From the NCBI GenBank assembly GCA_937892945.1, contig CALBIL010000051.1:1-64000 (forward strand): a stretch of 64,000 nt of DNA, read 5' to 3'. A program made the position numbers and the translations under genes. How positions within the stretch are numbered: position 1 is the first letter of the stretch; each line of letters opens with the position of its first letter. The notes beneath the pieces are model-generated. The model did not search any database, had not been told where the DNA came from, and saw only the letters and a program-made list of their open reading frames with translations. Source of the DNA: an uncultured euryarchaeote (lineage in GTDB: Archaea; Thermoplasmatota; Poseidoniia; Poseidoniales; Poseidoniaceae). This document shows positions 1 to 64,000 of this stretch, piece after piece.

Positions 1-2
1 TA

Positions 3-75
3 CGCCGATTGAGGGGTTCGAACCCTCGACCTTGGGATTAACAGTCCCACGCTCCACCAGCTAAGCTAAATCGGC
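3..75 (-). tRNA. tRNA-Asn (GTT)
   Basis: Read on the minus strand, a complete cloverleaf can be drawn. The 7-bp acceptor stem GCCGATT/AATCGGC pairs perfectly. The anticodon loop CTGTTAA carries GTT, and the T-arm contains GGTTCGAACC. The discriminator base is at 3 and no CCA is encoded after it, which is usual for archaea. A TATA-like element sits about 25 bases upstream (96-104). Confidence 0.95.
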
Positions 76-95
76 ATATTCGCCGAATAGCCACC

Positions 96-104
96 CCTTT
101 ATGA
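96..104 (-). promoter_or_regulatory. TATA-like element for tRNA-Asn
   Basis: On the minus strand the sequence TCATAAAGG is centred about 25 bases upstream of the tRNA-Asn 5' end. This is the normal distance from an archaeal TATA box to its start site. Identified by eye only. Confidence 0.4.
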
Positions 105-105
105 C

Positions 106-120
106 GGCTTCTATCAAGCC
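106..120 (-). terminator. Short hairpin after the nucleoside phosphorylase gene
   Basis: GGCTT and AAGCC form a 5-bp stem with a 5-base loop just past the stop codon of the phosphorylase gene and just before the tRNA-Asn promoter. It may mark transcript end or 3' processing. There is no T-run, so a terminator role is weakly supported. Confidence 0.25.
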
Positions 121-122
121 GA

Positions 123-1445
123 CTAGGTGATGATACGAATGAGTCGGCGAAACTCTGCTGTTGGTTCGGTTCCAATTTGCAAAGCGTCGTTGATTCGAGA
201 GAGGTGTTCAAAGCTTAAAGGGAGGTCGTGATGGACCAAAATCCATGACTGACCATTTGAAACATGCTGGTTTTTGGATGTTTGAAGGACATAACCGATT
301 CCAGGATTGATCGTATCACTCATGGAGAAGCGACCTGCGCCAAGTTCTCGAGCAACTTCTGCCAATGCCATTGCATCAATCGTTTGAACGTAACCAGATT
401 CTTGTGCCGTAACCGATGTCACATGCTTTGACTTGGGGAGAACTTGCCCTGGTTCGGACGCAAGTTGTTCAGCAACGTTTCGCTCAGTTCCCTGTTGTAC
501 GCACATGTCGATGAAAAGTCGCAAGGCTTCTCCGTTCTCAAGAACGGCAGAAATCATTTCAATCCCCAGTTCAAGCGTTGCAGCCATTCCAGTGAGTTCA
601 AGCAGTTGTCCGCCTTGAAGTTCGACCAAGCCCCGAGTATCACTGGAACCCTTTCCTTGAAGCACGAGAACGCTGCCAAGGATTTCGAGTGCATTTCCAA
701 CGTGTGTACCAATCGGTTCATTCATGTCGGTAATCTGAGCAACGGTCTTGATTCCCAAACCTTTGGCTGCACCGACCATTGACTCGGCCAATGCCAGCGC
801 ATCCTGTTCAGTTTTCATGAACGCTGCCTTACCACATTTCACATCAAGGACCAGTGCATTCAATCCTTCGGCTGCTTTTTTCGAAACAATAGAAGCGGTG
901 ATGAGTGGTATACTGTCGACAGTATCCGTAACATCCCGTATTGCATAGAGTAAACCGTCTGCAGGAGCGATGGCATCGTTTTGTGCTGCAATGCAGCATC
1001 CAATCGTTTCGACGGCTTCTTGCATCTGTATTGGGGTGAGGTTACAATTGAAACCAGGAATTGATTCAAGTTTGTCAATCGTACCTCCGGTGTGACCCAA
1101 TCCTCTTCCTGCTAACATCGGTACACGTAAGCCACATGCTGCGAGTGCTGGGGCGAGGATCAATGACATCTTGTCACCAACTCCACCGGTACTGTGTTTG
1201 TCAGCCACATTGGCTTGACCTTGCCATTCCAGTACAGCACCAGAATTCATCATGCCTCGGGTAAGTGCTGTTGTTTCATCCACTGAAATCCCATGAGTGT
1301 GAACACATCGAAGCCATCTTTCAATCGAATCAACAGGAAATTGTCGTTGAGCAACGCCATCGACAAAGCGTGCCAAATCAGACATGACCATCGCTTCATT
1401 GTTTTCAATCGAGGCGCATAAGCGGTCGATGAGGTCTTGACCCAT
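123..1445 (-). CDS. deoA: Pyrimidine-nucleoside (thymidine) phosphorylase
   Basis: This enzyme splits thymidine, deoxyuridine or uridine with phosphate into the base and (deoxy)ribose-1-phosphate for salvage. The 440-residue protein carries the family's phosphate and nucleoside loops: STGGVGDK near residue 85 and GRGLGHTGGT near 113, with KLESIPGF just after. The length matches bacterial-type enzymes. It lacks the extra N-terminal domain of archaeal AMP phosphorylases (about 500 residues), so a role in nucleoside salvage is more likely than the AMP/RuBisCO pathway. I chose the ATG at 1445 because a longer reading would run into the upstream gene, whose stop lies 4 bases away, and because a GGGGTGA ribosome site precedes it. 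It is the last gene of the minus-strand run. Substrate preference cannot be told from sequence. Confidence 0.9.
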   Translation of the reverse strand: MGQDLIDRLCASIENNEAMVMSDLARFVDGVAQRQFPVDSIERWLRCVHTHGISVDETTALTRGMMNSGAVLEWQGQANVADKHSTGGVGDKMSLILAPALAACGLRVPMLAGRGLGHTGGTIDKLESIPGFNCNLTPIQMQEAVETIGCCIAAQNDAIAPADGLLYAIRDVTDTVDSIPLITASIVSKKAAEGLNALVLDVKCGKAAFMKTEQDALALAESMVGAAKGLGIKTVAQITDMNEPIGTHVGNALEILGSVLVLQGKGSSDTRGLVELQGGQLLELTGMAATLELGIEMISAVLENGEALRLFIDMCVQQGTERNVAEQLASEPGQVLPKSKHVTSVTAQESGYVQTIDAMALAEVARELGAGRFSMSDTINPGIGYVLQTSKNQHVSNGQSWILVHHDLPLSFEHLSRINDALQIGTEPTAEFRRLIRIIT

Positions 1446-1449
1446 TGTC

Positions 1450-2409
1450 TCACCCCTCATCTTCTGCAAGACCAATCTCCACCAAACGCTGATGCAGATA
1501 TTGACCGGCAGTGATTGACTGGAACAAAGGTTTCCCACCAGTGAGTTGGATAAATTCTTCTCGAGGTGTCAAGTCAATTTCATTGCGTGGATGAACGAAC
1601 ATCGGCATTGAAAATCTTCGAACATTGGAATGACTCGGATTGACAACACGATGCGTTGTTGATTTGAACAATCCATTGGTGAGGTTCTGTAGCATATCTC
1701 CAGAGTCTACAATGATATGGCTTGCATCACCTTTGACTTGTATCCAACTTCCATCATGGTCCATGACTTCGAGTCCATCGGCTGTTGCCGTGACAAGTAA
1801 GGTGATGAAATTGATATCTTCATGGGCAGCTGAACGAACGGCTCCCTGCGGTACTTCTTCACCAAGTGGAGGATAGTGAATGATTCGCATGATGGTATTG
1901 CCATCTGCTGCCATTGAACTGAGCCAATTCTTTTCCTTTCCAAGATACAAACTACAGGAATGCAAGAGACTTTGTGAAAGAGTTTCCATTCGAGTGAACA
2001 ATCCATCGATGACTGGCTTGAATCCAGGGGCGTCTTGTTCAGGCCAGACATTCGCAACATAGGTTGGTACTTCGCCTGTTGTTGGATGGCTGCGGCCACT
2101 TTGCCAAAACTCTTTCAAATCTGGTGCAGGATTGTTTTTGGCATGTTCAATTCCAAAAGCAGTATAGCCACGTTGATGAGCAATTTTGGGTTGCAGATAG
2201 GTCTTCTTGGTCGCTTCACTGAGTGAGAAAAAGGCATCGCCTTGCTGGTAGGCTTGTTCAATGGATTCCAATGGGATTCCGTGATTCTTCAATGCAAAGA
2301 ATCCAATGTCTTTGAGAGAATCACCCACTGCCTGGATGAAGGCTTGTTGCCGTTGAGGTTCACCGCTGGTATACTCGGAGAAATCGACGACAGGGATGCT
2401 TCGCATCAT
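1450..2409 (-). CDS. 2-oxoglutarate/Fe(II)-dependent dioxygenase, isopenicillin N synthase family
   Basis: The 319-residue protein has the two-part architecture of this superfamily. An N-terminal DIOX_N-like region (IPVVDFSEY, FFALKNHGIP) is followed by a double-stranded beta-helix. The iron ligands are visible as H-x-D in AAHEDINF (about residue 193) and His in STTHRVVNP (about 251). The co-substrate-binding R-x-S follows as RFSMP (about 263). Family members oxidise small molecules, and the substrate here is unknown. It ends 4 bases before the nucleoside phosphorylase gene and starts 8 bases after the Bax-inhibitor gene, so they are probably co-transcribed. A link to nucleoside oxidation is only a guess from position. 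Two adjacent ATG codons follow GAGGGGTGAA, and either could be the start. Confidence 0.88.
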   Translation of the reverse strand: MMRSIPVVDFSEYTSGEPQRQQAFIQAVGDSLKDIGFFALKNHGIPLESIEQAYQQGDAFFSLSEATKKTYLQPKIAHQRGYTAFGIEHAKNNPAPDLKEFWQSGRSHPTTGEVPTYVANVWPEQDAPGFKPVIDGLFTRMETLSQSLLHSCSLYLGKEKNWLSSMAADGNTIMRIIHYPPLGEEVPQGAVRSAAHEDINFITLLVTATADGLEVMDHDGSWIQVKGDASHIIVDSGDMLQNLTNGLFKSTTHRVVNPSHSNVRRFSMPMFVHPRNEIDLTPREEFIQLTGGKPLFQSITAGQYLHQRLVEIGLAEDEG

Positions 2410-2417
2410 TTCACCCC

Positions 2418-3218
2418 TCAGTCGAAGTTACTGCGGACTTTTGCAAGAAGTCGAAGCATTTCGATGTATATCCACACAATGGTGACCAATAAGCCGAATG
2501 CACCCCACCATTCACCAACTTTAGGTGAGCGTTGTTGAATTCCTTTTTCGATGAAATCAAAGTTAATGATGAGAAGGAATGAAGCAACAGCTAAGATGGC
2601 GACGGTTATGAAAATTCCAATCGGGCCAGATGAGTGAAGAAAAGGCACATCGAAATTACCCGGGAGGAAGAACAAAACGATTGAGACCAAATACAACATC
2701 ATGATGCCTCCGACAAGCGTGAATATGATTTTCTTGAACATCGGAGTTGCCTTGATGATTCTTGTTGCATACAATCCATACATTGTGCCAGTTATACAAA
2801 TGGTGCCAAGGCCGGCTTGGAAAACAATTCCTTCATACATTGATTCAAACATCATAGAAAAACCACCGATCATTAACCCTTCGAAAACTGCGTAGGAAAT
2901 CATGAGAGTTGCTGGGTTTTCAGGGCGTGAAAATAAGAGTATCAGATAGGTGATAACTCCTCCAAGAAAACCAATCCCTGTCCCGACAATGAGAATATTC
3001 ATGTCAACAGTTATGCCAACCGAAACCAGCATGAGAGCAGAAAAGAGCATTGTTCCAAAAAGGATTCCAATTTTCTGCATTGTTCCTTCATAGGACATGG
3101 TCTCGTATCCATCGATGTTGTTCCAAAACTGGTTCGAGAGAACAGGGTTACTTGAACGATATACCATAGCAATCATTCTTTGGATATCGGGGTCCTTTGT
3201 CAAACTTGTGATGTTCAA
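2418..3218 (-). CDS. Bax inhibitor-1 / YccA family membrane protein
   Basis: The 266-residue protein starts with a soluble stretch containing RSSNPVLSNQFWNN and then has about seven hydrophobic segments. These are the layout and N-terminal motif of the bacterial-type BI-1/YccA family. Some members are pH-gated calcium leak channels; the role in archaea is unknown. The track start is a TTG whose codon overlaps the stop of the upstream lamin-tail/PLD gene by 4 bases. Internal ATG codons at 3176 and 3167 would start closer to the conserved SSNPVL motif and are credible alternatives. Confidence 0.85.
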   Translation of the reverse strand: MNITSLTKDPDIQRMIAMVYRSSNPVLSNQFWNNIDGYETMSYEGTMQKIGILFGTMLFSALMLVSVGITVDMNILIVGTGIGFLGGVITYLILLFSRPENPATLMISYAVFEGLMIGGFSMMFESMYEGIVFQAGLGTICITGTMYGLYATRIIKATPMFKKIIFTLVGGIMMLYLVSIVLFFLPGNFDVPFLHSSGPIGIFITVAILAVASFLLIINFDFIEKGIQQRSPKVGEWWGAFGLLVTIVWIYIEMLRLLAKVRSNFD

Positions 3219-6200
3219 GCGTGCTTATCGACCTGTTCTTGGTAGTATTCTTCCAACTGGTCAATCGACCATCCTTGGTCAAGATACGATTGAATGGTTT
3301 CCTCAGGCCAACCTGGGCAACGTGCAAGGTCTTCAGGCGATAATCCCGATGATTTGGGTGATGAGCCACTTCCATCCAGAACAGGTAAATCCCAATTTCC
3401 AGCATCCACTTTCGTTCCAGCAAGGGCATCGAGGTTCTCACTTTCAAGCGTAATCAAATCCTTGACTTCTTCACCTTCCGTTTCAATATTTCTCAAAATG
3501 AGGAATGCTCCAGCAGCTAAGAGAATGCCACCCAACATGAAGAAGAACATCATGTCGGTTCCGAAACTCGAACTGCTGTCTGCACTTGGTGTTGTATTGC
3601 TGTTTCTCTGTTCAGTCGAACAGCCGTTTCCATCAACTGGAATGTTCGCAAGGGTATTTGGACAGAGGTCATCACGATTGATGACCAGATCTGCATCATC
3701 GTCCAACATGCTGTTGTCAACAGTAGTTTGATTCTCCGTAACAAGAATGCCACCAAGGTCACATCCAAGCACTTCAGATTCATTGACGCCATCGCCATCG
3801 GCATCTGCAAGCGTCAAAGCATCAGTAGGTGATACATCTTCAACTGCCGGGTCCATAGCAGTTGACTGTGCCCAAGAAACTTCGACTGCATCAGGAATGC
3901 AATCCCCATCAGTATCGGCATTGGTTGCATGGCTGCCAAAGATATATTCGATTTTATTGAGCAATCCATCGCCATCGGCATCATAGTCTCCTTCAAGAAT
4001 ATTCTGAGCGCCAAGTGTACGCGTTGTACGGTTGAGTCCATTTGCCACTTCCCAATAATCGGGTAGCCCGTCATTATCTGTGTCCGTTACATTGTCTGTA
4101 CGAACCCAATCACGGTACCATCCAGCAAGGAAAGGAGCAGTAACTTCTGCGCTTGTGAGAATGAGTCCCATCTCACGGTTACGAGTTGTTGCAGAATCTC
4201 CCCAGTTGATGGATGAGATCAGAACATGCTCAGCGTCCACAATCATGCCCTTGTTGTGCAGTTTGGATACTTCATCATCTTCACTCATGACAATGGCATT
4301 AATGTCATATCCAAGGGTTGTGTTCCATTCTTCATTGAATGTGTCAACCACTTCTTGAATATCTTTGTCAAGATAAGCCCCGTTCAAAATTAAACGGATT
4401 CGGATTCCATTTTGAGCAGCATTTTCAAGAGCGGTGACAATTGGATTGTCGCCCCAACCCCAACTCCAATCAACATCAAGATACTGTAAGGATAACAAAA
4501 TCTCTTCATCTGCCTGTTCAATCATCCACACCAATCCATCGATACAGGTGTCTGGGCAGGTGATAAGGCGGCCAGATACATCGGTTGTAATCGGTTCTGA
4601 TGCCGTTCCATTGACGAGTGATTTGAGTGAGTCCATTGACCAATCTGTTGGAGCAGAGCCTGGGGTAATTTGAGTAATGTAGGTTCGACTGGAAGACTCA
4701 TCATAGGTAATCTGAGTCAATACCTTTTGGGCAAGTTCCGTGTTGTGGATGATGACACCCCATTCGGAATTTCCACGTTCATCAGGTCCGGGCTGTGAGG
4801 AACTCTTCCAATTGCCTGAACCAATCCAAACACTTTCGTTATCACGTACAGCGACTTTACTGTGAAGATATGTGTAAGGTTCATCATTTTGTCCACCAAA
4901 CCAGAAGGTATCAATTCCAGTAGTTGCAAGTACATTTGCCGTACCAATCTGATTGTTCTTGTCGTAATTGTTCCACCAATATTCTGCATAGTTGAGAACT
5001 ACGGTCACTTCAACGCCCCGGTTATGAGCCTCAATCAGTGCTTGAACTAAATTGGGCTGTTCGATTTGATAAAGGTGAACATGCAATGACTCATTGGCAT
5101 TGTCAATCCATGTAACCAAGTCAACAAGCCCGTCTTGAGGACCAATTAACGGTGTGACAGTACTCATGCCAGAGAAAAGTGTTGGTCCGCAGAAGGTACT
5201 TGCTCCTAATCGTCCCCAGCGATGTTGCCAATCCAAAGCTACATCGGAGTCCGGTAAGTTGCCACAACCATCACCACGATGGTAGACAAGTAAGGAGAGG
5301 CTTGTGACAGGTTCAACTAAACTGATGCCACTCCAACCTTCAACATCGATCGGTCCATTGCCGTAGACAACCGTATCTGCAAGAAGACCGGCAGGGGTGG
5401 TGATCTGAAGGGCAGCGCCTGAATTTGGTAGTGATAATCCAGAAGTGAGTAGAGCAGTATCAAAGCCAATGATTGTACCGTCTTCATAAACAGAAAGGCC
5501 GCTTGGGTCAGATGCCAAAAGAACCGAGCTGTTCGCAGGAATATTGACTGCATCAAAGGAGTAGTCAGTGGCTTCATTTGCTGAATTCGTGAGGGTCAAT
5601 ACCCAACCAGTCATGTAAGCGAGGTTGTCGCCGGTGTTGGTGATTTCAATGAATTCAGTATTACCGGAAATGGAAGTTGAGCCTTCAGGCATAAATCGAC
5701 TGATGACAATATCTTGGGCGTCAGTGACGTGGCTTGCATTTGGTTCTTCATAGCCAGGTGTTGGCCAAAGAAGTAACTGCCATCCATCTTGTTCTGTTTC
5801 TCCGGGTCCCATCGTTTTACAATCACTGACAATGTTCCAGAGTGCTGATTGAACCGGAGTTCCATCTGGGTCTGAGAGTTGTAATTGGTCTCCTAATCCG
5901 GAAATGACATTCTTCTCCATGAGAAGAACAGCACGCTCTTGAGGAGCGAGTATCATCGAGTCATCACTGTGATTCCACATTGAAGTTGTTCTGAAAAAGC
6001 GCCGATCTCCATCATTTGCATCGATTCTCCAGCGGCTCAAATTTAGGTCGGTTGTACCGCCGTTCATGACTTCAATCCAATCTTCCACTGGGTCAACGGA
6101 ATCATCATTGCAGTATGCCAAGATCTCGGTGATGACCAAATCATGCGTACCTGCGTACATAGGCCAAACAGGATTGATTTCACCTGGAGTCATCCAAGCA

Positions 6201-8170
6201 GATTGAATCCAGTCGCTGTTGCTTGAGGCGGCTGTTCCAAGTGGTCCAGCTCCTGCATGTGTACTGTTTGGAGCGATCAAAGATTCGCCTTCGACAGTTG
6301 ATGTCCAAGCGATGCTGTCAACCATTTCCCCGTTCCCATCAATGAGGGTAATGGCGTCTGGTGTCGTGTGCTTAAGGTAGAAACTTGATGTACCATTCAA
6401 GGCAATGACTGCAACTTCACCTGGTTGAATCATTGAGGTCGATTGCAGAGGCATGTTGAACTGGTGAAGGGTGAGTGAACGTCCATTTGCTTGTAATTTC
6501 CATCCACCAATATCTAATGCAGTAGCGCCGTTATTGTACACCTCAAGCCATTCGCCAAGTGGCCATTGCTGTGAATCACTTCCTACAGCATCAGGGAATA
6601 CTTCGGTGAAAATCACGAGGCCAGTCGCCGGCGAATCGCCAAGTTCAGGCTGTCCAGGAGTCATTCCATTGGAAGGAATCCATGGGTCAGCGTCCACTTC
6701 TGCGGGAATCAACGATACATTTTGGCCGTAGTCGGTCGTATACCAAGCAGAATCAACAATCATTCCTGTTGAGTCGCGAAGCATGAGTTGATTGTAGTAA
6801 TCCCACAATTCTGTGTCGGCATTAAACTGAACCAGACGTCGACCTTCGGCATCGATTGAAGTCGCACCTTGAGTTTGGTTGAATACAAGTGAACCAGGGT
6901 CCAAATACGTGACGTTGCCCATACCATCAATGATTGACCAACCCGACAAATTCACTGTGGTTGTGCCAGTGTTGAGTAGTTCAATCCATTCACCACTTGG
7001 GAATGCAGCGCCATCAGAACTGCTGTTGGTTAACAATTCTGCAAATTCAATCGGTGATGGTGTCGAAGCAATCAGTACGAAATCCAACGGATTACTTGCA
7101 TTTGGAGTTGGGTAGGCAGCATAGGCCCAATATTGTGAGGATGTACTTTCGACGAGTGAGAATCCTGCTTCAGTATCAGTCCAGGTAATTTGCTGTGCTT
7201 TGGTTCCATTTGGCCAAAGTAACGACAATGTTTCGACGCCATTGTTCAAAACTCCAGAATTCCCTGAGCCGTTAACTGCAATGATTCGGGTATCACCAGG
7301 AGCGATGATGGTCGAGTTTGAATCATTGGTAAATCCAACAAGATGGTTCGCATCAAAGTCAAGAGCATTTCCTGCAGCATCTTCGAGTGACCATCCTGTC
7401 AACTCCATCGGAGTCATTCCTGAGTTGTAAATTTCAATCCATTCGCCGCCTGGCCATGTAGCGTTATCATCGGATGGCCAAGGATTCGACATCACTTCAT
7501 TGATGATTAAATCCGAAGGATATACGGTCGGACCACCAGTTGACCCACCGGAATTGATCGCACCCGGAGTTGGTCCATTGGTGGCAACCCAGTCTCCAGT
7601 GGCGCTGAGACTGTCTTCTTCAAGACTGGTACCAGAAGGTGCCCCGGATGAAGAAAAAGTCCATGTTGCTTGGTCCAGTTGAACACCTGAAGAATTGAAC
7701 AACGAGATGATGTCATTGGTATTTGCAAGATAGAAGACTGAACTTGGCAATCCATTTCGTGCAAGGACCATGTATTCATCCGGTTCAATTTCCCAACTGG
7801 TCGCATCTGCAGCATCATAATCAACAATCGAGTTCAAATCGAAAGTCAACACTTTATTTGCCTTATTGGTCAAATACCAATCTCGAACATCGACCGTTGT
7901 GTTTCCTGAGTTGTGAATCTCCACCCATTCGCCACCGGTCCAACTTGCATTATCGTAGCCGTTTGGATTCGGTAGAGCTTCGTTGAGGCAGATATCGCCT
8001 GTACAAGCCAATGAACGACTTGAAGTGGATGAAGCATCAATGGTCCCTTCAAGAGATGAAACTCCAAAAGGGACAGTTGTTGAAAGTACCATGAGGACTG
8101 CGAGGCTGAGGGAGCGAAGAACGGCATTCATGGGGTTCACCAACATGCGATGGATTGCGACAAGGGGCAT
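3215..8170 (-). CDS. Giant surface protein: six lamin-tail-like domains, two PLD-type HKD motifs, calcium repeats, C-terminal anchor
   Basis: The protein has 1651 residues and an N-terminal signal sequence (the ATG at 8131, inside the ORF, is an alternative start). It then carries about six lamin-tail-type beta domains, residues 60-1000. Each shows the pattern I-x-E-[VLA]...GEW[VIL]E[IVL]-x-N-x-G-x-x...-L-x-x-W. Two phospholipase-D HKD motifs follow, LHSKVAVRD near 1103 and LHNKGMIVD near 1303, together making one complete active site. Thrombospondin-3-like calcium motifs come next (DNDGLPDYWE, DADGDGLLNKIEY). A transmembrane helix near 1540-1560 leads to a cytosolic tail containing QGWSIDQLEEYY. 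Lamin-tail domains with hydrolases are common in secreted bacterial nucleases, so an exported nuclease or phospholipase is the best inference. The gene overlaps the downstream Bax-inhibitor gene by 4 bases. Confidence 0.85.
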   Translation of the reverse strand: MPLVAIHRMLVNPMNAVLRSLSLAVLMVLSTTVPFGVSSLEGTIDASSTSSRSLACTGDICLNEALPNPNGYDNASWTGGEWVEIHNSGNTTVDVRDWYLTNKANKVLTFDLNSIVDYDAADATSWEIEPDEYMVLARNGLPSSVFYLANTNDIISLFNSSGVQLDQATWTFSSSGAPSGTSLEEDSLSATGDWVATNGPTPGAINSGGSTGGPTVYPSDLIINEVMSNPWPSDDNATWPGGEWIEIYNSGMTPMELTGWSLEDAAGNALDFDANHLVGFTNDSNSTIIAPGDTRIIAVNGSGNSGVLNNGVETLSLLWPNGTKAQQITWTDTEAGFSLVESTSSQYWAYAAYPTPNASNPLDFVLIASTPSPIEFAELLTNSSSDGAAFPSGEWIELLNTGTTTVNLSGWSIIDGMGNVTYLDPGSLVFNQTQGATSIDAEGRRLVQFNADTELWDYYNQLMLRDSTGMIVDSAWYTTDYGQNVSLIPAEVDADPWIPSNGMTPGQPELGDSPATGLVIFTEVFPDAVGSDSQQWPLGEWLEVYNNGATALDIGGWKLQANGRSLTLHQFNMPLQSTSMIQPGEVAVIALNGTSSFYLKHTTPDAITLIDGNGEMVDSIAWTSTVEGESLIAPNSTHAGAGPLGTAASSNSDWIQSAWMTPGEINPVWPMYAGTHDLVITEILAYCNDDSVDPVEDWIEVMNGGTTDLNLSRWRIDANDGDRRFFRTTSMWNHSDDSMILAPQERAVLLMEKNVISGLGDQLQLSDPDGTPVQSALWNIVSDCKTMGPGETEQDGWQLLLWPTPGYEEPNASHVTDAQDIVISRFMPEGSTSISGNTEFIEITNTGDNLAYMTGWVLTLTNSANEATDYSFDAVNIPANSSVLLASDPSGLSVYEDGTIIGFDTALLTSGLSLPNSGAALQITTPAGLLADTVVYGNGPIDVEGWSGISLVEPVTSLSLLVYHRGDGCGNLPDSDVALDWQHRWGRLGASTFCGPTLFSGMSTVTPLIGPQDGLVDLVTWIDNANESLHVHLYQIEQPNLVQALIEAHNRGVEVTVVLNYAEYWWNNYDKNNQIGTANVLATTGIDTFWFGGQNDEPYTYLHSKVAVRDNESVWIGSGNWKSSSQPGPDERGNSEWGVIIHNTELAQKVLTQITYDESSSRTYITQITPGSAPTDWSMDSLKSLVNGTASEPITTDVSGRLITCPDTCIDGLVWMIEQADEEILLSLQYLDVDWSWGWGDNPIVTALENAAQNGIRIRLILNGAYLDKDIQEVVDTFNEEWNTTLGYDINAIVMSEDDEVSKLHNKGMIVDAEHVLISSINWGDSATTRNREMGLILTSAEVTAPFLAGWYRDWVRTDNVTDTDNDGLPDYWEVANGLNRTTRTLGAQNILEGDYDADGDGLLNKIEYIFGSHATNADTDGDCIPDAVEVSWAQSTAMDPAVEDVSPTDALTLADADGDGVNESEVLGCDLGGILVTENQTTVDNSMLDDDADLVINRDDLCPNTLANIPVDGNGCSTEQRNSNTTPSADSSSSFGTDMMFFFMLGGILLAAGAFLILRNIETEGEEVKDLITLESENLDALAGTKVDAGNWDLPVLDGSGSSPKSSGLSPEDLARCPGWPEETIQSYLDQGWSIDQLEEYYQEQVDKHA

Positions 8171-8212
8171 ATCACTTTCCCTATGTCTTTCCGAAGAGCG
8201 GGATTGTTCGGT

Positions 8213-9724
8213 TCACAGGAATCCTGCGTTATCGACCAAATTCTCAAAGAGAAGATAGGTAATTGGCACCAAAATAACACCCATGGCGTGACTACGTCGG
8301 ATACCGAGCCGTGGAGGCAAAAGCCCCAGCATCGTTCCAACAATGAGGACAGCCAATCCGATGAACCCAGTACTGACGAACACCAGTGCTGCGACGAAAA
8401 GAATAACGCTCATGATCATTTGTTGGAGTGGGATTGCAGCGTGAAGTCGTAACATACCCTTACCGACATATCGCATAATTGGCATGGCCATGAGACCAGC
8501 GGCAAGAGTAATAGCCAACAATCGGATGAAATCAGCCGTTGGTTCAAGACTGCTCCAAGTATCAACCGGATACATTGCTTTGAGTGCCAAGGTAGCACCA
8601 GAGCGTGAACGGCCGATGATGTAGAGGAATCCAAGGACACATACAGTAACCGCAGTGTTGACTGCAGACAGGATGGCAATAATCTCCAAGTCCTGCTTTG
8701 TTTGAGGTCCTTCAACACCTTCGTCAGCTTCTGCTTTTGCGATTTCAAGAAGTTCATCATCAGATAATTCTGTTAGTCGACGAGTTTCCCAATCCATCCC
8801 AAAACCTTGTTTGCCTTGCATTTTGGCCGCTACGTTTCGGCCACCCATGACCAAAACAGTCGCTTGAGATGCCGTCATTCCCGGAAGAACACCCATTGAT
8901 GCACCCGCTACTCCGGACCAAAAGCATGGAACCAATAACGGTCGAACAGGAGGCAAATCCCAGTTTTCTTTCTGTGGGGGAAGGTGAGAAGTTGTAGCAT
9001 AGATGTCAAGCAAATTGGCAATACCAAACAATCCTGCCAAACTCGGTAATAACAGACTTGCCCCTGGCATGTCGAGTGGAGAACGTGCAGGGAGTGAATG
9101 TGGGCCAATGATGGTCCATCCAAACAGTCCAGTGAGTAAGAAAAAGGCAGTTGCTGAGAAGAAACCAGCTAATCGTGAATCGGTTCCAAATTTCCCTCCA
9201 GTTGTGATTTGCAACCACTTCGGCCAATCAAGCCGTGTTGTTTCGGTGGCTAATAACAGCAATGAAATCGTCAAGAGAATGAATGGCAGCATGGTTCGCA
9301 AGTCTTCATACCAACCAAGTTCAGGACCAAATGCAATTCGCGCCAACACAATCAGTGGAAGTGAAAGAAATAAACCGAGTTGAGAGCCTCTTGCAGACCA
9401 AGCAACTCCACGAGCAGCGTTGCCAGATAACAGCATTCGATGCCCGGGTAAAAGTGACAGCGCTTGATCAGCATCGGGCGCCCCCATCAATGCTGAAGGT
9501 ATGTAATTGAGGAACGTATGTACCGTTCCTGTTGACACGATGATGCCGGCAACGGCTGAAAGAGGAATTCCAATGCTGAGCAGTGCAGGTGCTAAAGCCA
9601 GTAAAATCAATGCGACATTGTTGACGTGAAAACCGGGGATAATCCCCGTAAGGGTGCCCATTGCAACACCCAAAAACAAGGCTGCAAACATCCAGCTCAG
9701 TTCGTAAAGATAGGCATCGAGCAT
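8213..9724 (-). CDS. TctA-like (PF01970 type) integral membrane permease
   Basis: The 503-residue protein has about ten or more hydrophobic segments. Its N-terminus contains the glycine-rich GTLTGIIPGFHVNN, and GVLPGMTASQAT repeats that signature later. This paired P-G-x pattern is typical of the TctA/DUF112 permease family. In bacteria TctA works with a small TctB subunit and a periplasmic binding protein TctC to import tricarboxylates. Neither partner is next to this gene. Archaeal stand-alone members are known but their substrate is not. A charged cytosolic loop (about residues 320-345) separates the halves. It starts 9 bases after the upstream gene and a GAGGTG ribosome site precedes its ATG. 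Confidence 0.78.
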   Translation of the reverse strand: MLDAYLYELSWMFAALFLGVAMGTLTGIIPGFHVNNVALILLALAPALLSIGIPLSAVAGIIVSTGTVHTFLNYIPSALMGAPDADQALSLLPGHRMLLSGNAARGVAWSARGSQLGLFLSLPLIVLARIAFGPELGWYEDLRTMLPFILLTISLLLLATETTRLDWPKWLQITTGGKFGTDSRLAGFFSATAFFLLTGLFGWTIIGPHSLPARSPLDMPGASLLLPSLAGLFGIANLLDIYATTSHLPPQKENWDLPPVRPLLVPCFWSGVAGASMGVLPGMTASQATVLVMGGRNVAAKMQGKQGFGMDWETRRLTELSDDELLEIAKAEADEGVEGPQTKQDLEIIAILSAVNTAVTVCVLGFLYIIGRSRSGATLALKAMYPVDTWSSLEPTADFIRLLAITLAAGLMAMPIMRYVGKGMLRLHAAIPLQQMIMSVILFVAALVFVSTGFIGLAVLIVGTMLGLLPPRLGIRRSHAMGVILVPITYLLFENLVDNAGFL

Positions 9725-9733
9725 GACAACACC

Positions 9734-11482
9734 TCAAGAGTTTCCGTTGTTTGGACCGGTTCCATTCTCCATTTCTTCACGGTCGTTTATTCCATCACCG
9801 TCTGAATCAGGGGTGTTTGAATTGAAGCCAGTCGCATCTTCGAAACTGTCAGCGAGACGGTCGCCATCTCTGTCCCAAGCATCGGCATCATCAAGAGAAA
9901 ATACCAGAGCCAAATTACTTGGATGTTCAATTTGACGCAGTCTTCCGTTCCAAGTAAGAGATTGATTTTCGTGCAATGAATCTGTTCCAATTGCATTGAG
10001 TTGAATGTTCAGTTTAATGGATTGTTCTGAACCGGGGCGTTCGAGATACCATCCGTCATCATGGAGTGCTGCTTTACCATCAATGAGCACATACTGGTTC
10101 TTGGTATAGCCCCATTGTGTTGCTCCAGCATCCCAAAGCAGAGTCTGAGGCCCGGGTGGGTCGCCAACCAGTTGGTAAGTGTCAACCATGAGTCGCATCA
10201 TCATCTTCTGGTCGTCCCAAGAGACTGTGACGTTGGCAATGATGCCTTGGCCGGCTTCGATCCATTCGGTCCGTGTCGATGGGAACGTCATAGCCACACG
10301 GGTTTGACCAAAGGTGTAGGTCTGACTGTCGACAAAATAGCCGTCAGTATCAAGGGGCTCGAAGGAATATTGCATGAAAGTGCTAAGCGTGTATTGTCTT
10401 CCAGGGTCCTGTAGCATCGATGCTGGGTTGGACGAAAGCATGGCTTGCATCGACATAGCGGACATTGGGTCAATGAGATTGGTACCATTACCGTTGTTGG
10501 CATCAATACACCACATACTTCGGTCATCGTTCCACATTAAACGACCTGCTGCTTCGTACGAAGAGCCGTTGTAGTTTTGTGGTTCTGCGTTTGTTCTGTC
10601 TTCATCAGTTGGAAGAATACACATCACGTTACCGTTTGGCCCAGTCAAGGTCCATTGACCATTCATAATCAAAACAGTCCCAGCCATTGACACCATACTT
10701 CCAGATTCGTAGCTCCATGTTGACTCCCCAGACCATTCGAGTTGATTGATTTGAGGCGTATGGCTTCTGTCGATGAGAATGGTTGGACCTTGTGTCATGA
10801 GCGCCCATCGCAAACTTGTCTCTTGGTAAGCAAGCATACCGGTCACTTCAATTTTGGAATCCGATTCAATCCAAACACCCGTTGCTGATTGAACGAGAAG
10901 TTGCATTTGGTGTGAAGCATCAGTGATGTAGGCTGATGTGTAGGTCGCATCTGGATTTACAGCTTCACTGATGTACCCATTGACCGTTACTATTTGTCCA
11001 ACATAGGCTTCTGGAGATACGGCAAGGTCAGAAATTGACACTCGTTCGATATCCGGCAAATCGGATAATTCCCAATACATGGCCCCTGAGCCAGTTGCTT
11101 GCATGTAAAATCGGCCGTTATAATCGACGACATCGCCCATCGCAGTGACATTCGTGCCGATGGGAGGGATTGTCCCCGTGGAATACCACCGCACTTGAAT
11201 GACGCCCGTCTCATCTTCAATGACCAAATCAACTCGATCTTCACCATTGCCGTATCGGTCTTCAATCCAAGAGATTACTGTGCCTTCAACCAACACAACT
11301 TCATTTTTGTGTTGGACAAGGTCTTCGATGTCGACCACTTGAGGTTCACGAACCATAGCATACCAGTTTAATGTGGCTACCAAGAACAGAGAAAGAGCAA
11401 ACATGACCCACAATTTCTGCCCACGAGTAGCAGGATTGTCATCGGTTATCTTAAGCATAATGTCCTTGAGAGGATCCGCCAT
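9734..11482 (-). CDS. Membrane-anchored extracytoplasmic OB-fold protein with C-terminal calcium repeats
   Basis: I set the start at the ATG at 11482 (582 residues), which gives a short cytosolic N-terminus followed by one transmembrane helix (WVMFALSLFLVATLNWY). The outer part begins with an OB-fold-like domain: VEGTVISWI, then LVIEDETGVIQVRWY and a second strand set with GDVVDYNGRFYMQA. At least one more OB-like unit follows (VTVNGYISEAV). The last 50 residues hold calcium-binding motifs (DRDGDRLADSFED, DSDGDGINDREE). The domain resembles tRNA_anti-type OB folds but sits outside the cell, so nucleic acid or carbohydrate binding are both possible. This is the first gene of the minus-strand run and faces the HD-domain gene across a shared promoter region. 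Confidence 0.7.
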   Translation of the reverse strand: MADPLKDIMLKITDDNPATRGQKLWVMFALSLFLVATLNWYAMVREPQVVDIEDLVQHKNEVVLVEGTVISWIEDRYGNGEDRVDLVIEDETGVIQVRWYSTGTIPPIGTNVTAMGDVVDYNGRFYMQATGSGAMYWELSDLPDIERVSISDLAVSPEAYVGQIVTVNGYISEAVNPDATYTSAYITDASHQMQLLVQSATGVWIESDSKIEVTGMLAYQETSLRWALMTQGPTILIDRSHTPQINQLEWSGESTWSYESGSMVSMAGTVLIMNGQWTLTGPNGNVMCILPTDEDRTNAEPQNYNGSSYEAAGRLMWNDDRSMWCIDANNGNGTNLIDPMSAMSMQAMLSSNPASMLQDPGRQYTLSTFMQYSFEPLDTDGYFVDSQTYTFGQTRVAMTFPSTRTEWIEAGQGIIANVTVSWDDQKMMMRLMVDTYQLVGDPPGPQTLLWDAGATQWGYTKNQYVLIDGKAALHDDGWYLERPGSEQSIKLNIQLNAIGTDSLHENQSLTWNGRLRQIEHPSNLALVFSLDDADAWDRDGDRLADSFEDATGFNSNTPDSDGDGINDREEMENGTGPNNGNS

Positions 11483-11573
11483 ATTGTGGCTCACATACGC
11501 CCCGTGCTTAGGTATTGCCCCTTCGAATTCCGTTGATTTTTCAACACTTTTCATGTTTCATGGCGTGCGGGGC

Positions 11574-11582
11574 CTTTTTAAT
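11574..11582 (+). promoter_or_regulatory. TATA-like element before the HD-domain gene
   Basis: The T-rich sequence CTTTTTAAT is centred about 24 bases upstream of the ATG at 11601. At that spacing transcription would begin at or next to the start codon, giving a leaderless mRNA. This supports the shorter start for the HD-domain gene. Confidence 0.45.
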
Positions 11583-11600
11583 GGAAAAGCAGACCGCTTC

Positions 11601-12908
11601 ATGGAGATGGCCATGCGTGACCGTGTGATTCGTGATGAGATTCACAAGGACATTTTCGTTCCTGCGAACCATGCAAAAATAATCGATACACGGGAGTTTC
11701 AACGACTTCGTTCGATCCAACAACTCTCGACATGTGAGTATGTATTCCCTGCCGCAAACCACAATCGGTTTTCACATTCATTGGGTGCTTACCATCTGGC
11801 CCGAACCTTAATCGGGTCATTAAACGAAGTTCAACCAAACCTTGTTTCAGAGGAGGACAGTGAGCTGATTTGTTTAGCAGCATTGCTTCATGATATCGGC
11901 CACCCTCCCTTTTCTCATCTCTTAGAAACTCCCGAAGTGTTTGCTACCTATCATTCACACGAACATTGGGGTCGAGTACTACTGGAATCGAAAGACACCG
12001 AAGTTGGAATTGCCCTCCTCGAGGTTCTTGGAGTTCAGCGTAGAAATCGTTTATTCGCACTTATGGATGGCGATTCTGAATTCGATGGAAGAGCAATTCC
12101 TCCTTACATGAAGGAAATCGTTTCCAGTCAACTCGATGTTGACCGAATGGATTACATGGTTCGAGACCAAGCGAATACAGGTGCACAAATCGGTGGATTT
12201 GACATTGCAAGGGTCATTCGAGCCCTTCGGGTCAACAAGGAAGGGCATTTCTATGTCAAGTCGTGGGGATTACCTGCGATTGAAGCCTATCTTGTCACTC
12301 GTTATCACATGTATCAGCAAGTTTATTTCCACAAGGTCAACATGCTGACTCAAAATTATCTTGTTCGAATGCTTTCTCGTGCTCGTGTACTTGCCCAAGA
12401 CGGTTCACTCAAACTCTCTTCACCACTCGAGAATATGTTGTTGAACAGCGCCCTCGATGCCAAAGGGTATGCTGCATTGAATGATGCTCACATACGGGTG
12501 GCTTTGCCCGAATGGGCAGAGCATCCCGACACTGTTTTGTCCCATTATGCAATGCGTCTCCTTTCACGACGTGATTTCCACAAATCTTTGCGAATTGAAG
12601 GGCTCTCGACAGAAATGATTGATGTGGTTTTACCAAGACTCGAACCTCTGGTGGAAGCAGCAGGGTACAATCCCTCGATCGACATCATCACTGCACGCAT
12701 TTCCAAGCGTGGCTACATGCCGTACGAACAAGGCATTTTGCTTGAGGACGGACGAGATGCAGCCGATCACTCGCCGCTGGTCCGGTCACTTACCCAGCCA
12801 AATGAACGGGCCCTCATATTCGTTCCAGAAGCGATTCGAGATGAACTTGAAATCAATGTCCGTGAATGGGTTAAACCATCGCAGTCCTCTCTTGCACAGT
12901 TTGAATGA
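11601..12908 (+). CDS. HD-domain phosphohydrolase, dGTPase/SAMHD1-like
   Basis: The 435-residue protein has the metal-binding pattern of the dNTP triphosphohydrolase branch of the HD superfamily. A His appears in NHNRFSHSLG (about residue 55), the HD pair in HDIGHPPFSH (about 96), and the final Asp in SQLDVDRMDYM (about 180). Family members hydrolyse dNTPs to nucleoside and triphosphate, though several archaeal members have unknown or nucleotide-independent roles. The ORF is open for 76 more codons upstream. Those residues look non-coding and overlap the divergent gene's start, whereas a TATA-like element fits the ATG at 11601. A second ATG lies at 11607. A tRNA-Met gene follows closely. Confidence 0.85.
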   Translation: MEMAMRDRVIRDEIHKDIFVPANHAKIIDTREFQRLRSIQQLSTCEYVFPAANHNRFSHSLGAYHLARTLIGSLNEVQPNLVSEEDSELICLAALLHDIGHPPFSHLLETPEVFATYHSHEHWGRVLLESKDTEVGIALLEVLGVQRRNRLFALMDGDSEFDGRAIPPYMKEIVSSQLDVDRMDYMVRDQANTGAQIGGFDIARVIRALRVNKEGHFYVKSWGLPAIEAYLVTRYHMYQQVYFHKVNMLTQNYLVRMLSRARVLAQDGSLKLSSPLENMLLNSALDAKGYAALNDAHIRVALPEWAEHPDTVLSHYAMRLLSRRDFHKSLRIEGLSTEMIDVVLPRLEPLVEAAGYNPSIDIITARISKRGYMPYEQGILLEDGRDAADHSPLVRSLTQPNERALIFVPEAIRDELEINVREWVKPSQSSLAQFE

Positions 12909-12951
12909 CATAGAGGTAAGTTCTTGTCTCGCGCCTATTCCCTCGGCTTAG

Positions 12952-13025
12952 GGGCCCGTAGCTTAGTTGGTTGGAGCACCCGGCTCATAACCGGGGGGTC
13001 AGGGGTTCAAGTCCCTTCGGGCCCA
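12952..13025 (+). tRNA. tRNA-Met (CAT), probably elongator
   Basis: The cloverleaf is complete. Acceptor stem GGGCCCG/CGGGCCC, D-arm with AGTTGGTTGGAG, anticodon stem CCCGG/CCGGG around a CTCATAA loop, and T-arm with GGTTCAAGTCC. No CCA is encoded. The CAT anticodon could also belong to an Ile2 tRNA with modified C34. The G1-C72 pair and the absence of the GGG/CCC anticodon stem argue against the initiator. Confidence 0.93.
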
Positions 13026-13050
13026 CTTTTGATTTGAGGGCCGCCTAGGC

Positions 13051-13058
13051 TATTTTTA
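13051..13058 (+). promoter_or_regulatory. TATA-like element upstream of the PGF-CTERM-like protein gene
   Basis: The sequence TATTTTTA lies between tRNA-Met and the next gene. Transcription would begin near 13080, giving a 5' leader of about 45 bases before the ATG at 13124, which has an AGGTG ribosome site. Identified by eye only. Confidence 0.4.
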
Positions 13059-13123
13059 GAGCCACCATGGCGCAATGGTTATGAGGGTCTCATTGCTGGG
13101 GTTGACTACTAGGTGTGACTACT

Positions 13124-14053
13124 ATGATGAAGCGTGCTCTGTTCCTGCTTGCCCTCTACCTTTGCTCAGTTATGATTGTTGCAGTTCCTGCTTCGGCACA
13201 AACTCCTACTGCTGCCATCTCTCTTTCTTGTGCACCGATTTCAATTAACATTGAAGTCAAACCCGGTTCAACTTACAACGGTTTCACTACATGTACTGCA
13301 AACAATCCAACGACCTATCAAGAAAAGATCAGTATTTTAGTTACCAGCGACGGACTTGCAACTGCAGCCCCTGGAGACATGTACATCGGCGGTAACTCGG
13401 AAGTTGACTTCCAAATCTCCGTTCGTGCTACACCCTACATGGTGATGCAAAGTCGAACTTTATCTGTTTCTGCCCAAGTTCAAGAGATTAACTCTCTACC
13501 TCCAATCAACTCTGCTTCATCTCAGAACAACATGATTGTCAACATTATGCAGTATTCCTTGGTTCAAGTTGAAGCAGTTGAGCCATTCGTTCAATTGATG
13601 CCAAAGAAGGACAAGAACTTCGAGTTCAAGGTCTACAACCTCGGCAACCAAATTGACTTCATGAAGGTCGGAATCACTGAATCCAGCCGTGAATCTTTGG
13701 AAGAAGCAGGCTTTACAATCAACTTGCCTGCAGTTAAGGTCCAAATTGATGCCATCCCAACAGCAACCAAAGTCCGTGTTATGGCACGAACTCCGAAGAC
13801 TCAAGGATGGAGCGATGCTTACCACGTCCTCGACTTCTATGCTGAATCTGAATTCGCTTGTAACAACGGTGGATGTATTCGTGAATCACAAATGATCACA
13901 GTGTACGTCCGTGGTGTTTACCTGCCAGGTTTCGAAGTTGTACCCGCACTTTCAATGGTCGTTCTTGCTGCAGCAGTAGCAGGTCGTCGAGTTACTGAAA
14001 ACCGAGAAGAGGAAGACGACTTTGTCTGGTACGACTCGGCTCCCGGTCTGTGA
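13124..14053 (+). CDS. Exported protein with signal peptide and PGF-CTERM-like C-terminus
   Basis: The 309-residue product begins with a clear signal peptide ending near ...VPASAQ. A beta-rich exterior domain of about 230 residues follows, with four or more cysteines (SLSCAPIS, FTTCTANN, FACNNGGCI). Near the C-terminus the tripartite pattern L-P-G-F-E, a hydrophobic stretch, and then G-R-R resembles the PGF-CTERM sorting signal processed by archaeosortases. It differs in having about 18 acidic residues after the basic pair. I chose the ATG at 13124 because AGGTG lies about 8 bases upstream; GTG 13115 and ATG 13127 are alternatives. Function is unknown. The likely role is a surface-anchored structural or binding protein. 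Confidence 0.7.
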   Translation: MMKRALFLLALYLCSVMIVAVPASAQTPTAAISLSCAPISINIEVKPGSTYNGFTTCTANNPTTYQEKISILVTSDGLATAAPGDMYIGGNSEVDFQISVRATPYMVMQSRTLSVSAQVQEINSLPPINSASSQNNMIVNIMQYSLVQVEAVEPFVQLMPKKDKNFEFKVYNLGNQIDFMKVGITESSRESLEEAGFTINLPAVKVQIDAIPTATKVRVMARTPKTQGWSDAYHVLDFYAESEFACNNGGCIRESQMITVYVRGVYLPGFEVVPALSMVVLAAAVAGRRVTENREEEDDFVWYDSAPGL

Positions 14054-14153
14054 CGGCTTCGTTCACAACCTGCGGTAATCGTATCAAAACCGGCACTCAT
14101 AGGGGTTGCCTTGATAATCCCCTCCGTCAAACGCTCATTTAGCAGGGATTACT

Positions 14154-15383
14154 ATGGGTGGATTACTAGACAAGGCAAACGCTACCAAAACCGAGACAAT
14201 GGATGCAGAAGTCGTCACTGAAAAAGAGACTGTAAAAGTGACCAAAGTCGCAGAGGTATTGCCAACTGTAAAAGGTGAAACTTTTCTTCAAACTGCAAAT
14301 CCAATTGGTTTAGGATTAGCTGGTCTTGGATTTCTCTTAATGTGGTTTTTAGATAATTACTGGTTGGAAGATATTACTGGACCAATTCCCTTTGGACTTG
14401 TTGTAGTATTGATTATGGCCGGTTCCTTTTATCTTGTTTGGGACTCTATCGACCGACAGAAAACAATTGCTTTAGCTGTTGGATATTTGCTTCTCACCGG
14501 GATTCCCTACATTGCCGGTCTCGAACTCGGAAGCAGTCCTGGTGTTTCCGAGATAAGTGTAAATGAAGATACGAATGATTTTTCATTTGTTGTTCGAGGT
14601 TCCTTTTCTTCAGCAACTGCAGAAATATTATTCGCTGAAGAAACAGTTTGGTCCGAATCAAAAGACATGAGTAACGATCGAAGTAAATTCACAGTACCTC
14701 TTGCCACTCTCTTCATGGGTAATTCGCAAGATCATATGTTGACCACTGTAAATACATATTCAATACGTGTGGCTTCAAATTCTGGCGACACTACAACAGT
14801 GGATATTTCACCTACGTTAATCAACCGAGAAGTTGAAAATGCTGCAGCGAAACTCATTATGCGAACTGAAACTACTGAAGAAGGAAATACTCTCGTCACT
14901 GGCGTCACTGTTGAGGCATTGATTGGAATGTTTTCGAGTTCCGCAGTTGCAAGTACCGGTGGTGAACATGATATGACCAGTACTTCCGAACAACGTCAGC
15001 CTATTTCTTCAGACTATTCCATTCAACTGAAGATTCTCCAGGATGGCTCGCAAACGTATGAATCCGCAATTATACAGGTGAATGGAGTAACTGCAACATG
15101 GGATCCTGTATCAAATGATTTGGCGAACTTTGGTAGCACAAACGGCTGGTTTGCTATGCCTGGGAACACTTTAGACCAACAAGAAGTGTATGAATTCATC
15201 GAAAGAGATGAATTTTTTGAAGATGATGGGTGCTATAATTTCCAAATTATCGTCACCAATGAGTTCTATTCGACGATGAACGACGCCTCACCGGGGTCTG
15301 CTGTAGTCATCAGTGACAATGCTTGGCAACTTGACTTTGAAAGCGATGAAGCAAACTCAGTAATGAACACCTGTACGGCCTAA
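14154..15383 (+). CDS. Membrane protein of unknown function
   Basis: This 409-residue protein was not recognised. An N-terminal cytosolic stretch of about 45 residues, rich in Lys, Glu and Thr, is followed by three hydrophobic segments (about 50-130: GLGLAGLGFLLMWFL, FGLVVVLIMAGSFYLVW, IALAVGYLLLTGIPYIAGL). A beta-rich outer domain of about 270 residues with acidic composition and two late cysteines makes up the rest. It follows the PGF-CTERM-like protein by 100 bases in the same direction. A GGGATTACT sequence precedes the ATG. The start could be a few codons off. Confidence 0.65.
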   Translation: MGGLLDKANATKTETMDAEVVTEKETVKVTKVAEVLPTVKGETFLQTANPIGLGLAGLGFLLMWFLDNYWLEDITGPIPFGLVVVLIMAGSFYLVWDSIDRQKTIALAVGYLLLTGIPYIAGLELGSSPGVSEISVNEDTNDFSFVVRGSFSSATAEILFAEETVWSESKDMSNDRSKFTVPLATLFMGNSQDHMLTTVNTYSIRVASNSGDTTTVDISPTLINREVENAAAKLIMRTETTEEGNTLVTGVTVEALIGMFSSSAVASTGGEHDMTSTSEQRQPISSDYSIQLKILQDGSQTYESAIIQVNGVTATWDPVSNDLANFGSTNGWFAMPGNTLDQQEVYEFIERDEFFEDDGCYNFQIIVTNEFYSTMNDASPGSAVVISDNAWQLDFESDEANSVMNTCTA

Positions 15384-15421
15384 GTTTGGCATGTATCCTT
15401 GGTTGAGTTTACTCGTTTGAA

Positions 15422-17146
15422 TCAATCTTCGTCTTCTTCGTTGCTTTCATCCACCACTTTCCATACAGTTGAGTCTTCGAGTTCTTCTGTATCTTCTTCT
15501 TGTTGTTCTTCTTCAAAATGCTCTTCAACATCACTTGCTTCGATCTTCTTATTGGCATTGCGAGCAAACAATGTACTTGCAAGAACAATGATGACGACAA
15601 GGATGGCATAGACGACATAGGGTTTGTCTTCAGTCTCTTCACCAATATACCATCCTACTTCTTGCGAGTTTCCGCCTTCGACGTTGGTTACGTTACTTGC
15701 GATTGATTGCAATACATTCGGAATGAGTGTCCGGCAATTGAGAATTTGAGCACCGTCAGTATTTGCCCACCACGACACAGGGAGTACCTTTTCTTCAGCA
15801 GGCATAAGTGTAGTGGTAAGTGCTGTTGTTTCGGTGAGGTTGTCGCCAACATAGCACCAGATATTGACCGTAGCAGCAGCATCGCCTGTGTTCCGAACAG
15901 TGACCATAGCGCCAATTTTTTTGTTGACTTCAGCGGTGGTATCCTCAGCATCGATCGAGACAACTTCGATGTATGGCAATGGGATATTAACAACAGCCGT
16001 AGGCGTTTGTGGTGCAGGAATTGTGGTCGAGAAGTCACCCCAGGCAGTGCTGAGCGTGAGTGTCAATTCTCCCTCTTCAGAATGGTATATGCCGTTTCCA
16101 TCAACCCATTCCACAATTCGCTTCCATTCACTTCCACCGATATCGATTAAGCCATTCGAATCAGTGTGATTGTTAAGCTCCGTATTTGCGTATCCAATTC
16201 CAGGATGGTTCACAGTAATTTTTGGGGCATTTGTTTGAATTTGTCGTTGTGAGAGTAATCGAATCCATCCATCGGTATAGCCACCGGTTCCTTGATTATC
16301 GGTATATGTGATTTCTGCAAGGTCATGGACAATGATGTCTTCATCGGTACGGCTTCCAAGTATTGAACTCGAATTAACAACGATGCTTGCCCCGTCTTCA
16401 ACATTGATTGGTGCGCTACCGGTTAAGATACTGGATTGTATCTCACACTCATCGTTACAAGAGATATTTGCGCCATAGATTGTGGCGCTGTTAACATTCA
16501 ACATACCTTGAATGTTCAGCGTGAATGAAGCACTGTTCCAGATCAGACTACCATCGGTGTGGTTGAGTTGACTTGCAGAGAGGGTTGGTGATGCGCCACT
16601 ACCTGAGTGAAGTGCTTGAATTGAGATGATTTGAATTTCAAAGGCATAGTATATGTGGAAGTCTGCGATTAAATTACTTCCATTGAGTGATACGTCGATG
16701 AAGATGTGGTCTTTACCTGCAGCATCAACTGTTTGGTCACCAATCGTCATATTGAATACGGCAGATGTTGAAATCATTTGATCGAAATCAATTCGCAATT
16801 GACCCGATTCTGCCAAATCACCGAAATTTAAATTCAACTGTGTGCTGTTGAACACTGCCAGTCCCGAATCTAATTCTTCTCCAAGCAGAGAACCGGTCAA
16901 CTTTAAAGTCGCTCCCTGCTCAACGAGAATCGTACTGTCTGTTCCAATTGTGACATCACTGGTAATGGTTAAAGTTGAGCCACTCGAAACGATGAGGTTT
17001 CCATCCATGGTCATTGTTTCATTCCATGTTTCGTCCGCAGTGATGATGACCGTTGAACCATCACTTGGTGCATCTGCATGAACTCCGGCGAGCGTACTCA
17101 TCGAGGTGAGAATTAAGAGCAATGTGAATGACAGGGCGGTTCGCAT
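15422..17146 (-). CDS. Signal-peptide surface protein with beta-helix-like and CARDB-like regions and acidic cytosolic tail
   Basis: The 574-residue protein opens with a signal peptide (LSFTLLLILTSMSTLAGVHA). A repetitive beta-rich region (ITSDVTIGTDSTILVEQGAT, residues 50-330) has the spacing of a parallel beta-helix. A CARDB-like cell-adhesion domain follows at about 400-490 (GAMVTVRNTGDAAATVNIW). A single transmembrane helix near 515-530 (YVVYAILVVIIVLASTLFA) leads into a strongly acidic tail of about 40 residues ending in EEDED. This layout fits an anchored surface adhesin. Its end faces the end of the preceding plus-strand gene, with 38 bases between them. Confidence 0.7.
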   Translation of the reverse strand: MRTALSFTLLLILTSMSTLAGVHADAPSDGSTVIITADETWNETMTMDGNLIVSSGSTLTITSDVTIGTDSTILVEQGATLKLTGSLLGEELDSGLAVFNSTQLNLNFGDLAESGQLRIDFDQMISTSAVFNMTIGDQTVDAAGKDHIFIDVSLNGSNLIADFHIYYAFEIQIISIQALHSGSGASPTLSASQLNHTDGSLIWNSASFTLNIQGMLNVNSATIYGANISCNDECEIQSSILTGSAPINVEDGASIVVNSSSILGSRTDEDIIVHDLAEITYTDNQGTGGYTDGWIRLLSQRQIQTNAPKITVNHPGIGYANTELNNHTDSNGLIDIGGSEWKRIVEWVDGNGIYHSEEGELTLTLSTAWGDFSTTIPAPQTPTAVVNIPLPYIEVVSIDAEDTTAEVNKKIGAMVTVRNTGDAAATVNIWCYVGDNLTETTALTTTLMPAEEKVLPVSWWANTDGAQILNCRTLIPNVLQSIASNVTNVEGGNSQEVGWYIGEETEDKPYVVYAILVVIIVLASTLFARNANKKIEASDVEEHFEEEQQEEDTEELEDSTVWKVVDESNEEDED

Positions 17147-17190
17147 GTTACATGGTAGAGTAAAACCCCATTATAGGCTTCGCTCCGGAA

Positions 17191-17850
17191 TCAGTAGGGC
17201 ACGTCTTTCCAGCCCATCTTGTAGCCAAGAACATTGAATGAACGATGTAACACGGGGGTGATGGCAACTAATGCAAACATTGGCAGTCGCAGTTCAGAGT
17301 CTGCTAAAACAGAAGTACCGAGGAAGATTTGCCCTGCCAAAAACACCATGATGGCAAAAGGCAGTGTGTCGAGAAGAGGGGCTTTCGAAGAGATTTCACC
17401 TTCACGCTTGAGGCCACGACGTCGCTTGACAAAAGAGCCAGTGCTGTCTCCAACGAGGCAAAAGAAACCAAGGAAAGAACCTAAGATGAATGCTGTAAGC
17501 ATGTCTCCTCCAATGGAAAACCAAGCATCCTCTGCTCCCTGTAAGGGATGAGCAAAGACTCCATTTTCTCCAATCACTGCATCAGTTGCAGGAACTTCAC
17601 CAAAGGAAGCCACAATGAGCATACACAAGAGTCCAGAAGTCAATGAACCACCAATGAGGCCGTTCCATGTCTTTCCATCCCCTAAGATTCGATTTCCATC
17701 ACTGAGTGTTCGGCCACCATCGATTGGCCAAGGCCCATATCCCGTTTTAGGTAACCATTTGCCCCACATCATGGCGAAGGTATTCGCCAAAAATCCAGGT
17801 ACGTAAAGCCAAAGCGTCAACACACAAAGTCCAAGAAAATTCATTTTCAT
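17191..17850 (-). CDS. carS: CDP-archaeol synthase (DUF46 family)
   Basis: CarS uses CTP to activate digeranylgeranylglyceryl phosphate, making the precursor for all polar archaeal lipids. The 219-residue product has about five membrane segments and the family's signature near residue 131, GDSTGSFVKRRRGLKRE, followed by LLDTLPF. An early P-x-D-G-G (WPIDGGRTLSDGNRILGDGK) also fits family members. It is slightly longer than most CarS proteins because of an insertion after that motif. The ORF extends upstream into the purD region. I chose the ATG at 17850 because the residues above it look non-coding; ATG 17844, preceded by GGTGATGAAA, is an alternative. It is divergent from purD. Confidence 0.85.
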   Translation of the reverse strand: MKMNFLGLCVLTLWLYVPGFLANTFAMMWGKWLPKTGYGPWPIDGGRTLSDGNRILGDGKTWNGLIGGSLTSGLLCMLIVASFGEVPATDAVIGENGVFAHPLQGAEDAWFSIGGDMLTAFILGSFLGFFCLVGDSTGSFVKRRRGLKREGEISSKAPLLDTLPFAIMVFLAGQIFLGTSVLADSELRLPMFALVAITPVLHRSFNVLGYKMGWKDVPY

Positions 17851-17985
17851 CACCAAAGGCTCACACCTTTGCTTCTTGGCTTGGAGGACGGTCTTTGAAG
17901 CATCCCCTTCGAAACTGCTAGAGGTGGTGAACTGTCTGCATCTCGACGCGATGGGATTATGAGATGGCGGCGACCGACACAGTCT

Positions 17986-19260
17986 ATGGCAGACAAGGTC
18001 GTACTCGTTGTCGGTGGAGGTGGACGAGAACATGCATTGTGCATGGAATTGAAACAATCCAAGCATGTCGGTGAACTTCACTGTGCTCCGGGAAACGCTG
18101 GAACTTCGTATCTGGCGAAGAATCATTCGATTTCAGCGACGGATATCGAAGGGCTGTTGGAATTAGCCAAAACCCTCAATGCAGATTTAGTTGTTGTTGG
18201 GCCCGAAGCACCACTGTGTGCAGAACTTGCTGACCGTTTGTCGGACCTTCAAATTCCTTGCTTTGGTCCAATCGGCACTCTTGCTCATCTCGAAGGTTCT
18301 AAATTACATGCGAAACAAGTGATGCAAGATGCGAATGTCCCAACAGCGGCATTCCATGTTCTTTCTGCTTCAAGTGATGTCGAGGCCGCATTGGATGATT
18401 TCGCAGGAAATCCATGGGTCGTGAAACGAGATGTTTTAGCCGGAGGAAAAGGTGTTGTGGTCACCTCCCAGCGGAATGAAGCGCTGTCCTTTATTCAACA
18501 GTCTATTCAAACTGATGGTCAAGTCTTACTCGAAGAATTCTTACCCGGTGAAGAGGCAAGTATGCTGGTCATTATGGATGGCTCAGGCTACGTTTGTTTA
18601 CCGGCAAGTCAAGATCACAAACGGGCTTTTAACGGCGATGAAGGTCCGAATACCGGTGGGATGGGTGCCTATTGCCCTGCCCCAGTTGTTACCGATGCAG
18701 TACGCCAAAAAACCATTGAAACAATTATTGAACCAATGCATAACTATCTCATTTCAGCCGGAACTCCATACCGTGGTGTCCTGTATGTTGGATTGATGAT
18801 CCCAGAATCTGGTGAACCAAATGTGGTTGAATTCAATGTTCGGTTTGGCGACCCCGAATGCCAAATCACACTTCCATTACTCAAAACCGATGTTTTTGAA
18901 ATTCTTGAAGCGGCAGCAACTGACCGTTTGTCAGAACTCGACATTGAGTTCCATGAACTCTTTGCTACCAGTGTAGTTCTTGCTGCAGAGGGCTATCCAG
19001 AATCACCCGTCAAAGGACGATTGATTCATGGGGTTTCCGAGGAGCCAATACATGCGGATGGGGCAACGGCTTGGATCAATCATGCAGGGACAGGTTTCAA
19101 CGCCGAGGGACACCTCACCTCGACGGGAGGCCGTGTCCTTTCCTGCAGTGCATCTGGGCCGACACTTGAGGCCTCTGTGAACTTAGCATACGCACTTATC
19201 GAAACCATTGAGTTGGAAGGTTCTCACTATCGAACTGACATTGCATTTCGGGCTCTTTGA
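17986..19260 (+). CDS. purD: Phosphoribosylamine-glycine ligase (GAR synthetase)
   Basis: This ATP-grasp enzyme joins phosphoribosylamine and glycine in the second step of purine synthesis. The 424 residues match the normal length. The N-terminal domain begins VVLVVGGGGREHAL. The ATP-grasp core shows VVKRDVLAGGKGVVV and the substrate loop QDHKRAFNGDEGPNTGGMG, and the metal site is in EFNVRFGDPECQ. I started at ATG 17986 because the nine codons above it are not conserved in the family and a GATTATGA element lies about 28 bases upstream, suggesting a leaderless mRNA. No other pur gene lies in the window. Confidence 0.95.
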   Translation: MADKVVLVVGGGGREHALCMELKQSKHVGELHCAPGNAGTSYLAKNHSISATDIEGLLELAKTLNADLVVVGPEAPLCAELADRLSDLQIPCFGPIGTLAHLEGSKLHAKQVMQDANVPTAAFHVLSASSDVEAALDDFAGNPWVVKRDVLAGGKGVVVTSQRNEALSFIQQSIQTDGQVLLEEFLPGEEASMLVIMDGSGYVCLPASQDHKRAFNGDEGPNTGGMGAYCPAPVVTDAVRQKTIETIIEPMHNYLISAGTPYRGVLYVGLMIPESGEPNVVEFNVRFGDPECQITLPLLKTDVFEILEAAATDRLSELDIEFHELFATSVVLAAEGYPESPVKGRLIHGVSEEPIHADGATAWINHAGTGFNAEGHLTSTGGRVLSCSASGPTLEASVNLAYALIETIELEGSHYRTDIAFRAL

Positions 19261-19305
19261 AAGGGTTTTCCAAGTCCCTAAAACAGTTGAAATTAAAGGT
19301 TCAAT

Positions 19306-19325
19306 GGCACCTGCAAAATGAGGTG
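19306..19325 (+). terminator. Hairpin after purD
   Basis: GCACCT and AGGTGC form a perfect 6-bp stem around an 8-base loop, 45 bases beyond the purD stop and just before the TATA-like element of the next gene. No T-run follows directly, so termination is only a possibility. Confidence 0.25.
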
Positions 19326-19333
19326 CAGCGGGG

Positions 19334-19342
19334 CTTTAATAT
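19334..19342 (+). promoter_or_regulatory. TATA-like element before the oligosaccharyltransferase gene
   Basis: CTTTAATAT would place the transcript start near 19363, giving a leader of about 75 bases. That is unusually long for this window. The ATG at 19438 has a GAGGG ribosome site 7 bases upstream (19426-19430), consistent with a leadered mRNA. Confidence 0.4.
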
Positions 19343-19437
19343 GTCGTTCGTAGACAGTCATCATTAAAAGAGGCTCTTCAGTGGCGAAGACGCTTCAGCC
19401 TTGCTGCTGTCGCGCAAACACCTTTGAGGGATAAAAT

Positions 19438-22400
19438 ATGGAACAAAAAACTGGCACAACACGCACAGCGCCAGCAGCACCACTTGGATGGCTTATCGCC
19501 CCCCTTGCAGTTCTGCTCGCCATCGCAGCCATCAAGCTCGCAGGAGTCACCTTCGCGCTTGATGTAGACAACCTGACGCCGATGATTTTCATCGTCGTTG
19601 CAAGCATCTTGGGACTTCTCCCATCAATGCTCGAAAAATCTGATTCCGTTGACCTCTCAAAAGCCACAATCTCCCTCTTAACGCTGGCTACTGCTCTCAT
19701 TGGCGCGGAAATCATTTACATGCAAGAGTACGGTGCATTCGCCGGGCTTTTGTTCGCCTTGGTCACCTTTGGCGTTCACTTCATGACTTCCCGTGGCCGT
19801 CATGAACTTGCAACCATCATCATCTTCACGGCCGTTGGTGTTAATCTTGGAATGGTTATGGCAGGCGATGCGCTTGCCCTTCTTCCAGAGATTTACAACA
19901 GGGCAGGTCCTGAAGAACAGGCAAGCTTTGTATCTACTTTGAATTTGAAATACCAAGCCGTTGGATACCAATTCTTTTCCTATCTGACGCTCTTCGTACT
20001 TGTTGGAGCACTTGTTGCTACCTTCATACGTGGCGTTTTGACACCGGTCGGCGAAGTCGGTTGGTTCAGTTATTTGAACAATGAAAGCACCTCGGCATTC
20101 AACAAGAAGAATCTCCCTCTTCAAATTGCTCTTGGTGTTTGGGCACTTGCTCACATCGCAAGTCTTTGGCACTTTGATACCGTATCTGTTGCAGACAAAC
20201 TTGGAATCACTACGGAAGAAGGTTACCACGGTCACTTTGGCTACTGGTCAGCTTTCTTCACCGGTATGGTTGCCATAATTGTTGCAGGTATGTTCTCTGA
20301 GCGATGGCATACTCGTGCAATGACTCTCGGGTCAATGTGGACCTTGTATTTGGTCTCCACATGGTATGATGCAGGTATGTTCTCCATCGATATGCTGAAT
20401 GGTAACTGGGGCAGTTTGATCTGGCTTGGTGTCACCTTCTTTATCGGTGTAGCCATTTACTCCATCTCGACCCATGATACATGGGGCGGATGGGTGAACC
20501 GTGAAGACCACGAATCATCTGGTGGTCGTTTATTCTGGAATCAACATTGGGCAGGTGTCATGATTGGACTTGCTTTCTTCTTCGGTCTTGTTATTCGGAC
20601 GCAATGGTATGTTGTACCATCGATGAATGCCTTCGGAACTGGAAACTGGGACATGACCGGCGGTTCTGACCCTTGGTACATGAAGCGGGTTGTTGATTAC
20701 ATCCTTGCAAACAATGCTCACATGATTGTTGATTCTGACCGTTTCTACCCTGTCGGTGGAATCAACCCTCGACCTCCATTGTTTACCTGGTCAATTGCTG
20801 TAGTCGCAATGTTGCTTGAGCCGTTCTTTGCGAATGGCGATGCGGTTTGGTGGGCTATTCTTTCTCTACCTGCTGTTTACGGCGCTCTCACCATCTTGCC
20901 AGTTGCGATCATTGCACGAGAGCATGTTGGACCAAAGGCAGCTGTGATTGCAGCATGGCTTCTCGCTTTCATGCCAGCACACGTGAGCCACACTACATGG
21001 GCTCTTGCTGACCACGATGGTTTCATCATGCTGTTTATCACCCTCGGATTCATGTTTTGGCTACGGGCCGTCAAGTATGCTGGGACAGAGCGATTGATTC
21101 GCAATTCATCAGCATCGCCTATGGCTCTCATTGCATCAATCACTGCGGTTGTTGAACACCGAAAGGCTGCTTTTGCTGCCGCTGTTTTAGCAGGTGTTAG
21201 CTTCGGTATTGTGTCTCTCGGTTGGAAAGGTTTCGTCGTTGGTCCATCGATTATCTTCTTGGCATATGCCGCACAAGTTGCTCTCAACATGTTCCGTCGC
21301 CGTGACTCAACTACTCTGAATGTCTTGTTCTTGACCATGCTTTCAATTAATCTCTTGATGGCACTTCCATTCTATGGACATCCACAAATTGACCTCATTC
21401 TCAATGGAACCGGTCTTCAACCGTTCTTGTTTATCTTCGGATTCACTTTAGCTATTAGTTTTGTAACAACCGGATTCCGAGACAAGCCTTGGTTGCTCAG
21501 CTTGGGCGTACTTGCTGGGGCAGGTGCTGTATTCTTCTTGGTATTGTGGCTCCTCAAGCAAGCGAACCTCTCAAACGCATGGGATGTATTGTTTACTGGT
21601 AGTGGTTATTTCGCAAAGACAAAGATTTTTGGAACGGTTGCTGAAGCAAACGCACCAGACCGTGGCCAACTCTTTGCTCAATTTGGACCAATTACTTTCG
21701 TCCTCTCATTGATTATGGGTGTTCTCTGTCTCTGGTCTGCTCTTCGAGAACGTAAGCAAACAAAGCTTGTGTTCGGAGTTTGGATTCTTGTAGCCTCCTT
21801 CATGGCTTGGACTGCGGCTCGATTCATGTTCAATGCTACTCCAGCAATCGCCGTTCTTGGTGCATGGGGAATTGTATCTCTCTGGAAGTGGGCAAACTGG
21901 GGCGGTTTAGTGAAGACTTGGAAGAAACTTGGTATTCGCTCGCCAGAAGACCGTATCCGTGGTGCACGAATTGCAGTATGGCGTACACCTTCATTCTCTG
22001 CAATCATGCTCATCATGATTATGCTCCTCGGACAACAATTCACCTATGGGCTTGACGCTGCTATTCCTGGTAGTAACAATGCTGAAGATGAAATTGATGA
22101 AGTAATTTACAACATCATTCCTGATGCATTCCGATGGGAAGTCGGTGGTTTCTCACTTCTCGATGACAGTGGCTATGATGGCAATTGGTATCTGGGATCA
22201 TTCGGTTCCGGATTCAACGACAATGGTTGGAATACTGCCTACGAATGGCTAGCGGCTCAAGATGCTGATGAAGCGTACTCTGACCGCCCAGCGTTCGTCT
22301 CTTGGTGGGACTATGGTTTCCAAGCTCTTGATACCGGCGAACACCCATCCGTATCTGATAACTTCCAATCTGGAATTCCTGCAACTGGTAACATGTTGCT

Positions 22401-25400
22401 TGCACGTAGCCAAGAGGACCTCGTTTCGATGTTCATTTGGCAACTCGGCCAAGGTGACTTTGAATACAATAAGGCGAACACTGGAACATCAACTTTCACC
22501 TCTGGTTACAGCAACATCGTCGACAAGTACCTTGACGATGACCAAATGAAACTCTTCAAGACCATCTCTACAAACCCAGAGATCGACGAAATGATTACAC
22601 TGGCTGAACTCAGCAGTTTTGAAGTGTTCCAAACCAATGACGATGTCGTTGTAGCAGTCGGTTACCACCACACTGATGGTATCTTTGATGCATCGACTCA
22701 ATATTGGCGTATTTACGAAGATGGTGAACGCATGCTCTGTACCGATACTCTCTCTGCTACATGTGTTGACGGAGACTGGTCTGAACAATCTGAAGTCAAC
22801 CGAACTTTCACCAACAATATTCGATCCGGTGCTGACACAGTACAAGATACGACGCACTACATCGTTGGGGATTACTGGTACACAGCCGATTTGATTGAAG
22901 AATTCGATTCTGTTGCAACCCATATCCATCGTACGAATACCCGTCTTTCACTCACTGTTCAACTACTTACAAACAGTCTTGATGACGGTCAAATCATTGA
23001 CCTGTATGACGACTTGATTAATCTTGAAGGACATTACTCTGTTCAGGATTACGAAGGTGCTCCAGGCGACATGATTGAACGTGACCATGAAATCCGATAC
23101 TTTGCAATTGACAACCGATTGTACCCTCGCGCAGGTCGTTATACTCAAGATATGAATTACAACCAAGGACAACCTATGGGTATCTTTGGTGCTCCAACTA
23201 TTCTGAGTGGACAAGATATTTCCACTTACATGGATGAAGTGTACGAAACTATGCGTGGAGAATTCCCTGATGAAATGTCTCGAGTCGAAGTCGACCAAGC
23301 AATTACAGAGGATTTCCTTAACCAACAATCGGGTGCAGATATTGACCCATTACAAGTTCAAGATGTCCGTGTTGACCACAACGCTGCTTTCTTTGACACA
23401 ATGCTTGCACGAACCTATGTTGGATATGGTGCATCATCACTTGGCATCGATTCAGGATCATCGAACCCGCAACCTGCTCAACATTTCGGTCAATCCGGTA
23501 GTCCAGGTAGCATTCTCAGCCAAGCCCTACCACTTCCAGGTGCCATGCAAAACCACTTTGTTATCGCAAATTGGTATTCACCTGAAGCAAACAGTTCAGT
23601 GACTGCAGAACAACAATTCTCGAGTATTTCTCAGACCAATACACTTGTCAAGATTCTCAAGTATTACTCCGGTGCAGAAATCTCTGGTCAAGTCACAATG
23701 AGTGATAATGGTCAAGGTCTACCTGGTGTTCGATTGTTGATAGAGCGAGATGCTTTCTCTGGCGAAGGTGTTGAAGATCTCGACCCAGATACATACTGGG
23801 TTCCAATCGGTTTCACAGATGCAGATGAAAATGGCCATTGGTCATTCGAAGCACCTGCTGGTCGTATTCGTGTCAGTGCATATGCCGGTGATTACAACCC
23901 AATCACTGCTCAAGACAACATTCGTTCTGGTGCTTTCTCACAAGGTCTCGGTGATATTCTCACCGAAACCAATGATGATCGTCAAACCAATGATATCACT
24001 GCCATTCTCGGTGAAGTTGCCAACATGAGTTGGCTCGGTGAGTCTCAACTCAACGTTACAGCACCGCAGGCAGACCGATTTGTTGATGTCACAACTTCAC
24101 TCGACATTGCTGTTGAAAGCAGTGGTGTTTCAGGTCAAGTCACATGGACTGGACACGAATCGTTTGACGGAGATGCACTTGTCAGTACTGATTTCATCTT
24201 GCGTAACATTTGGTCAATGACCGAGAACTACACGCTCACGACAACCAATGGTTCATTCTCATCTGAGGACACTCGTATCCTTCAAGGAACTGGTGAAGTA
24301 ACCTTCACTGAAAATGGAACCTTTGAGAGCAGCGGTGTTGCCTTTGCGGACGACTTTACCGGAACCTTTACTCGTTCTATTGCAGATAACCGTGTTTACA
24401 CGAGCAATGGAACCTGGAACGGTAAGGGCTCTCTCGTTGCATCATGGGTTGCGAATCAAAGTGTTGTCTCTTGTCTCGATAACGAAACAGCTCCAATGCC
24501 TGAGAATGAAACACTCTGTATTCAAGATTCTTCAGCATCACCAATGGTCTATCTCCTCGATGGTAAAGTAGAAGCAAACGGTCGTCTTACCTCTGACGGA
24601 ATCTCTACATTGGTGACTGAACACGCCGGTGACTCGTTTGAAGGTACAGGTTCGTTCGAAGGAATTGGAACACTCAATGGTACTGGACTGTTTGTCGGTC
24701 CAGGTGAGTTCTCTGGACCAATGGTTCAAGCCGGTTCATTCTACATCACCGGATTGATCCCTGGTGTCTACAACATGATTGCTCAATTGAATAACGGCAA
24801 GGAAGTTCTTTTGCCAGACCCAGTCAACGTTGGAATCTCTCCTTCGTATGATTTGGCCATGACTATGCCGGGTTCTATCTTTGAAGATACCCTCGATGAT
24901 TTCTTTGACCAACCATTCTCGAATGAAACCATCCAGTTGATCGATGTCGATTTGGGTCATGATGAAATTATGGAAATAATCACCGATGAAAATGGTAACT
25001 TCTCGTATGGGCCTATGGCTGCAGGAGAGTACTATTACAGAGTTGACGTTGATAACGATGGCTGGTATGAATTGAATGAAACCTTCACTGTTCGAGATTC
25101 ATCAGAAAATATTTCCTTGACAATGAGTGTTCCAGAGATGCATGATGTCTCACTTCAACTCACATCTCCAGTCGATGCACAAACCCAGGAACCATATACT
25201 GATGTTTCTGGGCGAGTGGTGACCTTCACGAACACTGACCCATTATTTGCTCCAATAAACTCGACTTCGGATGAGGACGGTCTTGTCTACATTGAATTGC
25301 CAATGGGTGCTTACACGATTTCAGATGAAACTGGGGACAATTACATTTTGTTCGACTATGTCTCTCTTGAAACAGAAGATATCTCAATGACGAGTGCTTA

Positions 25401-28400
25401 TGCAATTGGAACTTGGGTTAACGGTTCGATTCGTGTGATGGATGGTGGCCTTGAATACGCTCAATGGTCTCTCGAAGAAGAGTCTGCGAAGTTCGATCAA
25501 AGTCAACCTGCTTCCGGAATTGAAATCGACTTCGCGTCCAATGACTTATCGTTCTCGACCACTGTTGAAACCAATGGCAACTACAGTATTCGTCTTCCAA
25601 GTGGTAATGATTTCCACATGACGACCTTCAGTATTGCTTCACAGATGTCTGGCGGTCAATTGCTTGTACTCACAGGAGATGATGAACTTGACAACGGTCT
25701 CATGTATCTTGAACCAACCATTTCAGCGACAGGATTTGTTTATCTTTACGATAACACCTCACGTTGGGATGGACTTGTTCCAGGCTACAATGTACAAACT
25801 GTTGTTGCAACGAATGCAGATGGACTTGAATGGAAAACCACAATTGATGATATTGGTGGTTTCGAATTCCATCTTCAATCAGGAGAATGGGACTTCACAG
25901 TTGAAGATGAAGCATTGAATTCTTCAAATATCGAGAATTACAATATTATCGCTGAACCCGATTCATTCCCTAGTGCGATTGAATTGTTTGTCTCTCCAGA
26001 CTACCTCACCATTGAATTGAACATCTTCATGGATGCAGGTGGCGATAGCATCTTTGCAAACGGAACACTTGTGAGCCCTTCGTTCACTCTGATGCCGCTC
26101 AACGTTCACGGCCAACAGCACAATTACACAGCTGCAGACTATACCTCTCCTGGAAACATTACTGTTGTACTTGAACCCGGAATCTACAGTCTGCAATTCA
26201 ACACCACCGAGGCGGGTGATGAAAATGCATCCGATTACCCACTCGTTGGTACTCTTGCGTTCGACCCAATTCTCGTTGGGCTCGATGCATATGAAGAAGC
26301 AGTTGCATTCCCTCTTCGTAACGATTACTTGGTCACTGGAGAACTTACAAACCTAAGTGGTGGCGCAGTTGAAAAGCAATTCTTGCTGCGAAATGAGGCC
26401 GATGATTTGTGGTTTAACATGGCATCTGATGTCAATGGCAGTTTCGCTGCCTATGTTCCTGCTGGAGATTGGGTTGCAATTGTTGCTCCATTCTTTGCGG
26501 ACAATGACAGCACTGAAACACTTCGCTACCCATTCACGGTTGGCGATGATTCATCCGTTCGTACTGGCTTGAATCTCTCTTCATCTGATGTTATTGAACT
26601 GAAGTTCCAACTTCAAGAATTCAATACCGAGGACAACATGTCCGGTATTCGCGTAACACTTGTGAGCCATGATGGATTTGGCAATGTGACGCTTTCCAAA
26701 TCTGATGATAATGGAAATGTTAGTGAACAATTGATGCCAGGAAACTGGAGTTTGTTCCTCAACGAAACCTCACCTCAACAACATTGGACTCTGGACACCT
26801 CTTCGACACCATTCTCGACTGATTCAGCCGTTGAGGGTATCATCGATCTTGGACTCATCACAGCAGAACTTGAAGTTCAAATTGGTGGAAAGGTCTTCTG
26901 GGACCTCGATGACGATGATATTCCTGACGGAACTGAGGGTGTTGCAAACACAACGGTAACTATTCTTGGAATGAATAATTCTGAGATCGATACCAACGTA
27001 ACAACAGATGAATTCGGAGTTTGGTCTCTGTTTGTACCAATTCAAGATGAATACCAAGTTTCCGTGAGCAAGGAAGGCTTCAGTACTGAAGTCTACAATG
27101 TCTCGAACACGAGTGCTTACCCTGTTTACTCTGAACCTGAATCCTACGATATTGAAATGACCGCAGGAAATGTGAGTGTTTCTGGTAATGTTACTGACAT
27201 TAACGATGCAAACCGATTGAACGGTTCAACTGTCATCCTTTACCCTGCAAGCGGGATGGCTGGTGAATCTCAATCCATCACTCCGGTGTTTGACAATGAC
27301 CAACTGAGTTGGTCGGCAGTTATTGCACCTGGCAAGTGGGTCGTTGTGGTTACAGAAGTAAATGCTGGAGAAAACGGTGGCGGTGTCGCTGTTGGCTTAC
27401 TCGATGCAAGTATCTCCGATGGAGCAACCCTCGACCTTGAGATGTCTCTTGGTGGATGGATCGACTTGACAACTTCATGGACCGATATTGATTTGGTTGA
27501 ACACCATGCAGGTTCTGCTGATAATGGTTCATCTCTGCTCAACGAAACCGTAATGATAACATTCGGCCTCGGTTCCGATGTCGAATGGGATATGGAAGTT
27601 GGTAGCGATGGTGGCATTAGCATCCTCATGCCAGCGGGTGAAGTGGAAATGGATTCCTCTTTCATTACCCTTCAACATGATTTGCTTCTGGAGATGGGAT
27701 ACATCGGCGGTACAGTGACTCAGGTTGCTGAAGGTCGTTCTCCAGTTACTCTTTCATACACACGTACAATCAACTCTGATACCACAATTACCATCGTTGA
27801 AGGCAGTATGGTCAACGCAACATTGGTAGCGGATTCCGACCTTGCATTCTTAGCAATCGCAGAAGGTGAAGGTTACCAATCCATTGAATTTGATTTGGAT
27901 ATTGATTACGAAGGGACTGAAACTGTTCAAGTGTTTGATGTTCTTGGCCAAGTTGGGGTTTCACCGGACGAAGCGGACTGGAATGTTGAATTCTGGAACG
28001 GAACTGCGTTTGTCGAATCATACGAACTTTCACTTGGAATTGGAAATAACTCAAATGATACAACTGTTGAATCTTCAACAGTTCTCCGGGTTCGTATTCT
28101 TACAGCAAACCAGTCTGAAGCATGGCATTTGGAAAACCCTCATATCTTGAAGGTTCGTTTGATTACCGATTCTACACCATCCAGTGAGATTGCAGTCACC
28201 GTTCAAGTTCCACAAATCTACGGATTTGAATTGAGTGATGTTGTCACTGAAATTGGTATTGGAACTGGCGGTAGTGGTTCATTCGGATTCATGCTTGTAA
28301 ACACAGGTAACGGTGATGATGCGTTTACTATTGAGCTCGTAGATAACATTCCAGACGGTTGGGAAGTGACACCAATGAATTCAGTCATAAAAATTGCAAA

Positions 28401-29010
28401 GGGCGACAGTCGCTCACAATTGTTTACGGCGTACTCGTCTGACGACTTCACCTCTGGTACCAAGACTGTAACCGTTCGAGTCACCAGCGAAGATGGCGTC
28501 TTTACAGATACTTTCGATGTTGAGATCACGAAAGCAAGCATTGAACTTTACATTAATCAAGGTCAAATCGTAACACTTTCGAGCAAAACTGCCGACGAGG
28601 CCGGTCAACTCAAAATTCCAGTCACTAATCTTGGTTTCTTGGGAAGCGATGACGTTTCAGTCACTGCAAGTATCCAGAATGGTAGAACATTAGGTACACA
28701 GACGGTTACTCTTAATCCAAACGGTACCACGGTTGTCATATTCGACTTAACTGCAGACGATGCATCAGGTTCTGTCCGGTTTGATGTGCGAGTCGAAGTT
28801 CTTGGAGATGACGCAGATCAAGTCATTCAAGAAATTGGTATAGAAGACGGAGAACAAACGATTGACTTCTCAATTGAATACTACATCCAAACCGATACCG
28901 ATGAGACAGCAGATACTTTGTTAGTTGCTGGAATCGTCATACTCGGTTTACTCGTAATTTATGGTGGAGTCCGATTGGCTCGCTCGAAGTCTTCATCGAC
29001 TCGATTCTGA
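19438..29010 (+). CDS. aglB: Giant STT3/AglB-type oligosaccharyltransferase with added membrane region and very long ectodomain
   Basis: The 3190-residue protein transfers lipid-linked glycan to Asn in N-x-S/T sequons outside the cell, judging by its catalytic motifs. GGSDPWY (first acidic motif) lies near residue 408, LADHDGF near 521 and WWDYG near 956. A SDNFQSGIPATGNMLL stretch shortly after WWDYG fits the start of the C-terminal globular domain. About 370 residues of extra hydrophobic segments precede the first motif, which normally lies near residue 40-50. From about 1410 to 3150 there are repeated Ig-like or carboxypeptidase-regulatory-type beta domains (pattern I-x-G-x-V...D-x-x-G-x-[WF]) and a late NEW3-like domain (NTGNGDDAFTIELVDNIPDGW). 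The end is one membrane helix (about 3160-3181) and a basic tail. Known archaeal AglB proteins are about 600-1000 residues. The ectodomain has many sequons itself. A subtilase gene follows 70 bases later. Confidence 0.9.
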   Translation: MEQKTGTTRTAPAAPLGWLIAPLAVLLAIAAIKLAGVTFALDVDNLTPMIFIVVASILGLLPSMLEKSDSVDLSKATISLLTLATALIGAEIIYMQEYGAFAGLLFALVTFGVHFMTSRGRHELATIIIFTAVGVNLGMVMAGDALALLPEIYNRAGPEEQASFVSTLNLKYQAVGYQFFSYLTLFVLVGALVATFIRGVLTPVGEVGWFSYLNNESTSAFNKKNLPLQIALGVWALAHIASLWHFDTVSVADKLGITTEEGYHGHFGYWSAFFTGMVAIIVAGMFSERWHTRAMTLGSMWTLYLVSTWYDAGMFSIDMLNGNWGSLIWLGVTFFIGVAIYSISTHDTWGGWVNREDHESSGGRLFWNQHWAGVMIGLAFFFGLVIRTQWYVVPSMNAFGTGNWDMTGGSDPWYMKRVVDYILANNAHMIVDSDRFYPVGGINPRPPLFTWSIAVVAMLLEPFFANGDAVWWAILSLPAVYGALTILPVAIIAREHVGPKAAVIAAWLLAFMPAHVSHTTWALADHDGFIMLFITLGFMFWLRAVKYAGTERLIRNSSASPMALIASITAVVEHRKAAFAAAVLAGVSFGIVSLGWKGFVVGPSIIFLAYAAQVALNMFRRRDSTTLNVLFLTMLSINLLMALPFYGHPQIDLILNGTGLQPFLFIFGFTLAISFVTTGFRDKPWLLSLGVLAGAGAVFFLVLWLLKQANLSNAWDVLFTGSGYFAKTKIFGTVAEANAPDRGQLFAQFGPITFVLSLIMGVLCLWSALRERKQTKLVFGVWILVASFMAWTAARFMFNATPAIAVLGAWGIVSLWKWANWGGLVKTWKKLGIRSPEDRIRGARIAVWRTPSFSAIMLIMIMLLGQQFTYGLDAAIPGSNNAEDEIDEVIYNIIPDAFRWEVGGFSLLDDSGYDGNWYLGSFGSGFNDNGWNTAYEWLAAQDADEAYSDRPAFVSWWDYGFQALDTGEHPSVSDNFQSGIPATGNMLLARSQEDLVSMFIWQLGQGDFEYNKANTGTSTFTSGYSNIVDKYLDDDQMKLFKTISTNPEIDEMITLAELSSFEVFQTNDDVVVAVGYHHTDGIFDASTQYWRIYEDGERMLCTDTLSATCVDGDWSEQSEVNRTFTNNIRSGADTVQDTTHYIVGDYWYTADLIEEFDSVATHIHRTNTRLSLTVQLLTNSLDDGQIIDLYDDLINLEGHYSVQDYEGAPGDMIERDHEIRYFAIDNRLYPRAGRYTQDMNYNQGQPMGIFGAPTILSGQDISTYMDEVYETMRGEFPDEMSRVEVDQAITEDFLNQQSGADIDPLQVQDVRVDHNAAFFDTMLARTYVGYGASSLGIDSGSSNPQPAQHFGQSGSPGSILSQALPLPGAMQNHFVIANWYSPEANSSVTAEQQFSSISQTNTLVKILKYYSGAEISGQVTMSDNGQGLPGVRLLIERDAFSGEGVEDLDPDTYWVPIGFTDADENGHWSFEAPAGRIRVSAYAGDYNPITAQDNIRSGAFSQGLGDILTETNDDRQTNDITAILGEVANMSWLGESQLNVTAPQADRFVDVTTSLDIAVESSGVSGQVTWTGHESFDGDALVSTDFILRNIWSMTENYTLTTTNGSFSSEDTRILQGTGEVTFTENGTFESSGVAFADDFTGTFTRSIADNRVYTSNGTWNGKGSLVASWVANQSVVSCLDNETAPMPENETLCIQDSSASPMVYLLDGKVEANGRLTSDGISTLVTEHAGDSFEGTGSFEGIGTLNGTGLFVGPGEFSGPMVQAGSFYITGLIPGVYNMIAQLNNGKEVLLPDPVNVGISPSYDLAMTMPGSIFEDTLDDFFDQPFSNETIQLIDVDLGHDEIMEIITDENGNFSYGPMAAGEYYYRVDVDNDGWYELNETFTVRDSSENISLTMSVPEMHDVSLQLTSPVDAQTQEPYTDVSGRVVTFTNTDPLFAPINSTSDEDGLVYIELPMGAYTISDETGDNYILFDYVSLETEDISMTSAYAIGTWVNGSIRVMDGGLEYAQWSLEEESAKFDQSQPASGIEIDFASNDLSFSTTVETNGNYSIRLPSGNDFHMTTFSIASQMSGGQLLVLTGDDELDNGLMYLEPTISATGFVYLYDNTSRWDGLVPGYNVQTVVATNADGLEWKTTIDDIGGFEFHLQSGEWDFTVEDEALNSSNIENYNIIAEPDSFPSAIELFVSPDYLTIELNIFMDAGGDSIFANGTLVSPSFTLMPLNVHGQQHNYTAADYTSPGNITVVLEPGIYSLQFNTTEAGDENASDYPLVGTLAFDPILVGLDAYEEAVAFPLRNDYLVTGELTNLSGGAVEKQFLLRNEADDLWFNMASDVNGSFAAYVPAGDWVAIVAPFFADNDSTETLRYPFTVGDDSSVRTGLNLSSSDVIELKFQLQEFNTEDNMSGIRVTLVSHDGFGNVTLSKSDDNGNVSEQLMPGNWSLFLNETSPQQHWTLDTSSTPFSTDSAVEGIIDLGLITAELEVQIGGKVFWDLDDDDIPDGTEGVANTTVTILGMNNSEIDTNVTTDEFGVWSLFVPIQDEYQVSVSKEGFSTEVYNVSNTSAYPVYSEPESYDIEMTAGNVSVSGNVTDINDANRLNGSTVILYPASGMAGESQSITPVFDNDQLSWSAVIAPGKWVVVVTEVNAGENGGGVAVGLLDASISDGATLDLEMSLGGWIDLTTSWTDIDLVEHHAGSADNGSSLLNETVMITFGLGSDVEWDMEVGSDGGISILMPAGEVEMDSSFITLQHDLLLEMGYIGGTVTQVAEGRSPVTLSYTRTINSDTTITIVEGSMVNATLVADSDLAFLAIAEGEGYQSIEFDLDIDYEGTETVQVFDVLGQVGVSPDEADWNVEFWNGTAFVESYELSLGIGNNSNDTTVESSTVLRVRILTANQSEAWHLENPHILKVRLITDSTPSSEIAVTVQVPQIYGFELSDVVTEIGIGTGGSGSFGFMLVNTGNGDDAFTIELVDNIPDGWEVTPMNSVIKIAKGDSRSQLFTAYSSDDFTSGTKTVTVRVTSEDGVFTDTFDVEITKASIELYINQGQIVTLSSKTADEAGQLKIPVTNLGFLGSDDVSVTASIQNGRTLGTQTVTLNPNGTTVVIFDLTADDASGSVRFDVRVEVLGDDADQVIQEIGIEDGEQTIDFSIEYYIQTDTDETADTLLVAGIVILGLLVIYGGVRLARSKSSSTRF

Positions 29011-29031
29011 TATGAGACAACCCATTATATC

Positions 29032-29053
29032 CAAAGTTGCTTAGGCAACTTTG
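29032..29053 (+). terminator. Strong hairpin between oligosaccharyltransferase and subtilase genes
   Basis: CAAAGTTGC and GCAACTTTG form a perfect 9-bp stem with the 4-base loop TTAG, 22 bases after the oligosaccharyltransferase stop. It may terminate or process the transcript or attenuate read-through into the subtilase gene. No long T-run follows. Confidence 0.45.
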
Positions 29054-29080
29054 TTGATGTGAAACCATGAGTGTGGAACG

Positions 29081-30307
29081 ATGAAGGGTCTTGAGAATTT
29101 GGACTTGCTTCCAGAGCCTGATGATCCTCGAATTCTCTCCGCAATTGACCCTTCTGCCGTTGGGTTCCAAGATGGTTGGAGAGCCGAAGTCACTGGATGG
29201 GCTCCTTTAGATGCTGTCCCAGTCGCCCGATTACGACGGAAAAAAATACTTGCCACTAACGGGGCCGTATTTGCGATTCTTGTCATTATATTGCTCGTTG
29301 TTTGGGATTCAGGACTTCTTTTTCTCGAACTCCCACCGCCAAAATCGGAATGGGCTCAAGAACAATCACAACTCGATGAATTTTCAGACCTCGGACTCAC
29401 AGGTTCTGGAGTCCGGGTTTGTATGGTTGATACTGGAATTGACTTGAGTAACACTGCTTTTTCAGAAGTTGAAGTGACGTTTAAGGACATGATTGGAACC
29501 TCAAATGCTCCGGTTGATTATGGATTCATTTCCCATGGGACTCTTATGGCAGGAATATTAGTTTCTGGTAGTCACCAAATGGGTATTGCTCCAAACATCA
29601 CTCTGGCCATGGTTGCTGCTTTAGGCGCTGATGAAAACGATATGAACAGTGGTTCAGAACAAACTGTGGCGAATGCAATAGCTTGGTGCCAAGATACTTT
29701 TCAAGCAGATATCATTTCACTTTCCCTTGGTGGAGAACAAAACATCGAAATGCATACTGAAGGCACAAGTGTTTCAGCTGTCCGCAGGGCTGTCGATTCG
29801 GGTATATTCGTCGTTGCTGCTGCAGGTAATGATGGCGGAGACGCTGACGACGGCTTAGTTTCAGTACCCGGCAATGTCCCTCGGGTCATCACTGTAGGCG
29901 CCTCGACTCGAGATCAAGCAGTATGGGTGAATTCTTCCAAAGGTTCGCAAATCCTTTCGGATGCGACTTTACGTCAAAATCCTCACATGAAGCCTGAAGT
30001 TATCGCACCTGGCGAAAACATCATCAGTACGGGTATTGGGGAAACTTGGTATTCGAGTAGTGGTACCTCCGATTCGACTGTTTTCGTCACAGGAGCCTTG
30101 TCGTTACTTCTTGAAGCGTTCCCTGAATACAAGCCAAATTCATCTTCCAATGGTGACTGTATTGATCAAGTAAAACTCTCATTGATGAATTCCTCGCTCA
30201 AATATGAAGACACGGTTGAACATGATAACCATTGGGGATACGGCCAACTTCAAGCCATGGATTGGTATCTTGATTTGGCCGTTCAGACGCCATCGTGTTC
30301 GTTTTGA
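29081..30307 (+). CDS. Membrane-anchored subtilisin-like serine protease (S8 family)
   Basis: The 408-residue protein has about 65 cytosolic residues, one membrane helix (FAILVIILLVVWDSGLLFL, about 66-85) and an outer subtilase domain. The catalytic triad is intact: Asp in VDTGID (about residue 119), His in SHGTLMAG (about 150) and Ser in SSGTSDS (about 328). The oxyanion Asn lies in AAAGNDGGD (about 250). There is no propeptide of the usual kind between helix and catalytic domain, only about 30 residues. It could mature or shed surface proteins made by its neighbours; this is inferred from position. The ATG at 29081 is the only start that keeps the cytosolic segment. Confidence 0.92.
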   Translation: MKGLENLDLLPEPDDPRILSAIDPSAVGFQDGWRAEVTGWAPLDAVPVARLRRKKILATNGAVFAILVIILLVVWDSGLLFLELPPPKSEWAQEQSQLDEFSDLGLTGSGVRVCMVDTGIDLSNTAFSEVEVTFKDMIGTSNAPVDYGFISHGTLMAGILVSGSHQMGIAPNITLAMVAALGADENDMNSGSEQTVANAIAWCQDTFQADIISLSLGGEQNIEMHTEGTSVSAVRRAVDSGIFVVAAAGNDGGDADDGLVSVPGNVPRVITVGASTRDQAVWVNSSKGSQILSDATLRQNPHMKPEVIAPGENIISTGIGETWYSSSGTSDSTVFVTGALSLLLEAFPEYKPNSSSNGDCIDQVKLSLMNSSLKYEDTVEHDNHWGYGQLQAMDWYLDLAVQTPSCSF

Positions 30308-30386
30308 AGTCCCTTCCAATATCTTGTTTTTCGCTCTAAAAGCGTTCTAATGTTCGGTTTTCCACCCTTCTGGGCGATGTTATGTT

Positions 30387-30427
30387 GATATTTAAAGTTG
30401 TATTTGATATTCTTGTGTGATTATAAA
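30387..30427 (+). promoter_or_regulatory. Candidate promoter region of the beta-helix protein gene
   Basis: The gap 30308-30522 is clearly AT-rich and holds two TATA-like elements: GATATTTAAAG (30387-30397) and TTATAAA (30421-30427). Either would give a leader of about 70-110 bases. A GAGGTG ribosome site (30511-30516) precedes the ATG at 30523. I see nothing else in this gap. Confidence 0.4.
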
Positions 30428-30522
30428 TGATACATTTGTCTTTATTTGATATTTTTAAAGTGCCAATAGAGGCGCAGTATTATATTCGAGGAGGATGTGG
30501 GAGAAAGGAAGAGGTGTCTATT

Positions 30523-33500
30523 ATGAACAATTCTACATCACGCAAAAGCATATCGTTGGTTGCACTCTTGTTGCTGTCTATCCTAACGGGATTAATTACC
30601 ATTCCAACGGTATCTGCTGTAAATGAAACGAAATCCGGAACAATCTCTGGTATTGAAACTTGGACGGGCACTGTTAACTTGAATGGCGATATCACCGTTG
30701 CTGAGGGTGCAAAGCTCATCATCAATGCTGGAACCACCATCAATCTTCCACCTGGTACATTCATTGACGTCGAAGGCGCCATCTGTATCGGGGAGAGTTC
30801 ATGCGGTGCGAGTTCAGGCTCTGCCGGTAGTCAAGCTCGATTCATTTGGGCCACTCCGACTGATTATACCGTTACTGGTCGATGTTATTCAAACAGCAGT
30901 AACAACCCAAATTACAACGGTGATGCAGGATGCGGTTCAGGTATGATTATTCGCTCAACGATTGACCAAGCGATTACTTCAATCAACTATGCACACTTCG
31001 AAAATGCATACGGCGTTCCTTTCGATACCAACCAAGTCAGTGGTAAGCAATACGGTGTTTTGGTGTTTGATGGCTCGTCAACTACTGCGACTGGTCTCAC
31101 GTTCACTGACATCAATACTTCCAACATTATCGCGCTTGATTTGGCTTCTCCTCTGATTAAAGATTCAACCTTTAGTCTCGGAATTGATGGGAATGGCTAC
31201 GATGCAGCAGCAGTTCGAGCCTATGGGGCAGGTGCTGGAATCCTTGGAACAATGCGTATCCAAAACTCCGACTTCACGGGTAACGCCGATGCCGATTGTG
31301 GTCAACAAGGCGGTGGTCGCAGTCTTATTTATGTCGAAAGTTCCTACATCGATCTCTCCAACCTTGATATTAAAGACAATGCATATGGCCTGTTTTTGAA
31401 AGAAAGTTCTGGTTCTCTAACTGATTCCACAATCAATGTCAAATGCAGTGGTATTGACACCAACTCTCACAAAGTAACTGGGACAATCAATCACACCCTC
31501 ATCATCAACGACAATACCATTACCACAGCAGATGGGTCAGGAATTACCGCCTACGATGGTGCAATAGTTGAAGCAAACCGAAACACAATCTCTGGAGCAG
31601 CCGAAGGTTCCGGATTCGGTATTCGTTCATCTACAGTTTCTGCAAATAATAACGTAATCGGACCAATTGGTGGTTGGAATGGTTTGTGGATTTACGGTAC
31701 TTCAGATGTGAGTGCGGAAAACAATACCATACAAGACACGGCAAAAGAAGCAGTGTTAATCGGAGAATACCACTTTGAAGACCAAGGATGGAACGTTCCA
31801 ACACCTACAGCCGCTCGTTTGTATTTTGCGAACAATCAAATTTCGAACAATACCGGTGTGTGCAACTCTCAAATGTATGACGGAGATTTCGCTTGTCCAG
31901 CCATTCACATGTTCATGGCCTCTGCTACACTCTATGACAATACAGTGACCAACAACGGTGGCGATGGGATGCGAATTAAGGGCAGTATTGTCAACGCCCA
32001 ACGAAACACAATGGAAGTTTCCGGCTTTGCTGCAAATATTTCAATGTACGATGATAACTATGGTAGTAAATACGGTTCAATTGCCTACTTCTCTGGTAAT
32101 TCATATTCCAATGCCTCCCAGGTCTACAACATCACTGAATCTCGTGTTATTGTTCAATCAGAATACATCCCAGATGCAGGTGGAAACGAATTGTATCCCG
32201 TTTCACTCCGTTGGCTCGGCCCTGAATGCCCGTATGTCCTCGATGAATGTCTCCTTGTTCCTTCAACGGCGATTATGCCTCCAGCATTCATGCCAATGGC
32301 GCTCGAAGTCATCGACAACTCGACCGTCTTCTCTTATGCAGATTTGCAGAATTTCGATTCATCGAAAATCCACGTACAAAATCAAAACTCCGCTTGGGGA
32401 AGTCAAGTACGAGAGGGAGAACTGGTACGCTATCAAGTCAAAGCTAAGAACAGTAACGTTGTTGACGCAACCGTCGTTATTCGAGACGCAACCGGCTTAC
32501 CTCTCTACACACTCACAACCGATGCCTTTGGGTTTACTCCTGAAGTCTCTCTACCGTCTGATTTCTTACTTGATCGTAATTGGAATCACAAGGTTGGGGA
32601 AAGCAATGTGCAAATCCCGGGAGTTACTGATGGAGCGGGCAACCCTGTGTTCATCGATGAAAACTCATGTGCTGATGGCTACGATAACGACGGAGATACC
32701 AAAGTTGATTCTGAAGATGTTGATTGTACAGGCGGCCGTGAATTACCGTTTTACTCAGTCGAGGCATACATGTTTGGAAAGGGGCAGAAAGAATTTGACT
32801 TTGTCCTCAGCGGTTCGATTGATGATGTGATTAATCTCGATAACCTCAAACCGAGTGTTACAGTTACTCAAAACGACGGATTCTCGTTTGCAACAACAGT
32901 TTCTCTCACTGGTTCTTCATGGGACGGAATTTCGGGGCCTTACCCCGTTGATTATGTTGCGTACCAAAACCAATTTGGTTTGATCAAGCGTGTTGAAGTT
33001 CAACCTCCTGGTTCGACAGATTGGTATTCAGCCGTCGATATCTCGGGTTCCGGTGGCGAAATCACAAAATCCAATCATCCATTCAAAACATGGGCTTTTG
33101 ATTGGGAAATGTCTGCTCATCCAGAAGGAGAAGGCGATGTTACCTTCCGTGTCCGCTCATACGATGGATTGGATTACTCTCCGGTCGAAGTTCGTAAGTA
33201 CAAACTCAACCTCGTGCCACCAACTATTTTGGTCGACACGCCAAATGATGGAACCACTCACGACAATAGTAAAGTAACGTTCACAGGTACCGCGAGCGAC
33301 CCTTACTCGGGAACTTGGGGCAGTGACATCAATTCCATTTGGTTTGAAATCAATGGACCAAATAACTACACGGCCAATTTCAATGTACCTGGTTCTACTG
33401 CTTGGGCTTATGATTGGATTTTCCAAGACTTGCAAACTGGAGATTATGATTTCCGAATTTGGGCATCAGACAGTGATTTCTGTAACGTGAAGACTGGTTG

Positions 33501-34920
33501 GATGGACTGTACCTATGAAAGTCGTTCCCTAAGTGTAAACACAGACAACGCAATCCCATTTGTTCAATTGAGTGAACCATTAAACTCCGACATTCTTCGG
33601 GTGAGTGAAACTCAATTGATTCAAGGTGTGGCTTTGGACAACGATGGAATTGTAACACGTGTTGAAATCGTGATCTTTGATTTGACAAGTGGTATTGAGA
33701 TTAATAACGGTCCTAATCCAGTTACTACTTTTGCTCAAAACGGAGCATGGTATACAACTTGGGATACTTCTAATCTCATTCACGACCAACAATATGAGCT
33801 GCTTATCAAAGCATGGGATGGAATGGATTTCTCGAATGAAGAACGCATCCGTATTACAATCGATAACCCGAGTGATGCAGACAATCTGATTCCAGAGTTT
33901 AACTCAAGTACTTGGGTAAGCACAATGACCTTGTTCTGCGATTCAAATCCAACAAAGCAAGACCGTTGTAATGGTGGAATTAGTATCGACTTGACGAACC
34001 ACTTTTCAGACCCAGATGGTCCTACTGACAGTACCGATGGACTTGTGTTCGATGTCTATGATGATTTGAAAAACCTCGATGATGATAATTACGGAAATTA
34101 TCTCAACTTCAATTCAGATGGCGTTGTAAAATACAACCCTGCATACGTAACTGGTCTGTCAAATGATATCTCGGAATGGTCACTTGTTGGTTTGATGTTT
34201 GAAGCAAGAGACTACTATGGCTCTGTTGCATATTCGTATAAGGTCAACATCGTTGTTGTAGAAGTTTCATTCAATGTCATTCGTGAAGGAACCGGTACAC
34301 TCAACCCTGATAATCCTGCATATTTTAGTGGCCAAGGATTGCCGAACAGTCTCGTTGAAGCACGGTATGATAGTTTGAACGGTGTTCGTATTAACCAAAC
34401 CCGTGTCAAGGCTGATGCGACTTGGAGTATGGAAATCTCAAGCAGTCAACTTTCAGGAAATGAGGGTGCACGTAATATCATCTTTGAAATGGATGACCAA
34501 GTCTATGCTCTTCCGGGCGAAAATTCAGATGCTTTATTCCAATTAAGTGTTGGAGATGGTGAAGATTCAAATTCTAATATTGGATTGATTGTAGCAATTA
34601 TTGTTGGAGTCATTCTCCTCTTAGGTGTTGGAATGTTCTTCTTACAAGTTGAATATGATGACCTTGATGAAGAGGCTGAAATGCTGGCTGCACAGGAACA
34701 AGAAGCAGTCGACCCTTATGCTTGGACGAAATCTCGCCAAGATCCAGTCGCCCTTCCTTCATCTCACGTTGCCATGACTCCAGTAGCCCCACAGTCTCAA
34801 GTTGCTCCGGCAGTCCCAGTTGCTGATTCTGCACAGGCGGCTGCCCAACATCCTGGATGGATATGGGATGCTGAGTCAAATAATTGGGTTCCAGACCCAA
34901 ACTACACTCCGAACCAATGA
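30523..34920 (+). CDS. Large surface protein: parallel beta-helix, Ig-like domains, membrane anchor and Trp-rich tail
   Basis: The product has 1465 residues. A signal peptide (ISLVALLLLSILTGLITIP) is followed by about 500 residues of parallel beta-helix (NosD/pectate-lyase-like, with turns such as N-N-x-I-x-D-N and ANNNVIGPIGG). A calcium-binding spot (DNDGDTKVDSEDVD) and several Ig-like or cadherin-like domains (about 780-1260) come next. A membrane helix near 1375 (IGLIVAIIVGVILLLGVGMFFL) leads to a cytosolic tail with acidic, proline-rich and Trp-rich parts, ending near WIWDAESNNWVPDP. I started at ATG 30523, which has a ribosome site and directly precedes the signal peptide; the 32 codons above it look non-coding. 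It is probably an adhesin or polysaccharide-binding protein. No catalytic residues were identified. Confidence 0.78.
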   Translation: MNNSTSRKSISLVALLLLSILTGLITIPTVSAVNETKSGTISGIETWTGTVNLNGDITVAEGAKLIINAGTTINLPPGTFIDVEGAICIGESSCGASSGSAGSQARFIWATPTDYTVTGRCYSNSSNNPNYNGDAGCGSGMIIRSTIDQAITSINYAHFENAYGVPFDTNQVSGKQYGVLVFDGSSTTATGLTFTDINTSNIIALDLASPLIKDSTFSLGIDGNGYDAAAVRAYGAGAGILGTMRIQNSDFTGNADADCGQQGGGRSLIYVESSYIDLSNLDIKDNAYGLFLKESSGSLTDSTINVKCSGIDTNSHKVTGTINHTLIINDNTITTADGSGITAYDGAIVEANRNTISGAAEGSGFGIRSSTVSANNNVIGPIGGWNGLWIYGTSDVSAENNTIQDTAKEAVLIGEYHFEDQGWNVPTPTAARLYFANNQISNNTGVCNSQMYDGDFACPAIHMFMASATLYDNTVTNNGGDGMRIKGSIVNAQRNTMEVSGFAANISMYDDNYGSKYGSIAYFSGNSYSNASQVYNITESRVIVQSEYIPDAGGNELYPVSLRWLGPECPYVLDECLLVPSTAIMPPAFMPMALEVIDNSTVFSYADLQNFDSSKIHVQNQNSAWGSQVREGELVRYQVKAKNSNVVDATVVIRDATGLPLYTLTTDAFGFTPEVSLPSDFLLDRNWNHKVGESNVQIPGVTDGAGNPVFIDENSCADGYDNDGDTKVDSEDVDCTGGRELPFYSVEAYMFGKGQKEFDFVLSGSIDDVINLDNLKPSVTVTQNDGFSFATTVSLTGSSWDGISGPYPVDYVAYQNQFGLIKRVEVQPPGSTDWYSAVDISGSGGEITKSNHPFKTWAFDWEMSAHPEGEGDVTFRVRSYDGLDYSPVEVRKYKLNLVPPTILVDTPNDGTTHDNSKVTFTGTASDPYSGTWGSDINSIWFEINGPNNYTANFNVPGSTAWAYDWIFQDLQTGDYDFRIWASDSDFCNVKTGWMDCTYESRSLSVNTDNAIPFVQLSEPLNSDILRVSETQLIQGVALDNDGIVTRVEIVIFDLTSGIEINNGPNPVTTFAQNGAWYTTWDTSNLIHDQQYELLIKAWDGMDFSNEERIRITIDNPSDADNLIPEFNSSTWVSTMTLFCDSNPTKQDRCNGGISIDLTNHFSDPDGPTDSTDGLVFDVYDDLKNLDDDNYGNYLNFNSDGVVKYNPAYVTGLSNDISEWSLVGLMFEARDYYGSVAYSYKVNIVVVEVSFNVIREGTGTLNPDNPAYFSGQGLPNSLVEARYDSLNGVRINQTRVKADATWSMEISSSQLSGNEGARNIIFEMDDQVYALPGENSDALFQLSVGDGEDSNSNIGLIVAIIVGVILLLGVGMFFLQVEYDDLDEEAEMLAAQEQEAVDPYAWTKSRQDPVALPSSHVAMTPVAPQSQVAPAVPVADSAQAAAQHPGWIWDAESNNWVPDPNYTPNQ

Positions 34921-34979
34921 AGCATTTCCGGCTCACCGAATCGGAAGTGTTGAAGAGGAGATAAGAGGGAGATAAGGAT

Positions 34980-37505
34980 ATGGCTCTTCAACAGAAACCT
35001 GGAGTTCAGGAGAGAATCCTCCTGCATTTACTTGATTACTCGGATTTCAAGAGCAGTGTCGAGGTTCCATTCGCCCTATCGCAGATGGGTATCGCGAATG
35101 CCGTTGCTATTGCTCGGTCAAATGTACCTCGAGCAATTGCGGGATTGAAAGATGAAGGTCTTTTAATCGAACGACAAGCTCACGTTTCAGGTGTATCTCG
35201 AAAACGCAAAGCGTATTTTCTGACTGATTCCGGAATCAATGTTTCGGAGGATACTTGGTTAAGACTCCGGGATTTCGAATTACGAAGTATCATGGATGAT
35301 GGTGCCATCATTCATTCAACATTGGGTGAACTCAATGACCACCTTAACTTCTCCATGCGCCCGGTCGATATTATCCGATACATGGATGAGAACTGTGTCT
35401 TGGACACCCGTACTTTGTCTGCTGATTTGGTCGAAAGAGACCTTTCAAAACATGTTGAAAAGCAACTTGTGACTTCACTCGGCGACCTCCCTCGTCTACG
35501 ACATTTCTATGGTCGGGAAAAGGAGATGGATAACATGGCGAGTCTTATTGATGCTCGGGCAACCACTTTATTGGTGCCAGGTATAGCAGGGATTGGTAAA
35601 ACAACCATTGCATCAAAACTCATTGAACGCTTTATGCATCGAAGGAATCTTTTGTATCATCGATGTCAAGATTGGGAAGGTTCACGTTCCTTTTTCGAAG
35701 CGGTTGCGGATTGGTTATCGAATTTAGGGGATTCAAGTTTTTCTGACTATTTGGCCGCAACTCCAATTCCACAACCAGCAGATGCAGCACGATTACTCGT
35801 TGACTGCTTGGAAGGCACTCCTACATTGATTGTGATCGATGATTTCCACAAAGTTGCTGACACCACACTCCATCAAACATTTCAAGCAATGTCACTGGCT
35901 TTACTTGGAAGTGAAGAAGAGATTGGCCTGGTCATCTTTTCACGTTCTTTCAAGCCAGTTGTCCCTGCAAAAGACGCAGAAGGCCGAATTGCAAGTTTAG
36001 TTCTCCCACTTGATGGGCTTGATTCCGATGCTGGTCGCCAACTTCTGAGTAGCTTCGAAAACCTTGGAGATGAACAATGGCTGCATATCCACGGACTCTC
36101 ACGCGGTCACCCCTTGGTATTGGAACTGATTAACCGAGGTGCGTCAGCAGGTGCATTCCACGAAACTTTGGAGAATTATGTCACTGTTGAAATCTTTTCA
36201 AAGTTGAGTGGTGAACAAAAGCGTGTTCTTTCTGCACTTGCTATTTATCGTGAGCCTGTTCTTCTAAGTGCACTTGCTGAACAAGGCTTGGACACCGATG
36301 AACTCGATTCATTGGTTGAACAAGGGCTTGCACGACAGGGAGATGTTGACACGTACGATGTTCACGATTTGATTCGGGAATTCCTTTTGCGAAGCCTTGA
36401 TGAGACTACAAAGAAGGAATTCCATGCGAAATGTCACACCTGGTATCAGAAACAGAATGTCACGGCAGCTCTTCTCATTGAACGTATTTACCATCTGATT
36501 CGATCTGGAGAAAGTGGAGATGCAGCATTGTTGGTCGCAGATGAAGGAAGAGACCTCATTGCCCAAGGCCACATGGAATTACTTGGTTTGATCGAAAGTC
36601 TTTCAATGGAATCACTTGACATTCAAGTTCACATGCGTGTTTTGCAACTTCGTGGTGAAATCCTCGTTCTTCTTGGACGGTTTTCAGAGGCAGAATCCAT
36701 ATTCCTTTCAACTCAAACACTTGAATCATCTTCAAAGGTAACTCGCCTTGATGCTGAAGTTCTCTCTGCCTTGGCTGATATTGCTCTTAAGCAAGGAGAT
36801 ACCGACAAAGCACTCACCATGCACCATGATGCACTTGAGAAGTTTATTCAATTTGGTGATGCCAAAGGGGCTGCTCGTTCGTACAATAATATGGGATATT
36901 TACTACGTCGAAAAAATGATATTCCTAAGGCATTGGAAGCTTACGGTGAAGTCGAGGCAATCTTGGAAGGTTCAAACGATACAGAATTGATTGGCACTCA
37001 ACTCACTCTTGCTCGTTCATTTATTGAACTTGGTGAAATTGACCGAGCTCGGAACCATGCACTCGAGGCTTTTGAAAATACGGATGGTGGAGATGATGCC
37101 TTACTCCATGCTCGTGCTCAAGCCGTTCTTGGGCGATATTATGCGAAGGTTGGAGATGCTGATGTAGCCTCACATCATTACTCAACTGCACTTGAAACAA
37201 TGAGCGAAGCAGGAGATTTGCTCTCGTTGGTAGAAATCACAATTTTACTCGGGGAAGTTCTACAGGACTCAGGTCGAGCAGAAGATGCAATGGAGCATTA
37301 TCGCGAAGCATTGGTTATTGCTGAAGCAAATGACTTGCGTATGCAAATCGGAGAACTCCTCTCCCGTTTGGGTGGCGTAGCACCGGACAAACCTCGTCGA
37401 ATGGAATACTTACAACGTGCTTTATCCGTGTTTAGAGAACTTGGTGCTAAATCAAGGATGCGTGAAGTACAAGCTCAAGTCCATGCTGCAGTTATGCGAC
37501 GATGA
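34980..37505 (+). CDS. Winged-helix / STAND NTPase / TPR signalling regulator
   Basis: The 841-residue cytosolic protein has three parts. Residues 1-100 form a MarR-like winged helix (ARSNVPRAIAGLKDEGLLIER, then SRKRKAYFLTDSG). Residues 180-450 form a P-loop STAND ATPase with YGREKE, Walker A GIAGIGKTT near 202 and Walker B LIVIDDF near 283, plus the HPLVLELI segment usual in this group. Residues 560-830 are tandem TPR repeats (GDTDKALTMHHDALEKF, AARSYNNMGYLLRRKNDIP). The arrangement is like MalT/AfsR regulators: the TPR part senses a ligand and the ATPase controls oligomerisation. Its stop lies 1 base from the end of the convergent pilin-like operon. Target genes are unknown. GGAG precedes the ATG. 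Confidence 0.85.
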   Translation: MALQQKPGVQERILLHLLDYSDFKSSVEVPFALSQMGIANAVAIARSNVPRAIAGLKDEGLLIERQAHVSGVSRKRKAYFLTDSGINVSEDTWLRLRDFELRSIMDDGAIIHSTLGELNDHLNFSMRPVDIIRYMDENCVLDTRTLSADLVERDLSKHVEKQLVTSLGDLPRLRHFYGREKEMDNMASLIDARATTLLVPGIAGIGKTTIASKLIERFMHRRNLLYHRCQDWEGSRSFFEAVADWLSNLGDSSFSDYLAATPIPQPADAARLLVDCLEGTPTLIVIDDFHKVADTTLHQTFQAMSLALLGSEEEIGLVIFSRSFKPVVPAKDAEGRIASLVLPLDGLDSDAGRQLLSSFENLGDEQWLHIHGLSRGHPLVLELINRGASAGAFHETLENYVTVEIFSKLSGEQKRVLSALAIYREPVLLSALAEQGLDTDELDSLVEQGLARQGDVDTYDVHDLIREFLLRSLDETTKKEFHAKCHTWYQKQNVTAALLIERIYHLIRSGESGDAALLVADEGRDLIAQGHMELLGLIESLSMESLDIQVHMRVLQLRGEILVLLGRFSEAESIFLSTQTLESSSKVTRLDAEVLSALADIALKQGDTDKALTMHHDALEKFIQFGDAKGAARSYNNMGYLLRRKNDIPKALEAYGEVEAILEGSNDTELIGTQLTLARSFIELGEIDRARNHALEAFENTDGGDDALLHARAQAVLGRYYAKVGDADVASHHYSTALETMSEAGDLLSLVEITILLGEVLQDSGRAEDAMEHYREALVIAEANDLRMQIGELLSRLGGVAPDKPRRMEYLQRALSVFRELGAKSRMREVQAQVHAAVMRR

Positions 37506-37506
37506 C

Positions 37507-37983
37507 TTAGTAATTCGATTGAGGTCGATCGTACTCGAGAGATGTTATTCCATCGGAGTGTACAATCCATACTGAAGTCACTCCTGCAAGAACAACAGTT
37601 CCCTCATGGCTTGCAGCACCTGTGCCAGATATTGACACGTTTGAATCTAAAGTTCCCCCGTTATGGATAAGCTCAATTGTGGTATCTGTCAAAACAAGTG
37701 TCATACGGTGCTCATCTGCTTCAGTTAATCTCCATGTGACTTTTTCAGCATATTCAACTGCACCCATCCGGCTCGCTTCATCTGCCCTTTCTACCGCAGC
37801 AGCAAGGTCGTCAAGATTGGATTGAATTGCATTTATATTCCATCGTTCACGGGTGGCTGATTCAATCTCATACGCCCACAAACTAAACATGGTAAGGAGC
37901 AATACACCAAGAAGGAACGTGAAAATATATCCTAATTCTGTTGCTGCGGCTCGTTCATCTTGATTCAGTGCATCTTTCTTCAT
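37507..37983 (-). CDS. Small class III pilin-like protein
   Basis: The 158-residue product has a charged N-terminus (KKDALNQDER), then a hydrophobic segment (AAATELGYIFTFLLGVLLLTMFSLW), then a coiled and beta-rich outer region. This is the pseudopilin or archaellin-type plan, with a candidate cleavage point after the Arg-rich stretch rather than a canonical K/R-G site. I took ATG 37983, which overlaps the stop of the preceding gene as ATGA; the 55 extra codons upstream overlap that gene and look non-coding. It is the third gene of the pilin-like operon. Haloarchaea have comparable operons of short pilin-like proteins. Its role could be a minor pilin. Confidence 0.68.
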   Translation of the reverse strand: MKKDALNQDERAAATELGYIFTFLLGVLLLTMFSLWAYEIESATRERWNINAIQSNLDDLAAAVERADEASRMGAVEYAEKVTWRLTEADEHRMTLVLTDTTIELIHNGGTLDSNVSISGTGAASHEGTVVLAGVTSVWIVHSDGITSLEYDRPQSNY

Positions 37984-40190
37984 GAAATCACCTCCGTCAT
38001 ATGGGCATTCAGTGCTGACATTTGTAACGTAAATTGAATCGGTTGGCCATTGGTATGCCATACTGCTTCCGTGGTTGCATACGATGGGTCTGGAACCCAT
38101 CCGACATAGTCGGTCAGTAAATCGATGCGTCCTGGGAAAATCGTCCAATCTTCACTTGATTCAAGGCCGTCTGCCGAAGCATCTGCAATCGCAACACCGT
38201 AAGGGCTTGACCATCCACGCCGAACTTCAAATGCAACTGCTGAGGCGAGTGAAGAACGGTCGACAAGTTCGATATCTAATTTCATTGTACCTGCGCCACT
38301 TACACTGTCTTGGGTCGGATGGAGCGATGGAATCGTTGCTGCAAACCTCGGGCCAGGGCCGCCTCGGTCGGATGGTGCAACGACAATGTATGATTCGAAC
38401 TCTGGGTGATTTGTTACAACAGCACCACCAACATAGGCGACTTCCATTCCCATTATTGATGATGAAAACTCATAGCTCAACCGAGAGAGATGAAAGCCCC
38501 ATATGGTGCCCAAGTTGGCATGTGTTGAAGGACCATCTACTCCGATCAAAGTGATCTGCATACTCGCAGGGTGAGTTCCTTCTTTCCAAGCTCTCTTCAA
38601 GTCAACTTCACTTCTTCCACTCATCGATTCCCACGGAAGTTGTGATGAAATCCAGCCACTTGCTTGCACATTTATCGATAAGCAACGTTGAGCGCCATCG
38701 TGGTGTGCTTGTATGAGACCGTCTTGGCCTCGTAAAAGATACAATCGCAATGCGTGACCGTCTTCGATGTTCATTTGGCTTATTCCTTGGTTGAGGCTCA
38801 AAGTCTCTTGAGTATCTGTGTCAAAGAGCGTGCCGTTTTGATTTGTTGTTCCAGTTAGATTCCAATCAGCAGCCGTTCCAGCTCGAGCAATGTGGACTTG
38901 ATTGGACGTTGTCCCATCGATGTGAAGCGTGTGTACTTGGCCAGATAATGCACCCGTGTCATCGGCTGGAATGACTTGCATTCCTGAACCGTTGGTATCT
39001 CTTCTCCAAGACACGAATATGTCTCCATTGGCATCAATCATCGGCGCACCTTCTACTTCTGCTGGTGGCCAATCAAATACGATGCTCTGGTTTGGAGCAA
39101 CTGAAAGCCCTCCGCCTCGCCATGTCACGGTGACGCTGGAGAGTCCTGGATTAGTGAACACAACTTCACCTTCGAGTGACGGAGTGACAAATGAGTGCCC
39201 AAGATACTGTCCATCGACACTGGGCCAAGCAACTTGTCCAACATCAGCTTCCATATTCGTTTGAAGAACCAGTCGAGAGGGTGCACTTGTCGTGATGTGT
39301 ACAACTTCAGCCGTATCGAGGGTAAATTGGTGAGTAAACGTGATTCCTACACGGTTTTGATTCGATGGTAATGCATAATAGGAGGTGGATGTTTGATTCG
39401 TGACAATGATTTGGTTTGCAACTTCACTGACAACATGAATTTGGCTGCTGCCACTTGGCAAGGGGAGTGACCAAGAAGAACCAGTTGAATCAACAGGGCT
39501 TGGGTCGTTTGCTTGCATAAGGGCAGTTCCTCCAGACCCTTTGGAGATTAGCAGATGTAATTGATGGGATGAATGGATGACTGTTTCTCCCAGCGCACTC
39601 GTGTCAAGTGTGTACATTCCATCGACCATGAGGTTGAGTTCCGATTGTTTGACCGACTGGTTCCAAATTTCAATTTCAATTGGACCCAGTGGGAGTGCTA
39701 GACCAGGTGAGGCAGTCATTGAAACGCTCTCTGCCCATTCTGGGATGGTGAACATATACGGGTTTGCAGGTCCGAGTCTGAGGTCATCAACACAAAATGC
39801 CGTATTCATAGATTCAGGATGACGGATACTGATTTCATCATCGTAGTCGAGTGCTCCTTGGACTCGGAAACTTGTATCATCGACCCATGTTGCTGAGTAC
39901 CACATACTGCTTTGCATCATGTTCCAGTTGAGTGATCCATCGACAGGAATCAACTCAATTTCTGTCGAGTCACCGGGCATTCCAGTTTCGCTCAATGCTG
40001 CAGTTTGGTGGGCCAAGAGCGACATTTGAGACGACATATCATGCCGTTCGATTGAGCCTTCTAGTTCTTCAATTACGGGAATCATTGAAACCATCATCAT
40101 GGCGATAATAGACAAGACTCCGCCGAACAGCAATACAGTTGCGACTGCTGCTGAAACCGCTTCTTCATCTCGTAAGAGTGCGGACTTCAT
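37980..40190 (-). CDS. Very large pilin-like surface protein (736 residues)
   Basis: The N-terminus has the pilin-like layout: a charged stretch (MKSALLRDEE) and a hydrophobic segment of about 25 residues (AVSAAVATVLLFGGVLSIIAMMMVS). An amphipathic helix and a beta-rich outer part of about 650 residues follow. The outer part contains repeated beta-sandwich-like units and one cysteine pair region (FCVDDLRL). No C-terminal membrane helix is present, so a pilin-type anchor or assembly into a filament is likely. Most archaeal pilins are 120-250 residues, so this is far outside the normal range. It overlaps both neighbours by 4 bases, which indicates translational coupling in one operon. Confidence 0.68.
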   Translation of the reverse strand: MKSALLRDEEAVSAAVATVLLFGGVLSIIAMMMVSMIPVIEELEGSIERHDMSSQMSLLAHQTAALSETGMPGDSTEIELIPVDGSLNWNMMQSSMWYSATWVDDTSFRVQGALDYDDEISIRHPESMNTAFCVDDLRLGPANPYMFTIPEWAESVSMTASPGLALPLGPIEIEIWNQSVKQSELNLMVDGMYTLDTSALGETVIHSSHQLHLLISKGSGGTALMQANDPSPVDSTGSSWSLPLPSGSSQIHVVSEVANQIIVTNQTSTSYYALPSNQNRVGITFTHQFTLDTAEVVHITTSAPSRLVLQTNMEADVGQVAWPSVDGQYLGHSFVTPSLEGEVVFTNPGLSSVTVTWRGGGLSVAPNQSIVFDWPPAEVEGAPMIDANGDIFVSWRRDTNGSGMQVIPADDTGALSGQVHTLHIDGTTSNQVHIARAGTAADWNLTGTTNQNGTLFDTDTQETLSLNQGISQMNIEDGHALRLYLLRGQDGLIQAHHDGAQRCLSINVQASGWISSQLPWESMSGRSEVDLKRAWKEGTHPASMQITLIGVDGPSTHANLGTIWGFHLSRLSYEFSSSIMGMEVAYVGGAVVTNHPEFESYIVVAPSDRGGPGPRFAATIPSLHPTQDSVSGAGTMKLDIELVDRSSLASAVAFEVRRGWSSPYGVAIADASADGLESSEDWTIFPGRIDLLTDYVGWVPDPSYATTEAVWHTNGQPIQFTLQMSALNAHMTEVIS

Positions 40191-41272
40191 CTTGAAACCT
40201 CCACTCGTTTGACGTCGACTTCTAAGAACAGCTGAGCACCCTGAGTTTCAACAGTAAATCCATCAGCACCGCTTGCTCGCAAATAAGGGGCATAGCCAAC
40301 ATAGGTGTCCAATGTACCTGATGCTCTGTTCAAAGTGTATTCATCGAGCATACGTTCATGGTATTGAGGCGTAATCACATCGTTGAGTGCATTTCCAACT
40401 GTGAATTTCACATTATATGCATGGCCGGTGAACAACGTCATTGGACCAAGTGAAATCATATTCATGCCAATGTTGTTTCCAGAACCGAGTGAGCCGTTAA
40501 TGAGGACATCATTGAGAACCAGGGAAAGTCGAAACTCACCGTTGACCAGTGTGTCGATTTCGAGGTTTGGATATTGGGTGACTCGCCATGGTTGATTTGG
40601 AAACCGTTCAACTCGTGCATCATTCATTAAGGCGATTTGGTGTTCACCCATTCCGAGCGATGTCGTGATTTGAATGCCGGATACGATGTAGGTTACACTT
40701 CGATGAATAGCAACACCATCCGCATCGAAGACAGTCACTGAAATCCAATGCTGACGAGACGATGTGTGATTGATGAACACCTCTTCGTGTGATGAATCAA
40801 AAGTATGATTTTCGATACTCGTTCCAGTCTCAATAGTGATGCTGCGGGCCGTTTCATTCATTGCTAATATTCCAAAAGTCGAAATGTTTACGTTTCGAAC
40901 CATCACCGAGTCATAGGGTGTTAAATCGGCAGCGATAGTCCATGTTTCGACCTTTTCTAGCGGTTGAATCATTGTTGATTTGAGTGCAAGAGTGTGGCGA
41001 ATACCTGTACCTTCGGGAGCACTTCCTGCTACATCGATACGGTCTTGAAATCGTTCAGCAATCCCATTGGCACTGTTCCAATTTGTGTTGTCTTCGAAAT
41101 CACCGATGTACGGGTTCAAAAACACCCACACTCCACCCATGATGGTGATCACCATTGCGAGCATCATGACAACACCAAGCACTTCGCTCACACCACGTTG
41201 GTCCCGGCGAAGGGACGGGTGCGAAACTGTGTTTGACTGTGCGTTCACAGAGGTCACACCCTTTGGCATCAT
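40187..41272 (-). CDS. Archaeal type IV pilin-domain protein (361 residues)
   Basis: The N-terminus shows the archaeal pilin signature: RRDQRG, then VSEVLGVVMMLAMVITIMGGVWVF. The R-G before V-S-E-V fits a prepilin peptidase (PibD/EppA) cleavage site. The hydrophobic core and following helix match PF07790-type pilins. The outer 290 residues are beta-rich and have N-x-S/T sequons (NVSTFG, NHTSSR). It is the first gene of a three-gene coupled operon. No pilus ATPase or prepilin peptidase gene is in the window. Two adjacent ATG codons begin the gene and either could be used. Confidence 0.8.
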   Translation of the reverse strand: MMPKGVTSVNAQSNTVSHPSLRRDQRGVSEVLGVVMMLAMVITIMGGVWVFLNPYIGDFEDNTNWNSANGIAERFQDRIDVAGSAPEGTGIRHTLALKSTMIQPLEKVETWTIAADLTPYDSVMVRNVNISTFGILAMNETARSITIETGTSIENHTFDSSHEEVFINHTSSRQHWISVTVFDADGVAIHRSVTYIVSGIQITTSLGMGEHQIALMNDARVERFPNQPWRVTQYPNLEIDTLVNGEFRLSLVLNDVLINGSLGSGNNIGMNMISLGPMTLFTGHAYNVKFTVGNALNDVITPQYHERMLDEYTLNRASGTLDTYVGYAPYLRASGADGFTVETQGAQLFLEVDVKRVEVSR

Positions 41273-41289
41273 TTAGCCATTGACCTTCA

Positions 41290-41309
41290 CACCCCCCCAT
41301 AGGGGGGTG
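41290..41309. terminator. C-run/G-run palindrome between MBL hydrolase and pilin-like operon
   Basis: CACCCCCC, a 3-4 base spacer and GGGGGGTG form an 8-bp all-GC-rich stem. It lies 18 bases upstream of the pilin-like operon start and 10 bases after the MBL hydrolase stop. It could terminate the hydrolase transcript or act as a structured leader or operator of the pilin-like operon. Sequence alone does not decide. Confidence 0.45.
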
Positions 41310-41319
41310 GTTTGAGGGA

Positions 41320-42147
41320 TTACTGCTTGGTCGGAGTGAGTGTATTGGTTGGCTCGAGATCTTCACTTTTACCAATATAGTGTGAGTATTCAGGGCCTTC
41401 TTGAAGTGAGATTGAGATATCGCCAGTAAAGACTTCATCAATGTGATACAAGACTGTTGATTCTGCCAGGTGTGGCTGATTATTCTTCAAGGACAAGTGG
41501 GTCAATGAAATGCTCTTCGTTGCGGGTGTGCACACTTGAGCGAGGAATTGGCCTGTTTGGTCATTTGACAAGTGTCCACCACGGCCACTAATTCTGTCTT
41601 TGAGCGAGTAAGGGTACGGTCCGTTCATCAATCGGTTATGATCATAGTTCGCTTCAATCGCAATGTGCTCACAGCCTCGAACATGTGTAACCAATTCATC
41701 TGTCCAAGAACCGAGGTCGGTAATGATGGCTGCTCGCTTCCCATTATGGCTGGCGATGAAGGCCACATTGTCTGCACCAGAGTGAGGGACTGGCACGGGA
41801 AGTACTGCCAAATCTTGGCTGACATGAATCATGTCTAATGATTCGAAATAATGGGTGAGTTCAGGGATTAAGCCGAGTTCTTCAGCCGTTCGGTGATTTG
41901 CTTGGACTTTGATATTCCAACGCTTTTGTGCGACTGCAGCTCCCCCACCATGATCGCCATGATGGTGGCTGATGAACATGAAATCAATCTCCGTTGGATG
42001 AATATTCAATCGACCCAGTCGTTTTTCCAGTTGTGCTCCGCTAAACCCTTGGTCAATCAACACTTTTGCATGCTCAGTTTCAAGCAAAGTCGCATTCCCG
42101 CGACTGCCTGTACCAAGATGCGTGAGTGTCATTGCCATCGGAATCAT
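41320..42147 (-). CDS. MBL-fold metal-dependent hydrolase (YycJ/WalJ-like)
   Basis: The 275-residue protein begins with the family pattern LTHLGTGSRGNATLL and has the zinc-binding HHHGDH near residues 57-62. Further metal ligands are in SHSGADN-like (VPHSGADNVAF), IITDLG and ISLTHLS. The best resemblance is to the single-domain YycJ/WalJ group of exonuclease or phosphodiesterase-like enzymes. The substrate is not predictable. The first ATG is at 42147; ATG 42132 would start right at the conserved TLTHLG and may be the real one. It is transcribed away from the 1917-residue surface protein across a 223-base gap. Confidence 0.85.
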   Translation of the reverse strand: MIPMAMTLTHLGTGSRGNATLLETEHAKVLIDQGFSGAQLEKRLGRLNIHPTEIDFMFISHHHGDHGGGAAVAQKRWNIKVQANHRTAEELGLIPELTHYFESLDMIHVSQDLAVLPVPVPHSGADNVAFIASHNGKRAAIITDLGSWTDELVTHVRGCEHIAIEANYDHNRLMNGPYPYSLKDRISGRGGHLSNDQTGQFLAQVCTPATKSISLTHLSLKNNQPHLAESTVLYHIDEVFTGDISISLQEGPEYSHYIGKSEDLEPTNTLTPTKQ

Positions 42148-42370
42148 TCAGCACGGGGCGCGAGCGGCCTTTGAAGAAACCGCATTAGTTCGATGTAATG
42201 CGCTGGTTTTTGACCCGATTGATGTATGACACATGCCTTTTTTCTCGGCAACGGTGGAGTTTCTGTTGTCGTTGAATCCAGAATTGTCCGAACATCGCTC
42301 CATCATCCTCATAAGTGTCTTGAGAGGGTTACACATCTGCGAAGCGTATGCTTTGTAGGCTGGTCTCAAA

Positions 42371-45300
42371 ATGCGTCGTAGTTTAACCACTCTTCTAACC
42401 ACTCTTGCCGTTGTCGCAAGTCTCCTTTTCATGTCGCAATTCCCGGCAGTTTCGCCGGTTTCAAACCTCCATCCGGATACGACGGATGGTTCAAAGCCTC
42501 CTACAACTGATACCGATGGCGATAAAATCCCCGATGTCCATGAAAACTTGTTTGAAGCATGGATGAATTGGAGCACAGTCGATGGCCGTGCAATTTTGAT
42601 GCAAGGTATGGATAATAACAATGCGTCTGATGCCTTTGTCGATCGAGACAACGATGGCTTGAACGCCACTGAAGAATATTGTTGGCCGTATCCAGCTAAT
42701 TGTACGTCTCCAGGATTCCCTCGTGGATTGACAGGTACAGTGGATGAAGAAGGTGAAAGAAGTTATCTCGATCCTCGAATGTCAGATACTGATGGCGATG
42801 GGATGCCCGATGGATATGAGGCTTACATGTGTGAGCGTGTCGGTGGCTACAATGTTTTTTCTCTGAAGTATGAATGTCAAAACTTTGACCCATTGAACGG
42901 TTCTGATGTGTATGATGATCCCGATGAGGATGGATTTGATGTGAATCGCGATGGGGTGTTGTCGATAACAGAACGTTTTTCGTCACCTGAAGAGTATATT
43001 CATGGAGCGCCATTGAACCATACCACTGAACTGGATGGGATGTGGTGTTCGGCTTCTTTACCTGAAGGGTCAGTGTTTAAGAATTGGCCATTTATCGCTA
43101 CCGGACAAAATGCAACTTTCAAGAATATACTTGCGGCATGTACTGAAAATGCTTCAATGGTGATTGATGAAGACCTTTGGCTCGGCACAGATCCTCTGCT
43201 TGCAGATTCAGACCGCTACCATTGGGATGGATTTTCTATTCGCCGATTGTTCCCCTCTTTTGGAGACGGGATTCCTGACGGGTGGGAAGTTCACTTTGGT
43301 CTTGAACCATTGAACCGCACGAACGCCTTACTCGACCCTGATGCAGATGGTTGGGATGCCAACCGTGATGGTGGCGTTTCACCCGATGTAAGTCGTACCC
43401 TCACAGCGCTGGCTTTAGGCGAATCACTTTCAACCCTTGAAGAATATTTTGTTCATGACGATAATGGTAATTCTGTTCTTCCGGGTATGAAATCAGTATT
43501 GCTTGGCAATCAACTCGACACACACCAATATGTTCCGTTGAGTTTTACGGCGCTTGAAGATGAAATGAGTCTTATTCATCACGACCTACGTGACCTCGAT
43601 GAAGACGGTACAATGTTATACGCAACGACACGTTATGGGCTGACCGTTTTTGATTATGATCAAATGGTGAGTTTTGACCATTGGATGCCTCAAGGCGTCG
43701 AACTGCATGAATCTCTGCTTCTCTCTCTTGATGATTCATCCTTTGCCCTGGCTCTTGCTACCAACATTGGTTTAGCCGTTGCTCCACTTCAAGCAGATGG
43801 CAATCTCGGTCCACTTCCGACTTGGGATTGGTCTCTTACGGACGAAATCTTTGCACTCTCTCTTCTGAACTTCGATGGTCAAAATCAATACCTTATCGGC
43901 TTAGGTCATTCGGGTGAAGGCGCTGTGTTTGAAGTGAGCACTTCATCTCAAATCGCACAACAGTATGAACTCGCTACCGGGCTCCAAACTGCGCTGAGTC
44001 AATCAAAAGCTACAGTGACGGGCATTGCACACGGCCCCGCTGGTGGTGGGAATAATACACTGTATGTTGGGACAGACCGTGGCTTGTTGTTCGGAGAAAC
44101 GAGCACAGCACGTGATGCTTTCGAACCCGTTTGGAGATTTTACTACACGCCAGAGGTCACACCTTATCCAACAGCGATCGATGAATTACGCTCCCTCTCA
44201 CTCGGCATGATTGCCAATCCTGCGAATGTCCGAACCATGTCTCTTGCAGGTCCAACACAATCGAATGCACAGGCCTTGTGGTTCGGTACACCTTCTGGAG
44301 TCCACAAGATGAGTCTTGTTGACAACTCAATTTCATACGGCGGATTGCTAGAACATCCTGGTATCGAAGGGAAATATGTTCGAGATTACAATAACGTCTA
44401 CTCACTCCATGCTACTGGTGATGAGATTTTGGTCGGTTCTCAGAAAGGCCTTTGGGCGATTTCAGGAGATTATTCTGCCGTGTATGGTTTCCAAAACCAA
44501 GAAGATGTTTTTGGAGAAATCGTCACATTACAAACGATGACTGTTGACGGAAATACCACCGTATTTACTGGCTCTTCACCTGGACGATACGCAAATCTTG
44601 AATTGATGAATCCAGGGGCAAATGATTCTGATAACGATGGAATGCCAGACGGCTGGGAAGTTGCCAATGGATTAGACCCGACAGACCCATGGGATTCCAT
44701 CTTTGATACTGATGGAGATGGCATTGACCTTGACCAAGCTGCTGATGGGTTCTTGGAACGCCTCTGGACGAATTTAGATGAATTCCGATTTGAATCTCAA
44801 ACCCTCAATGGTTACAATTCCACCAATCCTAAAGTCGGTGACACCGATGGAGACGGGTTAGGTGATGGCAGCGAATATTTCGGATTCTTCTTTGAGAACT
44901 CTACACTGTGGTGTCATTATTCTGTTCAAATGGAATATATCTGTGATGATGCAGTAGGACAAGCAGCCAATATGACGTACCTTGCCCTTTCAAGCAACGA
45001 CCAAGGCACTGATCCTACCAACTTTGACAGTGATGGAGACGGTATGCCTGATGGATGGGAAATTGAACACCGACGCTGGATAGGCTCTTACTTTAGTGGA
45101 GGGAACAATTGGACCCTCGACCCGAATCGTGCGGAAGACGCCAATTGGGATGCAGACCGAGATGGACTTGCGAATCTTTGTGAATATCAATGGTCACTTG
45201 TACGTGGCGCTGGCGTTGAAGGGTTGTTGTTTGAATCACATGGAGAATCAATCAACTCGACTCTTGAATGGTTTGAAGCAGACCCGAACAACATTGATTC

Positions 45301-48124
45301 TGATGGCGACTCATTACCCGACGGATGGGAATCCGGCGGTGCATGCACATGGGACCCTTCTCGACAAGGTGTCAATCCACTCAATGCTTCCGACCTCTTT
45401 GAAAACCCCGATGGGGATGGATATGATATCAACCACAATGGTGTGTTAGAAGATTCAGAGGCCTTTGTCAATTATTTAGAATTCCACCTGCGTTCTGATT
45501 TATTCAGCGGAAATCAAACTTTTGATGGTGAAGCGCTTCCAAACGGCTTCTCGACAGATTTGTTTTCAAATATTAGTGCATTTGGAATGCCTGAAGCAAA
45601 CTTTGCGGACCGAGCATCTGGTTCAGTTACCGCCGTTCAAACGATTACGAACATTGGTTCAGCAGACCCATTCGATGCCGATTCAGATTCCGATGGGATG
45701 CCAGATGGCTGGGAGATTTGGTTTGCTCGTTGGAATGTTCTTGATGATGCGTGGACTTTGAATCCTTTGGATTCAGCAGACCGATGGGAAGATGCTGATG
45801 ACGATGGTATGGCGAATTGGGAAGAATATAATGCGATTTCACCAATGCTGTCTGAAACCGACCAAAACCGAACTGCACCTCAATGGTTTGTTACAACAGT
45901 TGGATCTGCTTTTGCTTTGCAGCAATGGCCAGGCTACACTTTTGAGAAGTCTTTTGGTTCTTTCATCACTTCAGACCAAGTAAACCTCACCGGATTAACT
46001 TCTGACCCGAACAACGTTGACACCGATGGAGACGGTATGATCGATGGTATCGAACAATTGTTCACAACTTGGAATTACACGGCTGAAACTTGGACACTCA
46101 ATCCTTTAGTCCCTGGCGATGGTGCTTTTGATGGCGATGGTGATGGCCTGACTGACAGTCAAGAATTCGCTATTGCAGTCGAGAATCCAGTCAATGGATT
46201 AGACCATCCATCCGATGCTCCACTTTTACATGTCGACGGTGATGTTCAGCAACCAACAGAAAAAGCACAGCGCGTCTTCAACATTCTCATCACCAAAGAA
46301 ACTCGTGGTAAGCGTCTACTGAATGATTTCAATGATTGGCAGGCTGGTGTTCCACCGAATGCAATTCTTTCGACACTCCTCGGTATGTCTGACCCGACCA
46401 ATCCGGATACGGATGATGATGGTATGTTTGATGGCTTTGAATACTGGTTTACTGAATGGGACTTGGAGCAAAACCGTTGGAGCATGAATCCATTGATTGA
46501 TAGTGACGTCAATCTTGATACTGATGGCGATAGTTTCGACTGTGATGGCGATGGGAATATCTCAATGGATGAACGTTTTTCGAATTTACGCGAATGGGAA
46601 TCTCGTACATATGGGAAATATATTTCTCGTTTCACTGTCCCAGTTGCTGATGGAATTATTGACTTTGGAGACGATGCGATACAGGCGTACATGGAAGAAC
46701 TTGGCATAACCTTTGAGCAAGCTCAACAAGCACTCTACACTGATTTCGTATCAAAGAGTCAAGCAAGTGCTGACCGTATGGATATGATTAACGAGTTCAA
46801 TGAAAATAACTTCAATCAAACTCTACTTGGAGTTGCTGATCCGACGAATACCGATTCGGATTCCGATGGTATTGAAGATGGATGGGAATACTGTTATGCG
46901 ATTTATGGAATGGAAGATGCTACAACCATCAATCATTGGGCCTCAAATCCATTGAATCCTTGGGATGTCAATTACGATGGAGACCACGATGGATGGTATG
47001 ACCGCTCTGTCTTTGACCAACCTGCGCAACAAGGGACTTGGTCTGGACGTGTGTTCACTCCAAACACTGCATTGATTCAATCCGGTCTTGGTGATTTACC
47101 ATTTACCAACTGGATGGAATGGGACAATTCTACTCGACCTGATTCCAATGATTCCGATGAAGACAGTGTATCGTATTCGACGGTTGTTTCCAATGGTTTG
47201 GTCGTGTATCATGAGCAAGACTTCAATCTCTCTGATGGCCGTGAAGTGTTCAAGTATGGAATAAATCCGAGTGACAATGATTCCGATGGCGACATGTTAC
47301 CAGACTGGTATGAATATTCAAAAGCATGGAATGAATCAAACGATAATTTCAGTTCACTTTTGCAAATACGAGTTGTTTGGATTGATGCTGCGACTGGTGG
47401 GGCATGTTCGACCGATACCGCTTCATGTTTACCGCTATCTCAACAAGGTTCGGGAGGTATTCTCTCACGACCAGACCTCTCTTTAACTTGGTTTACTTTG
47501 AATCCTGCGGACCCTGTTGATGCAAATTATGATCCTGATCAAGATGGAAATTGGGATTGCAGTGGTGCTGGATGTGTCTATGAACCGTACACCAACTTCC
47601 AAGAATTTTATGCCATCACAGACCCCGACCTTTCGTCCCCGAATGCAGTTCGGCTCAGTGGTATGATCTACGATGGTCAGGTTGTGCTGGAATGGTGGCA
47701 GTTACGTGCAGCTCTCTTGAAATTCGATTCAAATGGCGCCAGTGCAGAGAACTATTTGAAAATGGACAAATCCTTTGGCACTGACATGCGGTTTGCTTAT
47801 ATCGTCGATGATAAAGATCTCAATTTCCTCGCCCTTGATTCAAGCGACGATGAAATACATTTGGCTGGAAACCGGACAGATGCTTGGGAGATCTACTACA
47901 CTGGTTCGCCGAACACAGCACCAGTTCGTGCGGTTGGAGAACACGAATACGGCTGGTATCTGCTCGATTTAGATAATGACCACATTGCTGAAGGCTCGGA
48001 CCCAATGAACTGGGATACTGACGGTGATTGGATGGTCGATTGGTTTGAAGTCCACGATGATGAAGAGAACGGCATCCGTGGCGTCTCTTCACCAATACGA
48101 TATGATTCACGCCAAACAGGGTGA
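42371..48124 (+). CDS. Giant secreted calcium-repeat protein (thrombospondin-3-like), 1917 residues
   Basis: A signal peptide (LTTLLTTLAVVASLLFMSQFP) is followed by more than 20 calcium-binding motifs of the D-x-D-x-D-G type. Most occur in paired modules: DSDGDGMPDGWE, about 30 residues with W-x-LNP, then DxDxDGxxNxxEY. Between about residues 390 and 750 the motifs stop and a region with beta-propeller-like blades appears (TRYGLTVFD, TNIGLAVAPL, TDRGLLFGE, TPSGVHKMS, SQKGLWAIS). No C-terminal membrane helix or sorting signal is visible, so the protein may be released or held by a partner. The next gene encodes an anchored protein 68 bases later. The gap upstream (42148-42370) holds no other gene that I can support. 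Confidence 0.8.
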   Translation: MRRSLTTLLTTLAVVASLLFMSQFPAVSPVSNLHPDTTDGSKPPTTDTDGDKIPDVHENLFEAWMNWSTVDGRAILMQGMDNNNASDAFVDRDNDGLNATEEYCWPYPANCTSPGFPRGLTGTVDEEGERSYLDPRMSDTDGDGMPDGYEAYMCERVGGYNVFSLKYECQNFDPLNGSDVYDDPDEDGFDVNRDGVLSITERFSSPEEYIHGAPLNHTTELDGMWCSASLPEGSVFKNWPFIATGQNATFKNILAACTENASMVIDEDLWLGTDPLLADSDRYHWDGFSIRRLFPSFGDGIPDGWEVHFGLEPLNRTNALLDPDADGWDANRDGGVSPDVSRTLTALALGESLSTLEEYFVHDDNGNSVLPGMKSVLLGNQLDTHQYVPLSFTALEDEMSLIHHDLRDLDEDGTMLYATTRYGLTVFDYDQMVSFDHWMPQGVELHESLLLSLDDSSFALALATNIGLAVAPLQADGNLGPLPTWDWSLTDEIFALSLLNFDGQNQYLIGLGHSGEGAVFEVSTSSQIAQQYELATGLQTALSQSKATVTGIAHGPAGGGNNTLYVGTDRGLLFGETSTARDAFEPVWRFYYTPEVTPYPTAIDELRSLSLGMIANPANVRTMSLAGPTQSNAQALWFGTPSGVHKMSLVDNSISYGGLLEHPGIEGKYVRDYNNVYSLHATGDEILVGSQKGLWAISGDYSAVYGFQNQEDVFGEIVTLQTMTVDGNTTVFTGSSPGRYANLELMNPGANDSDNDGMPDGWEVANGLDPTDPWDSIFDTDGDGIDLDQAADGFLERLWTNLDEFRFESQTLNGYNSTNPKVGDTDGDGLGDGSEYFGFFFENSTLWCHYSVQMEYICDDAVGQAANMTYLALSSNDQGTDPTNFDSDGDGMPDGWEIEHRRWIGSYFSGGNNWTLDPNRAEDANWDADRDGLANLCEYQWSLVRGAGVEGLLFESHGESINSTLEWFEADPNNIDSDGDSLPDGWESGGACTWDPSRQGVNPLNASDLFENPDGDGYDINHNGVLEDSEAFVNYLEFHLRSDLFSGNQTFDGEALPNGFSTDLFSNISAFGMPEANFADRASGSVTAVQTITNIGSADPFDADSDSDGMPDGWEIWFARWNVLDDAWTLNPLDSADRWEDADDDGMANWEEYNAISPMLSETDQNRTAPQWFVTTVGSAFALQQWPGYTFEKSFGSFITSDQVNLTGLTSDPNNVDTDGDGMIDGIEQLFTTWNYTAETWTLNPLVPGDGAFDGDGDGLTDSQEFAIAVENPVNGLDHPSDAPLLHVDGDVQQPTEKAQRVFNILITKETRGKRLLNDFNDWQAGVPPNAILSTLLGMSDPTNPDTDDDGMFDGFEYWFTEWDLEQNRWSMNPLIDSDVNLDTDGDSFDCDGDGNISMDERFSNLREWESRTYGKYISRFTVPVADGIIDFGDDAIQAYMEELGITFEQAQQALYTDFVSKSQASADRMDMINEFNENNFNQTLLGVADPTNTDSDSDGIEDGWEYCYAIYGMEDATTINHWASNPLNPWDVNYDGDHDGWYDRSVFDQPAQQGTWSGRVFTPNTALIQSGLGDLPFTNWMEWDNSTRPDSNDSDEDSVSYSTVVSNGLVVYHEQDFNLSDGREVFKYGINPSDNDSDGDMLPDWYEYSKAWNESNDNFSSLLQIRVVWIDAATGGACSTDTASCLPLSQQGSGGILSRPDLSLTWFTLNPADPVDANYDPDQDGNWDCSGAGCVYEPYTNFQEFYAITDPDLSSPNAVRLSGMIYDGQVVLEWWQLRAALLKFDSNGASAENYLKMDKSFGTDMRFAYIVDDKDLNFLALDSSDDEIHLAGNRTDAWEIYYTGSPNTAPVRAVGEHEYGWYLLDLDNDHIAEGSDPMNWDTDGDWMVDWFEVHDDEENGIRGVSSPIRYDSRQTG

Positions 48125-48192
48125 TTTTGAAGAACCGGTAAGCGTATGGTTCAAAGGCCAATGGCTCTAAGGGTGTAAAGAGGGGGGCAGTC

Positions 48193-51100
48193 ATGCAGAA
48201 GGATTTAACCAACGGCCGCGGAATAATGTTCGTACTTTTCTTCATCATGGTATTGTCTCCAATGGGGCCAATGGCAGACGTTGTTGTCGGCTCTGCCGAT
48301 GCTGCAGGTGTGTCGCGTCACATCTACTCACTGCACGACGGTTCGAGCGAATACGTCGCTCTTTACCAAGGGGCAAATCCCGACGTTGGCGCAATGGTAT
48401 CTCTACCAAAGGGCGCATTGGTCACCGAAGTTTCGATGACCCTTTCCGGTGCTTCTGCTACTGGTTGGAGTCAAACAGTTACCGATGACCGTGATGAGTG
48501 GATTGAAGGTACTACTTCAGCAACTGATGCACGGAGTGGGGATTTGAGTCTTGCCTTCTCCAACCGTTCGACGTCTTTCTTCCCGCATGGTTATGATGAA
48601 CTTGAAAACCCTGCATCTGATGCCTGGCTTGACAATGGTTCGTATGCGATTCGACAACCCCATACCTCGAACTCGACTGAAGGCCGATTTTCACAACAGG
48701 CTCTCAAGGCTTCTTCCAACCTTATGAAACAAAGCCAAGGTGCAGTCTTAAAGCACCATGATTGGCTCTTCATGTCAACTTGGAGTTCTTCGACATTCCA
48801 AAACATTGTTCACCGTCTTTACGCAAATAACGCCACCAAAGAATCTGTCATTACCCTCGACCAAGGCCAATGCACATTACCATCGCTCCATTCAAGTTCA
48901 TACTACGGTAGTTACGGCTTCCGAGATTGGACCATTACCGATGACGAGCGAATGTTTGCGATTCTTTCCGGCTACCGATACCACTACTCTTCTTCAGCTC
49001 CAACACAATACCACCGTGTTCTTGAAATGGATATCTCACGTGATGATACGTGGAAATGCATCGACTCCTATGATGTATCTCCACAATATTCTGATTATAC
49101 AGCAATTGCTTACGATCGTGATACCGAAGATGTTTGGATTGTCCATAACGCTCAACGCCGTATTGTCTCATACACCTTTGGAGATCAAGCAGATGGCCAA
49201 TACACTCGTGGTGACGACATGTATTCCTATTCCTCTTCATCCGGCAGTTCTTGGGAATGTGGGAAGAGTGGTCAACAAGTCCGTGGATTAGAAGTGAATC
49301 AAAGCACTTTCTTCATGCGATGCCAAAAGGGAACTTCAAGCCAAGATAAAGACCAACTCGAAGCTTGGACAATTTCCGGAACTTCCACTTCTCTGGTCCC
49401 TCAAACGGGAACTCGCCTCCTCTCAGCACTTGGTTACGGCCTCCAATTCGACGGTACGCGATTTGTAACTGTAGACTGTGGCTATTCCACTTGGTCTTCC
49501 GCTACTTTGTACTACCGTGAATACGGAACTGGATGGCAATACAAAACGACTCCTGCACCGGGTACGACCACATGGTTGGGCCCTGTAACCGAATCAGGTG
49601 ACCCTATCCTGAGTGTCAACATGCAAACCTATTGGTCTGCTGCCTCGATTGGTGACCGTGTTGATTATTGGGTTTCTGCTGATAACGGCACGCATTGGGA
49701 ATCCGTCGAATCAAATTCTACCATTCACTTTTCTTATCCGGGTACTGAATTAGTTTGGAAAGCACAGTTGATTGGTTCTACGTCCGTTTCTTGGTGGGTC
49801 GATGTTGAATATTCGACTGAATATACCCCCTCCGGAAGTTGGACATCTCCACCTCATACTACGGGGACGAAAGTTGGTAAAGTGAGACCAAACTGGATTG
49901 CTGATGTCCCATCCGGGACCTCGATTTCTGTTCAGGTGTCGAATGACAACGGTTCAACATGGCTTCCTGCAATGAATCATCAGGAAGTGAGTTTCCCATC
50001 TACAGAAGCAGGCGATACAATTCGATATGCGGTAAGTTTGTCAACTACGGACACTTCTCTTTCTCCTCTTATTGACTCAATCACGATGGAATATGAAGAA
50101 GGCTATCCTGACCGTCCAAAATTGGACATCGGTAACGATCTTGTTTGGGATTGGGAATCACTTCTCTTCTTGAACGAGTCCGCAGTGCTTGCAAGTGATA
50201 ATTCAATCGTAAACGTTGATGTGAAATCACAACCAACGCTTGTTCAAGCATTCAACTCAATGATACCTCAAAACGGTGATGGGGATGTCTTAATCCCGAT
50301 TGCTGTGAAAGCGGCAACCTCTGGGCGTGTCAAGATTTCAAACATTGACATTGCTTACAAGATGCAAACACGAGCGATTGATGCATCCTTAGAGGGCGGT
50401 CTTCTTTCGCCAGATGGAGTCTACCGTAATTTACAGGTTCGAATTGCTCCTGGTGATGAAGTTGACCGAGTTACTGAAGCGCTTATTGCACTGAATAATT
50501 CATACGGAGAAAATCCAGCATTTGATTGGCAACGTGGCGATACCTGCTCTGTCGTGAGTGATGCTGAAGGAATTGTTCAGTTCGATGTAGCCAATTGCAC
50601 TTCAACCATGGGCCTCGAGGGAATGGTTTCCATTCGTATTCCGATCAAGGTCGATTGGTCTTGGAATGATGAAGCCAAAATGCAAGCTCTCATCTCTGTT
50701 GAAGATGACTTAGGCCAAGCCGTTGCTGCCTGGGATACAGAAGACTTGGATATCATTGTCGAAAACGATATTCAGTTGGATGGATTACGTGTCTTTGAAG
50801 AAACGGGCCGGGAACTCTACTCCCAAGATTGGGTTCGAGGCGGTTTCAACCTCTCGTTCACCGGGCTTATCCATTTCCAAAACTCACAACTCACGCCGTT
50901 GGCTGGACAATTTGCTCTACGAATACTGGGACAAAATGTCACCTATGACGGCGACCCAATTGGGGAACCAATTCTCTTAGCCCAAGAGCAAAACCCCGCG
51001 TTCGGTGGTTACAATATTACATTCCAATCTCCGTTTGAATCTGCTCCAGGTGGAATGGTCTTCTACGTCGAAGCCATTCAAATGGAAAACGGGTCGGTGT

Positions 51101-53595
51101 ATGCAAATCCGGGATACAATACGATTCGTTTGGTTTTAGACGGTAATTCACCACTTGTACTCTCATCGACTCCTGGTGATGGTGATGAACGCCATGCAGG
51201 ACCGCCTTCACCTGGTGGTCAAGCCATCAGCATCATCGTTCAAGATTCAGTCGACCCACCAAACCAATTGACACTCAACTATTGGATTGGTTGCAAAGCC
51301 AGCGATTCAATTGGTTGCAGTGATTACAATTTCGATGGTTTGCCAAATTCTGATGAATACGAAATGAAAACGCTTACTTCTCCTGATACCCAAGCAGGTG
51401 GGTTGAATATTTTTGACGGCCTTATTGATGACTCGATGCTTCAGCATGGACAACGAGTCTCCTACTTTGTCTCTGGTAAAGACGCTCAAGACAATGCCAT
51501 TGCTATGGGCGGTGGACCTGTATGCCCCGACAGTAACGTTGCATGCGGCTATGTCCCTGGTGAAGTTGTGCCGAATTGGGACAATGACTTGGGTACATAC
51601 AAAATCCGTGTAGAGTTTGAACCCGAATTGGATCTCGATAACTCTACGATTCTTGGGCACGATGATCAATCTCCACTCCATCCAGGTATTCCATACACTG
51701 CGCAAATCCTTCTTTCAGACCGTAACGGTTGGCAAGATATCCAATACATTCAACTCGCACTTGGCGGAGATTTCAATGACGATGAAACATCCGTGTTCAT
51801 CTCTCTCACCAAAGGAATCGATGGGACTCCAACCGCAATAATGGAATCAGGTTCTGCAAATATTGCGGTATCGAATCTTTATTCCAGTGTAACTCTTGAT
51901 GAAGAAAATAACGATATCATCAAAATATTGGCACGTTTCCAATTGACATGGACCTTTCCTGAATCGTTTGATACAAATGGTGAAAATCTGATTATTCCAA
52001 AGATTCTTGTGACTGATTTACCATGTAACGAGGGCGAATTAACCCCCTGCTTCGAAGCAACTGCAGGTCTAGGGAACGATGCATGGAGCCTCGATAATGA
52101 CTTTAGATTTGACACCACTGAAGGGCATATTCGTGCTGTTGAATTGCGTGATGGAACCAACCACTACAATTCCGATTTCAAAGAAACCCTCATCGGTGCA
52201 GGACAAGCATTGCGGGTCAATGGTCGTGTTCTCTTCTCTGAAGATGAAACACCTGCACCACCTGGATCTTTTGATGTTGTCTTCGGTGATTATGATCACA
52301 CATGGAAAACTTCGACACGCGATGATGGGGAGTTTAGTCTCGATCTTCTTGTTCCCTCGGTCCCATCTGGCCATCTAGACTTGCGGTTGGCTCTCAACGA
52401 CTTACCTGGCTTAGCGATGGATGAAACATCATCGTTCCAACGGGTTCGATTAGCCGTGGACAGTTCTCGCCCGACGATTGCTGCCATTTCTTTGGATGAA
52501 GTTGCATCAGGCTCTGACCTTTCCATTGGCGCTTGTGGCAATCTACTTGTTATGCTTGAAACAATTGATGACTATGGATTTAATCTTAATGAACCAACAG
52601 TCTTGCATTACCGAGTACGTGCAGGTGAAGCAGAGATTTCACGAGGAAGTGTCCCGCTTCCCGATACCACTCCATTTGGCGAGCAGTTTTTCTGGACAGG
52701 TAGTCTTGACCTCACCGATACTGGTGCTACAACCCTTCTTCCATCCTATATGGTCGATGTATGGGTTTCCGGTTCCGATTCAGCAGGTAATCCGTTCAAT
52801 ACCCTTGGTAACTCCATCCATGAACCAATTGCTTCCTGGTCCCTCGCTTTGCTTGGACCGAGCATTGACCTCGATGCTGCAACCAGTACATTCTCTTGGG
52901 ATGACCCAAGTCCTATTGCAGAACAAGCAGTAGGACTTGATTTCGAAGTGCGTAACCTTGGAGGAAAAGGTGATGTCGCCTTTGTCTTGCAACGAGCAGT
53001 TGAAGGAGGATTCTGGGAAGACACAGCTCGAGTTGACCTTGTAGCGTCTGCAGGTGCTGTTGTTACAGGAACGCTCCCTACAGTCGCAAATGTCAAAGCA
53101 GGTGAAAACATTGACTTCCGTATTCTTGTCTTAGTTGACGAAGTGGAAATGGACCGTAAGACGCTCGACCCGTTGTTAGTCAAAGAAGAAACTATTCGAG
53201 ACGGTGAGGCTCTTGCCCTTCAGGCTCAAGAAGGAACTTTCAGTATCGTTCTCTACCTCATTGCCTTGGTTTCACTCAGTCTCGCAATGTGGTTGCTCGT
53301 CATGAATCGTAAGATTCGTTCAGGTGAATTCGAGGGTGGTGCGGAAGACCAAACTGCTGAAGTGATCGATGAGTTGAATCATTCCAAGATGCTGCCTCAA
53401 ATTGACTTGAACCTTCCACCTCCAAAGGGCTTGGTTCTTCCGACTCCCCAATCGATTCCAGCACCTACTGCAGTACCCCCTGCCTCGAACACACGTGCTC
53501 CACCACCGATTCCTCCAACCGGCCTTCCGCAAGGGTGGACTCAAGATCAATGGGAACATTTCGGATGGCAATACGTTGATGCGATGGCAAAGTGA
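48193..53595 (+). CDS. Giant membrane-anchored surface protein, 1800 residues
   Basis: A signal peptide (FVLFFIMVLSPMGPMADVVVG) precedes a long beta-rich outer region. The first third has propeller-like or lectin-like aromatic-rich repeats (Ser/Tyr/Trp-rich, about residues 170-470). Later parts resemble discoidin-like and Ig-like sandwiches, and several cysteine pairs occur. A membrane helix near 1685-1705 (FSIVLYLIALVSLSLAMWLLVM) is followed by a proline-rich cytosolic tail ending in QGWTQDQWEHFGWQYV. The tail motif closely matches that of the 1651-residue lamin-tail/PLD protein. GAGGGG precedes the ATG. The gene follows the calcium-repeat protein and leads into two smaller genes with short gaps. 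No enzyme motif was recognised. Confidence 0.78.
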   Translation: MQKDLTNGRGIMFVLFFIMVLSPMGPMADVVVGSADAAGVSRHIYSLHDGSSEYVALYQGANPDVGAMVSLPKGALVTEVSMTLSGASATGWSQTVTDDRDEWIEGTTSATDARSGDLSLAFSNRSTSFFPHGYDELENPASDAWLDNGSYAIRQPHTSNSTEGRFSQQALKASSNLMKQSQGAVLKHHDWLFMSTWSSSTFQNIVHRLYANNATKESVITLDQGQCTLPSLHSSSYYGSYGFRDWTITDDERMFAILSGYRYHYSSSAPTQYHRVLEMDISRDDTWKCIDSYDVSPQYSDYTAIAYDRDTEDVWIVHNAQRRIVSYTFGDQADGQYTRGDDMYSYSSSSGSSWECGKSGQQVRGLEVNQSTFFMRCQKGTSSQDKDQLEAWTISGTSTSLVPQTGTRLLSALGYGLQFDGTRFVTVDCGYSTWSSATLYYREYGTGWQYKTTPAPGTTTWLGPVTESGDPILSVNMQTYWSAASIGDRVDYWVSADNGTHWESVESNSTIHFSYPGTELVWKAQLIGSTSVSWWVDVEYSTEYTPSGSWTSPPHTTGTKVGKVRPNWIADVPSGTSISVQVSNDNGSTWLPAMNHQEVSFPSTEAGDTIRYAVSLSTTDTSLSPLIDSITMEYEEGYPDRPKLDIGNDLVWDWESLLFLNESAVLASDNSIVNVDVKSQPTLVQAFNSMIPQNGDGDVLIPIAVKAATSGRVKISNIDIAYKMQTRAIDASLEGGLLSPDGVYRNLQVRIAPGDEVDRVTEALIALNNSYGENPAFDWQRGDTCSVVSDAEGIVQFDVANCTSTMGLEGMVSIRIPIKVDWSWNDEAKMQALISVEDDLGQAVAAWDTEDLDIIVENDIQLDGLRVFEETGRELYSQDWVRGGFNLSFTGLIHFQNSQLTPLAGQFALRILGQNVTYDGDPIGEPILLAQEQNPAFGGYNITFQSPFESAPGGMVFYVEAIQMENGSVYANPGYNTIRLVLDGNSPLVLSSTPGDGDERHAGPPSPGGQAISIIVQDSVDPPNQLTLNYWIGCKASDSIGCSDYNFDGLPNSDEYEMKTLTSPDTQAGGLNIFDGLIDDSMLQHGQRVSYFVSGKDAQDNAIAMGGGPVCPDSNVACGYVPGEVVPNWDNDLGTYKIRVEFEPELDLDNSTILGHDDQSPLHPGIPYTAQILLSDRNGWQDIQYIQLALGGDFNDDETSVFISLTKGIDGTPTAIMESGSANIAVSNLYSSVTLDEENNDIIKILARFQLTWTFPESFDTNGENLIIPKILVTDLPCNEGELTPCFEATAGLGNDAWSLDNDFRFDTTEGHIRAVELRDGTNHYNSDFKETLIGAGQALRVNGRVLFSEDETPAPPGSFDVVFGDYDHTWKTSTRDDGEFSLDLLVPSVPSGHLDLRLALNDLPGLAMDETSSFQRVRLAVDSSRPTIAAISLDEVASGSDLSIGACGNLLVMLETIDDYGFNLNEPTVLHYRVRAGEAEISRGSVPLPDTTPFGEQFFWTGSLDLTDTGATTLLPSYMVDVWVSGSDSAGNPFNTLGNSIHEPIASWSLALLGPSIDLDAATSTFSWDDPSPIAEQAVGLDFEVRNLGGKGDVAFVLQRAVEGGFWEDTARVDLVASAGAVVTGTLPTVANVKAGENIDFRILVLVDEVEMDRKTLDPLLVKEETIRDGEALALQAQEGTFSIVLYLIALVSLSLAMWLLVMNRKIRSGEFEGGAEDQTAEVIDELNHSKMLPQIDLNLPPPKGLVLPTPQSIPAPTAVPPASNTRAPPPIPPTGLPQGWTQDQWEHFGWQYVDAMAK

Positions 53596-53604
53596 GTTGT
53601 TTCG

Positions 53605-54057
53605 ATGACTGACGAAAAGGCTTCGGCCGTTGATGGCATGGTGACGATGCAAGAACGGATGGTTAACCTCATCAACCAATTGAGCATGCCTTTGATCGAA
53701 GTGAGTTTGGTCCTCAGCAAGCATATTGCTGGACTTTCACGTTCCTTAGATGAACACATCAATGCCACTCAACAAACATTCCCCGAGACCGTAACTCATC
53801 CATGGGACATTGAAACACCTGAAGGCAGTGAAGATTCATTTAGTTTCGACCTTGAGAAAATATTCAAAATCATTGATACAGACCGGATGGACATTCTTTC
53901 AACACTCGTACGTGTTACACTTGTTGAAATCGACGCCTCGCTGGCAGAGGGATTACTGGCACTGCGCCCTTGGGAAGCCCTTTCGCGGACCCAACTGGCC
54001 AAGGCCAAAGGGCCCGGTCAACTGTTCTCTCCACTTGAAATCCCAGAAGACTGGTGA
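53605..54057 (+). CDS. Small cytosolic protein of unknown function
   Basis: The 150-residue product was not recognised. It has no membrane segment or signal peptide. The first 60 residues are helical and amphipathic (MVNLINQLSMPLIEVSLVLSK), and the rest is acidic with an FDLEKIFKIIDTDRMDILS stretch. It begins 9 bases after the stop of the 1800-residue anchored protein, so it is very likely co-transcribed. It could act at the cytosolic face of that protein, which is inference from position only. Confidence 0.6.
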   Translation: MTDEKASAVDGMVTMQERMVNLINQLSMPLIEVSLVLSKHIAGLSRSLDEHINATQQTFPETVTHPWDIETPEGSEDSFSFDLEKIFKIIDTDRMDILSTLVRVTLVEIDASLAEGLLALRPWEALSRTQLAKAKGPGQLFSPLEIPEDW

Positions 54058-54094
54058 GCAATGGGTTTGAAAATAACCACCTCTACCGCTCACC

Positions 54095-54886
54095 ATGGAG
54101 AAGGGCGTTCGTATCTGTATTGGAATACTCGCTGTTCTCATATCTCCTCTTCTTTCTGGATGTATTGGCTCCGATGCTCTTGCTAATTTAGGATTAAACC
54201 GGGGAATCCCAGGCGGGCTCACGCTGGCCTGTCTTGACGGTTCAACCTATACTTCGATGGTGGTCGAAATCGATTATGAAGCAGGCTATGAACCCGAATC
54301 CACATCGACTGACCTGTTAATTGAACGACTTGAATCTGTTTGTGACAAACCACAAGGTATTGAGCTCAAATTAACCGAAACGGATTTTGAGAACGAAGAT
54401 ATTTGGAGCCCAGATAATGTGCGAGACGCTGGATGGGATGCCAAAAGTCATGACCCAAGAGACGATTCTACCCTTTATTGGCAAGTTATTTTTCCAGCAG
54501 GAGTTTACGAGGACAGCAGTGTACTAGGAGTGGCAGTCGATGCTTCGACCATTGCTATCTTCAAAGATTCAATCGATGATGCAGAGAACTTCTTCCGACG
54601 TCCTTCAGCAGAAAAGATAGAAAACAGCGTTCTTGTTCATGAATTTGGCCATCTCTTAGGCTTGGTCAATACGGTCTACACTTCTCCAGCAGACCATGAG
54701 GACAGTTCACACCCAGGCCATTCAAACAACGAAGATTCGGTTATGTATTGGGCAATCGAATCATCCAGTATCGCTAATTTCTTCGATAATGATTTGCCGA
54801 CAGAATTTGATCTGGATGACAAACAAGATTTGCAAGGTCTAGCAGACGGTTCAATACCATGTACGGACCAGTTATGGAAGCCTTAG
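54095..54886 (+). CDS. Zincin-type metalloprotease lipoprotein
   Basis: The 263-residue precursor has a lipoprotein signal peptide with the lipobox LLSGC (Cys near residue 22), so it is probably lipid-anchored outside the cell. The zinc site HEFGHLLGLVN lies near residues 180-190, with the catalytic Glu in place. The classical third metzincin His is replaced by Asn. A downstream His-rich stretch (DHEDSSHPGHSN) and a VMYW Met-turn-like segment may complete the site, as in other HExxHxxG lipoproteins. It follows the small unknown gene by 37 bases and is convergent with the next gene, overlapping by 4 bases. The substrate is unknown. Confidence 0.82.
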   Translation: MEKGVRICIGILAVLISPLLSGCIGSDALANLGLNRGIPGGLTLACLDGSTYTSMVVEIDYEAGYEPESTSTDLLIERLESVCDKPQGIELKLTETDFENEDIWSPDNVRDAGWDAKSHDPRDDSTLYWQVIFPAGVYEDSSVLGVAVDASTIAIFKDSIDDAENFFRRPSAEKIENSVLVHEFGHLLGLVNTVYTSPADHEDSSHPGHSNNEDSVMYWAIESSSIANFFDNDLPTEFDLDDKQDLQGLADGSIPCTDQLWKP

Positions 54887-55224
54887 TTCGAATGAGATGC
54901 TATGTTCTTGGTGGCTTCTCGCCATGCATCAAAGATAGAGTAGAGCCACAACCCGATCCATAGTACGATCGTGAGTGCAAGAGGGACTTGGAGCATTGTC
55001 CAGTCGAATGCCTTTCGGTGTTGCCGATTGAAATGTTGGCCAAGGAACAGAAACGGGACGGTTGCTAAGAGTGCTGTGATCAATGGGCGTAAAGTTCCCC
55101 ATGCACCGACTCCAAAAGTGAACTCCTTCCAAATTTCTCGAAATAAACGGACAGGGCGCCAATCCTGTACTCCCTTGTCCTCTTCTTCTGGAAGGAGGAG
55201 CGTCAATTCTGAATGTGCTTCCAT
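54883..55224 (-). CDS. Small two-helix membrane protein of unknown function
   Basis: The 113-residue product has an acidic cytosolic start (LTLLLPEEEDKGVQDWRPVR). Two hydrophobic segments follow (about 55-75 and 82-102: PLITALLATVPFLFLG, VPLALTIVLWIGLWLYSIF). No family was recognised. A longer reading starts from TTG at 55263. I preferred the ATG at 55224, although its GGGGAG lies very close. The start is therefore uncertain. It overlaps the zincin gene by 4 bases at the stop codons. Confidence 0.55.
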   Translation of the reverse strand: MEAHSELTLLLPEEEDKGVQDWRPVRLFREIWKEFTFGVGAWGTLRPLITALLATVPFLFLGQHFNRQHRKAFDWTMLQVPLALTIVLWIGLWLYSIFDAWREATKNIASHSN

Positions 55225-55319
55225 ACTCCCCACTGAACCTTCGTGTTGGTTCTTCTTAGTCAAGATAACGGGTCTTCACAGGACGCGAGCATCAAAAACC
55301 CCCACGATGAGGCAACGGC

Positions 55320-56366
55320 ATGGCTCGGATATTGGTGACGGGATTTGAGCCGTTTGGCGCTCACCAGCGAAATATCTCCAGTGAAATGCTCGAACAGTTG
55401 CCATCAACCCTTCGATTGAATGACCCGTGGTCAGATGTCCGACAGTATACGGTGGCACCTCTTGACGTCACGATTGAAACACGGGTACTCTCCGTTGATG
55501 AAGCCGGCTCGGCAGAAATTTCATCTGCCCTTGAACAAGGTGAGTATTGGGATGCCATCCTCCATCTTGGATTGTGTGAATCGTGTCAAATCCCACGCAT
55601 TGAAACGCTGGCTCAAGATCGAATCGAGATGCGGATTCCTGACAATAATGGTCGGCAACTACGTGACCAAACCATCTCCGGTAAAGGGGACCTTCCAATC
55701 ACGGCACCAGCACAATCGTGGATGTCTTTGGATTGGCCAATCGAATGTGAACTCTCCCAGGATGCAGGGACATTTCTGTGCAACGAAACTTTGTATCGAA
55801 CTCTTTCTGCAATTGACATGAAATCAACTGATGATGGACGTACGACTCCTTGTCTGTTTCTTCATCTTCCTCCGGATGAAAATTGCTCAATTACATCTGG
55901 GCTTGAATTGGTCCAAGAACTCCTTCAACGAATGATGTATCGGCCTGTACTTTCGGTTGTTGCAGCGTTGATGTCCCGTAATGATCAGTATCTTGTTGCT
56001 CGTCGTTCACCGACTCAAAAGCATCCCGGTAAGTGGGAATTCCCAGGAGGTAAAGTCGAGCCCAATGAAACGTTTCAAAAGGCCATTGAACGTGAAATTA
56101 TGGAAGAATTTGGTTGGCATGTAAAAGGAGAATTGCCAATTGGAGTTTGGTATCATTCACTGAAAGAAGTTGACATCGCTTTACATGTATTACCGACAAA
56201 TTTTGAAGGTCAAACTCCTTCTTTTGAAAACCAAGAGTTGTGGACTGCACACGATGCAGTCGCTTGGAGGTCACTGAAGGATACCACTGCACTCGATTGG
56301 CTTGGTAACGATGCGGCTGTGGTTGATTGGATGAGGGATACAGATTACTTGCCTAGAGCCAAGTAG
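55320..56366 (+). CDS. Fusion of pyroglutamyl-peptidase-like and NUDIX hydrolase domains
   Basis: Residues 1-205 match pyroglutamyl peptidase I (C15), which removes N-terminal pyroglutamate from peptides. The start ILVTGFEPFGAHQRN is typical. The catalytic residues are visible as Glu in PRIETLAQDR (about 95), Cys in GTFLCNETL (about 154) and His in FLHLPP (about 181), with RIPDNNG also conserved. Residues 220-348 are a NUDIX domain with the full box GGKVEPNETFQKAIEREIMEEFG. The neighbouring ARRSPTQKHPGKWEFPGG suggests a MutT-type nucleotide pyrophosphohydrolase. Both active sites look intact. I know of no established link between these activities. It is a single open frame with no sign of a frameshift and overlaps the end of the UPF0201 gene by 14 bases. 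Confidence 0.85.
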   Translation: MARILVTGFEPFGAHQRNISSEMLEQLPSTLRLNDPWSDVRQYTVAPLDVTIETRVLSVDEAGSAEISSALEQGEYWDAILHLGLCESCQIPRIETLAQDRIEMRIPDNNGRQLRDQTISGKGDLPITAPAQSWMSLDWPIECELSQDAGTFLCNETLYRTLSAIDMKSTDDGRTTPCLFLHLPPDENCSITSGLELVQELLQRMMYRPVLSVVAALMSRNDQYLVARRSPTQKHPGKWEFPGGKVEPNETFQKAIEREIMEEFGWHVKGELPIGVWYHSLKEVDIALHVLPTNFEGQTPSFENQELWTAHDAVAWRSLKDTTALDWLGNDAAVVDWMRDTDYLPRAK

Positions 56367-56985
56367 CTGCTTCACCATCGACGCCCATTGCATTGTCATC
56401 TTTGATTTTACGTGGGGCAACATCTCGCCCCTTGTGCCATGTTGCTGCTTCAAGCCAATCGCCGAGATGCTCTCCTTCCAGGGTGATGCTAATGACGCCA
56501 CCAAGAGGGTTTTCATTTGGCAAGGGGAAGGCGACCTTTCCAGCAATTGCTGCCTGTCGTAGCAAGTCAAATTGGGTTTTTTGTCCGTCGAAGTGAACGG
56601 TCATGGCATCCAAGGCTGTATCGAGTATTCGATAGTCATGGAGTAATTTGAGGTAGGTCTCAAGTGAGACTTGTTCAGCACTCCATGTCTCATTGCTTGC
56701 CTTTCCAAGTTCTGGTTCTTCAGATGTGTTCTCTCGAGGGAATTCTGGGAATATGGCTAACACTGCCTGCAGTACCTTTTCCGGAGAATCTGCACCACTC
56801 AATTTTGTTTCAATGAGTATACGCAAGTTCTCATTGACACCGTTGAGACGAAGCATTGGCTCTTGCATGAACTCGCCAACCATCTCTTGCACATGAACAT
56901 GCCTTTCATCGGGGAAAAAGGCGAAGAGGTGAAAGTCAAAGTCATGTTGGCAAGGGTATGAGTGATGCGCAACCTTTGATTGCAT
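56353..56985 (-). CDS. UPF0201 family protein (archaeal)
   Basis: The pattern matches UPF0201 (PF01877). An N-terminal beta-strand region (DFDFHLFAFFPDERHVHV) aligns with the family's first strand set. Later comes LLHDYRILDTALDAM, then FDLLRQAAIAGKVAFPL and a closing GGVISITLEG. Family members adopt an RNA-binding-like fold, and their role is not well established. The 210 residues are longer than most members because of an insertion in the middle (about 90-115) and a C-terminal addition of about 35 residues. The only ATG is at 56985, and it makes the 5' end overlap the divergent glycosyltransferase gene by 28 bases. Confidence 0.72.
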   Translation of the reverse strand: MQSKVAHHSYPCQHDFDFHLFAFFPDERHVHVQEMVGEFMQEPMLRLNGVNENLRILIETKLSGADSPEKVLQAVLAIFPEFPRENTSEEPELGKASNETWSAEQVSLETYLKLLHDYRILDTALDAMTVHFDGQKTQFDLLRQAAIAGKVAFPLPNENPLGGVISITLEGEHLGDWLEAATWHKGRDVAPRKIKDDNAMGVDGEAATWL

Positions 56986-57989
56986 CAGTCATTCCTGTAC
57001 TGAATGAATCAATGCATATTGGTGCATGCTTAGACTCACTGATCGCTCAATCGTTACCTGCTGAGCAGCATATGATTTTGGTACTTGACGGTGGTTCAAC
57101 CGATTCGACTCGGGATGAAGTCAACAAAGCAATCCAGCGCAGTAAAGACGCCAATGGACCGTTGATTGAATTACATTCAAACCCTAAAAAGTACGTCGCA
57201 GAAGCACGTAACCTCGCGCTAACATTGCTTCCGGATTCGATTCAATATACCGTTGAAATGATTGGGCACTCGACCGTCGAACCGGACCATCTCGAAATAC
57301 GCCGACACGAATGGAATCGCATCGAATCAACAACCACTGTTCCTTTGGCTGCTGTCGGCATCCGTGTAAAACCACGGATTGGTGAACATGGCATCGTTGA
57401 ATCATGGATTGAACGGACACTGGCATCTCCTCTTGGCAGTGGCAGTGGACAGTTTGATACCTTCACCGTTTCAGGTCCAACACACACTCCTGCTTTCGCA
57501 ATGCATTCACGTCAAGCCTTAGAACAAGTGAATGGGTGGGATTCTTCCTACATTACCAGTCAAGACAGTGACCTTTCAATGAGGCTGCTTGAAGCCGGAT
57601 TTTCCATTCAACGCACACCAGAAACAAGCGTACAGATGGTAAAACGCTCTGGGTTGTTGAAATGGTGGAAGATGGGGCATCGGTATGGTTTTTGGCGGAT
57701 GAAAGTCTTGCGAAAGCATCCAAAGCGAGTGAGTCTACGAGAGTTTTTGCCTTGGTTTGGCTTCTTAGCAACGCTTCTTCTTTACTTTATACAAACTGAA
57801 TTGGCTTTGATTCTCCCAGGACTTTATTTGGGCGTACTTGTAATTGAAGGACTCCGTAGCAGTATCACTTCAAAGCGATTATCAAACCTCTTGGGAGTTC
57901 CTTTGTGTTTGTTTATGCTTCATTCCAGTTTCTCTGTTGGATTACTCGACGGTCTTCTTCGCAAAGGGCGAGCACCCAGTGACCGATGA
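56958..57989 (+). CDS. Family 2 glycosyltransferase with C-terminal membrane segments
   Basis: The 343-residue protein begins with the GT2 pattern VIPVLNESMHIGACLDSL and has LDGGSTDST near residue 43. The usual DxD position is atypical (EMIGHSTVEPDH). The catalytic-base motif is in SQDSDLSMRLLEAG near 200, and WWKMGHRYGFWRMK follows. The last 90 residues hold two or three membrane helices, so it acts at the membrane, probably on a lipid-linked sugar for the surface glycans used by the oligosaccharyltransferase. This is inferred from the family. It starts inside the UPF0201 gene's first codons, on the opposite strand. Confidence 0.88.
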   Translation: MSDAQPLIASVIPVLNESMHIGACLDSLIAQSLPAEQHMILVLDGGSTDSTRDEVNKAIQRSKDANGPLIELHSNPKKYVAEARNLALTLLPDSIQYTVEMIGHSTVEPDHLEIRRHEWNRIESTTTVPLAAVGIRVKPRIGEHGIVESWIERTLASPLGSGSGQFDTFTVSGPTHTPAFAMHSRQALEQVNGWDSSYITSQDSDLSMRLLEAGFSIQRTPETSVQMVKRSGLLKWWKMGHRYGFWRMKVLRKHPKRVSLREFLPWFGFLATLLLYFIQTELALILPGLYLGVLVIEGLRSSITSKRLSNLLGVPLCLFMLHSSFSVGLLDGLLRKGRAPSDR

Positions 57990-58008
57990 TGCTAATGCCA
58001 TACATTCG

Positions 58009-59031
58009 ATGGCAACATACTTGAGTAGGCGATTAAAGCGAGGGGTGAGTACAATGGCAACAGAGCGAACTGCAACAGCCCGTGGGATTGCGGTTTTGCC
58101 ATTGCTTCTGATGGGAGTGACTCACTTTACAGTAACGCCTCTCATGGAAATTTTTGAAGTTGAACCAAACCTCATGTACGGCTGGTACGGAATCAGTATA
58201 ATTCTCGGTATCGTTTTGTATCGAAAAACTCGAACCGTACGTGACTATGAATTCCACCGTTCGAAAACGATGAAATCGATGAAGAAAGTCTACGATGCAG
58301 AAGAATCTGGTGTTTGGCAAACTGATGTACAACTTGACAGTAACCTGAGTGCTGAGGGAGAAAGGGTCCTGCAACAAGATGTTTCCAGTATCGCTCTTGA
58401 ATCACCAGAACTTGAACTGGGTGAAGATGAAAGAGTCGAAGTTGACCTTTTGCTTGAATCCGAACGGATTCGTAAAGCAAATCGTAGAATGTCCGGAAAT
58501 GAAAGTTTCGATGATGAATCCGTTCATTCGACCATTGGTGCAACTCGTAAGAATTCACCTATGGATTCATTCCTTGATCTGCTCGCCCGTATGTTTGGTC
58601 GAGGCGATGCAGTTCTCATTCGTGAAGAAAAGAGACAGCAAGCCTTGCGTGCTGCGGCATCTGCTGCACCTGTGACTGCTCAACGCCCAGTTGCTCCAAT
58701 TCGAACCATCACTCCTGCGGATACTGCAGAACTCACCATTACTTCGATGACCGATGATGGTGGCGTTGATTCTGTGATGTCCGAAGTTGGTAATTCAATC
58801 CCAGTAGAGGTCCAATCTCAAACTGAGAAAGTGTACGATTGGGATTCGAATACACCCAAAGAACACTCATCTGAAAGTATCGAATCGATGGCAATGCTGT
58901 CGGTTCCTCAATACGAAACATCTCAACCAACAAAAGTCATCGAATCTCCAAAAGGAGTCATGTGTCGAGGCTGTAATGCCTCGATTCCACGGGCTGAACC
59001 GTTTTGTTTACAATGTGGCTTGGACGCTTGA
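58009..59031 (+). CDS. Membrane protein with C-terminal zinc ribbon, function unknown
   Basis: The 340-residue product has two membrane helices near the N-terminus (GIAVLPLLLMGVTHF, YGWYGISIILGIVLYRK). A long, acidic, apparently disordered cytosolic region follows. It ends in a four-cysteine zinc ribbon, CRGC...CLQC. I chose ATG 58009, 20 bases after the glycosyltransferase stop. ATG 58054 is an alternative, and the open frame above overlaps the glycosyltransferase gene. Zinc-ribbon tails of this kind often mediate protein contact. It probably shares a transcript with the glycosyltransferase. Confidence 0.62.
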   Translation: MATYLSRRLKRGVSTMATERTATARGIAVLPLLLMGVTHFTVTPLMEIFEVEPNLMYGWYGISIILGIVLYRKTRTVRDYEFHRSKTMKSMKKVYDAEESGVWQTDVQLDSNLSAEGERVLQQDVSSIALESPELELGEDERVEVDLLLESERIRKANRRMSGNESFDDESVHSTIGATRKNSPMDSFLDLLARMFGRGDAVLIREEKRQQALRAAASAAPVTAQRPVAPIRTITPADTAELTITSMTDDGGVDSVMSEVGNSIPVEVQSQTEKVYDWDSNTPKEHSSESIESMAMLSVPQYETSQPTKVIESPKGVMCRGCNASIPRAEPFCLQCGLDA

Positions 59032-59098
59032 AATCGCCCTTATCATGCGAGATGTTGAAAGAGGTCCTTGATGCCCCTCGTTTTGTTGGGTGACTGCT

Positions 59099-60229
59099 AT
59101 GTCGGATAAGCGAGATTATTACGAAGTCCTCGGAGTGGCAAAAGATGCCTCTTCATCCGACCTCAAGAATGCATTTCGCAGTCTTGCACGAAAGTACCAT
59201 CCAGACCGTAGTCAGGAAGATGACGCCGAAAACAAGTTCAAGGAAATTCAGGAAGCATATGCTGTCCTTTCCGATGCTGAAAAGCGTGCCCAATTCGACC
59301 GATTCGGTCACAGCGGTCCTGGCGGTTCACCCTTTGGTGGATTTAACAGCGGCGGATTTAACATCAACATGGAAGATATCCTCGGAGGAGATTTCTTCTC
59401 GAATATCTTTGGTGGCGGTGGTGGTGGCGGCGGTCGTCGTTCACGACGCCGTGGCAGTGACATCCGTATGTTCCATACCGTTGACTTAACACAAATATTT
59501 GAAGGAAGTTCCGAAGAGGTCGAAGTCGAACTTCCCGTCAATTGTTCTCAATGTGCGGGGACTGGAGCCAAAGATGGTAATATTTCAGACTGTAGCGATT
59601 GCAGCGGTCAAGGACGGGTACGGATGCGCCAGCAAGTTGGACCTTTTGTTCAAGACGTCGTACGAGACTGCCCACGATGTGAGGGCTCCGGTCATCAAAT
59701 CGATGAGAACTGTAGTCCTTGCCGTGGAAATGGAAAAGAAATCAAATCCACAACTCTGCGTTTCAACATCCCAGCCGGTGCTGAAGCAGGAACTCGATTG
59801 CGTATGCGTGGTAAAGGAGAACCTGCACCTCAAGGCAAAGGCGAAGACGGTGATTTATTCATCGAGATCGATGTTGAAGAACACCTTTGGTTTGAACGCT
59901 CAAATGCCGACCTCATCATGTCCCTTCCACTTGGTTATTCTGACTTGGTCTTGGGTACAACTTTGAACTTAGAACACATTGATGGAAAACAATTGACCAT
60001 CAAGGTCCCACCGTATTCCAATTCCGGCGATACGGTTGAAATCAAGAAACGTGGCTTACCTGCTAGCCGTGGAAGTGGTCGTGGCGATGTCATCGTTCTT
60101 TTGAAATTACACATGCCGAAAAAGATTGATAAAAAATCAAAGAAGACACTTGAAGGATTAAAATCTGTTCTCGGCCCTAAAGACCTTGTTCAACGCATTA
60201 AAGAAGATGCAAAAGAGCGACGTGCTTGA
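59099..60229 (+). CDS. dnaJ: Chaperone DnaJ (Hsp40, type I)
   Basis: The 376-residue protein has the full type I order: J domain with HPD near residue 34, Gly/Phe-rich linker (SGGFNINMEDILGGDFF), a run of glycines, then four zinc-binding CxxCxGxG repeats (CSQCAGTG, CSDCSGQG, CPRCEGSG, CSPCRGNG) and the C-terminal substrate-binding domains. It stimulates DnaK ATPase and delivers unfolded proteins. I used ATG 59099; GTG 59090 would add three residues. No dnaK or grpE is near. DnaJ in archaea is generally of bacterial origin. Confidence 0.97.
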   Translation: MSDKRDYYEVLGVAKDASSSDLKNAFRSLARKYHPDRSQEDDAENKFKEIQEAYAVLSDAEKRAQFDRFGHSGPGGSPFGGFNSGGFNINMEDILGGDFFSNIFGGGGGGGGRRSRRRGSDIRMFHTVDLTQIFEGSSEEVEVELPVNCSQCAGTGAKDGNISDCSDCSGQGRVRMRQQVGPFVQDVVRDCPRCEGSGHQIDENCSPCRGNGKEIKSTTLRFNIPAGAEAGTRLRMRGKGEPAPQGKGEDGDLFIEIDVEEHLWFERSNADLIMSLPLGYSDLVLGTTLNLEHIDGKQLTIKVPPYSNSGDTVEIKKRGLPASRGSGRGDVIVLLKLHMPKKIDKKSKKTLEGLKSVLGPKDLVQRIKEDAKERRA

Positions 60230-60249
60230 TTCTGAAAGTGTACTTCGGC

Positions 60250-61728
60250 TCAAAGGCTACTTGGCCCGCCGGGTGTAATCTCAGGCAATTGTCTCAATTC
60301 TCCATAGAGTGCTGGGCCGGTTACGAAGGTTCCAACAATTCCAAGTTCTCCATTTGTATTATGGGCTAAGGCAATCCAAGGTCGTCCTTCATCATCGAGT
60401 TCAACATCAATGAAATCTCCAAATCCGCCACAGCGTACATTGCCACAATCATCGGTAATGTCAAGAGGGTCATTTGGTGAATTAACAGCCACCGTTGTAA
60501 TCAATGGGTTTTCTGCAAAAGCATCGGTCATGACCGACATGTATCCACTCCATCCACCAAGGTCATCTCCTTCGCCGATGTATCCGACAACAACCCTACC
60601 TTCTTCACCAGCAAAAATGGTCGGGAATCCAGTTTCATTAACACCGGGTGGTGCAACCATCATTGGTTCTGACCAAGTGTCGCCTTGGTCGCGTGAGTAA
60701 GCCATCCAAGGCATGTCATCAATACTGATCCATGAAGCGAAGAGGTTGCCCGCTTCATCAGCTGCAACGGCCACTTCGTGGCTGTGCCATCCTTCTTGCA
60801 TTGGCACAGTGGTTGTGATTGTATGTTCTGTCCAAATTGAGCCGCCGTCTAAACTTCGGTAGACTGCAGGTCCGTCGCACGATGGATTTCCTCGGTATAT
60901 GGCCCCATCATTGGAGCCAGCAAGATGGCCGTGTAAACCAGAGCATTGAGCAGTATCTGTCGGATATCCTGGTTGTTGAACATCCCATGAAAGCCCACCG
61001 TTCAGCGAACGTGAGCACTGGGGACCAGCGGCAGCACTTCCAGTATTGATACAGAAAACATAGATTGTTTCATACAAACCCATTCCATTCACATCCGGCA
61101 TTGAAGCAATGGATTGGTGGTCTTGTGGAGTGTAGTATCCTTCAGCAGTGAATGGAATTGACCAGGTTTGGCCGTCATCATCTGAGTATTCAACAAACAT
61201 TGCCGTCAATGCATGCATATCGAATTTTACAATTCTGTCGGTCCACTTGTCGACATAGATGTACGGGTCATTCGAGGAAGGGACTTGACCAATATCGGGA
61301 ATCAGAGGATTGAATGGTCCCATGTTCTCCCATGTTTGACCTTGGTCCATTGAGGTGTAAACCATACTTCCTGAGCCCGCTCCACCAAAGGAAGCATAGT
61401 GAATCCCGCCAGTGGATGTGACGCCAATTGTAGGTTCAAAAGTAGTATCGCCAATTCCATAGTACGTACCTGAAACAGGGTACGGTGTTGAATTACCTGT
61501 GAGGTTGTCAAACCCTATTGTGAGGTTTGAAGCATTGACTGCACCAGCGTAGTGGTACCATGAAGTGGATGTAAATAATCCATCAAGGGGACTCGCAATG
61601 ATCGGTTCTTCTTCAACTTCTTCAGTGCCAAAGCATCCTGACATTGTTGCACTCAACATAAGCAGAGTGAACAAAACTGCTGGAGAGAAACGATGTCCCA
61701 TATCTACGCGGGGTAGACGATGACTCAT
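60250..61728 (-). CDS. Asp-box (BNR/sialidase-like propeller) lipoprotein
   Basis: The 492-residue precursor has a lipoprotein signal with lipobox MSGC (Cys near residue 32). The exterior part is a beta-propeller of the exo-alpha-sialidase superfamily. At least five Asp-box motifs can be seen (SMDQGQTW, SDDDGQTW, SLNGGLSW, SLDGGSIW, SRDQGDTW). The catalytic Arg triad of true sialidases could not be confirmed by eye, so a binding or other hydrolase role is possible. ATG 61701 would give a shorter and more typical signal peptide than 61728. It converges with dnaJ, with 20 bases between. Confidence 0.82.
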   Translation of the reverse strand: MSHRLPRVDMGHRFSPAVLFTLLMLSATMSGCFGTEEVEEEPIIASPLDGLFTSTSWYHYAGAVNASNLTIGFDNLTGNSTPYPVSGTYYGIGDTTFEPTIGVTSTGGIHYASFGGAGSGSMVYTSMDQGQTWENMGPFNPLIPDIGQVPSSNDPYIYVDKWTDRIVKFDMHALTAMFVEYSDDDGQTWSIPFTAEGYYTPQDHQSIASMPDVNGMGLYETIYVFCINTGSAAAGPQCSRSLNGGLSWDVQQPGYPTDTAQCSGLHGHLAGSNDGAIYRGNPSCDGPAVYRSLDGGSIWTEHTITTTVPMQEGWHSHEVAVAADEAGNLFASWISIDDMPWMAYSRDQGDTWSEPMMVAPPGVNETGFPTIFAGEEGRVVVGYIGEGDDLGGWSGYMSVMTDAFAENPLITTVAVNSPNDPLDITDDCGNVRCGGFGDFIDVELDDEGRPWIALAHNTNGELGIVGTFVTGPALYGELRQLPEITPGGPSSL

Positions 61729-61781
61729 GATACTAACCCCTCATTGGATGAATCGTTCAAGTGACCCTGGGGGTCAGAGAC

Positions 61782-61958
61782 TCAAGATTTGTTCTTGAGC
61801 ATTTCTTCGATTTCTTTGGTTGCAAGAATCAAAGTTGGGGCCCAGAGACCTACGAAGATTCCTAAATTTTGGTCTTCAGTTATGAAGTAAAGATACAATG
61901 ATAATACTACTGATAACATGCTCGCTACAAATCCGATTTTTGATATTTGTCCACTCAT
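61782..61958 (-). CDS. Very small two-segment membrane protein (58 residues)
   Basis: A 58-codon frame was read on the minus strand. It has two hydrophobic stretches (IGFVASMLSVVLSLYLYFI and LGIFVGLWAPTLILA) and a charged end (KEIEEMLKNKS). A GAGGCGAG ribosome site lies 5 bases before the ATG. Its start codon overlaps the stop of a possible upstream 80-residue ORF as ATGA, the same coupling seen at true gene pairs in this window. The function is unknown. Confidence 0.5.
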   Translation of the reverse strand: MSGQISKIGFVASMLSVVLSLYLYFITEDQNLGIFVGLWAPTLILATKEIEEMLKNKS

Positions 61959-62197
61959 TTTTCTCGCCTCGATACTCCGTGAGGGACATTGACATTTAAG
62001 GAAGTGTTTATTTTATCGAACCGAAAAGTAACAAAATGGTCGAATTCAAAGAGTTTTTTCAATTCAGTATGCCGTTTGAGTACTTGACTCATTGGATGAG
62101 GTTGTACTCGACGCGACATGGCACGAATGATGGCTCTTAAACAGGCAACAGTCTGTGAGCATTTGCGCTCTGCAGAGGCAAAAATCATCGATTCCAT
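61955..62197 (-). CDS. Possible small basic ORF, 80 residues
   Basis: The frame is open for 80 codons and ends with an ATGA overlap onto the small membrane protein. It is basic and has no membrane segment or recognised motif (includes TELKKLFEFDHFVTFRFDK). GAGGTT lies 11 bases upstream of the ATG. Composition does not clearly mark it as coding, so it may be spurious. Confidence 0.25.
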   Translation of the reverse strand: MESMIFASAERKCSQTVACLRAIIRAMSRRVQPHPMSQVLKRHTELKKLFEFDHFVTFRFDKINTSLNVNVPHGVSRREK

Positions 62198-62447
62198 AGG
62201 TAAGTGAACCTCAACCCAAAGAACATTATGATGAACGATTATCTAACTACACTTTCGTTGATGTAGTCAGGATCTGCTTAGCTCACGCCTTACTGAATTG
62301 AAAAAACGCTGATTAAAGAGCGACCGTGCTCGTAAGAAGCGGTTAAGGCACCAAGATTCATGCTCATAGAGCCTTGAATTCTTAAGAGTTACATGGTTAG
62401 TTATATTTGCGGCAACCTTTATATCATTGATTGATTGTCTATATCCC
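62198..62447. other. Gap upstream of the PH-like gene
   Basis: No credible ORF was found here. If the 80-residue ORF is not real, the gene-free stretch runs from 61959 to 62447. A C-box-like ATGATGA (near 62229) and a D-box-like CTGA (near 62293) occur, but their spacing and surroundings do not make a convincing C/D sRNA. Confidence 0.4.
62417..62425 (+). promoter_or_regulatory. TATA box of the PH-like gene
   Basis: CTTTATATC is centred 27 bases upstream of the ATG at 62448, which predicts a leaderless or nearly leaderless mRNA. This supports the ATG as the true start over the in-frame upstream extension. Confidence 0.55.
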
Positions 62448-62921
62448 ATGATGCAACATCCAACCCCCCAACCTGCCGCCCCAATCCACGCTCAACCAAC
62501 CGCCGCTGCTCCTCAGGCTATCTCGAGTGGAGGATACACATGGATGGAACAAGGAGAACAAATCCGACTAAAAGTCGATGGAATCCTCGGTTTTTCTTCC
62601 CCAAACCCCTTATTGAGAATGTTTATGTCAATTGCCATTACACTTTCAGCCATTTTTGGTTTCCGGAAAAAGGCATCTTTGATTGTTACAGACCGTCGAG
62701 TTGTCCTTGACACTCGTGCGTTTTCACTCTGGGTTCTTGAGAAAGGCAGCGACACAACGACCGTCATCAAAGCCAACAGTGTCACAACCGGATACAATGC
62801 ATCTTTATTCATCTTCAAGAAGAGATACATTGCAGTCGATTCTATTGAGATTGGCGCCAAGAGAAATTTCACTCAACGTGACCTAGAAGCAATGTCTCAG
62901 ATGATCAAGCAGGTTCTTTGA
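62448..62921 (+). CDS. PH-domain-like protein, possibly membrane-associated
   Basis: The 157-residue protein begins with a Pro/Ala/Gln-rich stretch of about 35 residues. A segment follows (EQIRLKVDGILGF, then a hydrophobic MFMSIAITLSAIFGF, about 65-80), and then a compact beta-rich part (KKASLIVTDRRVVLDTRAF) ending in a helix (QRDLEAMSQMIKQVL). The strand-TDRRV-strand pattern and final helix resemble bacterial PH-like (bPH) domains. Lipid or protein binding is the most one can infer. I chose the ATG by its TATA spacing. Confidence 0.6.
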   Translation: MMQHPTPQPAAPIHAQPTAAAPQAISSGGYTWMEQGEQIRLKVDGILGFSSPNPLLRMFMSIAITLSAIFGFRKKASLIVTDRRVVLDTRAFSLWVLEKGSDTTTVIKANSVTTGYNASLFIFKKRYIAVDSIEIGAKRNFTQRDLEAMSQMIKQVL

Positions 62922-63029
62922 AACCTTTGAACCTCCAGTCACATAGACCAACTAAATAAAGCTGGAACCAACTCTGGTTTACTTGATTATTCTCCGTGTC
63001 AGTTACGGGTTTGCGAACCGACCCAGGGA

Positions 63030-63755
63030 TTAGAAGAGAACCAATGCCAACAGTACTCCTACTGGTATGAGAATCACCATTAAATTGATTTTTTGCTTTC
63101 GTAGAATTTTGTCAAGTTCTCTTCGCGCCAATTCATTTTGCGGCTCGAACGATAAAATATATTTGTAAATTTGTGCAGCCTGTTTCAATTTTTGCTTGTT
63201 TGATAAATTACTTTTAACGATCATTCTTACGTTAAGAAGAAGGCAAGGCATGTAGTTTGGATTCCAGCGTAACACTTCTTGGATTTTTTGTATTCCTATA
63301 TTGTAAGAATTATTCAAATTTTGCGAATATATGTTTATAGATTCTCTTCTTCGGTCGAAATTATAATTGAGAACATATGTCACACAATACTGCTCAGCAT
63401 GACGATAGATCGCATTCACTAAAGCAGGCATATATTCTCCATTGTGTAATTTGTTTGCTAAATCATAATCGATCTGTTTCGCTCGTTCAAAAATATTTTT
63501 TGCATCTTGAGCTCTTCCTTCGGTTAAAGCATCAATCATCGTGCTTAAATGACTCCGAATCATTTTTTCAGAATCTTGAACAACTGTGTTATGAATGGTA
63601 CTTGAATGGGTATGCTGGTGAACTATTTCGGTTTTGACATCTCCCATGACAACAGTATCTTGGAAGGTCGTGGTAGGTACCTGCGGAGGCAAAGGAATCC
63701 ATTCTTGGCCAGTCCATTGCATTTTACCATCTGGACTCAATACTCGTTCCTCCAT
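63030..63755 (-). CDS. Tail-anchored helical-repeat protein with N-terminal Trp motif, AT-rich
   Basis: The 241-residue product starts with a short Trp-containing module (SPDGKMQWTGQEWIPLPP), similar to small tryptophan modules such as DUF2510. About 150 residues of helical TPR-like repeats follow (MIDALTEGRAQDAKNIFERAKQIDYDLA, LRWNPNYMPCLLLNVRMI). One C-terminal membrane helix (INLMVILIPVGVLLALVLF) has only one residue after it, so the protein is tail-anchored with its bulk in the cytosol. Codon use is visibly richer in A and T than in the neighbours, and the gene is flanked by AT-rich gaps. This may signal transfer or fast evolution. The function is unknown. Confidence 0.65.
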   Translation of the reverse strand: MEERVLSPDGKMQWTGQEWIPLPPQVPTTTFQDTVVMGDVKTEIVHQHTHSSTIHNTVVQDSEKMIRSHLSTMIDALTEGRAQDAKNIFERAKQIDYDLANKLHNGEYMPALVNAIYRHAEQYCVTYVLNYNFDRRRESINIYSQNLNNSYNIGIQKIQEVLRWNPNYMPCLLLNVRMIVKSNLSNKQKLKQAAQIYKYILSFEPQNELARRELDKILRKQKINLMVILIPVGVLLALVLF

Positions 63756-63956
63756 GACACACCCTATTATGAGAATACTTATGTTGATTACCCATGTGAA
63801 GGTTTTTTTTACTTTATTCCTCAGAGGTTGGCAACTGATTCAAGAATTCAAGAAGTGACTATGTACCGCCCCCTTTCGACCTCCTCATCTCTATTTGAGC
63901 ACATTCATTTAGGAAATGTCGTGTTGAAAAGGGGAATGATATCCTCAAATACTATC

Positions 63957-64000
63957 ATGAGCGGGAGACCTTTCATGAACGGTAAGCGGAGGGTGGCTCA
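63957..64000 (+). CDS. Possible start of a gene cut by the window end
   Basis: An ATG at 63957 opens a frame beginning MSGRPFMNGKRRVA that runs off the window. Only 14 codons are visible, so it cannot be identified. Between 63756 and 63956 no other gene is supported. Confidence 0.2.
   Translation, partial: MSGRPFMNGKRRVA

Follow-up and report, generated by a model that had tools for sequence, protein, structure and literature searches.

A giant AglB-type oligosaccharyltransferase gene with a long predicted beta-domain tail in Poseidoniales and other Thermoplasmatota

Descriptions of archaeal N-glycosylation enzymes portray compact proteins of one subunit, with fewer than about 1,000 residues. 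Structural work takes the 868-residue AglB-L of Archaeoglobus fulgidus as the long form of the enzyme (PMC8342417), and a domain scheme is available for such proteins (PMC3703281). In the open-access literature, to which our search was confined, we found no account of extended AglBs and none that joins AglB with Poseidoniales; papers naming AglB alongside Methanomassiliicoccales were unrelated, and none brought together NOMO, Asgard and the translocon. An earlier mention in a subscription paper is possible. A second described protein that bears on the present locus is NOMO, in which prealbumin-like domains arranged in tandem lead up to a single C-terminal transmembrane (TM) helix; it sits with nicalin and TMEM147 in the BOS complex at the translocon. 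The domains number 12, and the complex belongs to the eukaryotic multipass translocon (PMC11186639).

We analysed 64,000 nucleotides of DNA (hereafter the window) from an uncultured euryarchaeote of the Poseidoniaceae (contig CALBIL010000051.1), in which a single unbroken frame of 3190 codons runs from ATG to stop (Table 1). It is the one STT3 match found in the source MAG, which measures 2.03 Mb, is 94% complete and comprises 100 contigs. Pfam STT3 (PF02516) aligned with residues 399–669 (E 3e-14, 53.8 bits, above the curated cut-off of 24.5), and NCBIfam archaeo_STT3 (TIGR04154) with residues 375–993 (E 1.4e-47) at a score of 162.6 bits, which lies below the curated cut-off of 450 bits for membership of this archaeosortase-associated oligosaccharyltransferase family. 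Searches with phmmer matched residues 403–657 to A. fulgidus AglB (3waj; E 1.3e-10) and the core to the AglB C-domains 3vu0 and 3vgp, while the Pfam AglB core model gave a weak match at residues 949–993. Several marks of an STT3/AglB protein are present in the sequence, namely the STT3 domain score, two acidic motifs, a TIXE/SVSE-type motif and WWDYG, and the catalytic residues of the motifs named in the initial annotation (GGSDPWY, LADHDGF with its DHD, and WWDYG) were invariant among 45 orthologues, a set made up of the window gene and 44 fetched relatives from both families of the order (f1 and f2). A pattern search for the DK/MI and DGGK motifs gave no match; variants of the DK motif are known to escape recognition easily when no structure is at hand (PMC3703281). 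The central core carries an order-specific insertion at residues ~1050–1205, where the core HMM match is split in two, leaving profile positions 150–305 uncovered. Taken at the level of sequence, the product is most likely a working AglB-type oligosaccharyltransferase.

Table 1. Features of the aglB locus, in window coordinates; residue numbers refer to the predicted protein.
Feature	Position	Strand	Basis
Whole gene: giant AglB/STT3 oligosaccharyltransferase, 3190 aa	19438..29010	+	unbroken ORF; 45 intact orthologues
N-terminal membrane extension, residues 1–375, ~7 predicted TM helices, order-specific	19438..20562	+	KD hydropathy
STT3/AglB transmembrane region, residues 376–900	20563..22137	+	Pfam STT3; phmmer to 3waj; HMM matches 36/36 phylum AglBs
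First acidic (DXD-type) motif GGSDPWY, residues 408–414, D411	20659..20679	+	invariant 45/45
Second acidic motif DHD, residues 525–527 (D525/D527)	21010..21018	+	invariant 45/45
EL5 TIXE-type motif TVAE, residues 733–736	21634..21645	+	T733, E736 invariant 45/45
WWDYG motif, residues 956–960	22303..22317	+	all positions invariant 45/45
C-terminal globular (central-core) domain, residues 901–1450	22138..23787	+	core HMM; AF2 mixed alpha/beta; phmmer to 3vu0/3vgp
First beta sandwich after core, residues ~1400–1600	23635..24237	+	AF2 strands at 505–584 of model
Long-stranded beta-meander module, residues ~1600–1770	24235..24747	+	AF2 long strands
Array of prealbumin-like/CarboxypepD_reg-like beta sandwiches, residues 1771–2900	24748..28137	+	Pfam, AF2, Foldseek
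Membrane-proximal Ig-like pair (CARDB/NEW3/choice-of-anchor T type), residues 2901–3150	28138..28887	+	NF041740, CARDB, t4 HMM
C-terminal TM helix 3158–3183, then short basic cytoplasmic end	28909..28986	+	KD peak 2.5; AF2 helix
Conserved sequon N1539-V-T	24052..24060	+	sequon in 41/45 orthologues
Most conserved sequon, N2208-G-T	26059..26067	+	sequon in 44/45 orthologues
purD, conserved upstream neighbour (synteny only)	17959..19260	+	upstream of aglB 24/24 loci; identity read from sequence
Membrane-anchored subtilase (S8), possible operon partner	29081..30307	+	PF00082 E 1.5e-32

The fragmented state of the source MAG could be taken to favour an assembly or frame artefact that fused aglB with a neighbouring surface-protein gene, and the initial annotation had pointed to a possible assembly error at about 23.6 kb. 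The uninterrupted frame it reported is nevertheless intact in all 45 orthologues (3,124–3,324 codons), each assembled independently and each continuous over the region matching ~23.6 kb, and homologous fusions occur over the phylum, DHVE2 and Methanomassiliicoccales records among them. Given a contig of sufficient length, almost all genomes of the order carry a single STT3 frame of some 3,120–3,330 codons; the short STT3 frames that we examined in the genome tables lie at contig ends, and in two apparently short relatives (L187 and L197) a frameshift has moved the rest of the sequence into another frame. Separate genes for the catalytic part and the array, which according to the initial annotation would have told against a fusion, were found in none of the relatives checked. 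The gene order purD, aglB, S8 subtilase, a beta-helix protein of 1.5 kaa and an AAA/TPR protein is kept at 21–24 of 24 loci in both families, and in close pairs dN/dS is ~0.05–0.15 for the tail and 0.01–0.11 for STT3 plus core; by this codon-level measure the tail is under purifying selection. With the same fusion in 45 assemblies, along with synteny and selection, we rejected the artefact and give it next to no chance.

Two features of the surrounding region deserve mention. A CarS-like CDP-archaeol synthase gene lies upstream of purD (window 17191–18126, minus strand). All f1 loci in which we found this gene have it on the minus strand, and most f2 loci have it on the plus strand; the local inversion roughly divides one family from the other. 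Downstream of aglB (window 34980–37505, plus strand), a gene encodes a protein of 841 aa that combines HTH, AAA/STAND-like NTPase and TPR domains, and its synteny with aglB is conserved in 21 of the order's loci.

The initial annotation was right in describing an AglB with a beta tail, and it missed the membrane extension of ~375 residues that precedes the STT3 region. In this extension E288, W329 and F334 are invariant among the orthologues, and R121, E123, W290 and W301 nearly so. Its HMM matched none of the 36 AglBs from outside the order, and we found no convincing relative in Pfam or the PDB. A duplication of the STT3 transmembrane region was considered as its source and rejected (hhalign probability 0.2%). 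AglBs of families f20 and f13 (L066 and L067, residues 1–290) bear a different N-terminal multi-helix extension, and because it is unrelated to that of the order, such extensions seem, from sequence comparison, to have been gained more than once in the phylum.

AlphaFold models of residues 900–2080 (mean pLDDT 83) and 1995–3190 (mean pLDDT 88) covered the span from 1400 to 3150 whose structure prediction the initial annotation had proposed, and they predict an all-beta array from ~1400 to 3150 followed by one helix. This helix coincides with the hydropathy peak and bears out the second membrane anchor claimed earlier; model confidence is low at its start. The beta tail is likewise real, but its size needs a small correction from ~1750 to ~1,700 extra residues, the canonical part ending nearer 1400–1500. 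As modelled, the tail would comprise roughly 16 beta-sandwich domains. For the first of them, the HMM matched short stretches in 15 of the 36 other AglBs, and from its position this sandwich may correspond to the AglB P1 unit, while matches to the t1 tail HMM in other families begin past the beta-meander module. Pfam CarboxypepD_reg recognised three stretches of the tail (E 5.7e-15), and a block of ~300 residues within the array recurs at about +490 (1780–2110 versus 2300–2600). Near the membrane, NF041740 matched residues 2914–3025 (E 1.3e-8, below its cut-off) and CARDB, weakly, residues 3043–3120; the t4 HMM of the last tail segment matched the AglB C-terminus in 12 of 36 relatives. Because STT3 topology is established and hydropathy shows no TM segment between residues 863 and 3158, the tail would lie outside the cell.

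Foldseek searches with both models returned only generic beta sandwiches, the best hits being pilin/adhesin and A2M-type beta domains. Similar sandwiches in solved adhesins and pilins, together with an array long enough to extend past the membrane, could suit a suggestion already made in the initial annotation, that the array recruits acceptor proteins or anchors the enzyme in a surface layer. We think this improbable, since the second anchor returns the end of the array to the membrane, here as elsewhere in the phylum, and so speaks against an arm that reaches out freely, and since in the related order Thermoplasmatales members such as Cuniculiplasma have no S-layer (PMC5155288).

We found that sequons (N-x-S/T, x not P) were strongly enriched in the tail, with 49 over residues 1451–3150 against 18.2 ± 3.7 in shuffled sequences and 14 for the reversed motif. 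Over the 45 orthologues, tail sequons stood at 2.40 times expectation (reversed motif 1.04 times) and those of the catalytic part at 0.79 times, and the tails of other phylum members reached 2.72 times. In 39 rows below 60% identity, the +2 Ser/Thr was kept in 560 of 623 cases (90%) where the Asn was kept, versus 37% for other tail Ser/Thr, and retention of the sequon Asn itself was modestly higher (33% versus 25%, p 0.03). These conserved sequons are an indirect sign that the tail is N-glycosylated, probably by AglB itself during its own synthesis, and they support the earlier remark that a sequon-rich tail may also be a substrate. No support was found for the companion remark that sequon-rich surface proteins abound in the window: in a sample of the genome comprising the window and 20 further contig stretches, sequons stood at 1.11 times expectation in secreted-type proteins, 1.07 times in membrane proteins and 1.02 times in cytoplasmic ones, and the aglB gene was the strongest outlier. 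Other surface proteins of the window showed mild enrichment in some cases (32 versus 17.5; 29 versus 19.0) and none in others (16 versus 19.1). A secreted-type frame of 4423 aa elsewhere in the genome (L122:6718-19998, plus strand; G000:C15), open at the end of its stretch, holds 33 sequons versus 58.5 expected and 52 for the reversed motif; sequons are possibly avoided here, in contrast to the AglB tail.

This selective and conserved enrichment, absent from the sampled secreted proteins of the genome, would be expected if the tail were mainly a substrate, that is, a glycan-bearing surface-coat domain tethered to its own enzyme, which forms a share of the outer glycoprotein layer and has no part in catalysis or acceptor choice. 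The faster divergence of the tail than of the catalytic part points the same way. A bulk coat, however, needs neither fusion to a single-copy membrane enzyme nor a length held within ~6% over the order at ~25–30% identity, and residues 1450–1800, which adjoin the core, are conserved almost as well as the core. We therefore consider a mainly coat-forming tail unlikely, if still deserving some weight.

An S8 subtilase gene directly follows aglB at 23 of 24 loci in both families of the order, usually within ~100 bases, and is possibly a functional partner of AglB. A TM segment precedes its catalytic domain, which would lie on the same side of the membrane as the tail, so this membrane-anchored protease might cut the tail off the catalytic part and yield two mature proteins from one gene. 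We rate such processing as distinctly doubtful: in other families with a long tail we found no S8 gene within 20 kb of aglB, and the models show no standout cleavage site or low-confidence linker between core and array.

The initial annotation held that AglBs total 600–1000 residues, which would make the window gene exceptional, and this does not apply in Thermoplasmatota, where long AglBs of 2,030–2,750 residues with the same layout are normal in most of the other lineages sampled. The sister family f3 has AglBs of ~2,320–2,360 aa, many other families have frames of 2,080–2,744 codons, and complete proteins of 2,030–2,410 aa occur in named records from Aciduliprofundum, DHVE2, Methanomassiliicoccus/Methanomassiliicoccales and other Thermoplasmata. 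Shorter forms are found in families f5, f29, f34 and f16 (~1,160–1,430 residues) and in f15, f21 and f23 (~920–980 residues), and no larger form was seen than that of the window's order, at about 3,200 residues. Tail-segment HMMs matched the tails of other Thermoplasmatota in roughly collinear order among the 36 AglBs outside the order, and most complete AglBs of the phylum end in a C-terminal TM. In a tree of the STT3 part, all forms with a long tail and C-terminal TM fall in one clade (99/96), and because the short-tailed f16/f34/f29/f5 group is nested inside it, the tree tentatively suggests one gain and one shortening of the long tail.

Profile searches of the PDB linked these tails with NOMO. 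The order's profile of residues 900–2080 matched NOMO2 (E 7e-5), and NOMO2 was the best match for tail profiles of other Thermoplasmata (E 1.9e-30 for a Methanomassiliicoccales-type profile and 4.5e-9), outranking SdrD, scaffoldins and carboxypeptidases. The window tail also has the NOMO layout, with tandem prealbumin-like domains and one C-terminal TM helix in the model and hydropathy plot. Among 116 phylum genomes none had a NOMO model above its Pfam cut-off; NOMO_5th appeared in 5, always below cut-off and always inside an AglB frame. The window AglB scored 22.7 bits against NOMO1-like_9th (cut-off 27), and one Methanomassiliicoccales tail reached 51.7 bits for NOMO_5th as a whole-protein sum, with no single significant domain. 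Foldseek ranked NOMO only 38th and favoured pilin/adhesin domains, and a collinear homology of the whole array to NOMO found no support, several NOMO domains aligning on the same profile stretch. By analogy at the level of domains, the tail may thus be called built like NOMO, and not a member of NOMO. A bolder proposal would make the Thermoplasmatota chain an oligosaccharyltransferase and a NOMO-like translocon scaffold in one, glycosylating its own tail, and would derive the prealbumin-like domains of the NOMO/EMC7 type in eukaryotes from the AglB tail, or from a recent source common to both; we regard this as a long shot.

The reading that we favour, to which we give somewhat less than an even chance, is that the gene encodes a functional AglB carrying its own beta-domain scaffold, glycosylated and tethered to the membrane, by which the enzyme is kept at the translocon or the cell surface. 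The extracytoplasmic domain of AglB would have been lengthened by a string of beta sandwiches that returns to the membrane at the C-terminal helix, forming a tethered arch outside the cell beside the active site, and this arch may shape a space for handling acceptor chains. In eukaryotes the scaffold's job would fall to separate partners (other oligosaccharyltransferase subunits, TRAP and NOMO). The extended form may have arisen once within Thermoplasmatota, been shortened in some lineages and grown further in the window's order, which would also have gained its N-terminal membrane domain. The genes adjoining aglB are not secretion genes, which counts against a role at the translocon.

At two to four times the described size, the Thermoplasmatota enzyme belongs to a phylum that includes major marine plankton and gut methanogens, and it raises the questions of whether accessory functions spread over many eukaryotic subunits sit here on one chain, whether an oligosaccharyltransferase glycosylates itself, and why sequons should be concentrated on the enzyme in preference to the rest of the cell's secreted proteins. 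Compared with known proteins, the tail shares its fold class with SpaA, SdrD and CnaB-type pilin/adhesin domains, the best Foldseek hits for residues 900–2080, but those belong to covalently sorted Gram-positive surface proteins with no joined glycosylation enzyme. NOMO has a similar string of prealbumin-like/CarboxypepD_reg-like domains and lacks STT3. The AglBs of Aciduliprofundum/DHVE2, Methanomassiliicoccales and other Thermoplasmatota share with the window gene the STT3 region, core, beta-sandwich array and C-terminal TM, with homologous collinear tail segments and sequon-enriched tails; their array is ~500–700 residues shorter and they have no homologue of the N-terminal extension. A. 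fulgidus AglB-L (868 aa; PMC8342417, PMC3703281) has the same STT3 transmembrane region, two acidic motifs, TIXE and WWDYG, and the same central core followed by a peripheral unit, but it ends after its CC/IS/P1(/P2) units, whereas the window AglB adds the long beta-domain tail that closes with a C-terminal TM, has an insertion in its core and starts with a membrane extension of 375 residues.
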